64,000 nt of DNA from Tubulanus polymorphus (GCF_964204645.1 NC_134026.1:27856650-27920649), one strand, 5' to 3'. Positions 1 through 64,000 are shown, counted from the first letter of the stretch. Translations and numbers: made by a program. The notes: generated from the sequence alone by a model not told the origin.

Positions 1-1235
1 ATATATTACTAGATTCGCACGACCAAAATTCATAGACTAGAAAAAGAAATAAATGCGCTCGATTTAAGAAAGAAAAATGATAACAAAACATGTTTTGTAT
101 CTACTTTACTCAGTCTTTGGGGGTTAAAAGACTACAAGCAATTTATCATATTTATATCGTTTTTGTCAATGTTAATCTGCTGTTTACTTGCTTCCAGTCA
201 ACTAAGCCAGTTTTCTGAAAGCCTATCATGCTAAGCAAGCTTCCCCGTAGCAATAATGATATACAGTTTGTAGTGAACCTTTCGTATGCGTAAGACCTTT
301 AAATCAAACTAAGAAGCTTACATACGATGAAATAACTTTTCAGCTAAATTGAAAGCTCGCGCGGGAACACACCCCATTCTCCGAGCTGTGAGGTAACAGA
401 ATCTTTAAAAATGCATTAACAGAAATTCCCCAGATTGATTGAATACTGAAAATAATCAGCAAAGTAATAAATTGAAGAGCCCCACTCACAGACTACTGAG
501 TAAGAGAATTTTTTTCATAAGCAAAATGTGAATAAAATTGAAGTGACTCACGTTATGAGACTAAAACTTCATAAAAGCCGAGATATTGCTTGAATGGACT
601 GGATTTATACTGGCTTTTTATACAAGAAACTTCATTAGTGAAGCCAAAATATAACTAATTTCATCTAATAGTGGCATAAAACAGAAATGAAATTTACAGT
701 TCTTTATCAAACTCAGACCTAATATGACGGTTATACGTAGTCAATGACGAGTATTGAATCCTCATATAAGATGTACACACAATTCCATCTCTGTATTGTC
801 GGTAAGAAGGGAAGATGAAACAATTCACATATATTCGATTAATTATTCATAGAATCAATTGCGACATTGTGACATAAGTTACTAACTGCGTGTTGTTCAC
901 ATGATTCGAGTACTGCGCTGCACTGATGTACAGGTATCAGCCAAATCATCGTTTCTCCTCCTATTCATAAAAAACTGAAAAATGAATATTCGGAGAATTA
1001 CGTCATTCTTTGTTTACACGTACCTTCGAGAAAAATTCAAATCAACTTTATTCTGTTGATACAATTACGCAAGAGGTTGACTAATTGAAATGCATATATT
1101 TATTTACACAGAAAATGTGTGAACTAGTGGTAAACGTAACAGCAACGTTAGTAATTAGAAAGCAGGCATGATAGCAATGATGTCATATCGTATATGATAG
1201 ATGGATACGGTGAGATACGGCGTTATACCGACCTC

Positions 1236-1338
1236 AGATATAACGATTTATCGGTTATTACGAACTTAAAATTCCATCCCAAATAGAACAATTCCGATGA
1301 TTTCATACTGGATATAACTAACTATCGGTTATAACGAA
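1236..1338. repeat. Two diverged copies of a 29-bp TATAACGA/TCGGTTAT motif
   Basis: Positions 1,236-1,264 and 1,310-1,338 are direct copies matching at about 24 of 29 bases. Both carry GATATAAC near the start and TATCGGTTAT before an ACGAA end. Similar motifs occur inside decayed DNA transposons of many invertebrates, so a transposon relic is likely. No terminal repeats are visible. Confidence 0.4.
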
Positions 1339-4300
1339 ACCGATTTTGAACGTACGTACGAAGATAATTCAAGAAAAACTTAAAGGTAACAAACACCCAC
1401 AACCATCCGTGGGTGTGGTAGGAAACCGATTGTGGTTTTGGCACCGAATTATAGATTAACACGCCATACTTCCATCTTCAGCTTATGGCTATTCGGTTAA
1501 TAATTCATGACCACAACGATCTAACAGGCTCCAGGGACCTGGTCTCTAGTAGCTGGCCAATCATTAATATTATTCTCAAGACAAGGCATGGTAAATGAGA
1601 CGATATACGCGAATATGTCAGGTCTTTACAATTACGACTATAATGTTGATAATGATACGTTTCTAATAGGGAGATTGAAAATTTGCCAATACGGTCGCAT
1701 ATCAGTGAAGACAAATCAATTTGTGACAATCAAAATATAACACACATATCATTAAATAACAACCTTCGGGAGAAATCCATTCGAATTTTCAGTGAAACCT
1801 TATTACTAATCATTATATATAATCAAAGGCATATGTTGTTTTACGGCTGATGTAAGTGATTCTGAATTCTATATCGTTGTACACCCTTAGTGCTTTAAAA
1901 AATCTAAATTGACGTCGTTTTTATCAGCATTGCTCAAAAGGTATCCAACGCTTCAGGCAGAGCGAAAAACTAAATAATGTGAAACCCTAGAAGAATGCAG
2001 TTCTATTTTTTGCTGGCAGGCATGAATGAAGTGAGAGTTCTTTTTTTTGATGCCTTCCCAAGATCTATTCATAAATCTGATGGTTGAGTCGTGGGAATTC
2101 TCTAATTTAGCTAATCGAAGTATGGCATTTTGTGTGAGTTACTACACTTACGGCAGCCATATTGTAATAATCTGACTGCTACAAAACACTTCTAAATCGA
2201 ACCCATTATGGGGCTGTACTTTCACTGGTATAAGACATGAATTCTAATTTGTTTCTTTAACAAGAATAACTTCTATCTTGTCCCGAAGTTCAGAGGACGA
2301 TCCACGTCAAGGAGGTGCAAGAGAAATATTCTTGAGAATTGGTCCAGATGTGCAATATGTCATTTGGATTAGTGTTATTATATTGAGAGTATGCCAATGG
2401 CAACCATCAACAAGCCAAAAATGGTAAGAATCGATGAAATGCCTCTCGACTCCGGGAACAAATATTCAGACATTGAGCGCAATGGGAGCCGACGCATCTC
2501 TACTGAAGAAATTCTCAAATTGAATTGGAATTAGTGACAATGAATTGATGTTTTCTTTGCATTAGAATGCACTAGCAGAGACATCACCAGCACCAGTGGA
2601 GACGCGTATAAACTGTAACTCTATCACCAATACTAGCTATTTGTGAGCCGTTAGATATTCCATAGTTACATTACCATAAATGAACTTCATACTAGACTTG
2701 AATAAAGATGAATTCGAATACACAAAGTCATCAATGTTTGATGTTTGATATTGAGTGTACATGGTCTAATACAGACTGTGTACAATCGAATGAAAAGTAA
2801 TTCATATCTGAATAGCAATATTCATTCGATCAGCGGAATAGAAACCAATTAAGAGTTCTGTAGCTGTTGTTTAATAATGAATGTATACTGATACCTCCAC
2901 CACAGGATATCTCCATGAATATATCAATAAATGTAAAATCAGTTCGCGATTTAATCATATTTACTCATACATATATACTTGAATCTTGAAGCAGCTCAAT
3001 CTCATGAAATTTCAGTAATAGAACCGATAAGACAATCATTATTTGGAGATGCAAGTCACCTTTAGGGTGAATATGATACTCTTCAAAATTGCACATTCAA
3101 TAAAATGGGATCCATCATATCAAACTGAAATGTCCCTTAGGCATATGCCGTTAAAGTACCAATTGATCTTGGTGAAATTTTCTTTTCATTTCGATAATTG
3201 ATCATTTATGACTGTGATACAACGGTCGCCCGCGTTGAGAATACAACCTAATTCACGTCAAAACAATCAATTTTTCAAATTTCAACTGACACTCGACGCT
3301 TCATATTTCTCGCAAATATCACCATCTCGCAGTGAAGTAAGTTGAAGAACATGGAATAATTTCCTTTTGGTGAAATGTATCACAATATACAGCGACAGCC
3401 AGGCACGGGATTTCAAGGATACGAAAAAGGAACCCTTTTAATGCCAAGATATTTCTCATCTTTTTTGAGAGGTGAAAGCATTTCTATTTCCTCAGAAAAC
3501 ATGGATGACATTTTGTAATGAGATCTGATATATCTTCCCCCAATATTGAAATCATCCATCATTGTATATGAATATATCTATTAGTGGATGAAAAGCAATA
3601 AGGAGTTACTTGAACTCACTTATCAATGAATATTGATACTTATAACGAATAGATCATTTTTGCTTTCTATCAATAGAAATACTTGAAATTTGAGCTTTGT
3701 TAACGAACTTGAGGTGAAGTTGAGCCTATCTGAACTGAATGTTCTCTTCATTTCTAAGGTAATTTCCGGAATTGACGAAGAAGTCAATGACGTACCCGCA
3801 CAACTGAGTACAGCAGACGAATTTTAATTACAGAACTATCACAGATAAGAATGATGAACGGCCTATTTCTGTCCTTAACTTTCATTAAAACCCGCCAAAA
3901 CATCGTATGAATTAATGCTTTAATAGCGCCGCAGTAATGTAGATGGATGACTAATTAAAAATTGCTATTACTAATCATTAAGAAACATTCATGAGATAAC
4001 ACTTCGATCGCATGAAAATAAAAATGTACAGTCTCCAGATACATTAACACATGATGAATGTAACGTCACATATGACAATATTGCGATAAATATTCAAATA
4101 TGCTTAATTCGGCGGGGGAAGAACACAACCCTGTGGATCTTTACAACATACAATTCTGTATGGATAGCTCGATTCTCCTAATTATTCCGAAATCGATAGA
4201 CAATTAACGCATCCATCATACACTGCAAAGAAGCCAACTGACTGACTGAAAGAGGCAATCAAAGCTGGTGCGGTTAGATAACAGTTTTTTTTAGGTGATA

Positions 4301-6024
4301 CAGCCGGAAGCGGCTAACTAAACAAAAAAGGCCAATTATTAATGAAGCACATCTTATATTTGTCTATTCAATGAGTATCGCATGAAATTGAATATTGATA
4401 AATCAAGTAGTTGCTTAGAGCATATTTCATCATCTGAATCGAATCGGGTGCGTAATATTTTTATCAATTTCTTCAGACTTTTTCAAATACTTCGCCAAAG
4501 GCACATTTAGTTAGTAATGTGGGATGAAAAGATACTAGTCAAAGTTTTAGTTTCAGCAACGCTCGGCGCTTTAGGCGTTATCTAAAGATATCCGATTCAT
4601 CCCCGAAATCGACATGATTACGATTTTTACGAGGCGAGTTTCTCAAAATTCATTTTATCGATCAAAATATGAAAATCATTAAAACCCGTCACAAGAATAA
4701 TAAAAATGTTAAATGTAAAAATGAAACTAAATCTTCAGATAAATGTTAAAAGTCATTCAACAAAGATCTGATCACTGGATCTGTACATTTCACAATTCTC
4801 ATGTCTCACACAGTGAGTAGACAGTGGCACGTCTATCGCGGTAGCCCATCTATAAACAAGGTTTTATATAGAAATCGATGAGCTATTCTACACAAATTCA
4901 CAACCACAACGATATTCACAGGAACATCATCGTCATCAGGCTTACACTTAACATCAACATTTCACTATCCATCGGTTTATGGCTTACTGAGGGATTGGTG
5001 ATGGGCCAATAAAACCGAAGAGATCGATCATCAACCCAAATGACTTAAAACATGAAATGTATCAGTGTTTAGTAAGGATAGAAATAAAATGCATATATTT
5101 TGTTACGGATTTGAAGCCAACATCGTGCAGGGATTCTTGTTCAAGTTTTTTAAGTAGTATAAAGAAACACCTCCGCATGCTCGGTATTTAAGCCTCGCGA
5201 CTTTCCATTACAGCTCGCTTCGGTATTTCGAGATAGATAGATGCGCCACGATGATGGAAACATCGAGAGATGAAATACCATCAGAAGGTCAACACAATTA
5301 CCTAGACAACATACGGCCAGTTCTATCATATCCAATTTTCGTGAAACAACAAATCACCAGACGGTTTTTTCATTCATGTCTTTTTTATCCCATGCATAGC
5401 TAGCTACATTGTACATGGTCCAACGCATTCACATACTTAATGGGTGCAACGGGAGACACCTTCTTCACAACGCTGTCGAACTGTTACGGCTATTAATCAG
5501 AGTTACAATGAAATCTTTGCACTACTGTCATTACTATTCGAGTCACAGCGATTTTATGAAAAAGAGCAAGTTTCGCACGGCCTATCATGTGAACATGACA
5601 TGATTATGCGATGAAGTTATCCATCAGCTTCAGAGGATTTTGACATTTCAAAACTCAATGCGCTTTTCTTTCCGTTCCCTTGAGAAGTGTATTACGATGT
5701 TCTGCGATTCTAACCACACATGACTCAACCAGTCACTAGGATTATGCAACTCATAAATGCTAAGCCTTAGTTTTACGGTTTTTAAATGCAAAATATTCCA
5801 CGCTGGATTTAAAGGCAAAATTATCATATTCGCCAGCCAGTGAGGTTGATTCGAAGAAAGAAATCTATGTTTATCAAGTTTCATCGTGAATACTGAATAA
5901 ATGAATTTTACGATTTTCACAGCTGATGATGATGATCGCTGCGTGATGCCAGTGACAGAGATGTAATGGCGTAATGATCGACACTGAGGTTAACTACGAA
6001 GAACCTGTATCTCAAATATACCAC

Positions 6025-6046
6025 ATACATATATATATATATATGT
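6025..6046. repeat. AT dinucleotide microsatellite
   Basis: A short uninterrupted ATATAT run flanked by ACAT and GTAC. It is a simple repeat with no associated gene. Confidence 0.7.
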
Positions 6047-8916
6047 ACATAGCCAGTAGTTCGGAGTGCTTGAATAAATCCTCAATGTTACGCACTTGTT
6101 CATTATCGGCTAAACTGTAACAGCACCAATAGCCACTATAAAGAGGCCGATATACAGTTTGACGATAGATCGCTTCAAAATTGTAAAAAGCATCACCATC
6201 AAGAAATGTGAAGTGACAAGTAAGCCGGGGATAATGGAGATAGCAGTATGGTAGTTCACTTTATTACAGTTAGAGAATAATAATGGCATTGGCGATGTTG
6301 GTATATCTAGTCCCATCATAATCTATTCTAATGGACAAATCTGACAGAAGACAGACATTAATTGTAATTGATGCTGTTTAACACTAGTGTTTGTACTGGT
6401 GTAGGCAAAAGATTTCTGATTTACCGAAAACCCTCGACTCGTCACCATCGGCCAATTAAAGTACATATGATGTTGTCCCTGTTTCCAATTCGCCTAATGA
6501 GCCACGTATATTCATACGCAATGAAAAGAAAAACTTCATTCTTCTCTGTTGGCTATAGAAGCGAAGTAGACTCGTGCTGCTCTGAAACATCGTTGCTCAT
6601 TATTTCATGTAGCATGTGAAGTTCGAATATTCAGAAGCACTCCCGAGATGCTGATAAATTCTTGCTCTACGTAATCAATTTGCTGATACTAGCTCACTAG
6701 AGAAACCACATGAAGAAATAATAGAACAAACGCCAATAAGAAGTGCACAGATTCTGGTGACAAATGAATTCATCCTCAAAGCCGCCGAACTCATAGGTAT
6801 CATCTCACACAAATAAGGCTTCATCGATGACACATTTTCGCTTATCTGGTCTAGTTATTTCAAGTTACTATGGATTCTATCTTTATTCGAATTCGCGAAA
6901 CTCGATTTTAGAATCAGATGATAAATCCATTTAATGCATAACTGTAAAGAAGGTTATCGTACAAGACTTCGACGCTTCCTCAAAGATATCAGTTTCTGAG
7001 TGTCTTCTCAAAGTTGCTCAGATATGCGATCGCTGTAAGCTTTAAGATGAATTATCCGCATATTTCGATAGATATTATTTACCAAACGATCATAAGGAGG
7101 AAATACCCCAATGGCTTTGCCGATGTCTCTAGATTTTTCTATCTGAAGAAGTTTGCCATCTTAGACGTCGTCATCTACGCTAGAAAGATATCGATCTTCC
7201 CGTTGTAAAACGCCATATATTAGCGATGTAAAGTGAAAATGGTTAATTTCAAATGACACACACAATCTGTACATTTGAATATATACATTTTCTACTAGTT
7301 TTACAACTAGCAAACAAAACTACATTAATTTCTATTACTCATAATCAAAATTGAACGCCGAGGTGATCAGGAGATATCATTCACTATACAATAAGATATG
7401 ATATCATAGTCCTGGAAAACTCCGGAATATTGATTAAATTTCAAGTAATCAAATCAATCAGTATATAAACAAAACCAGTAAATGCCGAATAAAGATTCCT
7501 TTTAAATGGATAGAAATGTGAGAATAGATACGTGTTCCTAATCAATCTTTGAACACAGTTCCAAATTGATTTGTTAGTAGTGTTTTCATGATTGCATGTG
7601 AAATAACAATGCATAACTACCGGCATTTGCATGGAAGAGATACAAAAATCGTGCTCAAAGCTCAATCAAATGGAGCCTTTGAAAAAGTTTCGAAATTGAT
7701 TTAACTGCTAACCACACTACGTAAAATGATTTGAACAACCTAATAATGTTATCAGATTTATCCATGCGTAGTTTATCTAATTTGAATGTCTAAATAGAGT
7801 TTCTTTTCGCAGGCATTTTACCGCAATTTTTGAGCGAAAGGCGTCGATCAATTCAACCACGTCTATGGAAAGAATGTTCAGGAAGTTTCAGCAGCGAAAT
7901 GAAAAAAATTATGCGCTTGACGTATAAGTTTCATAACAACATATGCAAATGATGTACACAATGCCTGAGGCGTCACTTAATCTTGTATATCTTTTATGTG
8001 AATCAAATAACGGCTATATTATATAAATAACACTTATAAATGTAAGAAACTTCATAGTTAGTGAAACTTGATATAAAATTACAAACTTTAGGATACACAG
8101 CTCTAAAACTGCGCCCGATGATAGAAATTCTTGAAAGGAATTCGTTATCAGCTGGCTAAAATTTATGATTTGTGCGTAAACTGAACTGAAACGACATATT
8201 TCAGTCCCGAGATTTTTCTGTAATTCAGATAAATGATGCTTTTTCAGGTAGCAGTCTGAAAATCGTTCTAATAATAAATTCGTCATCAAAGACATGGTGA
8301 AAACAAAAAATTCCATGGAGCAATGACGGTTGAGACACGCGACATTCTGCCGACGACGTTCTTCGATTTTATAATAGATTAAATTTTTCATTCTTGTGCG
8401 GTACCATGAAATAATTCTAAACATCTCGGCAGGTATACGTATCGGTGGTTTAAATAACTAAAATAATTGTAAATCACAAACGTTTTATCTCAAATAAAAA
8501 CAATAGAAACATGGTGATAATTAATCAGACAAAAACAAACGATGAGTACTTACAAGTATGAAACGTGGGGCGGATGACAGGCGTAATTTTTCCTGAGAAA
8601 TGAAGGAACGTAACATCCTCGTGATATCACCGTTTCTATATTCCGAACATGGTACAAGTTTGCGCTCCTGGCCACGTCGGTTGACGCCATAATTACAACC
8701 ATTTATAAAATGTTTAAACGATCAAACCTTAATCATTCGGTTCTATTCGAAATCGCAAAAATACAGCTCAATTGAAGATTGATATTTCGGCCCAGAAATG
8801 CCGGCGAGCAAGTCTCGTCCGAAATGATGGCGTTGAACCTGTGAAGTCAACTGCCGTCAACTGCTTAATGCTCCAACTCAGTGAATACGGATCAATATAT
8901 AAACGTTAAACTGGCG

Positions 8917-8928
8917 GGAGAGAGGAGC

Positions 8929-8960
<32 letters not shown>

Positions 8961-8976
8961 TGGAGAGAGAGGGAGA
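8917..8976. repeat. GA-rich microsatellite
   Basis: Mostly perfect GA dinucleotides with a few interruptions (AGGAGCG, CAG, TGG). GA tracts can bind GAGA-type factors, but nothing here shows that function. No gene start is visible within several kb. Confidence 0.85.
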
Positions 8977-9915
8977 CGGTGTTAGTGAATTGCGTGATAA
9001 CAACATATCCAATGAATTGTCTCACTGTACAGTCAGTGACAATCATTCACATCACTATTCAATGCCGCGATAAACATTCAATTCATTCCTCAGTCTTTTT
9101 TTAGATTTATGAATTTTTCATATCCATGATATACAAAAGTCTACTGAGCAAGTGGAAAACTGTTTTAAAAGGTATCAAACAACCTTCACGATAATAACTA
9201 AAGAACTGAAAATAAAATCAATTCACACCGGATACTCTGAAAAGTGAATTCATTTGATTGTTATATAAAGTCTCTTGATATTTGATAAGTTAGTTCGAGA
9301 ATATATTCTGACTTGATATTTCAAACACCCTCTAGGCTTCAAACAAAATAAATGCATATCACAAATCGATATCAGAGATTTTGAAAGTTAACTTGCCTCT
9401 AACTATATCATACTGAATAGTCATATCTCTTAATTCAAAAAGTAGCTCATTTTAGGAAGAGAATGCAGAAAATATACTTTCAGGTAATCATAAAGGTATC
9501 GGTATAAATCTAAATATACTAGTGGATATATTTCAGGGGTTTGCCAATAACATGAGATACTGAATGCAAAATAGACACTTCATAGATTATTCACGATAAA
9601 CTCACTATTATTGGTTTAAAATTGATTCAGTCCTAACCCGTCAATTACAACATTGTTTATTGTACAGTACCATCCTCGTCAAAAATAATCTATCATTTGT
9701 TTTGGGTTTTAGAGGATTACTACTTAAGCACATAGGGAAATCAATCATATCACCATGGAGTATGAGAAAGGTAATCTTCCTATTGGCACTTGTTACAATA
9801 TCGAATAAATTGGATCAAAATATAGAGATTCCTGACGACAAGACAAGGAAATATATTTACTAGTCCTCAGTGATGATCCATCTTATTTGATGATCCATTA
9901 TTGGGGAACTAATCG

Positions 9916-10177
9916 TGAAAATATGTTATAGAAGCAGAAAAACTTATCAAAAGGAATCTGAGAAACCATCCAGCGAGCAAAAAAATTCAAAAAGCCAATA
10001 AAAAGAATGAAACTTTGGGAACAAAGGCAGTTACTGGTAACAACAAAGATGATACGCTGGATATAATTATCATGGAACACATGTCTGTGGGCGTAAAAAT
10101 GAATACAATTCTTACGCAATTCAGCAAAAAAATTGTGCCTGCAGATAAAGTGCAAGATAGATCCAGCAAAGCTTGAC
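9916..10177 (+). other. Unsupported lysine-rich open frame, possible 3' exon
   Basis: The frame opens after a TGA near 9,916 and runs about 86 codons to a TGA at about 10,177. A possible splice acceptor (TATGTTATAG) lies just upstream of codons reading EAEKLIKRNLRNHP. The translation is rich in Lys, Asn and Thr and resembles ordinary soluble protein more than most chance frames here. I recognise no family. Two minus-strand frames are open across the same bases, so the whole stretch may simply be poor in stops. I would not call it a gene without homology or transcript data. Confidence 0.15.
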
Positions 10178-11187
10178 ATTCGTAGCTATAACCGATGAAT
10201 TGTTATAAATACATTCATTCCATTCACGTGATATAGTTTTATATTATCCCATATATCCGATGATATATCTTATGATGTAATATTGCTTCTAGAACGTTTC
10301 TGCCGTGAATTCTTGTTTTTGCTGAAAGAGCAACCTGATCGTTAGGCTGCCATAATAAGTAGTTGTTAGATACATATTTAATTAGATGGTGAATGTAGGA
10401 AACCTGATAGATATTATACTTGACTTCTTAATCGAATCTACGCGAGTTGCCATCACAAAAGTTTTAGTTAAGTCTCTAATGTCCATATCCGATTTTCCCC
10501 GAGACATTTCAGACTGACCATAGATAAAATGAATATCATATCAATTTCACTTTTCGGAAAGCATTAACAATTTGATTTATTGCTTCAGTCAAGACCCATG
10601 CATTTGCTCCTTCAAGTGCAGTCTCGGAAAATGTATATTCTAGTCAATATGGCATTATACAATGTATATGAATTAGTGACGTCACTTGAAAGCTAATCAA
10701 TAACCCAATAACAAACACATTTGCCATTTAAAAAGCTTATCATTTAATAGCAAGAACATCATCATCATCATCGGCAATATTTAAAACTTGATTAATATTG
10801 ACAAATTCACCAATTATGAATAATGATTGGATACAATTCAAGAAGTAATAGAAAAGGCATCGAGGAATAAACTGTGACTGATCATTACTGTGATGATAAC
10901 CGGAACCTTTCTTCAATAATTCACCACATTTCACCCATTTTAAATCTAGAAATCATTCGTGCAGAAAATTCTATGAAAACCATATTTGAAGCCAAGACTA
11001 ATGTTTAAGGTCAGAATCTGATATGGTTTAATAGGGACAGCAGGAACAGATGATGTAACAAGAACTTGCTACGGATTCTTCATCTTCGGGGATGCGAAAC
11101 ATGCATCCATGACATTTCCACTGATGAGGCATGAGATTACGATCTGCCTGCGGTAAAATAAATGGACGTCTCTCAAAGAAGTTTGAG

Positions 11188-11561
11188 ATAAAAATTATCT
11201 GAAAAGACCAAACTACGAATTACGATGACGAAGACCCTGTTTTCAACGTAAATGGTTTTCATGATGAGAATTATACACAGTTAATGAACAGAGGATGGCA
11301 TCGCAATGACAGCCGTCTATGTGCAACGGAAATTGGGCCATTACTCGGGACAAAAGTCCTATTTACAGAACATTACACCCGTGTTATACAACCATTGAGG
11401 GCCCTTTTTTCACCAATTTCCTTAATGGAAGTTCAGCAAAGTGTAAAGATAGCCGGTACGAAAATGAGTGGAGAAAATATTGCGGAAGATCAATATGCAA
11501 ACATAACATTTATGATATCTTCTTTTGTGTGACAGTGTATACAGGTAGAAAATATAATTAA
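11188..11561 (+). pseudogene. Possible decayed gene fragment with Cys-rich extracellular-like translation
   Basis: One frame is open from about 11,200 and reads NVNGFHDENYTQLMNRGWHR just before 11,319. Around 11,319 a shift into a neighbouring frame gives a second open stretch to 11,561, with pieces such as SPIYRTLHPCYTTIEGPFF and RYENEWRKYCGRSICKHN. Taken together these have repeated Cys and Trp, NGS and NYT glycosylation sites and balanced composition, like a secreted or ectodomain fragment. I do not recognise the family. No signal peptide, splice site or transmembrane segment is evident. The frame change suggests decay, or a missed small intron. It could also be chance, since open frames of about 80 codons are common in this window. 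Confidence 0.3.
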
Positions 11562-14500
11562 ATGTGACCACAAGAAATACTGATGAAGCTGGCACTGGGG
11601 CTTTTCCTGCCTTTGAACTGTAATGTCTTTCGATTACTTATAATATCTCTTTATCAGATTACTGTTGGCAAAAATCCAAGCTAATTTAGAGAGATGATCA
11701 TTGTATATAGAAAGATCAAGTAGGATATAATAGATATATCTAGGTTTTTTACAGCCAGCTTATATGACAAATATTATAGATCATTGGGCATTAGACAGTA
11801 AATTCATCAATTCCAAAAACTGTTCTATACAAAAAACCTAATAATTTGTGAAGGAATGATACTTGGAGAGAAGTAAAGCGATACTCAAATAGATCCCAAC
11901 TCATATCATCGGAGATCAATCATATTAAAGATGACCAATGTCAGTTAATATAGCTATTGAAATATCCACGATTTACTGTATCAAGCCTTCGAGTTAAGTC
12001 CCCTGGTACTGATGACAAGCTAAATGGGTATGACGCTACTAGATCAGATATAGAATCAGCATTCCCAAGTGGTGCAAATACGAGAGATGGACACGCCAGA
12101 TGTTGTCAAATAACTGTCACCCTTAGTAAACATGATGCTATTCTCAGCTATGTTAATTAGGTCCGTGAAACCTAGGATATGATTATTTAAGTGCAAGATT
12201 CAGATTACATACAGTTTCTATCTGTGTGTATTGAAAACCTTTTGGCACCTAAAAAGTAACAGATAAAAATCGAAGATACCCGTCTTGAAATAAATGAAAC
12301 TTGAGCAAGTACATGTCTCTATGAAGCGGATTCCATAATGACCGCAAAAGACTATATCTATATAATGTCAAGTGGGTAACATTTTGCCAATGGCACTAAA
12401 TAAACATTCACACCTATGTAACATCCGCCAAAATCAATGCATTTTGATTAGTGCTAAGTTATATATTCATACATCCAAAATTGTTGAAAAAATTGATCAT
12501 GTTACTCGCTTACGTGTAAAACTGATTGATGATAAAGACATTGTTATGTGCTTCTATTTTCTGTCACTTTCTTTTTTTTTAGAAGCAAGCGAAGAAAGGT
12601 GTGGTCCTTTTGACGAACTCACAGCAATACATAATTGTTATTAAACAGTCCATAAAACAGGAATTAGTAGCAGCAGTTTTCTTATAGACTAATATAAACC
12701 ATAAAACATCTTCAAAGAACAAACAAAAATTTTTTTTGCAGAAATACTTAATGTCTTACACACAGTGAATTGACCATTACATGATAAAGTTTAAGAAACA
12801 ATTATTGTTCCTAGGGATTTTGTGGTAAAAAGTTCTTCTCATTACGTGCCTTGTTGAATAATACAATAATAGTCATTCATATATCACATAAAAGTATTTT
12901 TTCAAGTTTATTTGGAATGGTACAATATACATAGGTACTGGAAGATGTGTGTTAGACATGCAATTAGCCAATTTAAGCATGAGCTTGTTTGATTAATCCA
13001 TGTTAGTATAGCTGTGTGCTATAACACCTGCCTAACTCTACATCCATGTATGAATGTATGAACGGAAATTGGAAAGACAAATATACTGCAGTAATCATAT
13101 CTAAGCTTTACAGAAAGAAATCAAATACCGGCAGATGAATTGTGGTTCTACGTACTGGTACTGATAAAAAATTGATACCCTAAAAATACATGGAAATGTG
13201 CAAATTATTGATTGAATCAGTAGAGCCTTTATCGCCGCGTGTATTTTTGCAAGGCGGTAGTGAATCTTGATGAGAGATGAAAATGCAATCATTTTCACCT
13301 CGGATCGTAAATGACATCTGCTTTTACAACTGTCATTACAGCGCCTGTTTCCCTCAAAGACATAAAATAAAGATCCATTGAATATTCACAATGATATCAT
13401 AAAGGCTGCAGATACGGTTGTGTATATTATATGGGGTTGTTTTTGTCATTTTTCGCTAGTTTATGTCGGTGTCAGAAGCAATACCTGCGCAGAGTTATTA
13501 CTGCATACCACCACAGGGTTACAATAACCATGTATGACTTTTATAGCTATTACATTCCCAGATGATAACACGGTGGGCGAATCATTCTGATGGTTTATGC
13601 GCTGCTAGTATGCCTGCAAACACACACACACGCGAATAACTACATTATCAATTTCATCAATTTCAATTTAAAATGACCAGGCGCAAAAACTGAGCCAATT
13701 ATCATAATTCTATGCATTTTTTATCCAATTCAGGACAGGAATAACTATCTTTCCTATATCAATATAACTTACTTTATCATACATATTCATTTACACCGTT
13801 CTGAATAATGATTTATCATCTAATGATCGTTAATGGCATAATCATTAATTTCCAAACAGATAAGAAATAGCCGAAACTTTCTCGCGAGTACTAATTGTCT
13901 TTTCTACTGTGTCTGACCTAATGGAGCAATGAGCAATTGATTTTCGTATTCCGGCGAAGACCATTAAAGTGGTATGATTGACCTATTCGCCTCATCAATG
14001 CAATCATATGTGAATATTTATGAGAAAAGAGATGGGAACAGACTCTCAGCTTTTATTGATGGCTTTCTGGTTTAATGCTAGGAGATGTTAGCTAATGGCA
14101 TTTGTTTAATGTGCCAGGACCGATGTGGTCAAATGACCAATCATCGCAGACAGGGCTGACCACTTCACACACAGCTTACTGTATAATCAATTTATGTATG
14201 TATTTTGTTTTATAAGATTGTCACTACTCGAGCTGTCTTCTTGACCGAATACCAGAGAAAGAACAGTTACTTCTACATCGACGGTACAGCGTTTTAACTT
14301 TATCGGCAATAGCTTTGAAGCACACTGCGCTAGTATGAACCACAAAACTTCCCGATACTCTCTTATGTTACCATTAAAACGCATGTTAAAAAAGTATCAT
14401 GATCGGTCAATGCGCGATATTACTGGTTCAGATGTTGATGAATATTTGTCATATAAGGGTTGTGATCGGGTTCGGTGAACAGTGCTTCACAAACAAAATG

Positions 14501-14793
14501 AGACCGTAAAACATTAAGTCAAGGATTCTCCTGTTGGGTAGAACACTTCATCAGTAGTGTCAGAGATAATGGAACTTTCTCTCCAAATAATCCACTCGAC
14601 ATCAAGCGCAGGTTAATTGATTTTATATGTGCATCAGGTTATTCAGCATATTCAGCACATTACTAGGTTACATCCTTAATGTCAAGGAACTCTTTATATT
14701 TACTGGGTTCTCACCATTGGCAAATTGATCTGTGGTTTAAAATATTAAATTGGAATTGGATACGAATACTTATCCTAATAAATAAATGAAATC

Positions 14794-14819
14794 TATGTAT
14801 GTATGTATGTATGTATGTT
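14794..14819. repeat. GTAT tetranucleotide microsatellite
   Basis: About six tandem copies of GTAT without interruption, in AT-rich non-coding DNA. Confidence 0.85.
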
Positions 14820-17800
14820 AGCCTACACTTCTTTTTTCAATTTTTCATCTCTTGGAAATTAAGCTGAACATCAAGAAAAAGGACTTCATTTCACTAGGAT
14901 GGATGATTTTGCGTCAGCAGATTTCACCTTACGATCAATATTGATGAAAACATCATTTGGGAAGGCAGAGGAACAGCTGTATTTCCTACGAGAAGCACAG
15001 CATGCTTCTGTTTATCAAGATCTGTCCATTAAGACTGAACTACATATAGTCATCAGATACAAATCCCTGAATCCTATAATAAACTATCAATAAAGTAACT
15101 TGAACCAAAATATTCCACCGAAAGTTGCAACAATGGGAATTTTTTAGCGTTATACGAAACACACCGTTGAGTACTTGCAACTTAAGCTCAGCCATCTCCA
15201 TTTATCCGAACTTGTCATGTGATTACTAAAGTTATGATACATACGGACGAAAAATAATATGATACTGCAAACCTTATGCCTAACGCGGAAACTCAATACT
15301 GTGGAAGATTAATCAGTTACTGAGACATTGTGAAAGATAATGCATTGCTCAGGACGAATAGATTGAAATCACGAAGTTGTTATGAGGAGGGATGATTAGA
15401 AAGTAAGGCGCAGTAGTGGTCTGATTTCACTGCGGATCTTCAAATCAGTTTAATCAGTAGTGAAGGTTCACTTATAAAAACTTGCTGCATCTAAACTGCA
15501 TCACAGAAAATACATAGCTCTACATTCACATTTTTAAGGTGACTCTGATGTCAGCTCGTTTGATTCCTCGCGTTAAAAATTAAGGTTGTAGCAAGAACAT
15601 AGTGATTCCTAATGATGATACAGCCAGTGGTTGATGAGGTACCAATCAGGAAATGTTCACTGATGCAGTGATAACATCACTGAAGAATTAGGCTAACCAG
15701 CGAGCTAACAACATGTACCGCGCTACAATGTAGTTGAAATGAAATCTTTGAAATCGTTATATCTGAAACTTACGCCTAATGAAGGAATCCGAGCAGAAAA
15801 TAATCAGAAACATCTCATTTCAATAAGAAATAGATTGATCTCATTCGAGGATTCAATTTCAGTAAACATACCGAACAAATCATTCAATCGATGATCCACC
15901 TCATTCCTAAAACTGTGATAAAATCCTTAAATTGAATAGATGTTCTCAACAAGTCATTATGCTGTACTACAACTCGAGGAGTTGCTAACTAACTTATCAG
16001 ACTTTTACGATATACGTGATGATCTGCAGAAGACAATGCATGCTAAACGGCCAATAAGTACCTATAAAGGGCACAGTGGGAGCTAACTAATTCTGTAGGA
16101 TGATGACTGCGGTAGATTCAGCAGCTCCTTCAGCATGATTCAGCGGACAAATAAAATTCCGCTAACTGCGCCGATTACGACCCATCCGGGAATATGTGTC
16201 AATTGTATATCGCGACGATAAATACAGTAGAACATCACACACACAGGTCATTGATGATTCTATCAACGATCTTCGCTAAACATATATGCACCCCCTGATA
16301 CTGCCCTGATGAACATTTCTCAATTATATAAAAACCCAAAACGGCCATGAAAAAACTTCACTTCATCTCGATAACAATACGACGACAAATAATTGTCTAT
16401 TTGTCAAGGGAAACAGTTGTAAATTGATACACATCTTGGCAAATCGGCGAAGATCTTCGAACATCCTTTGATAAACACTAGTAGTGTGTCAAATGTACAC
16501 ACCCATTGGGATAAAGAAACACACCCGGGAAATGAATCAGTTTCCATGATTTGTGAGTGTCAGTAAAAGGATTTGCTGATTTGTCCGTAAACGTGACATT
16601 CATAAGTCTTGATAGCGGAACTCGGGAATCTGTACAAGTGACAATGAAGATACTTCTCGCATCTATTACAATACCTGAACACCCTAGACCAGAACATCGC
16701 ATAAAGATTTCGTTAAAAATCATCCTATCCAACACATTCAACATTATCAGTACTTTCTAAACCTAAAATCTAATGGACAGAGTTATTTTATTGCGAGTAG
16801 CTGCCACCTCATTGGTAATAGGGCCCAAGTAATAAAGACTGGTGCACTGTTAAAAGTTTATGTCTTAGATGTTAGAGAAGTCATTTGTTTCTGTGAAGTC
16901 ATTAAGGTTGGGTAAAGCAATCGATCAAGTGGGTGGCTATGTCACTACACACACAAACACCTCGACAATAGTGTCGTATAAAAGTTTGGTTTCTTGATTC
17001 GGAAAATGTGGAAATAAATGACAACAACTAACAGTACGTAAATACTTTATAGTGAATCTAGTAAAATTCTTCTACTTAAGTAAACATATTTACCTGAAAT
17101 GAAAAAAATTGAAGAATTGAGTATTAAGTTGAATAAAATAATGACAGCTCTATCGTATTTTTCTTGTAGATTTTCAAAACACTTAAGACTGGGGGTAGTA
17201 CAAACTAGAGTCCCAGGGGGCACAACGGCTAGCCTGCAGTATTCGCTTTTCATAAAAACATACAATTAGTAGGCTATATTTGACAAGATACACCCTCTGA
17301 TTTACGCAGTAAAATTGTATATTTAAGGTAACACACACAGTGAAAAAGCCTTTCATCTTGAAACCATATTTTTTAGATTCATTCTACTTGTCCATAGGCT
17401 TTGCCTACGGTCTAACAGAAATCATTATAAGTAATCATAATCATTCTTTTTTCATATCGTCAAATATTTTCAAACAGAAGGTTTTTCAGTATATTTCACC
17501 TCATTGCGTAGTTTGTATAGTTTCAGTTGAGCGAGGGTTTCATCATCGAGGGTATTTACATCGTTATTACGAAATCGCAATCAAGCCTCTGAGGTTGGCC
17601 ACAAGCAACGTTACTGCGATTATATTAAACAAACAACGACTATGAACGGGTTTTATGTATTTATGCATCACATTGAATTCACAGCTCTCACTGGACTCAC
17701 AGGTAAAGTAACTCTCTCTCCTGTAGCGACTACCAGACAGAGTTTTTTTGTATTCAGATAACTTATTGTATCCACCGAGTACTTCACTATGGCTATCAAC

Positions 17801-18271
17801 GATGATGATTTTGCCAGGCAGGGAATCTTAACAGTGGTGTAATATTTCATCAGTTTGTCAACGCATGTGGACACTTTACAGCCAGAACTTTTAATGAAAC
17901 TGCACAGATTTGTCCATCAATTGCCACTGACAAGATCCGACAATATACGCATTCAAATGATAAGTGTGGATAAAAAAGTCTCCATAAAATATGATGGAAC
18001 ACCATTCATAGACCTTAATGACCATAGAGAAAAAAGTGTTCGGAAAAAAAATTGCTTATCAAGAATATCGTTCTGTCAAATAATCTCTAGGTGAAGAATA
18101 TGAAATATCAATGGAACTGTTTTTGCATGAGCGTATAGGTAAAAGGAATAAATGCCACCAGACAAAATGCCAACAAATTTTGCAACGTATATAGAGTACA
18201 TACAACATTATGTCAATCAAATCTACATAACCCATTTTCTATTCAATGACAAAAAATTGTCTAAGATGAAC

Positions 18272-18379
18272 GATCAAAACGCTCTCATTGATTTTGATAC
18301 AAAATCATCTCTTACTTCAGTTAGAAATGGTAAGGTCATGTAGATTTTGTGTCAAAATCAATAAGAGTGCTTCGATTTT
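18272..18379. repeat. Long imperfect inverted repeat (hairpin, MITE-like)
   Basis: The left arm (about 18,272-18,306) and right arm (about 18,343-18,379) are reverse complements over roughly 31 bp. A 26-bp core has three mismatches and is built around ATTGATTTTGA and ACAAAATC. The loop is about 36 bp. This could be a small palindromic transposon remnant or a transcript hairpin. No target-site duplication or adjoining gene was found. Confidence 0.65.
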
Positions 18380-20605
18380 AGCAGAATATCTTCCATTTAA
18401 CGAACCGCGATTCTGTTTTAAACGCATCATCGTTGATACTTTTGACCCAACACTTCATTAGATTGAAAAGACAATTTATATTTAGATCAGGAAGTTGTTT
18501 CTAATGGATTCGGCGACATTTGAGAGTTTTCCCGCTGCAGGCGAAACTTTGATTTGTTTTCGTTACAAAGTTACAACCAATGTTAAAAGCAATGAATAAT
18601 AATAATTCTTGAACGTTCCATGGAAACTCGAGGATAAAAATAATTAATAGTTCTAAAGCAACATCCATAAAAACGAGAAATTCATGGATATTTCCACGTA
18701 CTATCCGTGGTGGGTACTACATTGATTTCTGAAACATCTATCTCTCGTTTTAATCGATGATCTAACGGTTTAACTTTTTTAACTTTTCTTTCACTTTAAA
18801 TTCAACATATTGCGCCTTAATCGAAGCGTTTAAATCATATACGCCATCACGTAATAAGTCGTAGGCACAGAAAACTAAAAAAGTACTGAAATAGAAGAAT
18901 GCATCTATCGATGATTTCGAACGATTTATGGATGCCTCATGACTTCGTAACAAACCCCGAAGGGATATATGAAGAGAAACTCAGTGAACCGAACTCATTT
19001 GCAAGTCATAATACATCGCCTTTCAACCTTAAACGTTGTGAATCATTGAATCCATTAAAACGAGTCTTTCATTCAAATTCAATACATGGGAGTTTTTTAC
19101 GGCCAATTTCCATTTGTTGGGTTTGTTTCAAACATCATTAACGCCAGACGGATCGAGGAGAAACAACGCCAATCAATATAGCACCATGATCTACGCCTGA
19201 ATATGTTTTCACAATTCATGTTTGTCAACACTGGTGCTTAAGTGGGGAGTTATTGACCCTGCAAAATAGATTTCTAATTGGCTGCTTATTGAGTGTCGCG
19301 TTCAGATATAGTTTTGGCGCCAGGATATTATTCGTCAACATGGAATTAATGAAAGTATCATTATGACGTGAACGTAAAGGTTGGAAATACTGTCTGCATG
19401 CAACCGCCGATAGCTGGTCGTATCTGTCACATACACAACCAGTGATGGATGAACTTCGTTCCATGCATTCCTCCTCACTTCAAAATATTAATACGATATC
19501 GGTATTTTTTGTCATGCTATGCTCATTATGCAGTTGGTCATCCAGTCAAATAAAGAAAACCACATTTTCTTGAGAAACAAAAAAATCTATAATTTCAAAT
19601 ATAATAGGCAGCGGTTTCACAATGGAAATAGATAAGCTCAGCAATAACCAAATCTTTTCTATCCATCAAACTAAAAACCAGCTGCATATAACAAAATCTA
19701 ATAGTTAAAAAAATCACCTAAAATAATTGAGTCGACGAAGAAGAAGGTGACAGAAGTGATATCTTGCATAACATAATTGAATTATAATGTTGCAGCACAA
19801 ACTCTCTAATAGCTGACCTATCAATATCGATTAACTTCAACAACAAATAGGTGACAGAATCAAAAGACAGCTCATTTCACTTTCAAATACCAATGAGTCA
19901 GATCTGCATCGATGTAGATTAGATAATCTTGACAACCCAAAACAAACTACCAAACGTAAGTCACCAACTGTGCACACGGTCACAGAGGTATTTCAGTCCA
20001 AACATAAAGCTATTCTATTCATTTATAACAAACAGAAGAACAAGATTCAGCACTCAGTAAACTTGAAGCTATGCAGAAATAATTCTGTTAGTAACTGGAT
20101 AATAGAAGTGGCACAGAAACAACTCATCAGATGTCAACGTAATACCTTTTACCAGTAAAAGGATAATGGTTGCTTCTGATAAGAACAGCATCAAAGTACA
20201 TATACATAAGACATGAGAGACAAAATTGAATTCTTCGCAAAAATTCATCATGCTTAAGAATCTGAGCGCATTGCACTGAAAAATGTACATTACGGTAGTA
20301 TGAATTTGTATTTATAGCAGGTTGATATGGTTGGCAGTGAGGGGACACGATGGAGTAACTGCATTAAAGTAATGGCCATCAGCCTTAAGGCACCATTTTC
20401 AAGAGTCATTTGATAAGACATGCATTTATGCCAAGCTTGCAGAAAAACGATAACGATTTTTTCCCTTAAGAATTTCAGGAAGTATCTTTTATGAAACTAT
20501 ACACAGTTTCTATGAAATATGCATACGTCTTAGTATGGTTCATTCTGCCTGATTATAGAACAAAGAGGCAGAAAACGATGTTAGCAATTATCTTTTTCAG
20601 ATATA

Positions 20606-20770
20606 TAGTAAACCTCGGCTAACTCGGGACAAACTGAGACCGGTAAAATCAGTCCAGGGTAAGCAAAGCGCGAGTTGAAGATAGGAAATATAAGTTAAGA
20701 TATCACAAAAATCATTTCATTTTTGGCGAATGTCCGAATTGGACATGTCCAAGTAAAGCAAGGTTTACTG
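20606..20770. mobile_element. pogo/Tigger-like MITE with TA target-site duplication
   Basis: The left end reads TAGTAAACCTCGGCTAACTC. The reverse complement of the right end reads CAGTAAACCTTGCTTTACTT. Both inner ends continue with a GGACA-type motif, giving terminal inverted repeats of about 25 bp, and TA dinucleotides flank both sides. The AGTAAACCTCG start and TA target site match the pogo/Tigger branch of Tc1/mariner elements. At 165 bp it encodes no transposase, so it is non-autonomous. A 140-codon minus-strand frame (20,712-21,134) overlaps it and is therefore unlikely to be a gene. Confidence 0.75.
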
Positions 20771-23700
20771 TATCACAATTTCGGTATTTAGATGTGTAAT
20801 AGAATCGTTGCATATACGTATGAACTCGCTTCCAAATTTTCAAGATCGATATATATGGAATACATTCGAGCACGCGAAAATAATTGATCGATGGCATATG
20901 CTGATGATGGCTAGTGGGAAAACTGTCAGATGTCACACGAAATGAAGTTAACTTGCCACAATATAGCCACTTTAGATATCCTTCAAGTTCGTTGACACCT
21001 CGACGAACTTGAAAATAATAAATGAACGAATAGTGAATTATGATTGATCGAATGACAATACGATTTGATGAAATATTAACCACTGTGGTAGAAAAATACC
21101 GCAAACTGTTTATCTTCTCAGTTAGTTTTATCATTCATAATGAGAATGATCAGAATGGATGGATACTGCGGGATAGGTGAGAAATACTATAGCCCCATCA
21201 TTATGTGCTCGCACATGCTAGATTCCCATGAAACGACAAATAGTACCCCTGACAAATTAAAAGCTTTCCGAGCATTAACTGCCAAGTATTTAATGACTAG
21301 TTGACTTTGTTCTCAGTCGTTTTCACTTTCCACCTCATAAAGCGGTAAAACCAGCAGGCAGTAAAGTAAATCATTTAACGCAGTTATCAAATGGCACCAT
21401 TCGTGAGTTTAATGCACCTGCTAAACAAACGACAAAAATTAATAGATCAAAATGGGATTATTTACGGAGAATGAACATTGCGCAGATCATAAGACTATTA
21501 AATATCTCGATGATAAAGCTTTCTAGAGACTTAATGTATGGAAGGATGAAAACGTGCATCGGAAAGGAAAAACCGATGTGTTTGCTCCTACTGATTGCCA
21601 GCAATCATGGTAATATTGTAGACTTAACCAGAACTGCATTGCTAAAGGCCATAAACCTCATTCTGCTATACCCATTGCCATTTACAAAATGAGTTTTCTA
21701 TTCTTCCGCCCAATGGGGGAAACAAACAGCAAGAACTAACAATGTGATTATTTGATTCAGTAAAGAAACGACAACCGTAAAATAGAAATGAATCAGATAA
21801 GACTTTATTTGATCTATTATGTATTCCATGATCGTACCTACTGCAACCCGGCCACAGCCCAAGTTCTGTTATCTTTTGTGAAGACATTTTTGACCACATT
21901 TTTACCTCAATGATTGTCCCTTACAGTTCAGTGACTTAATATGAAATATTCACTTGAATAGGCCGAGAAATGCATCTTAAACCCTTCTAAAATTTCCAAA
22001 ATCTTCCTCGGGGACCGGACCACCATATTCCCCTTAAAATGCTAGCTAAGAACCTATGGCGTTCACAATTGCCTGCTGTACCAGCGAATTAGTTCCACTA
22101 TACCACATTGAGATGAGCTTGAGGCGACCAGGTGTAATACAGTCATTCGCTCTATAGGCACATATCTTTACGAAGGACTGGTCAGACATGATGACATTTT
22201 GCCTGGGAGAATATGACAGATCAGTAGAGTCAAGTAATTGCTTTACAAATTCAACACGTATTTTCCCTGCAGCTTGGATGAGCTTTCTATGGTCTGGAAG
22301 TGATAGCCCTTGAAGCAGCAGTTCAATGTTCAGTCACCTTACTGATCTGCCGTCTTATTTCACCATCTTATCCGACCGTTCCATCACGTTGTTATTCGCA
22401 AATGGAATTAATCAATGCGCGCTCTTTGCGACGTACTGTAGAATATTTTTTGCAGGTGATCGGCTCAGTTGGAAAAGTGACCGGTATCCTCGGATAACAT
22501 ACACATTCACGTTTTCAGGATAAGGCAAACTGCGTCGACTGTGACGCGGATGAATTCGCCTAATAAGTATGCAGAGCCTGAGAGTGAAAAAAACATCTAC
22601 CGTACATCGATGTCAACAAACATTTCACTTCAGTTCAATACCACTAACCAAAAAGTTTTGAAATATTATATGGACGAGACAGTTTCAATGTTGAAGCTTC
22701 TTTTATTGATCGAGTTTAATTAAAAACGATGATGAAGTGGCATTGATGAACAGTATAGGATTATATTACATAGGGCCTACTACCATTAAAACACTACCAT
22801 TGAAACTCTTAATATAAAAAATCCGGAATTGCCAATAAATTGTAAAGTAATACCGAACCCAAAATTAAAATTAAAAAAAATTTAGATTTGAAGTTGAAGT
22901 AAGGGTTGAAAACCAACCGGCAATTATCGTAAGTGCGCAATCAGCCGAGAAATGAGGGGAGACTCATAAATTGGAAAACATCCGAACCTCCGCAACAAAA
23001 ACATGACGTGGAAAATGGGGACTCTTATTACATTGTTATCATTTCATTCCATCCATATGATTTCATCATTTGATCGAATGGAGAAGGTAGAAATAATGAA
23101 GATAGCTGCTGCTCGTGCATCTTCTACTGCTCTTAACCGACCGTGTGATCTGCGATTTCTATTTCAACTAAATAAACCGAAGCACGTTGTTACACAAGTC
23201 TGTGACAGATCGATGTTTAAACGCGTTGACTGTGAAAAATGAAGGAGAATGCGCGCGAGGGAAGATAATATACACCATCCCGGTGTATCGATTCTACCGG
23301 TGACTCCTTCCAACAGGAATGTGCCAAAATTGCTACAAATTGAGATTAATTGAATGAGCCAATTGAATCGGGACACTTCACATCTATACGTGAAAAGAGA
23401 CAAAAAAATGTAATTATAATATCATATGAAATGGAACATGCGTGATTGAAAGATATTCATAGACATATTGCCGGTAATTAGCACGGATACCCTGGATATA
23501 ATATTCGATTACTCAATCATTTTATCATATTTGATATTCTTGTATCTTTTGAAGAGGGAGAGAATTTTTTAAGGATACCCAGTAGCTTAGGTTTCCACTG
23601 ACGGATCTAGAAATTACGCGAATGCAACTTGCGTACAAAAAAAGGTTTTGATTTGCGCTCCCTTAGCTTGAACAAGAGTGGGAACAAGACAATTTTAGCG

Positions 23701-26700
23701 AAGCAGAGTATCGGTTTTTCAATAAACAATCCAGGAGGAAGATGATTAGTGATGTTTCCTATGTCTAACTGACTCTGTGTACAGTAGGGATCAGTCTCAG
23801 TCCCTCGTGATGTTTCTTCTGACACTGAAATGTCACTATCAATTGATGACTTTTGAATATATTCCGCTATGTATTTCAATGACTGAGTTAAATAAGAATG
23901 GTGTGTGACAGCTTAAACTACTTTCTGAGTCACAACCAAACCCCATCGGGTCCAATACAGAATTCTGTTCAAGTTTTAGGACATGATGGTACTCTTAACG
24001 TGAACTTTATTTCAGGTATGAACAGACTCAACATAAAACACACAATTTATATCAGTTGACACTCAAATTACCTTATGTCTATTCGAGACTTAACACAGGA
24101 TATATTTTCTGTAGAAAGATCTCAGTGGACAGAAGGACGAGCTTATCACATATGCCTAATGAAGATAGATCAGCTCATTATTGGACAAGGTCCATTGGTC
24201 TGCAATGATCGGATTCTGCAGCTGAGCAGCAAAGGATAAACATGAATTACACCAAAATAATAATTGGGATAAGATCAGTAAAAGTTCATTGTCTACGTTG
24301 TTCAGATGTGTGATATTTTTCAACTCCAATATTTATCTATTCTAAAAGCTCAATGATCAGATCAGGTAAAGAATCTAGTTCTCAGTGATAGCCGCACGAA
24401 ATAAACATTTCAAGGTGAGAAAGCAGGCAGCTGTGCGAAATGTAGAATTATAGATTTATGATTTGATACTCATTAAAAAAGGCCGGTTATCTTTGCCGAA
24501 TAAACTAAACGCGTCATGCAGAATTCGAAAATGACATCAATCTAATGAAGGAGGTATAATCTAAATTTCTGAAGCATACGAGATGCTAATTCAGAACAGC
24601 ATACAAACTTCGTTCATGTTAAATAGAAAACATTTTTTCTCTATATCGATTTCTATCTCTCAGATATCCACGCTTGAATAGAATGTATTTCGGAGAATGT
24701 TCTAGTCTCAGCTGCAACATATCGGATTGCTATTCAATTCCATAAAATCTAATACCGAGGATCCGTTGCAGTTTGTTAACCAATGTGAAGTCCAGTGCTT
24801 GCAACAGAAGTCACAGTACACGCCACAGTATGGAATAAGATACTTCATTAGTGAGTAATAATTTAGGATTAACGGTTTCAAATACCTTGCAACAAAAAAT
24901 GATGATTAGGGTGAGTCCGATATATTGGTCCTAATCCCTTACATCGCTATTAGCGCACAATTGGACTGCAAAGATAGCGTGTTCATCCCAGTTAATGAGA
25001 ATCTCACAGTATTTTACTGCAGCTAATCCTGCGCGCCACAGAAACCTCATTTATCGCAGTATGATATCACAATAGATGTCAGAAAGAATCTTTGAGTTTT
25101 TTAATGACTCGATATTGTCAGTAATACGGAACTGAATTCAATTTTTAATCAAAAGTGAGCAAAAATGTTGTAAATATGGGGACACAGTTCTTTCAATTCG
25201 ACTACAGCGAAGAATAGGAATGGATTAAAGTGGTCTGACTCTAGCAAATTGATCATTTCCCGTTAAAATTGAACGCTGAACATTATTCGGAACCTTCTAA
25301 AATTCGAAAGAAATCGATTTTCCCCCCGAGGGTTAAATTGTAATGACACGTATTCATATAGCCATGATTCGACATTGTTTAATTTTCCAATTCAGTGAGT
25401 GAAATGATACTGCTTAAAAATAAAGCCGAGGTACTTTCCTATCGGTTGTAGTTATAACAATAACAGCGGCTGATTTTCCATGGAATAATGATCTGTGCTT
25501 GACGATGATCATGAATTTTTCAATAAACACAAGAGCAATATGCCAGGTAGTGCATGAAATGGAAACACACGCAAACGAACGAACCAAACCCCCGTGTCTG
25601 ATGGATCTTCAATTTATATTTTAATGATTACAATCTATTTCAATATCTGAAGCTTACTCCAAGGAATATTCTGTGAGAACGATTCGACCCAGGGCAGTTC
25701 TCTGAACTATCGATACATCGGATATGAAACCACATCTAGAATCGACTTCACTCATTCTGTTAATCTGGAGAAAAAAATGTTGTTCCAGAAACACCTACCG
25801 CAATTTACCTTTCCATTGAATTGAGCCCGATATGATCAATAAACAGCGGCTGAGGTTATTTTACCCATTTGTCACTTGACACGTCTGGAGTCGTTTTACT
25901 GGCTTAAATACGGGTCATTATCGCTAAGATTTTTTCTGATCTGTTTGATTTCGAAAAAATCATTACGATGTAAATTATTACGATTCTTTACACATCAAAA
26001 AACCTCGACTACATCAGGCGTTATCAATCTATACTATCGATACATTCAGTCGTTTGAATTTTGATGATTGCCATTAGAAATACTGATATAATCTCCTCTA
26101 TAAATGCATCAGTTTATCACTCGCTCTACAAAAAATTACATATATATACATACAGTCAAAAATCAATCCACATTAATCTATTACTAAAATATTTCAATTG
26201 CACCTTTAAAGACATCAGTTACGTACATACACATATAAGTAGCATTTCGAGTAATTTGATTCAAGCTGATTATTTCTACCTGTCTTTAGGCAAACATAAA
26301 ACAGCAATCACTTTTTAGAAATGTACACGTATCATTGAAATAGATACTATATATTTATTGGTTTCGTCATTTGAAATGTTTCCATCATTGAGTTTGTAAC
26401 TATAGACTTGAAACGGATAGATGCATTAACTCTGCCTTCAGGAAAAACTGTTCAAACTTCCAAACAAACCATTCATCTGAAAGCGTTTGATAACTTTTGA
26501 AAGTAAAATACAAATAACCTAGAAATTTCCAACTTAAAATCGATATAATTTCATAATCAATTCATAATCGATAAGATATACCCTGTGGAAAAGGCCGATA
26601 AGAAATGAGTAGAAGTAAACGTCATACAAGTTATTAACTGCACGTTTTCAAATTCCAGAAATCATTCGACACAAAATACATCAATAAATTAGTTCCATTT

Positions 26701-29700
26701 TAACGAATTTCAGTTTTAATGAAACATATTAATTTTGAACAGGTAAAGATGCTTGATGAGAATGATTATATAATTCTTCAAGTAATGAAGGTGTGGAAAG
26801 TAATGGCAACTTGTCGATGAATGTAACTATATTTAGAAATCCTGTCATTCGAAATGGGAAAAAGGAAACGAATTACGTAAGTAGATAACGGTATAAATTT
26901 TCATATAAAAAAACACTTCATGAAGAACCTGATGGCTAGAAGCATAAAACTAAGCAAATTGCTCCTGAAATTCAATAAACCATTCAAATTCAGATTCGAA
27001 AGCTTTTAGTGTATCGATATACATAGTTTAAAGGGATATTTGTGCAAAAAACATACTATTTTCATCACAGTAAATAAAAGGCAAAAAAGACCTAGCCACC
27101 TCAGGCGCAATCAATACAGAAACCAAGCTTTTGTAGTGCAGAATGAAGAATTCTACTAGAAGACAGTACTTCCTTGATGACATTACTTCATCCAATAACA
27201 AATTGCCACTTCATCAGCGTTTTGAGACGTAATTTGATTGCGGCCCACTGGCAGGTGTGCCTGATCAATTCTAATTCAATAAACACCAGAAAATGAGGGT
27301 CTGTAGAGCAGCCATGGATCATATTAGCGCCACAATGCTTATAGAAAACAGAATGACGTTCTACGCATAGTGCATATTGAATTGCGAGTCGGAAAACTGC
27401 ATTTTCATTGAGAGAACAGAACTGATCATCGTTCAGTGAAACATATAGAAAGTTTCTGTTACGTAACGTTTCCTCATCTAAAACGGCTCTTTATAAAACG
27501 CGAGGTTAAAAAAGAAGGTAAAGAATGAATCACTAAAACGCTCAGACCTGGATCATTGAAGAATCGTGTGATTCAATTGACTTTTGAGGCGATCTTCTGA
27601 ATGAATTTGTGTTCGAAAGCGACATTTACGTAGTCCTCGAGGATGTGACTACTTGATAAAAGGATTAGCTGAAAAGACGACAACTGATGCAGCTCACATA
27701 TTCCCAAACGCATCAACCAACATCTGAACTAGTCCGACGGGTGAAACAAAAACTTTATCCTTTAGACATTTACTAATCTTATCGGCGTTTCATGTTACGA
27801 CATTTAGGGAGTAATGCTTACGACTTGCATCTCATATTTCACAAACAAACTTTCAATTTTTTGCCAATAATACGGGCATAAAATGTAGAACCGAATCCTG
27901 TCACGAAATACTGAATTCGAATGAAGTGAAAACGGATAGCCAATCTGACATGCTTACTGTAATTTCTCAAGAGGGTAAACTAAATCACACGAATACTCGG
28001 AGAAGTCATGAAACTGTGTCATTGAATATTCATAAGATCCAGGTATTGACCATTGACGAACGCGTCAGTGTTTATAGAGAGAACTATGACTGACGCGAAA
28101 ATCATTGCTGAATCCCGTGAGTGATTTCATTGAAAATCATTGATCTATCAGCCTACGGACACTTGTAAACATTAACCCACACTCGATTTCAGTTACAAAG
28201 ATGGAATAGTTGATGAGAAAATTGGCAGCAGTGACAAAGGAACGAACTATATACATATATGTCAGGATCAACAGCGCTAAACTATACATTTGGCAATTCA
28301 GTAACCTTTCATAAATGAACTAATGAAGCACAAACTATTCTGACAACTTTATGTAAAGCAGATAATTATGAGAATTTCCTAGTCGATCAAATTCATTGAA
28401 ATATTAAGCATCTGATAAACACTTCCATTAGACGTACTAGCGCACGCCCTAAGGCAGAAATCAATAGACTGAATCTGCAATTTACGAATTCCAGATCAAG
28501 AAGAAGAAACTAATCTGATTTGAAAACCGAGAGAAATAGAGGAAACATCGGCCTCTAAGGTGCCCCGAGGAAATCAGAGTGGCTATTACCGATTGCCAAT
28601 AGGCAATCACCCTCAATTGACCCGAGGAATAAGAAGTGAAAAAAATGAGAAGAGAAACGTCATCAATTTCAATGAAATACATCTTAACATTAATCATCTC
28701 TATTTCAACACGAATTTAAACACATTAAAACCAGTTAATACGTCCATTATCTCATTCTAGATGGTGATAAACTGTGGTTAAAGTGTTTAAGGTTAATGAA
28801 CTTCTTTCTATAATAAAATCACTCTAAAACTGAAAACGAAATCAGAATTTATTTCACGCTACTTTATCAAATTCAATCTCGATAGAAGTTTATAAAGTGG
28901 GTGCTGTAATTATGTAAATAGGGACATTTATCGGCTGCATTCGACGCCTTCTGGAGGATTAATTTTATTTCTGTCCCTTTCATGTTAAAAAGTGCTTATG
29001 AAAGATCAGAAAAGATTTGTAGGCGAGCTGAAGAATCATCTCTGATTGAAGTGACAGAATAATCTTTACTCATAACCCGAGTTAAGAAGATGAACCAATA
29101 TCGCAAAAACGGTGTCCATAATTTCAATATGGCAGAAAACGGTCGCCCAGTTGAAGAAGGCGACTAAACACACCGATCAATATTTTCCACCTGCCTGAAT
29201 TCGAATCGATCATTCGACGACGTCAAATATCTACACGCCACAATAGAACTGGACATCTTTGGAATTACTGCTAGCATCAGCGGGGTAATTTTCTGAAAAA
29301 GATCGTGTGCTGCACGAATAATCCGCGAACATCATTTTCTGGCTGGCTGGCTAGTGTGAAAATAACCATGAATACCAAACAAGCGATTTCGCCTGAATAT
29401 TCATCATGTAGTTCACAACATTTCGAAATAACTGAATGCTGATGAGGTTCCGATAAGCAATTAGTCGATAAGAATTGTCTAATTAATATAGCTCTTCGTC
29501 ATCGGTGTAATTTATTCCTACACCAGCACTTCTTAATGATAGTATAAAGGGATAATAAGTGACCAACCAACCAGCAGCGATTCATCCAGATCGTTATGAC
29601 TGTCTGCTTATTATTCGTACATATTTGTTCACTTTTCTTGATATAACAAATGCAGATGAGACACGATGGTGCACATGAAGATATAGACACGCGATGATGT

Positions 29701-31907
29701 TATGTTTTCCAATTCATTCGTCGCGTGGCAAGAAAAAAAAAAAAGTCGGAAATGTCAAGTACACTGAGAAAACATTAGCTTACGAAGCATGCTGTAGTTA
29801 TTAATAAGTAAATATAGCTGAACGATAACACACCAGGATAAGCAAGAATCAATAAAAGACCGAAATCTTATGCACCGAATGGGCAGGTGATAAGCAGATA
29901 AGACTGTAGTAGACATCAAATGGCTTCATTAACTGAACGAGGTTCCGAAATCATGACTGATGTTTCCAAGGATTGGAGCTCGAAGGTCGAAGTGAAGACG
30001 TTGATAAGGCTCTTTATATTTTGTCAAAGTGGAGATTTTCTATAAAAGGTGATTGTCCAATATCTTCCGCTAAACTATCCCTTTGAAGGGTTTTATCCGT
30101 AAGACATGAAAAATAGTGGTAAGCCTGGCTCATCACAAGGTCGTTGTAATACTTCATCCACTCTTCAATCCGATTTAAAAAAAAAAAAGAAAATGCTCAT
30201 GAAGAATGTGATCAATATTCGTACTTCATCATATCCAGCAAAGCAAGATGAACAACTAGTATCGAGAAGAGATTTCGGGGCAATGTCTGAGATATGGATT
30301 TTAGGGAACGAAATACAACAAAACAGTCTGAGCCATCTTTTCAATAGGCACAAAATAAATGATAGAATTGATAGGCAATTTGGGATGTAGTCTAATGTTG
30401 GCGACTGTTTTCTGTGTAAGGGATAAGTCCAGTAAGCTGGCTGTCATATCAAAGTTGATGTATCGGAACCATTGTGTGACACAGCAGCAGATACTGAAAT
30501 TTTCCGAAAGTCTTTTTTCATCACTGGACATCATAAGTCTTTCAGTCAGCATTCCATCCCATCTACTGAGCTACTTGACCCAATCGTAGCGGCATTATCC
30601 TGCAACTCACGTATCAGGCATTATTATATGACAAGGCATTTCATTGTAGCCATGTAGTAAATTTGACTCTTCCGCGAGTGGTACAGAGTGATACAAATTG
30701 TACCACGCTACGTCATTTATTTCACTATCTGATTGCCGACTCTAATGCAACATACGCAGTCCAATTATTAGTTCTCTGAATGGGTAGAAAATCACGTTCG
30801 AAAAAAACCTAGCGATGAAACACAAGCGAGTTCTGTGAATTAATCACGAGACTTGGAAATTGATGGCTCCTTTCCATATAATAGCAGTAGGTTTCATTAT
30901 TGAGAAAGTTGAATGGCATCTCTTAACATGATACAAGAACTTTAGTTTCCATTTAGATGTAATAGTTTCACTTATGACTAACGCCGATGGGTTTTAAGGA
31001 CTTTTCTGCATTCATGGAGATCTTCGAATTTTAGTTTTCTGGAATATTGGAAAATTCATTCCGAAATCTTAAACTTTTCAGATAACGTATTATGTACCCG
31101 ATTGACGTCATCTCTAAAGAGAGGTTTTAGATAACCTCATAACTGGCCCGACCCGATCAATCATGTTCGGGGATAATTGTGATAAAATCATCGCTTATTG
31201 TTATGAAAAAATGTCAAAACGTTGAACATGAAAATTCTATTTACGAAATTCCCTGGTGGTGAAATTCAAGAAATCTCCATCAAACTTGAAAACAACTCAA
31301 CTGAGTTACAAGTCACCGATCAATAAACTTTGCGAACAGTTTTAATTATGAAAGCTCGCATTAATTGAATCATTATGAATATTACCCGTCAACCTGTCAG
31401 CTTGCAGTATGTTCAAATTGCATTTTAGCTAATGGATAAATCATAAATATCTGATATCCTCTTGAAGTAATCAATTTTTTCCATCACTAATTCGACGACT
31501 TTTCCATAAATTGCTTCATTAATACGACATTATATAATTTCAAATTCTATTACAGGCATAAATGAATGTTACATTCATTTAATGATTAGAAAAGGAACTC
31601 TAGAGCCTGATCTTTAACTTCGATATACAACTTATATCAAAAATTATATCTAGTTTGTATCAATTTTAGTCGGTAACCTGAAATCGATGAATCATGTTCA
31701 CTGAAACCATTTGCACGGAGTATGGAGGCACGTTACTGCTGTACTGCCTCCAGTGGTAGATTCTAGAAGCTGATCGGTACAGATCGAGAGCCATCTGGTA
31801 GAAGCACAAGGTACTGATATCGGAAGCTGCCGATACATCTGATGCCATCTATACGTCTATAAGTCATAAATGCGCATCTTCTTACATTATCTATCTGAAG
31901 TACATAC
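20771..31907. other. Non-coding AT-rich DNA, probably downstream intron of the SRRM-like gene
   Basis: No exon with convincing splice sites plus family content was found. I looked on the minus strand for the expected Ser/Arg/Lys-rich continuation of the SRRM-like protein and saw none. Open frames are short and overlap one another. A 90-codon minus frame at 23,607-23,879 has no recognisable motif. If the exon at 31,908-31,988 is joined to further exons, they lie here unseen or beyond position 1. Confidence 0.5.
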
Positions 31908-34900
31908 CTGTTTTGTGTGACTCTTTCTTTATCCATCAGCATTTTCCGGAATATAGCGACTTTCCTCAAAACCTCCTCGACACTACACCTGAAATAATCA
32001 AATCACAATGATGGTTATATAGCGCTTCGAATATATTTCAATAAATCAACTGCCTTAAAAATACAACAACTCAAAATGCAAATGATGAGAATCTTATATA
32101 ACATTATATAAGATTATTTTTCGCATTGTCTGGTGTCTATCATCTAAATATCAAATATAATTATCAAAATAAGCTGAAAATTATAGTTAATGAATTAATT
32201 GCTTCGAGGGGATACATAAAAAACAGCAATAATTAATGTATAGCTGCATTTACAGTACATTGGGTCAACCATATTGCTAGCTCTAATGAGAATGAATTGA
32301 TGTTTTTGATTGAGGAGACAACTACTCATCGCCGTGTCTTTAAGCATCACAGTAATCTTGATGGCAAATAGAGCTCTGCAGTGAAATCAGATATAAGGTG
32401 TGACGTGACTTGCACGGAAAGCCACAGGGTATAGTCAAATGCCTGATTGACAAATTTATATCAGCGAGTCTTCAAAATTGCCTGAAACAACTAATGCCAC
32501 AAAGCTGTATGATATATTCGGTTCAATAATTTACCAGGGCTTAAAAACGCATTAGCTAAAAAGGTCCGCAGACAGCTTTTCAAAAATGTGAACTAGAAAT
32601 CTCCACAGACAAACTGTCTGACTAATAAAACCATTGAATGATGCTTTTATCTCTCACAGTTACCACTTCATTAGACAGTTCAGTCATTATTTCAAGTGCA
32701 TATGGCATAAAATATGGACATGCACGATGTAATTTTATAGGATTCTGAAGCCGACTGATTATCCCTAAGACAATCATCTCAGATCGTTTTACAGCCCCGG
32801 ATTAATCATAACAACCGATATATCGCAATAGCAAATAAGCCATAAATCTTCTCTTCGCGCAATTTCAGCGAAATTGACAAATAACATCATTTCCAACGAA
32901 TGACAAATGTTTGTTCATCTTCCGAGCGAATTTAAGATGAAATAATGCTTTAACTGACCAACCACTGGGACTTAAATATACAACGTTATTCATTGACAAA
33001 ATATTCTCTTTTGATCATGCGCGTAGTGTAAGATGGGAAAACATGAAAAATTGATCGAGTTGCAAAGGATAGCCTCGACATGCGAGAATCTAATTAACTG
33101 CTAAGTCTATTCCGCTTCATCAAAGTCCAATGAAAATACATCATGACTTAGGAATAACACGTGGCTTAAACTGATAATCTATATTCCATGAATGGTAAAT
33201 TTGTAATACCAGCTGCGGCGAAAAGCGATTCTCCAGTGGGAGGATTAATGTTTTAGAAAAAATATATTAGATGACAACAGAAAGATCTAATAGAAAGAGT
33301 TGATGTGAACTGAGAACATGACAACATTATGATGAGATGAGGAAGATTCGTGATCTAAGAATGGAAACCATGAATTATTCATGTAACTTTCAAAATGTAC
33401 ATCTGCTCAGTACTAGAGAGTTAATAGAGAAGTGAACAGTTCCGAATAGATCTGTAGCAATTAACCCTACAGCATCGAAGCCACATCTCAGACACTGATG
33501 TCTACTAAGTCACTCTAATGCTATACAAATAGCTTCACCTTTGACACGGCAATTTCACATTCAGCAGAACAGTAAGAATTCTACTGATCGATTGAGGACC
33601 GAGTGGTAATTGGGCTGACAAGAGCTGCTGCTGCTGCTGCTGCTGCTCTGGTCAGAATGAAGTGTTATTCATGGATCACTGTACATACTTAGATCTCAGA
33701 CGAGAGAGAAACACTAAATATATGAAGCCTCTGAATCCATTTAGGCAATGATGAATGTTGCTTCGTATAACCTTCCAAGGCTAATTCCATTTAATAATCA
33801 GCGGACTGTGAATCGATGAGGCTTCACCGACCATATATACACAGGTAATGGCCAGATGGTTTATCAGTGTTAATATTGACAAATATCTTTCTGCACCATG
33901 TTTGGTATTAGTGGCTGCTTCCTCATCCATCGATACCGAACATTAACGGTCGTAATCAGTGCACTCGTATGTATTCCTTTAGAAACATTCTATTCATGAT
34001 TTTGTCTGATGGTTTAATGATTTGGGGTTTTCTTTTTTCAAGTTTATAATTTTTCCATAAATTTTCATCGTGATAATTAACGTCTACTAAAACATTCGTG
34101 CATGAATGGATTCACATCGCGAAACAGACCTGACACATATAGAAACAGAGAGACAAAAGAAATAATGCCTTTTTCTGTTCATCAAAAATAGATAAATATC
34201 AGTGAAAATTCCATTGAAAAATGGTAGCAATGCTTAAGTATTGTACAGAATATAAAAGAAGCCACAGAATATGTATATTTTTCCTTTTTCAGTTTTTCCT
34301 AAATGATAACTTTCTTGCTGGAAGGGTTGCCCTTATTGCCGTCAAAATGGCTCTGATATATTAGAAGGGCACGTAATCTTGAGATGATTCAAACAAAAGT
34401 GTCGCCATGACTGGTCAACATATCTGAATGGTCACCAGCTAACTGGGCACCACACTGACCAAGGTGTCACAATAATAAAGACTTCCAAACTCTGTAACAC
34501 AGTGATCCAGCGGTTTAGTGGTTAGCACACTGGTTGACCCAGCGCTAGACCCAGGAGGTTCAAACCCTGGATGGGGCTAGGTAATACAACGCATCTGTTG
34601 GACACTTTTTAATGACAATTACATCAAACAACAAATAAAACTAACCAAAATATATTTTTTCTCTGTTAGGAATCTTATTTTGAAACTTTTTTAATCTCAT
34701 TTTCTTGTTTTACCTAGAAGCTGCTTTTTAAGTGAAAAACCTTCAGAATAAAAGAACTGCTTTTGGAAATTTCTGGCTATGGGCTTGTTGAAAACTATTT
34801 TCCAATCTTTTTGGAAATTGTTGTAAAATCTTCCTGAGAATTCAATGCCAAATTCTTCACATTCTCCACAGACCATTTGGAACAGTAGAGAAAACAGTAG

Positions 34901-35843
34901 CAACAAACTAAAGACATTGTCTGAGAAATTCCACAAACGGTACAAATACAAACTCAAACCAGCGAAATAGTGATAATTATTGGTTTTTCATCGCAATGAA
35001 ATGGAAAGATAAAAGGCTTAAATTTCAAATCAAAAAGTGGACTTCTAACGGCATTCTCATCATACGACATGAAATAATACACACAGTGAGTTCTTATTAT
35101 TAGAGATACAAGATGTATGGTATTTACTGTAATAGTAGTATAATACCACAGGCAAATACCACTCAAATATCACTCAATATTCAAATACAACTTTGATATC
35201 TGAAATCATGTTCAGTAGTGGAGAAATACCATCAGATTCAAAATCAGGAAAATACAAGAAGAATCTAGTATTTATTGATGAGTAACAATGTTTCAAGTTA
35301 GACTTAGAGGTAAAACATTGATAGACACCAGATTTTTTATTGATGATTGTATAAAATCTAATCATCGAAAACAGTAAACGCTATGAAAAATGTCGAACAT
35401 GATCAATAAACTCGAAATCAAATAAAAACCATACATTTTACACGTGTTATTGCAGCTTTTCCTGGTCAGATCGCAAACATTCAACGTTGCGTGCTTTGAA
35501 GAATTTTCATGAGAGGATGGCAGAAAACAGACGTATAGATTTACGAACAAACACGAACCAACCAGAACTCCAACTCACCAAACCAAAAACCAACCAGAAC
35601 TGATCCGAGTTCTTTAAGGACTTACCCTTGTTCTTCCATGAGCGCCTTCATTTCCATACACTTCATTTCGACTTGTCGGTCCATATCAATGGATTGTTCC
35701 GTAGGCAATTTTGTCGGTGGTGAAGATGGTTGTCTTTTTAAATCGGAGGTGGCATGCTTAAATAAGCTACCACCATTCACAGTGCCATTACCATTAGTAT
35801 TATGCTGTATTGACGACGCTTGAGAGAAAATGCCATCATACAT
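31908..35843 (-). CDS. SRRM2/3/4-family splicing factor, N-terminal cwf21 domain (partial gene)
   Basis: Two minus-strand coding exons are visible. Exon A runs 35,843 down to 35,626, after an acceptor at 35,863, and ends at a GTAAGT donor in phase 2. Exon B runs 31,988 to 31,908, between a TTATTTCAG acceptor and a GTATGT donor, also leaving phase 2. The joined frame begins MYDGI, like the MYNGI start of vertebrate SRRM2. It then has a Ser/Asn-rich stretch, then VEMKCMEMKALMEEQG and VEEVLRKVAIFRKMLMDKE, which match the cwf21 helical pair of SRRM2 and especially SRRM3 (ELKCMELQEMMEEQG). Known family members are spliceosomal SR-related proteins; cwf21 contacts the active spliceosome, and the animal SRRM2/3/4 gene gave rise to neural microexon regulators. 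About 98 residues are visible. The Arg/Ser-rich remainder is missing from the window or not recognisable. The SWAP/CID protein U2SURP also has cwf21, but its sequence fits less well. Confidence 0.82.
32090..32115. repeat. Perfect AT-rich palindrome, 12-bp arms
   Basis: AATCTTATATAA and its exact reverse complement are separated by two bases (CA). It may be a chance palindrome in AT-rich DNA or a short hairpin in the intron RNA. Confidence 0.6.
33624..33647. repeat. GCT trinucleotide microsatellite, eight copies
   Basis: Eight perfect GCT units. On the minus strand this is a CAG repeat within an open frame of about 40 codons (Gln run, then LLSAQLPLG) followed by CAAAG|GTGAAG, a fair splice donor. 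It lies inside the SRRM-like intron. The upstream acceptor is weak, so I annotate only the repeat. Confidence 0.85.
34500..34625 (+). mobile_element. tRNA-derived SINE fragment
   Basis: The head carries an A-box-like TAGTGGTTAGCACACTGG and, about 30 bases later, a canonical B box GGTTCAAACCC. This is the internal RNA polymerase III promoter layout of a tRNA. The acceptor and T stems do not pair well enough for a working tRNA, and unrelated sequence follows (GGTAATACAACGC, then A/T-rich). It is therefore read as a SINE head with a short body. Confidence 0.65.
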
Positions 35844-35911
35844 AATGCTACCTGGACAAAATCTAAAAATACACAAAAATATAGACTGCTAAAGTTTCTG
35901 TATACGTACAT

Positions 35912-35936
35912 GTATATATATATATATATATATATA
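35912..35936. repeat. TA dinucleotide microsatellite
   Basis: An uninterrupted TA run of about 12 units, some 50 bp upstream (minus-strand sense) of the SRRM-like cwf21 exon acceptor. Confidence 0.8.
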
Positions 35937-36093
35937 GATACCTTCAGCAGGAAATTGGCGAAAGAAAAATGTCAGCAACAAATAATCAATTCAACAAGTT
36001 TTTATTAAGTAGAAATTGTTGATAGAAAAAAAGAGTACGGCTTCTTTAGCTAAATTATTCGTTTTAAACTTCTAGTGTTTTTATTTCCACTAC

Positions 36094-36261
36094 TGGGGTG
36101 GGCGCAGAAAAAGCCTGTTAACCTAACCGTGGTTAGTGGCTAATCTGTGGTTAAGCTAACCAGTGGTTAGCCAACAGCGTTTTCTTGCACCCATTTATAC
36201 CTAACCACAGTTTACAAACCACGGTGAGCGCTAACAGTTTTTTCCTACGCCTGCCCCTGAT
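36094..36261. mobile_element. Palindromic MITE with about 26-bp terminal inverted repeats
   Basis: The left end GGGGTGGGCGCAGAAAAAGC continues into CTGTTA. The reverse complement of the right end is GGGGCAGGCGTAGGAAAAAA, then CTGTTA. The interior is itself full of mirrored TAACC and GGTTA blocks (CTAACCGTGGTTAG, CCTAACCACAG, AACCACGGT), so the roughly 165-bp unit can fold almost end to end. No open frame fits. The superfamily is uncertain: TA flanks both ends loosely, and I cannot define the duplication. Confidence 0.65.
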
Positions 36262-36458
36262 ATTTTACTTCAAAGCTCCAATTTCCAGGTGTGATTCAAA
36301 ATCTTGATATCATGGAGGTTAGTATTAACAGGATGTGATCAGGCACTCATCTAACATTCCACATAAATTGGACAGCAATCAGGGATGGTTGTCACAATCA
36401 GTTACTTTTGCATCAAGAGACTGCCACACAGTCCAAAAACCACGAGTATAGTCCACAG

Positions 36459-36750
36459 CAGGGGTGGATCTAGGAATTGATAACCGGGAATTTAGAGTAA
36501 GGTGCTTAAAATTCCTGGGCTTAGTCGTATACAATACATACATAATAAATGAACAGCGAGCGCCTTAGAGGGGTTAGAAAAAATAGAAAATTTAGAAAAA
36601 GATCATCTTTCTGACCATAAAAGTGATTCTAACACAAAATGACCGGCAATAATTTCTGGCTATGTTGTGAGAATGTTATCTTGGCTAAAGATAGGAGGGG
36701 CCGACCCTCTGGGTCCTTCTTACTCCGGTCCTGGTCAATAATTTTGAGTC
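36459..36750. mobile_element. hAT-like element remnant
   Basis: Position 36,459 begins CAGGGGTGGATCTAGG, which resembles the CAGGGGCGGATC ends typical of many hAT elements. Near 36,696-36,720 a GGGGCCGACCCTCTGGGTCC block looks like the pyrimidine-rich inner part of the opposite end, but the terminal CAGGGG motif is not found there. The element is probably truncated, and the right boundary is approximate. Confidence 0.4.
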
Positions 36751-37689
36751 GTAAATTAATCAACTATTTTCAGATACTAGGGTTTACAAACTCTGAAGAT
36801 TTCTTGAATCAACTACGATATAAGTAAACCAGAATACATGACATAACCACAAGGCAAAAGTAAACACACTGTGATTTCCCGCAGTTACTTTGATTAATTA
36901 ACGAAAGTACATATACAATCATCAGTCACGTATATCGAAGAGTTGCGGAGAGCCGCAAAACATGAATGTGTGACTGCACAGTAATATCAATAGCTGATAA
37001 ATCAGCAGAATAATCCTGTGATGCTGTAATACTGTACTAATAATCTCGTATGTATTTTCAGCTATAAGCGAATGTTATCTTAATTCATTGCGAAAGATTT
37101 GGCCCAGAAACTTTCTACAAATTACGCTTGGAATACAGGGAGACATCCATGCGTTATTTGAGAGGTAGAGTAATTGGGAAATATTCTGAACTTATCGGAG
37201 GACATGATCGCAAGACGACACCGGTGCCTTATACTCAAAGGTCATTGACATTAACAATATTTTCCCTCATCTCGGAAACTGTAGCGATGAAATTGAATCA
37301 ATGTTGCAGAAAGAACAGTAGTATATCCTCGCAGAGGAATCATTAGATTATGCTTCATACGCATAGCTAGCAGTGAGGGTAGGACAAAAATAATTCGCGA
37401 CACAAGAGTATCAATGACATTCTATTCAAAACACAGAGGTGAATCGAAATGGTTTTTAAGAAATAAAACTACATAAGCTGAGCTGTGCTATGAGTATCAA
37501 AGGCAAAAGTGGATTAATGGCTGAAAGATGTAGAGAATTACAATGCATAGATGTGGAGTAATCATTACAGTCTAAGATTACTCGATAAGTCTATCGTTAT
37601 TTACCAAACTATGGGCTTAAGAGTCCTTGACCAAACTGATGTGAGAAAATTCCATCATCATCTTATAGGGATGCAATCACAGATATGAT

Positions 37690-37855
37690 TTGACTGGGCC
37701 AAACCGTCACAGGCTAAATGAGGCACAACCAAAAACGTTGGTCCCGGCACGGGTCAAATTAATCGGTGAACACGCTTTCTAATTACGCATGGGCCAAATT
37801 CGACTCAGGCCTGGTTCAGGCCAGTTTGACTCGAGCCAAATCATGATCGCAACTC
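37690..37855. repeat. Unclassified repeat-like stretch rich in GGGCCAAA and CAGGCC motifs
   Basis: The segment alternates GGGCCAAA, GGGTCAAA, CAGGCCTGG and GAGCCAAATC, and has higher GC than its surroundings. It resembles part of the stretch at 50.85-51.08 kb (TTGGCCCA, CCAAATCA, GTTCACAC). It may be a diverged copy of the same small transposon. No clear ends. Confidence 0.3.
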
Positions 37856-40440
37856 TATATTGACTGTATCTTTACACGAAAGGTGATACAGACATCATAT
37901 CACTCGGCGAAAATGAAAAGAACGGTGGTCATTCATTGTAACCGAAGACGACACCAAGAAATATGTCAAGACGACACATCTCCATCGAGACAATAGCGAA
38001 ATAAAGCACTGAAACTTAATTAGGTTTTCAGGAAATCAACACAGCTGTGGCTGGGTTATAAATGTGACTGAAATTACTAATGTAATCAGCTGCAGGCAAA
38101 TTGACTTTTATGAAAGAAAGAATTCAAGCATATTTCATTATTATGGATATCATCAGCAAAGCGCCGAAAGACCATTACTCTGTGACTGTTCTTGCAGCGC
38201 TGTAGCTTAATTTCATAATACATCAAGAATTTCAGTTGAAAATGAAAAACGCTCCTATTTGAAAAGTTTGGGATTATGAATTATACATGGCGCACGCGAC
38301 TCTGCACAAGATTTATTGGCTAAACCTGAAGGCATTCAATTGAATAAACTTTTAATTATTGATCATACGAACAGCCATACTTTGCATTCTCTTGTAAATC
38401 CTATGAATTAGTAATCAGCGAAATGAAATAGAGGGAAATATCAGTGAATTGGAGTAACGTTATACTTTGACATTCCCAAGGGATGGAATACAACGCTACA
38501 GCATAAAGTATTCAAGGAATACCATTAATCCGAAGACTTTCCGACTTTCTACGATTTACAGATTATATACGTTTTGGGTGACAGAAAAACCAAGGCTAGA
38601 AAAAGTCCCAGAAAAACTTAGACTAAAATTCACGTAGGCCTAACACCATTGATCGCATCTTTTCAATGACATGTCCGTAAATTGAAGTAAGAAGAGAATT
38701 TCGTGCAACTGCAACCTGCAACCGGAAGACAAGAATATTGATGGTAAGTCATTAGAAAATGGTATCAGTGATTTGGAGACTAAGCCACTTTATTTCCATC
38801 TCACATCCCCGGCAAATCAGATACAAAGTCAAGCCACATGAAGCATTGATCGGGTGTGGTAGAGATATGCTTGATTGCGGGATTAACATTTAATCCACAA
38901 AGATTAAAACTATTCCCACAGTTAATCAAAGAATGCGAATGTGAAAGCCTGTATTAGACAGCTAGTCCAGTCAACTACACTTCCAGCGGCCCTAGTGCGA
39001 CAATCATAATACAAACACTAATCTAATCATAAAGCATACCTCCAAGCATCAATTACCATGATTATCAAATTTTCATTTTCACTGTCTGAGTACAGCACCC
39101 TTGCCTAGAAGTCAACACTTCAGACATAATCTACTTTTTTTTAATTCATCAATTTCAATGGCTATAAGCTATTAAATCATAGTACAATGTAATTTGCGTG
39201 CATGAATGTAATTGAAATATTTTTCTGAAGACTTTTTGAAGAGTGATCCAGAAATCTTGCTAAAATAGAATACACTATCCGCCTTAAGACAATAAGCTCA
39301 ACTCAATGTCTGACCCGCTGCCCAAAATCAATAACCATTTGATATTCTATCAGGGAGAAAAGAGAGAAACGCAATTTATCATATGAAAATCAATTGTTCC
39401 TAACTCTATATACAAAAAGAAAGATGAAAATGCAAACAAGTGCAAATTACTTATAAAAGCATCATGTAAAGGTTGTGGAAGTGCAATTCTAAAAATTCAG
39501 CATTCTTTTAGAAGGAATATCAATTCTACACATTTTCAATTTCAAACATCTTAAATATTATTGCCTTACTGAGCTGAAGCCATACATAGGCATAATTATA
39601 TTCCAAAAGAGGCTCGCTAGTGTTCGAGACAAAATTCGATCATTGGATTTTCAGCGTCATAAAAGTGTAGTTTCCAGATAGTTTGCTGATGATACGGATA
39701 AGAAGGATGACAGTCAATTGATGTTGTAAATGTATTTCTTTATAAGGAAGCAGTAGTAAATCAATGAAAGCAGTCAAAGGATTTAAACATTGGTACACAG
39801 ACAAAGACCACTGGGGTTGTAATCACTGGTCGGAGTTCAATAACAGCGAAGTGAGCAAGGATTCTTCATCTCGCAATACAATACGGCAAACCCGAGTTCA
39901 GTTCTGAGCGCCATATATAACGAATTCAATACCGACAGAATACTGGAAAATTACATTATCACCCTTCTATTGATTCCATCTTATGTTTATTTGACAAATG
40001 AGACGGGGATCTTCTCATAGCAGTAGAACAGTCACTATAGTTACCAATAGTAGAAGAGAATGCTCAAGAAGAAAAACCTTGAATTCGTTGTGGCAAATTA
40101 TTTATGTAAGTCCATATTCGTTGAAAATTCTTTTTATTATTCACATCGAATTGCGAAAAATCTATAGGTAATGAATCGTTGTCGCAACAATTCATATGAT
40201 ATACCAATTTGAATATGCCTAAAGTATATCGCGGAGTGAAAGTGGCTTCTGACATTTCAGTTGAGCGCAATTGAATTTATCGTAAGGGAGCATGTTGACT
40301 TGACAGTCTGATCTAGCAGCAAAACCATTTGATGATCGCGCGGATAAAACCTGAAAAAGCTTTCTGCGGCAATTCAATAAACAAAACGACAATGTATCAT
40401 TTACTCTTTGAGGAAATTATTTGCCACATAGTTTAAAAAT

Positions 40441-40745
40441 ACCCCATCAAATAATAGTGAGGCCACTTTTCGCCAATTTACGGATTCCCTGAATTTTTCC
40501 TGATTTTTTCCACGTCATAACACAAAATTCCCTGAGTAAATTTTAGCAGTTTCTTGGTTTAGAATGTTTACAATTTATTAATTTTTTTATGAATTACGTA
40601 GTGATAAAGTCAATAACGGTCAATGACTGGTCAATAACGAATCCAAATTACGTGAGTTTTTCAGGTTCTTCGCGAAATAAGTCAAATTCCCTTTGTATTC
40701 CCAGATTTTTCTGATGCCCTGAGTTTTCCAGGTCAGTGACCACCC
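40441..40745. repeat. TTCCCTGA-rich dispersed repeat, copy 1
   Basis: The stretch has multiple AATTCCCTGA or TTTCCCTGA units with CCAGATTTTTC and TTTTCCAGGTCAGTGACCAC near its right end, and GTGAGGCCACTTTT near its left. The latter two are roughly mirrored. The same phrase recurs at 43.5-43.7 kb. This composition is typical of a widespread class of invertebrate DNA-transposon remnants. Confidence 0.5.
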
Positions 40746-43589
40746 TGACTAATGAAAGGATTGCAACGTATAATAATCATAGGTTGATGGATGTATCAGA
40801 AGATAAAACATATCATTCCATTGTCATTATTAGAAATCAGTCGATATCACAGCATTATAATAACTATAAGAACTGTGACAGTTTCATCACACACGGACAC
40901 ACATACAATGAGTATAAGTGTTCAACTTAAGTAGCTCTTCACAAAAGCTTTGTGACTAATTCATGGGTTAATTATCAGTAGTGCAAACACATTCAATATA
41001 AGGCAATGTGACTATTTTAACGGATTTCAGCGCAATAGAATATCACAGCATCAGCAGCAGTAGATGATGATGCTGATGATTGCCATTTGCTTGTTATCAA
41101 TGATCATTTCAACATACTCACCAAAAGAATAACAAAACTATCTACGACAGGATTCTGTGTCATTGAGTGTCTTCTGAAATCAGAAAAAAAATTACTGACA
41201 AAATTTGCAAAGAAAGATTAATCGATATCGATGCAATAATAACAATTCTTGAAATGAACATCTCGAGTAATACCTTTAATTTTGACAGAAAATAGAACCA
41301 ACTCCAGTTTAATCAGTCACTGTTCTACTGAAGCCGCGCGACAAATATCTCGTCCTGAAAATAAAAATATGCACGATCAATAGACCAGGAGTTGCAATTT
41401 AATTGGTTTTCCTGCTGAAAGTTGATGGTTTTTCCCGAAGGAGCCATACTGTGAAAAAGATGAAGTGGAAACTTGAGCCGTACAAGTATAAAGTACAATT
41501 TCATTAAATGCTATCTACTGAAACAAAGAAAATTAGACATAATATGCACAAATATATCATACATTCCTGTCTCATGTCAACTCCTAATTCTTCTCAATGT
41601 AAAGATTTTAGCATAAATGACATTGATATAAAAACACTTTTATTTACGGTAAAAGCATTAATTCAATGCTTGTATTATGTCGTCTCTAATGTTAGATTTT
41701 CCAGCATATTTCTGTAGCATGTGCAATTATTGTTGATGATACCTCAAATGCATAATGATGGCACCAGCTTGAAATATAGATTATTATTCATTGACAGTGA
41801 CAGGATTTTACAGAAAAGAGAAAAATATTGCCTAGTTACAGTAAGGCAGAATATTTGATTTATATACCGATAGCATATACCGGTAAATCATAATATATTT
41901 TTCTATATCTCATAACTAATGCAAAATAGAGGGAGGATATGATTGATCAGATGTGCATACCAATAACTGTACCATCCCCTGATACTAAGGTATAGAACAT
42001 TGACAAGAACGTGCCATTTTTAGGTCTATAAGACACGGAACATGAATTGAGTTTCCAGGAACTCAAGCCAGATTATTCATGAAACCATTATACTGGTCGT
42101 ACTAAGTGATGTCAACTTGCAGTAGTCAGATTGGTTATCCGGAGAATGTCGCACTGATGCAGTTTCTACACATCATTATCATGAAAAGGAAGCAATTTTT
42201 CAACAGCAAATGATTTCAGCCATGATACCTTATCTTGCGAGACATTTGCATATTCATGTATGGACAGGTTTTCAGATAAAATGAATTATTTTCGGTAGAT
42301 TAAAAAATGTGTCTATACAATCCAATACAATATTCAATCAATAGCACAAAATGCCGGATCAAAATTCAGCCTAATCAAGAATTAACTCATAACTCATAAG
42401 AGTATATTTGAGACAGTTTTCTAACAAAGTAAGCGTATAAAAGTAGCGTAAGCACATGGAAGATGCTAGCTTTTTTAAGCAACAATATAATTGCCTTACT
42501 GATCGTTGATTCTGAGATTACTGATTTCGGAAACTCAAAAAATGCAACAGAATTTCATCGTTTGATGGTTTAATGATGATTTCACATAGAAGCTGTGTGA
42601 TCTTCTTCGTTCCGTTTGATCTGTGATAGATATACTTGATCCTTACCTCGTTGAAAGCTAAGCTGGAATCGCTTGGAGGGACAAATCCGCAATTTTCCAA
42701 CAGACATCAAGCGTCTACTAGGCGGATAACTCAAGATTTTTGTACACAATTTCACCCTCCAACATGCTAGCATGTTATAATGTATACCGGCATTGTGAAA
42801 CATACATCAATAATTCACTAGTCGCAATACTGGAAGGTATGCCATCGCATTTATACCATGAATATAAATGAAAATGGCCGGGATTATTTTCAGATGAGGA
42901 CTTCACTGATGTATCGGTCACAAGTATCAGCTGACAACAATCAGTATACATCAGTAAAACATGATATGAATAATGAACAGAATATAACTGACAATAACCA
43001 ATTTCTGTATAGGATGATGGATGCATGACAAGATCATTATGAATTGATAAGCCGTGCGAAAAAATTATACTCATATTCAAGATAAGAAACTATTGGTAAT
43101 TAATTTGTATGAACAGCATCTGAGACTGAGACTGAAGCCGTAGTAGAGAATGTGAGAGATATCAAATATCAACTCGTCAAATAGCACTGCAACTTTAGCA
43201 CTGCAAGATATTTTTTTGCAATATAATGAATTGTTTCTTTCGTTAATAATAATAGCCATTCAAAAACTGCACTACTCAGCGTCTCAGTGCGGTTTAAAAT
43301 CAAAATTAAGCTGCAAAAACACATTACGATTGTTAATAAAAATGTTCTTTAAAAAGGATTGTTTTAAGATGAGATTTATTCAAAATTCATCTTACTGCGT
43401 AAAAACACCTGACCATCTTCGCAATACTAATGGCCTACAACGCATACACATGGTGGACAAGTTTCTATTTGACTTGCTTTCCCCCCCCCAACTATTCCCT
43501 GAAATGCAAATAGTTTTCCCAGACTCGATCTGCTAAGAATCCAATCAATTGATACAAAATATGAAAGACATTGGATTATACACGTGATA

Positions 43590-43718
43590 ATAGCAATCTA
43601 AACAAATTTCCCTGATATTTCCCTGATTTTAAGCGTTTTTACAAAATTCCCTGACTTTTTTAAAGAAAACAAAATAACGTGACTTTTCCCCGATTTCCAG
43701 GTATTAAGAAGCTACCCA
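43590..43718. repeat. TTCCCTGA-rich dispersed repeat, copy 2
   Basis: It contains TTTCCCTGATATTTCCCTGA, AAAATTCCCTGACTTTTT and GATTTCCAGGT, closely echoing the repeat at 40.44-40.75 kb. It directly abuts the hAT-like element starting at 43,719, so that element may have inserted at its edge. Confidence 0.5.
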
Positions 43719-44173
43719 CAGGCGCGGATCCTAAGGACTAGACCTTAAGCAAAATGTGAATGAAAATAAATTCCCCAAAATCAAAAGCACTCTCCCTTGC
43801 TCAAAAAGGCACTATTCTTAAATAGATATTATTGTTGCTCTATAAGTTTAATCGAAAAAGGGCAAAATTTTGCCAAAAAAATCTTTAAATAAGGTATGAT
43901 ACAGTGGCATGATGCCAATAAATGGCACACAAATTCTGAACAAATCTCGTAAAAAGGCAGGCTAAGATCAGTTTTTTATTAGAATCTGCCCTGTTGACCT
44001 TACCAAGTGCTTGGAAATGCATTAAAATAAACATGGAATTTGAAGGCCCCCATCAGACCCCCGTTATCTGCTTCGAGACTAAGTCGCTCGCTGGGCATGG
44101 ATACTGGCCCTTTTCAAAGTTGGTGCCCTTTTTCACTGTGCTGTAGTCATTGAATGGCCTGGATCCGCGCCTG
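43719..44173. mobile_element. hAT-like non-autonomous element, 455 bp
   Basis: The ends are perfect 13-bp inverted repeats: CAGGCGCGGATCC at the left, and its reverse complement GGATCCGCGCCTG ending at 44,173. The next bases diverge (TAAGG versus AGGCC). This CAGG-G-GCGGATCC form is typical of hAT ends. The interior has no transposase-like frame. Flanking octamers (GCTACCCA and CTGATATA) do not match, so no target-site duplication survives. Confidence 0.65.
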
Positions 44174-44204
44174 CTGATATATGTCAAGAATTCATTCAAA
44201 GACC

Positions 44205-45170
44205 AAATAGGCCTATCTAATAAGAGTTGATTGTGAAGCAAATTGTAGTCTGGAATTATTCTGAGAATCAAGCATGAAATTTTGCTCTTTTAAATATGAA
44301 ACGGTAATAATGCTGTAGGCTAACTAATAGAAATAGAAGGAACATCATAGCAAGTCTCACAAGAAGTATGAATCATTAATATAAATCGTTTTTATTGCAT
44401 TAATCACAGATTCAAAGGCTGATTAAACATATGCAGTTTGATATCCAGGGCCTGTGTAAAATAAAGGTCGCACATTGTGATTATATAACTAAATATCAGA
44501 GAGTAGATGATGGAATATAGAATTTGAAGACACAAAATCAATTTTGTATTGATTGGACGATATTATTACATGTGCAATATGTGGTTAGGCGCATAGAGTA
44601 GTTTGCATCACACCTCCTCCAATATCTGAAAACTAACTGAAGGGCTCTGTTTATTATAGGCCTACACTAACTATCATTATTCCAATGATGAAAGCTGCGA
44701 AAATCTAATAAACTGAGAGCTGAGCAGAAAAAGAAGTGAACTATTTCTATGTGATTTTTTTTGGCTTATACTTGGAAAATACACTGCATTTTCAAAAATG
44801 GCAGACATCGTGAATAATGATGTATTTGTACTCATTGTACTTTGATTATTACGAATATGAAATATATTTGTTTGGCACCACAAAGTAGGCTAATTGCAGA
44901 AAGGATTTTTCATAAATAAGTCCCAGACCCTATAGCCTATCCCTTGGACATCATACTTAAGAATACTGGCCTATTTGAATAATATAAACTCTAAAGATTC
45001 AACGATAAATGAATAATGAAAATCAAGTAGGCCCAGAAACAACTGGATTGTGCTGTAGGAGACAAGAAACCACTGGAGTCTGCTAAAGTGATAGAAATCT
45101 AAAAGATGACTTTAGCCTAGCTTTTTATGGAGGTTTTTTACTGAAATATTATCCTGTTCCTAACATAGGC
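44205..45170. other. Cluster of TAGGCCTA/TAGGCT motifs
   Basis: At least nine occurrences of TAGGCC, TAGGCT or their complements lie within about 1 kb (near 44,205, 44,312, 44,653, 44,883, 44,931, 44,965, 45,027, 45,108 and 45,162). The motif is scarce elsewhere in the window. The units are not tandem. The cluster could be a decayed satellite or a binding-site array. No gene is recognised in it. Confidence 0.4.
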
Positions 45171-45972
45171 TTCATAAATAATCGATGAGCACACTTAATA
45201 AAGATCGAGAGAATTGTGATGATCTATTAGATTATAACGGGTACATTTACCAGCCATGTTATTCTGACGGAATATTAATCCATCTTGCATGAAGATAAAG
45301 ATAGATGAGACAAGTGTATCAAATTTACACTGACTGATATCGATTTCATAAACTATAAACTGAAAGCAAATAGAACCAGATTTCATACAAATCTATATCT
45401 TATCATTGTCTGACAGATTCATTACATAGTCCATTTTTTATACCTTAAATCACTAAATAAGTAAAGAATAAGGAGACATTTCCATAATCCGAAAAATTGC
45501 AGGCACAATTATTCAGCATCCATGAAATATCAATACAGCAAAATGATTTTGTTTATTTTTGCCTATTCAATATTGCGAGCAAATGCATCATTGTAGGATC
45601 TAACCATCCAACCTAAAAATCATCAATAACTGGCATGTAGCATATTTATCATGCCTAGTAAGTCATTTCTGAAGGGTTTAAATGTCAGCAACAATCCATA
45701 ATCATGTATTGAATAGTGTATCCATTCATCCTACCTAATTTAGAAATCACTACAATTTACGTGAAAATCATTCCAAGTCATTTAAAGAACCGGGCTAGCA
45801 AATGGGCGCTCCACACATATTTCTCCTCAGTAACAATGATATCACTAGCACACTTATGACAAGAGCCACTGGCCCTGCCTATATAAAGCAAAATGATATG
45901 CCCTGGTCATTGTAGAAAGTGTGGTTTTCAAATCTGACAATACTACCGTCTAGTCTAAGTCTAATAAAATGA

Positions 45973-46017
45973 CATGTCACATCACCACCAACCCGGTGTG
46001 TGGGAGTGTGTGACATG
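45973..46017. repeat. Short inverted repeat upstream of the SRRM/TMEM8 promoter region
   Basis: CATGTCACA at 45,973-45,981 is exactly reverse-complemented at 46,009-46,017, with an inner CACC...GGTG pair. It could form a small stem-loop. Its role is unknown. Confidence 0.45.
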
Positions 46018-46117
46018 GAAAATTCATCTTCTTCCAGCTCCGCTCCGATTCAAGCATCCCTGAGCCCGAACTCAAAACTAAACTAAAATATTACGCAACA
46101 TAACATAAATAACTTAC

Positions 46118-46300
46118 CGATATATAACCCAGTCAAATACTGCACCGAGACGATAACTCTAAAGACATTCAGCTAGGTGTGCTTCTTCATCTTCCTGCCA
46201 GCTTCCGCATCGCGTCAACTCGAAATATGACTAAAATCCGGTTGTGGAATTGAAAATCCGAAACCTACTTTTATTGTAGCCCTAAAACGAAATACGAAAC
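46118..46300 (-). other. Candidate 5' leader exon of the SRRM-like gene
   Basis: On the minus strand the sequence reads GGTTATATATCG|GTAAGTT, a near-consensus donor, so an exon would end at 46,118. Joining it to the acceptor at 35,863 gives the frame CGA TTT TGT CCA GGT AGC ATT ATG, with a TAG stop upstream. This supports the MYDGI methionine as the start. The leader would contain two short upstream ORFs (one ATG...ACCTAG of five codons, one of about eleven codons). The transcription start and the 5' boundary are unknown. There is no coding evidence, only splice-site quality and frame logic. Confidence 0.4.
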
Positions 46301-46522
46301 AAGTAAAGAATCAAACTCTTTCTATTGGTGTCTATCATGATTTATATAAATGCTAAGCAATTAGTTATACAATATCGGAATTAATTTTTGAAAAATGTTT
46401 TCCAGTGACATATTCTGCAGTAATACTAGCTTTTGGTCATTTCAGCAATCAGGCTTAGATAACGGAAATAACGGAATCTCCTGAAAATGACGTCATGATA
46501 ATGGGGAATCCCTCTGTCAAAA
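46301..46522. promoter_or_regulatory. Presumed divergent promoter between SRRM-like gene and TMEM8
   Basis: Only about 400 bp separates the candidate minus-strand leader donor from the TMEM8 start codon. No TATA box or CpG-rich block stands out. A duplicated C/T-rich phrase (TTCATCTTC...CCAGC...CCG) occurs at 46,022 and 46,184. The promoter role is inferred from the head-to-head layout alone. Confidence 0.35.
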
Positions 46523-49500
46523 ATGGCGAAATGTCATAAAATACTGGGGCTCTACGGACAATTATATCTTCACAAAGCATTGATCATCTATTTTCTCATT
46601 TCTACTCACACAGTTTTTGTACCAGGTGAAGACATAACGTACACACGACCATTATCTTACGCAATCCTTATTTATCTGATATAATGATAGCTCGTCTCAC
46701 TACTCGTTTTTTAAATCATTATTCATTCTTCCAAAGTTCAACAACAATTACAATTCCCAATGTTGTGCGCCCTGCTGCTGTAACGCCTGGGCTGTTTTAA
46801 GTGAGGTGCGCCTGCCTACTACGACAACAGTTGGCCCTTCACACATTTATTGGACCTTAGGTTGTATGGCGTGGATATACTGTCAAAATTTAAACCATCA
46901 TTTTTTATGCGTTAATCGAGGTGTCATATTTTTTATGTGTCAATTTACTGTATTTATATTCTAAGTAAAAGATAGTAATGATTCGTTTCATTTTCTTTTG
47001 CAGGATATGTAATTGAACATAGTCACGATGGACTTGTAGTTTCCACGTATAAGAACTATGGAAGTGTAGCAGTCGCTTCATACATCATTCCAGAACAAAC
47101 TCAGTCCTCGCGATGGCTTTTTATGGCCTTCAGTATTTCTGAATGTTCCAATCCAGCCACTGTGAACATGTATGGTATATTGATTGTATACTTTATCCTC
47201 CTCAATTTATACATGTGCGTTAAAATAAATCATTTTTCAGATATTTACATGCTCATGGTTATCCAGTCATATCACCGAAAAACGAAAGTTTTCCCGAAAA
47301 CTTCATGTTGACTCATAAAAACAATTATAAAATTCCTTTGAATACAAATGACCATCCCATCGCATTTGGTGTGTTTAATCCAACGCCGGGAAGATGGTTT
47401 TCCGCCGCTTTCGTCGAAGAATCAAATACAGCTATCAAACAAAAGGTGATTTACATAGGATTAACTTAATTGTTATTTATTTCCTATACTATACAGTGTT
47501 GTTTACAATATATTGTTTATTAATGCCTTTCAGGGTTTACACACTAAGTGCAGATATGCTTACAGCGCACGACATATCGTTTTTACTCGGGAAGATATTA
47601 ATGAAATACTAGTTGTCAATAACCAAAATTTCACTCATCAAGCTGAATTGACTAATCAATCAGTTCAAATCTACTTCAAGTAAGTTTTTATTTGGTATCA
47701 TCTTAGAAAATGCTTTTCTCAACAAATGACCAATACCCAGTATCCTATGACTTGGAATATTATCTTTTCAGATACCAGCTCCCTCAATTTACATATCGCT
47801 ATACAGTTAATATAACTGATTGTGAAAGCAGCGATGTTTCAAATGGAAGTTGTCCAATTGTTATCATCACTAATGGTGCAGCTCTACCATCTACCTATAC
47901 AAGTCTAGTAACTAACTGTATACAGAAACCAGGACCGTGTGTTCATGAGGAGGCACAGCCTGTACCTCTTCAATGGAACTACTTATACTTCAATCTAGTT
48001 GAAGGATCAGGGGTTAATTTCAAGTTTCAGATAACTTACAAAGGTAAAATTAACTCGATTGATGTTTTTCGATCTCTGAATTGACAATCCTGATTATGTA
48101 CCGTGAACAGAAATGATTTGATATGGAAACTATGGCATTTTCAGAATGTACTGAAATAAAGTATAAAGATTCGGATTCTGCAAAAATACAAATACAAACA
48201 GAAGATGCTGGGTATAACAGGACTATCAACAGCACAAATCGAAGTAATGTTGACAGTCCTTCTATGGTGAACTTGAATATCAAACAGTGGAATACAACGA
48301 ATACAACAATTCTAAAAAATGCAGAAACTGACAAAGTTTCTGAACGGGGCAAGTTAAATTATCATTTCATGGTATTAAGTTTGTGACTGATAAATATTTT
48401 AATTTTCTTTCTGATTTCGTGATTTTGTAGGCAAGATGGTTTCGTATGAACCAGTTGTCGTTGACCCTGATGCGACCTGTATAGGAAGTGTTGATATAGA
48501 CACAGTTCGTTCCTCAGGCCGGTTTTATCGATATTACATGTTGTTACCAGCAGTTATGAATACAATCAGTTTACAAAACTGGACAGCCGTATATGGGTTT
48601 AAACTGGATGAAATGTTAGACATGGGAGGTACCCTAAAATTTCAGGCAAAACGAAAAGATAAAGATGTAAGTTTTGCCTATAGAATCGGTAACCTATTTA
48701 TTGTAAACTTCGTGCTGATATTTAAATATTTTTATCTTAATGAAGAAGCGGAAAAACATCAGCATAGAATTTTGTCTACAACAGAAGTACGTGCCAGTGA
48801 GTGATGATGGAATTCTCTGTGGATCACGTCAAATATGGTTACATCCAGAAAATGATTCAGTGACCGATTATATACCCTACCCCGAGTACGGTCTGTGGTA
48901 TCTAGCGGCTCGACGACATTGTACAGAAGGCAATGAAACGTACGTTGAGAAATCACATTTTAGATTTGATTTCCAGTATTTGATACACAATACCATTTTA
49001 TTTTCATTTGCAGAGATTGTACTGAGAATTCTACTGAAGTTCAAATAATTTTGTCAAGTCACCCGTGCGTCGAAGGCGAATGTGGAAAACACGGTCGATG
49101 CACTTACTTCAATAGTTATCTTTATCATTTCAGTTCCTGTAAATGTGATTCAGGTTGGTGTCGGACTTCAAACATTTTTAACCGATTGAATAGACTTGAT
49201 AATTCAAATGCCGGTTTATGCATATTTCAGGCTGGCGTGGATATACGTGTGGCGATGGAAAATATGCTAAGAGTGAAGCTCAAATGATTGCCACAGTTTT
49301 ACTGTTGACTCTTAGTAATCTCTTCTTTCTACCTGCGATAGTCATCGCAATTAAGAGAGCTTTTTATGTTGAAGCAATTGTATATTTTTTTAATATGTTT
49401 TTCTCTAGTGTAAGTAAAAGTTGTCATGATGCCTGTTCTTCATTCATCTATTGTGTCGAGTTAAGCTCCTTTGACGCTGCCGACATTATTTTTTCAGTTC

Positions 49501-50254
49501 TACCATGCCTGTGATCAAGATTATGGATATTATTTGTGTATAATGCCATACGATATACTGAGTTTCTGTGATTTTTTGGGATCAATTTCATCTTTCTGGG
49601 TAACAATCCTTTGTATGGCTAAGCTGCAACCAGTACTCAGAAGTTCATTTCATACATTTGGAATACTATTAATAGCGATGGGAGTTTACTGGGATCGTCA
49701 TGGTATTTGGATATTTCTCGTTCCCGTCATAACCGCTGTTCTCATTATGATTACCTCATGGGTAAGTTCATTACATGAGCATGTAGTGACGTTATTATGA
49801 AAGGCATTTGACTACAGATACCTTTGGTCTTTTTCAGGGTGTGAGGATGTACCGATCAAAGTCATTGTTCCCAAGCAAAAAGCGTTATCTATTCCATATA
49901 CTTCCGGGAATATGCTTGGCAGGTATAGGACTGGTACTGTTCGCATTCGTAGAGACTGACGATAATTATTTCTATGTACACAGTATATGGCACGTTCTGC
50001 TTTCGACTAGTATCATATTTCTATTACCGAGTAAACGACGACAGTCTGCATCATTAAACGATGACCGTTCATTGCTTGCCTCCACCTACTGTATGGCATC
50101 TACTAATGATGAACGTGGAACTGATAATTCCTCGATGAGGCCGAGAATGGTATCAGCTGATCAACCACTAGGTAACCATGATACTATTAGTACTGCTACA
50201 ACTAACACATCCTCAATTAGTAATAACACTTTGAAACCGATTGTACCTGTTTAA
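46523..50254 (+). CDS. TMEM8: TMEM8/PGAP6-type seven-pass CREST membrane protein
   Basis: Twelve exons: 46,523-46,625; 47,004-47,169; 47,241-47,445; 47,534-47,679; 47,772-48,043; 48,145-48,243; 48,431-48,666; 48,746-48,939; 49,014-49,153; 49,231-49,409; 49,498-49,761; 49,838-50,254. Phases agree and give about 806 residues (TMEM8A about 771). The order is: signal peptide from the hydrophobic first exon, a long Cys- and Asn-glycosylation-rich ectodomain, an EGF-like module near residues 493-530 (CVEGECGKHGRC, CKCDSG, WRGYTCGDG), then seven membrane helices. CREST hydrolase residues are present: SxxxH at about S579/H583, an Asp in FCDFLGS, and HSIWH at about 716-720. The mammalian relative PGAP6 is a GPI-specific phospholipase A2 acting on GPI-anchored proteins at the cell surface. 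The tail after PSKRR is Ser/Thr-rich and cytosolic. The exon 6 donor (48,243) was chosen by phase and is the least certain join. ATG context AAAATGG is good. Confidence 0.95.
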
Positions 50255-53148
50255 AACTACCTTTTTAAATTCAAACCTGTTGCACTTGTGTGACAATGTC
50301 AATATGAAAGCAATTCTATATTTTTTATGTAAGGTTGACATTGTCATTGACATTGTGGAGTAAAAAAACAATGTAGTATAGTATATTTTCGCTAGGTTAT
50401 ACCGTATTTGATGTTATGTAAAAGGTAACAGCTTTACTGGAAGATATTCTACCAAATTTTTCAGCAACTCCTCGACTATCTTTTAATAGGTTCATTCAAT
50501 CAAATCTAATAAGACAATTTTGGAGAAAAATATAATCAAAAATGATTCATAAGCCAATATGAGGTTTTAGAGAAAAAAGAATCAAACCTATTGGTGATTG
50601 AAATATTCATACAACAAATTAAAGATTGATAGAATTCACCGATTAAATGTTTAGAGATTTTTTTTCAATCCATTTTTCTCAATCAGCTAATCAAGTATCA
50701 ATGAAATGAGGGTAATTTAACCTGTGATTTAGTTCTCACATTTCTTAATTACATGGTATGGTTTATTTCATCATCCACTATGCACTGTGCTTGATTATTA
50801 TCTAGCTTTGTAATGACAGAATTGAGTTGTACCAGTATGCAGCATAAACTGTGTTCACACTATCCCTTCTTAGTCCATCCTGATTTGGCCCAGAACGAAC
50901 CAAATCATTGCTGTGCATTCACACAGGCTTTTGAATCTGCTGCTAACCCTGGTACAGCTTGACCCAACACTGTGATTTGAAATGGAACAAACGGATTTAG
51001 AACAGCCTTTGCTAGCATGAGTGCTTGGTCTGATTTGAATGGCTTAAATTTGGAACGTTCTAGATAACGTGTGAACATGGCTATATAATGTATCGGTCAA
51101 CAATTACTGTTGAGATTTGTTCCAAGCATGAAAACATTTTACACTGAACTGATTTTTATTAATGATAGATGATTTGCAATTTGTTATTTCGAACGTTTGA
51201 CTTATGGTATGTGTATTGTTATTCCTGCAACGTTTACATAGATTGATTGCATTGTTTATTTTGATTTTTCAGTTGATTTTATGGAATGACATTCATTGTT
51301 GTCTGTTGAAGATTCACCCACCTAACACTTATCCACCGTTCAACGTAACTCTGTTGGTGCATGTCTTGTGTATTTATGTTGATATTTAATTTATTTCAAC
51401 AACCATCCTTACAGCCTGTGTTGTAAAGTGAGGTTATAGAATGTGATTCTGTGGAACAACATATCAGTGTTATTTTGTCCATACTAGAAATGTATTTAAC
51501 TGGTAGTCAACGTAAAACTTATCAATTGTCCTAAGATATTTTTTGTTTAGTTCGTCAAATTTTATTATGATTATTTGGCAAGCTCAAACTTAGAAAATTG
51601 AGACTACATCGAAATGATTTTTATCCGTATAAATTTGTTAATGAATCAGATCAGTGCATGTATTACCCGGTATGCTGATGTGATTTTTTTTGATCTCACA
51701 AAGTTTTGTTATTCAATTTTTCAACAAACACAGCTTTTGCATTAATTTTCAGCATTGATTTTTGAATGTATCATCTTTTGATGTATGTGCTATAATCTGT
51801 ATCTTATCTTTATATCAGCCGTTTTAAATTACTTTGCTAAACATTCATCTATCTAGTTTAACAGTATCTCGCAGACTTAGTGGGAATGCATGTCTCCAAT
51901 TTTATCTATTTATTCAGACATCTATATCCCCGGTATATGCCTAGAGTTAGATTTATTGTAGTCTAAAATACGTTTTAAATGTAAGATGTCAAATTTGTAT
52001 GATGGGGATACATATGTTTTGCTATCATATAGCATACGTGTTTATATGGAATATTTCTGTAGATATCATCAAGAATGTATTTTAATTGTACACATAATAT
52101 GTAGTATAATGTTAATTAAGATATACAAAATATATGTGAATACTATTTCAGAAACTGTTTTATTAGCTCAGATCTACCTGATTTCCATCGGAGGATAACC
52201 TATTCTCGAAATTAACATAACCAGTAAAAAATAATCAGTTTAAATTAATGTGGTTGTTCTTGATTTATTGATTTTTCCCTTAATTCAACAATTAACAATT
52301 TCTTTGAATACTTTGAATATTAAAAATATAACGCGAGTGTAAAATACATATGAAATTAGAGAGACATAATTATCAGTATTGGATCTTATCTAGGAAATTT
52401 TTACATCTTCAGCTGCATGAAATTTTATGTACAAGTTGGCAGGTTGTTCAGACAAAATTATATTTCATTGAAATAACATATGTGTATACGATATTCAAGC
52501 TGCATATACATCTCTGATTGGCATTATTCACCATGACTATCATTAAATAAATACTTTGAATGAATATTCACTTAATTATCAAAATACAATGATTGAATAA
52601 TGACCAATACCATAAAAATTAACTTCTGTATACAAATAGAACTTACCCAGAAAATCAAACAAAATAAACATCTAAAATTCATAAACTGTATAAAGTTTTG
52701 GAATCAATATATGGAATGTCTATCCATATTACACAAAATCATGCAATCACAAGATCGGTTGTATATTTTCCAGTTTTCCATTGAAAAGAATGAAAATGTA
52801 ATTAACAAACAGTGTTATCCATCATAAAAGATGAATGAGAAAGATGGATAGTTATGACACCGCTGTAAGCACTGCTAGATATTTAATAATATTTGTAAGC
52901 TATCAGGAAAGCTTTTATATTGTAGCGAGCATAAATGACGCAGTGCCTATACATTATGACACTGATACATATTTTTGTATCGGAATATTGAATCAGCAGA
53001 ACCTCTTACAAACCTCTATCTACGGTATTTAAAAAAACCAAAAATTTGATTCAGTTAAAAAATAATCAAATCTGCCAATGTTCTCATTTTCCACTCCCCT
53101 GATTTTGGTTCTTATGAGGTTTTAAAAAAAAAAGAAGTTTGCTGCTAC
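50255..53148. other. Convergent 3' UTRs of TMEM8 and PLPP
   Basis: No coding sequence is recognised. The first part is T-rich and TG-rich, as expected for a long TMEM8 3' UTR. An AATAAA lies near 52,547 on the plus strand, and the minus-strand PLPP 3' UTR would occupy the right end. Several plus-strand frames (for example 51,204 and 51,986) are chance-sized. A small transposon-like stretch sits at 50,848-51,081. Confidence 0.6.
50848..51081. mobile_element. Possible small DNA transposon with GTGTTCACAC ends
   Basis: The left side reads CTGTGTTCACACTATC. The right side reads GATAACGTGTGAACATGG, whose reverse complement is CCATGTTCACACGTTATC. This gives imperfect terminal inverted repeats of about 16-18 bp. 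The interior is a mosaic of TTGGCCCA, CCAAATCA and GGTTTAGAAC-like words. If real, it has inserted into the TMEM8 3' UTR. Confidence 0.4.
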
Positions 53149-54546
53149 TTAAGCCATATTTTGAATATTGAACTCCTGCTCATGGGCAACAGGGTCTACT
53201 GTTGATGATTTCGGACTTGTAGTAATGTCACATCTATCATTCTTCTTCCTAGCAGCGTAAAGGTTAGGATCAATGATTGGCCTGAAGAAATCAGTAGTTC
53301 CAACCACCTGAAAATATATACAAAACAAAACAATGATTTCACTTTGACGATTGGTCATGACCTGTTATCATGAGCAGAACCATGTATACTTACAACACAG
53401 ATAGTTACTATACAACCGAGAACCGCGCCTCCAAGTACATCAGACCAATGATGTTTATAATCAGACACGCGGGACAGCGTACATGCAAAAGCCAACATCA
53501 TAGCTATTATCTGTAGAACATGTTTCAAAAGATGGCTGCCTTTCCATTGGAATCGATACTGAATATACAGCTACAATTGGGAAAGAGGGAAAGAATTATG
53601 TAACATAATGTTTAGTTAGGCGTACACAAAGAAAGTAGATTAACATCGGGATAACAGAAGCAGATATTAAGACATAATGTACTTACTGTCAGATACAACA
53701 TACTTGCAAATGACATTGATGCGTGACCAGAAGGAAAGGACAATCTATAATATATAAATAATTCTATCAATCAAAGTTAAACTACCACAAATTGGTGGCA
53801 CAAAACAATGCGTGATCATCAAGACATACCTTGCATTCTTCAAATTATATGAATCAGTTCCGGTACATACATAGGACTCAATATATCCGCTAGAGCAATT
53901 AAATTTCGAATAATCTGGCTTGCAGACTGCAAAGAAATGTGGTCGCAATCGACCTATGGAATATTTTCCAACATCGGTAAAAAACTGGTTGACAAATATG
54001 TTGAAGATAAGTAGGCCGATGTATTTGTAGCAATTAAAGACAAATCTATTTATGCGTAGATTTCCCAGCTTGAATAGTTTAGCATCTACTGTCAGTGGTT
54101 TCTTGAAACGGTATGTTAGACCTTCAACCAAAATAATCTGTAACAAAATATACAATGTTTCTGGTAATTTCCAAACAAAAGACTGCTGTCAACTCAAGCT
54201 CACAACTGTGGAGCTGGGTCCTGCACTTAAGTAGGGACTTGACTTACAGTCAAAATAGGAACTCCAGCACCAACCACTCCGAGAACTGCACTAGTTACTG
54301 TCGAGTCTTTGAATGGGTGCATTAAACTTTCATCATTACAGTAAAATCCACGGTGATACGGTGAAACGCCCCATTTGAATACAGCAGCTGGAATTGCAAC
54401 TACAAAAAGAGAAATAGATTGAAATACTAGCAGTTTCATCGAACAATAAGGAAACATATCATTCATTCTTTATACATACCGCATGCTACACAAATGAAAT
54501 CAATGATAATATGACGAATTATATATGCAGAACTTGACTCTTCCAT
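53149..54546 (-). CDS. Phospholipid phosphatase, PLPP1/2/3 (LPP) type
   Basis: Six exons on the minus strand: 54,546-54,480; 54,399-54,248; 54,137-53,830; 53,744-53,687; 53,570-53,394; 53,307-53,149, giving 306 residues (human PLPP1-3 are about 284-311). All three phosphatase motifs are intact: C1 KYSIGRLRPHF (K131, R138, P139), C2 PSGH (180-183, His183) and C3 SRVSDYKHHWSDV (S228, R229, H235, D239). RGFYCNDES follows the first membrane segment, as in LPPs. An NCS glycosylation site lies at N153, in the loop between C1 and C2, which is extracellular in this family. Six helices are expected. These integral-membrane enzymes dephosphorylate lysophosphatidate, phosphatidate, sphingosine-1-phosphate and ceramide-1-phosphate at the outer face. 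The start codon has a strong context (GCGGCCATGG). The C-terminal tail after DPNLYAARKK is charged and lineage-specific. Which paralog it is cannot be said. Confidence 0.96.
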
Positions 54547-54699
54547 GGCCGCTCAGTGATGATTATCTACCCGTATGAAACTTCAATTATTTGATCATGA
54601 GATAATCTTCCTGGTTTGAAGTGCAACACTATTTTTACCTATTAAAAATCAGTCGAATACACAGTGTTAACAGTCTACGATCTATGATTCACATACTAA

Positions 54700-54945
54700 T
54701 CCTAACCCTCTGGGTCCTCTTAGACCGTAACGGTTAGTTAAGATATGGTTAAAAACCATATCTTAACTCTAATCCTACCCAATCCAATAAGAATAATGAT
54801 TTTATTGTTACTTTTATTAGATTTTTATAAGACTTTTATTGTTATTTTTCCTCCTTTATTGCTTTTTATACTTGTATGTTTTATTGTAAAACTTTCTAAG
54901 TAATAACTTAGGGTTTCGTAATAAAGAATTGAATTGAATTGTTTG
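54700..54945 (+). mobile_element. Likely 3' end of a truncated non-LTR retrotransposon
   Basis: The sequence runs from a CCCTCTGGGTCCTCTTAGACC block through a long T-rich segment to AATAAAGAATTGAATTGAATTG, a short tandem GAATT tail. Microsatellite-like tails after an AATAAA are typical of CR1/RTE-like retrotransposons truncated at the 5' end. No reverse transcriptase sequence is present, so the family is not assigned. Confidence 0.45.
54736..54768. repeat. Perfect hairpin, 15-bp arms and 3-base loop
   Basis: AGTTAAGATATGGTT is followed by AAA and then its exact reverse complement. It lies inside the retrotransposon-like segment, so it may be a 3' stem recognised by that element's enzyme. Alternatively it could be a cruciform-prone site. 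Confidence 0.7.
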
Positions 54946-55364
54946 CATCCTACCACTCAATCAAAAGAAGGGCAGCAGGATCAGTAAGTAATGTCAATGA
55001 GACATTCATTATGATTGATACGTGGAGTTGACACTTGAACCTGAGCACAAGGCGTTTGAGCCAGTAATTCCAACTATTTCAATCTAATTTTGTATAAAGA
55101 CTTCGATTTATACCTACTCAATACTGAATCGATAGGTAATAAATAAATCGAAGGTGCAGGGTCTAGAATTGATTTAACTTCCGCATCCACTCGTCCTTGG
55201 CAGTAAAAGGGTAACTCCGAGAACGAGTTGCCGAGAACTGTACAATGAAATTCAATTTCGAATCTTTATTGTCACTAACTTCCTGTGTCTAATTTAGATT
55301 GCACGCAATCAATCTCTTTCTCAATTTCTCACAGTAATATCGTCCACTAACTGGTTAGATTAAA

Positions 55365-57320
55365 ATGGCGAAGAAAGACAATTGCGATAACATATTTGAT
55401 TATTACTTTGAGGCGGGAGAAAGTACTGAAAAAATAACTCGCACTCCAGAAGAAACGGAGAAATGGCTTTCTGTAAGTGGCACGTTTCTGCATTTTGACG
55501 ATCAGCCTCAGACCAATAACCATACGAAAGCAATTAGAACAATACATTTGTATTTTTCAGGAATTTGATAATCATCCCGCATTTGCTTCAGAAATTGATT
55601 TCTCAAAACCATTATCACCTGAGATGGAAGCCATGCAACAACTTATATATGATGAAAATGATCCAGAAGGTAAGGGCCGTTTAATTTCCTCTGCACATAG
55701 TTAAAAGGGCTTTTGTATGAATGAATGTTTTCAATATTTCAGCTTGTGCAGAAAATTACAAAGAGGATGGCAATGAAAACTTCAAAAAGAAAAAGTACAA
55801 AATTGCGGTTGAGAATTACAGTGCCGGAATCAAACTACGATGTCCAAACAAGGAACTTAATGCTACCCTATACAGTAATAGAGCAGCTGCACAATTCAGA
55901 ATCAGTCAGTTTCATTTGAGATTTACCTGCTCTTTTTGTGATTTGATTGAAATCTAATCTTTGTTTCTTCTTTCTGTCTCAAAGAAAATTATGGATCTGC
56001 ACTCAGAGACTGTCTCGCAGCAAGGAAATTCAAACCAGATCATATGAAGGCTATCATAAAAGGTATGGTTAATATTTTAATTGACACTCATTCAATCATT
56101 CAAAATTAACTGATCATTTCAATGTATAATGTATATTTCTGCTTGTTTATTGAGGTTCCCAGTGCTGTCTGGAACTATCGAGGCCAGAAGAAGTTATAAT
56201 GTGGTGTGACGCAGGCCTTGTCGTATCCTTTCCTTATGAATTACATATCAAGATGGCACTTTCATAAGTTTTGATGTTAATCCTTAATTCTAGAGAGTAT
56301 GATGATAAAAATGAAACTCTATTAGAATTGAGAATGAAAGCAGACAAATTATTGGTAAATACTTGCAAAATATGTGTTAATCATCAAATAAAATCCAATC
56401 CTGTGTTGTTTCTGTAGTATGAGTTTTACTTTTAAATTTTCAAATTAGAAAGAACAGCAAAGAAATAAACGTAGACTGGAGGCTGAACATAGGAAAAAAG
56501 TAAAATCAGAAAAAGAACTTCTCCAGATAATCAAGGTACGAGTATTTACATATTAATTAGGATATTGGAATAACAAGAAGTATTAATTCATTTGAGTGAT
56601 TTCATGTTTAAGGAAAGAAATATTCACCTTGAAATGGAAAATGAACCAAAAGTTACCCATGAGATGTTTATGGAGAGTATAGTTCCTGAATGTCCAACTG
56701 GTGCAGCAAAAATGGTTCACTTAACCGATGATGGGTCTCTAGTGTGGCCTGTGCTATTTCTTTACCCTGAATTTGGGGAAACGGATTTCATCGCAGCATT
56801 TAAGGATAGTGATTGGTATGTAAGAAGCCTTCAATGTACCGATACATTGATTAATCTATCAAGCCTCTAAATGTTTTTCTGTTAGATAGTTTAAAGGATC
56901 ATATCAATGTGATGTTTGGAGACAATGTTGAACCACCTTGTTGGGACACAGAAAGGAAATATCGACCAGATACAATAGATGTAAGTTACAAGATTATACA
57001 GACTAATTGTATTGGCTGTTAGAATGATACTTTATTCGAAATACATGTAATTCTTTAGATTTTTGTGGAGGTGAAAAGAAAAACCAAGTTGGTGCAAGTA
57101 AATCCTCGACAGACATTAGGAGAAATACTGTGCGATATAAAGTTAGTAATTATTGAAGACACAGCTAATTTGTGATTCAATTTCAAATCCTAAAAGATAT
57201 TAACTTCCTGGTTTTTATTTCAGGATTGGGTATATTATATCTGCTGGAACGCCATCATTTCTTATTCTCTTGAAAGATTCACCTTATAGAGCTAAATTCT
57301 TGGAAAAATATAAGCTATAA
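55365..57320 (+). CDS. TTC4: Tetratricopeptide repeat protein 4 (HSP90/HSP70 co-chaperone)
   Basis: Eleven exons: 55,365-55,472; 55,561-55,669; 55,743-55,904; 55,985-56,062; 56,155-56,222; 56,298-56,354; 56,449-56,535; 56,613-56,815; 56,890-56,980; 57,059-57,141; 57,224-57,320. They total 380 residues (human 387). An in-frame TAG precedes the ATG. The three TPR helix pairs span about residues 73-190, with signatures YKEDGNENFKKKKYKIAVE, ATLYSNRAAAQFRI, NYGSALRDCLAARKFKPDHM and WCDAGL. A charged Lys/Glu coiled segment follows (about 190-225). The C-terminal wheel domain begins at about 255 (SLVWPVLFLYPEFGETDFI) and ends with TPSFLILLKDSPY. The family (yeast Cns1) bridges HSP90 and HSP70 and supports translation factors. 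The exon 5 donor and exon 6 acceptor were chosen by alignment length and could shift by a few codons. Confidence 0.95.
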
Positions 57321-57584
57321 AGTAATATAATCCGAGTTGGTGTCCTTCTATATATGAACTGCTTTGAACCTCCCAATCAAAATGAAGAAGATCTACATTG
57401 TACTAAGTGTTCATTGTCTTTAAATGTTTATTCAATTACTATGTACAATGTACAATTTTCTATGCCAGGTGCTACGTAAAATGAATTCCTTCTTCATTGA
57501 AACATTTCAACAATCTGAAAGAGGAAAACGTATTTTTCATTTCTTATATAAGGAACTAGCCGTTACAGGCATTAAATACAACAG
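57321..57584. other. Convergent 3' region between TTC4 and DIMT1
   Basis: The stop codons are only 264 bp apart. A minus-strand AATAAA (TTTATT at 57,427-57,432) suits DIMT1. The clearest plus-strand AATAAA for TTC4 lies at 57,705-57,710, inside the DIMT1 gene. The transcripts may therefore overlap tail to tail. No coding sequence is seen. Confidence 0.6.
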
Positions 57585-59196
<1,612 letters not shown>

Positions 59197-59378
59197 TTTG
59201 AATAATTTTCCAGTGAACAGATGAACAATAAAAGAGTGATTTAGTGATGGAAAATCTGAAAACTCGCTTTAAACTCAATTACTTCCGGGTCCACATTCTG
59301 AATGCTAAACCTCGGACACGGACTATCAAATATGGCTGCGCCCATTTATGAATCAAAGAAAATTAATTAATACCAAAA
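59197..59378. promoter_or_regulatory. Bidirectional DIMT1/LSM1 promoter
   Basis: The start codons of two divergent housekeeping genes are separated by 182 bp, so both core promoters must lie here or overlap the first exons. ACTTCCGGG at 59,281-59,289 is a strong ETS-family (GABP-type) site, common in bidirectional housekeeping promoters. TATGGCTGCGCCCAT at 59,331 loosely resembles a YY1-type site. No TATA box is seen. Confidence 0.7.
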
Positions 59379-60229
59379 ATGAACTATTTACCTGGAACTG
59401 CTAGCCTAATCCAAGAAATTGATAGTGGGTTTCATGGTTAACTTTACTTCTACGCTTGTTATATGGCTTTATCCCCGTTAATATCGTGAATCAAAGCAAC
59501 GAATAATGAAAGTTGTCATGCTAATTATCGACGAGCACTGAGTGAATCGAATGTAGATTGTTAAGTTCCTAAATTTCTTTTATAGAAAAACAGATGGTTA
59601 TCTTAAGAGATGGCAGAACATTGATTGGATACCTAAGATCAATAGATCAATTTGGTAAATATTGGTTTCTTTTTCATCAAAAAATTGGAAAATGTCCCAA
59701 TAGCCCACAGGACAGGGGCTCGTCACGATAGCTCTGGCTAGGCATTTGTGGCTAGGGGGCCAAAATCAAAGATTTGACCCAGTATCCTAGGTACCACATA
59801 TGTGCAATAGCCTTACTACTAAATTAGTAAAACATTTTATATACTTGCAGCTAATCTAGTGCTTCACCGAACAATTGAGCGGATTCACGTAGGTGATAAA
59901 TATGGGGACATTCCACGTGGAATATTTGTCGTGCGAGGAGAAAATGTAGTGCTATTAGGAGAAATAGTAAGTTGGTCCATGAGTGAAAACAATTATACTT
60001 TATTAGAATAATTTGGTTTTCCAAAACCTAATTAAATCTTTATTGGTGTTAGGATATTGAAAATGAGGATAAATTGCCACTAACTGAGGTAAGCATTGAT
60101 GACATATTAGGACTTCAACAAGCAGAACAAGAATCTAAAAGATTAGATGAAGAACGCAAGAAAAGAGCAATGACAGAAAGAGGTTTAACATATCATCAAG
60201 ATTTATTACAGGAGGATCTTCTCGCATGA
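59379..60229 (+). CDS. LSM1: U6 snRNA-associated Sm-like protein LSm1
   Basis: Four exons: 59,379-59,424; 59,586-59,654; 59,851-59,966; 60,053-60,229, giving 135 residues (human 133). An in-frame TAA lies shortly before the ATG. The N-terminus [17 protein letters not shown] is nearly identical to human LSm1. The Sm1 motif is [19 protein letters not shown] and the Sm2 motif is [14 protein letters not shown]. The C-terminal part is a Glu/Lys-rich helix ([17 protein letters not shown]) followed by [16 protein letters not shown], as in LSm1 orthologs. LSm1 heads the cytoplasmic LSm1-7 ring that binds deadenylated mRNA 3' ends with Pat1 and stimulates decapping in P-bodies. The ring with LSm8 is nuclear and handles U6; this sequence is LSm1, not LSm8. 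An AATAAA at 60,487-60,492 suits its polyadenylation. Confidence 0.97.
59690..59815. repeat. GC-richer insertion in LSM1 intron 2, repeat-like
   Basis: The stretch from CCCACAGGACAGGGGCTCG to CCTAGGTACCACATATG stands out from the A/T-rich intron. It contains near-duplicate words GGCTAGGCATTTGTGGCTAGG. It may be a SINE or other repeat fragment. No polymerase III boxes are clear. Confidence 0.3.
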
Positions 60230-61210
60230 GTATAGATGATATTGTTAAAATGATAAGATATTATGAATCTATTTTGTAGAATCAGTACAATATTGTAAAA
60301 AGAAACATGTGCTTGCTTGAGTTTTGATTGTCATTCTTTATTTTTGTTTGTTAAAATGTTGTTTTCTCATTTTTTGTACTGTCCTAGTTCAGGGTGACAG
60401 CTCTCGACTCTGCTTCAATCACTGCGCATTCTTGATTTATGGATATTATTATTGTGCACGAGATACTTGTGAAGTTCAGGGGAGTAAATAAATCGTAGTA
60501 AAGATCTATTGAAAAACACGCTTGTGTTCACTTCTTTTAAATTTTTTCGTATTTTTGGCTGGGCTCACTTGCCAGCGTCTGAATGGCTAATATGTTTTTA
60601 TCTCACTTTCGTTGACCAAAGGGTCTAAAACGTGCGGGATACGGCCCCGTTTGCTGATCTATAGACCAATGGATTATGAAATTTTAATTAAGAAAATCGA
60701 GTGTTTCGAGGACCGCGTGATTTTAGATCTGGCTCGGTGACCACGCTGTACCGGTATCGGTCTGGTTCGACTCCCATTCCCTCCGCTATCGGGTTGGTGC
60801 GGCGGCCAGCGCGCGCGGTGCCTTTATAACAAGTTACAAACTAGCAACTGCTTCCATCAAAATATTCAAAATAGCTAATCTTTTACCGGGAATTTTATTC
60901 TAGATATTTTCTGGATGACTTAGCTTGGAATTCTAGTTGTAATTTAGAACCGGTAGATTCGCAACGCGCGCGGCGGGGCGTGTGCGGAGTCAGAACCAGC
61001 ACTGGCACGCGAGGGAGTTCATTTCCGTGTTATTTTTCCATTGTCTCTGAATCGTTCTTTGTCAGCTGTCAGTGAGGAAGTGGTTGCTGTGGAAAGTATG
61101 TTTTTTTGACCTCCCAGACTCACTCATTGCCTGTTATACGTATGGCATTTGTATTTAGATTGATTTGTGAAGGTATGTCGATATAATTAATTGATGGTTA
61201 TTGTCTACAG
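60230..61210. promoter_or_regulatory. LSM1 3' UTR and CpG-rich NLK promoter region
   Basis: LSM1 3' UTR occupies the first 260 or so bases, to AATAAA at 60,487. From about 60,760 to 61,090 the sequence becomes unusually rich in CG dinucleotides (GCGGCGGCCAGCGCGCGCGG; ACGCGCGCGGCGGGGCGTG) compared with the rest of the window. This marks a likely CpG-rich promoter for NLK. TTTATAAC at about 60,822 is a weak TATA-like word. A candidate noncoding first exon would end at 61,095, at a GTATGT donor. Confidence 0.55.
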
Positions 61211-61727
61211 AGGCCACAGACAGGCGGAGCAGCGATCTGTTGTTTAGTTTTGATGATTCAGCCATCTTCCACCACCACTGTCTCTTCTCATTTCATTCTC
61301 TTTTGAAATAGATCATTGAAGATGTATTGAATTACAAGATCATCATATCCAAGGAATGATTGTATGCAGGTATGTACTACATGGCTAACCAGGTCACAAA
61401 TTGCTAAAATCGTCACAAATACTGGAAATATAGTATGCAATTAAACAATCATTTTGTACTCGAGCGAGGGGGAGGCCTTACAACAAATACCACAGGTACT
61501 CATCAGACCCCAGCTATATGAGTCTTATCTTATCCATTTTTTTTTCATTAATAGAGCATCATCTTCTTACAGATACCTTGCTGCAGTGGATTTCAAGCGA
61601 GTTTGGATCCAGTAAACTGTAGATGTTAATAGAGCTCATTTAGGTAGTTTGGAGAGCTGCAGCAGTGTGTGTGTGTGCCGACTGATTGTACATGATTAAT
61701 CCTGAAAGCTGTTGATTAATCGTATTT
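61211..61727 (+). other. Candidate NLK 5' UTR exons
   Basis: A possible noncoding exon runs 61,211-61,369 (after TTGTCTACAG, before GTATGT). The coding first exon begins after an acceptor CTTCTTACAG, giving exon start 61,573, and includes about 155 bp of 5' UTR. Upstream of the NLK ATG there is an in-frame TGA (TGATTAATCGTATTT before ATG). These calls rest on splice-site quality only. Confidence 0.45.
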
Positions 61728-63806
<2,079 letters not shown>

Positions 63807-64000
63807 ATTTGCTATGTGAAAGCAACCTAAATTTTCATGCATCTCAGTGTCTGAATATGCATTATATCCTACTTAGCTCTCATGTGTCACAAACAGATCA
63901 CTATCGTTTAAATCATACTTAAGTGTTATATATGGAACAAATCAAATAATTGTTATTTCTGTTGTGAAAAGACGTGATTATCATTAATTTGTAATTATAC
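63807..64000 (+). other. Start of the NLK 3' UTR
   Basis: AT-rich sequence after the NLK stop. No AATAAA is visible before the window ends, so the 3' UTR continues beyond it. Confidence 0.7.

Follow-up and report, generated by a model that had tools for sequence, protein, structure and literature searches.

Does this SRRM2/3/4-like gene of an invertebrate serve both the general and the neural functions of its family, or are these divided between loci? In SRRM3/4 and in fly Srrm234, neural microexon inclusion is promoted by the eMIC domain, which interacts with U2AF1/2 and SF1 (PMC8797185). Nonvertebrates have been described as having a single Srrm234 gene (PMC8797185; PMC10551640), in which eMIC activity is set by alternative 3'-end processing, whereas in vertebrates it is set by the transcription of separate SRRM3/4 genes (PMC8797185; PMC10551640). 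The window, the whole 64,000-base stretch of DNA analysed here (C2:27856650-27920649, plus strand), carries the beginning of such a gene on its minus strand. An earlier note had taken this gene for the ancestral all-in-one Srrm2/3/4, with an exon layout that would show how the short and the RS-rich isoforms are made.

The two exons that had been paired as phase-compatible, here called A and B, proved to be real. Both are open, and their phase-2 join reads ...MKCMEMKALMEEQG/CSVEEVLRKVAIFRKMLMDKERVTQN (a slash marks each exon boundary). Exon A begins ATG TAT GAT GGC ATT (MYDGI) and ends ...ATGGAAGAACAAGG/gtaagt (GG/gtaagt), while exon B lies between the acceptor tttcag/GTGTAGTGTC (tttcag/G) and the donor ...CAAAACAG/gtatgt (CAG/gtatgt). 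In a Pfam profile search the joined C2 model matched cwf21 (PF08312) with 35 bits (gathering cut-off 23.2), over profile positions 7-44 with positions 1-6 missing, and its best PDB match was human SRRM2 (E 3.4e-6), which confirms the proposed membership of the SRRM2/3/4 family. The N-terminus reads MYDGIFSQASSIQHNTNGNG... and keeps MYDGI without the GLxTPRGSG-type motif of SRRM2, a motif that is intact in a second gene of this genome described below; the suggestion that the C2 N-terminus is SRRM3/4-like rather than SRRM2-like was thus upheld. The THQ(I/L)AE...FG(I/L)S...YVDGSSFDP segment that follows cwf21 was undetected by tblastn in the window and the 28 kb below it, and the C2 protein is without most of the HERKR stretch.

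We read a further stretch below the window (C2:27828650-27856649) for extension of the gene, and the RS-rich and eMIC exons that had been expected below position 1 were present there on the same strand (Table 1). Those from window-equivalent -4978 to -12048 are low-complexity exons rich in Arg, Ser and Lys, and the eMIC exons lie 12-14.5 kb below position 1. The resulting model has ten exons and 384 aa, or 416 aa with one probable additional exon, and spans 50,305 bases (~50.3 kb) from ATG to stop. All nine introns (ten with the probable exon) are GT-AG and in phase 2, and the length of every internal exon is accordingly divisible by three. The joins below the window are proposed from phase, splice signals and domain completeness. 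In the joined product SRRM_C/eMIC (PF15230) scored 42 bits (cut-off 27) over profile positions 2-67 of 67. The profile search of the genome found the domain in two places, both on the C2 minus strand (27844731-27844603 and 27842358-27842320), each just under the cut-off on its own because an intron splits the domain; the eMIC core RRRIGSPSHLDKRRIT/SARKRPIPYYRPSP is intact over this phase-2 intron. Genome searches with PF15230 and with the eMIC peptide gave the C2 locus only, besides one noise match (E 6.7).

Table 1. Features of the C2 gene and of the second locus. Plain positions count from the first base of the window, and negative positions are window-equivalents below it.
Feature	Position in window	Genome position	Strand	Details
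Candidate 5' leader exon	46119..46300 (5' limit approximate)		minus	GTAAGT donor at 46,118
Coding exon 1 (A)	35626..35843		minus	Starts MYDGI...; first half of cwf21; last residues EEQG; phase-2 donor
Intron A-B	31989..35625		minus	3,637 bases, GT-AG, phase 2, splits cwf21
Coding exon 2 (B)	31908..31988		minus	CSVEEVLRKVAIFRKMLMDKERVTQN, second half of cwf21, phase 2 in and out
Long intron, part in window	1..31907		minus	Whole intron 35.3 kb with the -3415 exon, else 36.9 kb
Probable exon	-3415..-3507	C2:27853234-27853142	minus	SAQTPTYCCKPFISQRLQDQKENEPEINSKR; splice + codon score 24.4
Exon	-4978..-5040	C2:27851671-27851609	minus	SSSPSPTRREKKKKKKRHHD
Exon	-9424..-9480	C2:27847225-27847169	minus	
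Exon	-10052..-10138	C2:27846597-27846511	minus	
Exon	-10726..-10872	C2:27845923-27845777	minus	
Exon	-10937..-10984	C2:27845712-27845665	minus	
Exon	-11417..-11572	C2:27845232-27845077	minus	
eMIC part 1 exon	-11917..-12048	C2:27844732-27844601	minus	RS repeats and RRRIGSPSHLDKRRIT
eMIC part 2 and stop exon	-14296..-14461	C2:27842353-27842188	minus	SARKRPIPYYRPSP...SSADSYRK, stop
SRRM2-like gene		C4:6715844-6714768	minus	Uninterrupted CDS, 358 codons

The very large introns reported for this gene include one of ~35 kb, directly after exon B. For missed exons we scanned the minus strand in nine phase combinations with combined acceptor, donor and codon scores, the plus strand serving as control and the codon table being trained on homeobox exons only. 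From position 31,880 to the window start the best candidate scored 10.8 and the best on the control strand 14.5, in agreement with the claim that no exon follows for 31.9 kb; a weak exon could be missed, since with this homeobox-trained table a number of accepted exons, including the first eMIC exon, do not reach 14.5 either. The same scan recovered most of the RS and eMIC exons and added the exon at -3415..-3507, with a score of 24.4, which probably belongs to the C2 gene. As a homologue of the SRRM2 THQ segment this exon was rejected: phmmer was suggestive, but in a separate comparison shuffled peptides resembled the segment just as well, so the exon is called from its splice and codon scores. 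A tblastn fragment at 7214, GVLQREDR, which we take to resemble SRRM3, was dropped for want of a usable exon around it, and an NCBIfam search returned nothing relevant. AATAAA-like signals occur in the eMIC-splitting intron, as chance allows, and the numbers of poly(A) signals and of TTTNTTT in the introns were equally uninformative.

Exon B and the exon that follows it lie 35-37 kb apart, which could be read as the space between two genes, with the RS and eMIC exons belonging to a gene separate from A and B, and vertebrate SRRM4 exemplifies an eMIC protein that exists without cwf21. Against this, the two halves share strand and order, every junction is in phase 2 (that from B to the next exon included), and cwf21 followed by eMIC is the known architecture of the family. 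In addition, neither half has another cwf21 partner or eMIC locus in the genome. We therefore consider two separate genes very improbable and treat the C2 locus as one gene.

Upstream, a leader exon with its donor at 46,118 is plausible and would fit a divergent promoter. The score of its GTAAGT donor, 4.9, falls among those of the real donors of the gene (0.6-8.9). On the plus strand a TMEM8-like (DUF3522) gene starts ~0.2-0.4 kb away, head-to-head with the candidate, so a leader at 46.1-46.3 kb would share the promoter region of that gene. This neighbour begins at ~46,523 with a signal-peptide-like exon (MAKCHKILGLYGQLYLHKALIIYFLISTHTVFVP/G; read from the sequence) that joins GYVIEHSHDG... 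at 47,004, and a later exon matches DUF3522/TMEM8. The CpG ratio at ~46.1-46.3 kb is a little elevated at 1.18-1.24 (mean 0.82, s.d. 0.31), with many other places higher.

We searched the whole genome (268 Mb, 77 contigs) with the 100-aa product of exons A and B, and besides A and B themselves it matched a single further locus (C4:6715533-6715727). The protein encoded there has a full SRRM2 N-terminus and matches human SRRM2 (5mqf chain S) with E 1.1e-53 over residues 1-163. Its cwf21 domain scores 57.6 bits (Pfam), and both the SRRM2 N-terminal motif and the THQ segment are kept; Pfam gave no SRRM_C/eMIC match in it. Genome searches with cwf21, both proteins and the eMIC peptide found no third locus. 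Over a 48-residue cwf21 core, C4 is identical to human SRRM2 at 31 positions and to C2 at 24, and C2 is identical to SRRM2 at 18. By sequence, C4 is the conserved, SRRM2-like copy and C2 the diverged copy and sole carrier of the eMIC.

With its uninterrupted coding sequence beside a paralogue of at least ten coding exons, C4 might be a young, non-functional retrocopy, which would leave no division of labour between the two genes. It is, however, the better conserved of the two, the SRRM2 N-terminus occurs at no other locus, and it is open over 358 codons with a high GC3 (0.60). A tatttttttgcag-type acceptor, plausible for a 5'UTR, lies ~35 bases before its ATG, and an intron in the C4 5'UTR is likely. 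Such a dead copy is the most improbable of the explanations considered here.

The genome also carries a lineage marker. Homeobox matches placed an ordered, same-strand Hox cluster at C6:5.318-5.635 Mb, assigned by eye as Post2, Lox2/Lox4, Lox4/Lox2, Antp, Lox5 (with KLNGP), Scr, Dfd, Hox3, pb and lab. Lox5, Lox2, Lox4 and Post2 are marks of lophotrochozoans, and thus the animal is a lophotrochozoan, akin to molluscs or annelids. A search of the assembly for mitochondrial COX1 gave no match.

Because a separate SRRM2-like gene exists at C4, and because C2 is without both the SRRM2 N-terminal motif and a detectable THQ segment, C2 looks like a dedicated eMIC paralogue. We conclude, with a probability of roughly 0.8, that the C2 locus is an eMIC-bearing, SRRM3/4-like member of the SRRM2/3/4 family in a lophotrochozoan. 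Its protein of ~384-416 aa would comprise a divergent cwf21, a middle rich in Lys, Ser and Arg, and a C-terminal eMIC. Its eMIC is predicted, from the behaviour of SRRM3/4 and fly Srrm234, to contact U2AF/SF1 and to drive the inclusion of neural microexons. The core-spliceosome role of SRRM2/Cwc21 would, judging from conservation, sit with the C4 gene. In yeast and human, Prp8 binding is a function of the cwf21 region (PMC3675011; PMC4381068), one that the diverged cwf21 of C2 may perform less well. The presence of two loci is most simply read as a shift of neural restriction, at least partly, from the choice of 3' end to the transcription of a dedicated gene; such restriction would then come mainly from where C2 is transcribed, as in vertebrates, and not from alternative last exons as in flies.

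The reading of C2 as the ancestral gene whose layout shows both isoforms finds no support in its stated form, given a conserved, eMIC-less, SRRM2-like C4 and the features missing from C2. C2 could nevertheless be an all-in-one Srrm234 that still makes ubiquitous non-eMIC and neural eMIC isoforms through alternative 3' ends, C4 being a mere extra copy. Flies do so from one locus (PMC8797185), and the C2 introns would allow alternative ends: reading on at ...RRIT/gtaa meets an immediate stop, if the 64-base intron is retained the frame continues up to a stop at the following donor, and the symmetric phase-2 exons are freely skippable. C2 could therefore still make shorter non-eMIC isoforms, for example by retaining the 64-base or the eMIC-splitting intron. 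However, with the SRRM2 N-terminal motif lost, the THQ segment undetectable and the cwf21 match short of profile positions 1-6, a non-eMIC C2 isoform would make a poor SRRM2, and C4 keeps both the motif and the segment. A single-locus arrangement also sits badly with two loci, C2 and C4, and with an eMIC found nowhere else in the genome. We thus regard an all-in-one C2 as unlikely, although it is the strongest of the alternatives, and the premise that C2 must also make an SRRM2-type isoform is probably wrong, as this role appears to sit in C4.

How a dedicated eMIC gene arose beside C4 can be outlined tentatively. It is possible, though we hold it with well under even confidence, that the ancestral Srrm2/3/4 split independently of vertebrates, perhaps via retroposition of a non-eMIC mRNA. 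The ubiquitous function of SRRM2 would have passed to the intron-poor C4, and C2, the intron-rich parent, would have lost its SRRM2-type N-terminus and become a dedicated neural microexon factor under transcriptional control.

These results suggest that in this invertebrate two genes share a task for which the literature describes one gene in nonvertebrates. The family itself is already known; what appears undescribed is that a lophotrochozoan has, next to an SRRM2-like gene, a separate gene for the eMIC. A search of the literature, weak evidence of absence, found no description of such an arrangement or of a lophotrochozoan Srrm234 duplication. Two separate loci in a nonvertebrate are at odds with the published contrast between vertebrates and nonvertebrates, and they provide a natural test of whether gene duplication and alternative splicing are interchangeable routes to neuron-restricted activity. 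They also separate, within one genome, a conserved core-spliceosome cwf21 copy from a copy free to diverge beside an eMIC. If the division is true, microexon promotion is expected of C2 alone and should be lost without SPSHLDKRRITSARKRPIPYYRPSP.

Compared with known systems, C2 shares cwf21 with SRRM2, Cwc21 and C. elegans RSR-2, a group to which C4 clearly belongs; C2 differs from them in having no N-terminal motif and no detectable THQ...YVDGSSFDP, and in its additional eMIC. Human SRRM3 resembles C2 in keeping cwf21 without the GLxTPRGSG N-terminus. Like C2, Drosophila Srrm234 (CG7971) combines cwf21 and eMIC in one locus, with the eMIC at the 3' end and on more than one exon (PMC8797185). 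That one fly gene, however, fills both roles through alternative last exons under Elav/Fne, whereas here the SRRM2-type protein comes from the other locus, C4. With vertebrate SRRM3 and SRRM4 (nSR100), C2 shares the C-terminal eMIC and its core, SPSHL-(E/D)-RRIT-SARKRPIPYYRPSP, and vertebrates and this genome are alike in having a separate SRRM2-like gene beside the eMIC gene or genes. In contrast to vertebrate SRRM3/4, C2 is a lophotrochozoan gene with a shorter protein and a strongly diverged cwf21 (18/48 identities to human SRRM2), its SRRM2-like partner is uninterrupted in its coding sequence, and the split between the two may have had an independent origin.

Read from the sequence, the short intron in the RS region of the SRRM3/4-like gene leaves the frame open throughout if retained, with a stop at the next donor, and its retention could possibly switch the product to a protein without the eMIC. 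The gene's candidate leader exon is arranged head-to-head with a TMEM8/PGAP6-like gene, which has a signal-peptide-like first exon and, directly upstream, a CRE-like site, TGACGTCA.

The window's right half is gene-dense, with four genes on alternating strands, whose names are tentative where they go beyond the Pfam matches.

Elsewhere in the assembly, the ten Hox genes on C6 (homeodomains assigned by eye) are compact and ordered; no Post1 was recognised within the cluster, and a single weak homeobox match lies 185 kb from it, at C6 5133544. GC3 was 0.60 in the SRRM2-like paralogue on C4, far above the 0.36 of the SRRM3/4-like gene.

Features located in the window and elsewhere in the assembly (C2, the window's contig; C4 and C6, other contigs)
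Feature	Position	Strand	Match
64-base intron, SRRM3/4-like gene	window-equivalent -10873 to -10936 (C2:27845776-27845713)	-	
TMEM8/PGAP6-like	window 46523-50254	+	DUF3522, E 1.2e-23
PAP2-like lipid phosphatase	window 53745-54469	-	Pfam, below cut-off
TTC4-like TPR protein	window 55477-56870	+	Pfam TPR, below cut-off
DIMT1-like rRNA adenine dimethylase	about window 58046-58640	-	Pfam
NLK-like kinase	window 61716-63469	+	Pfam
Lophotrochozoan Hox cluster	C6:5318228-5634756	all one strand	
SRRM2-like paralogue, uninterrupted CDS	C4:6714768-6715844	-
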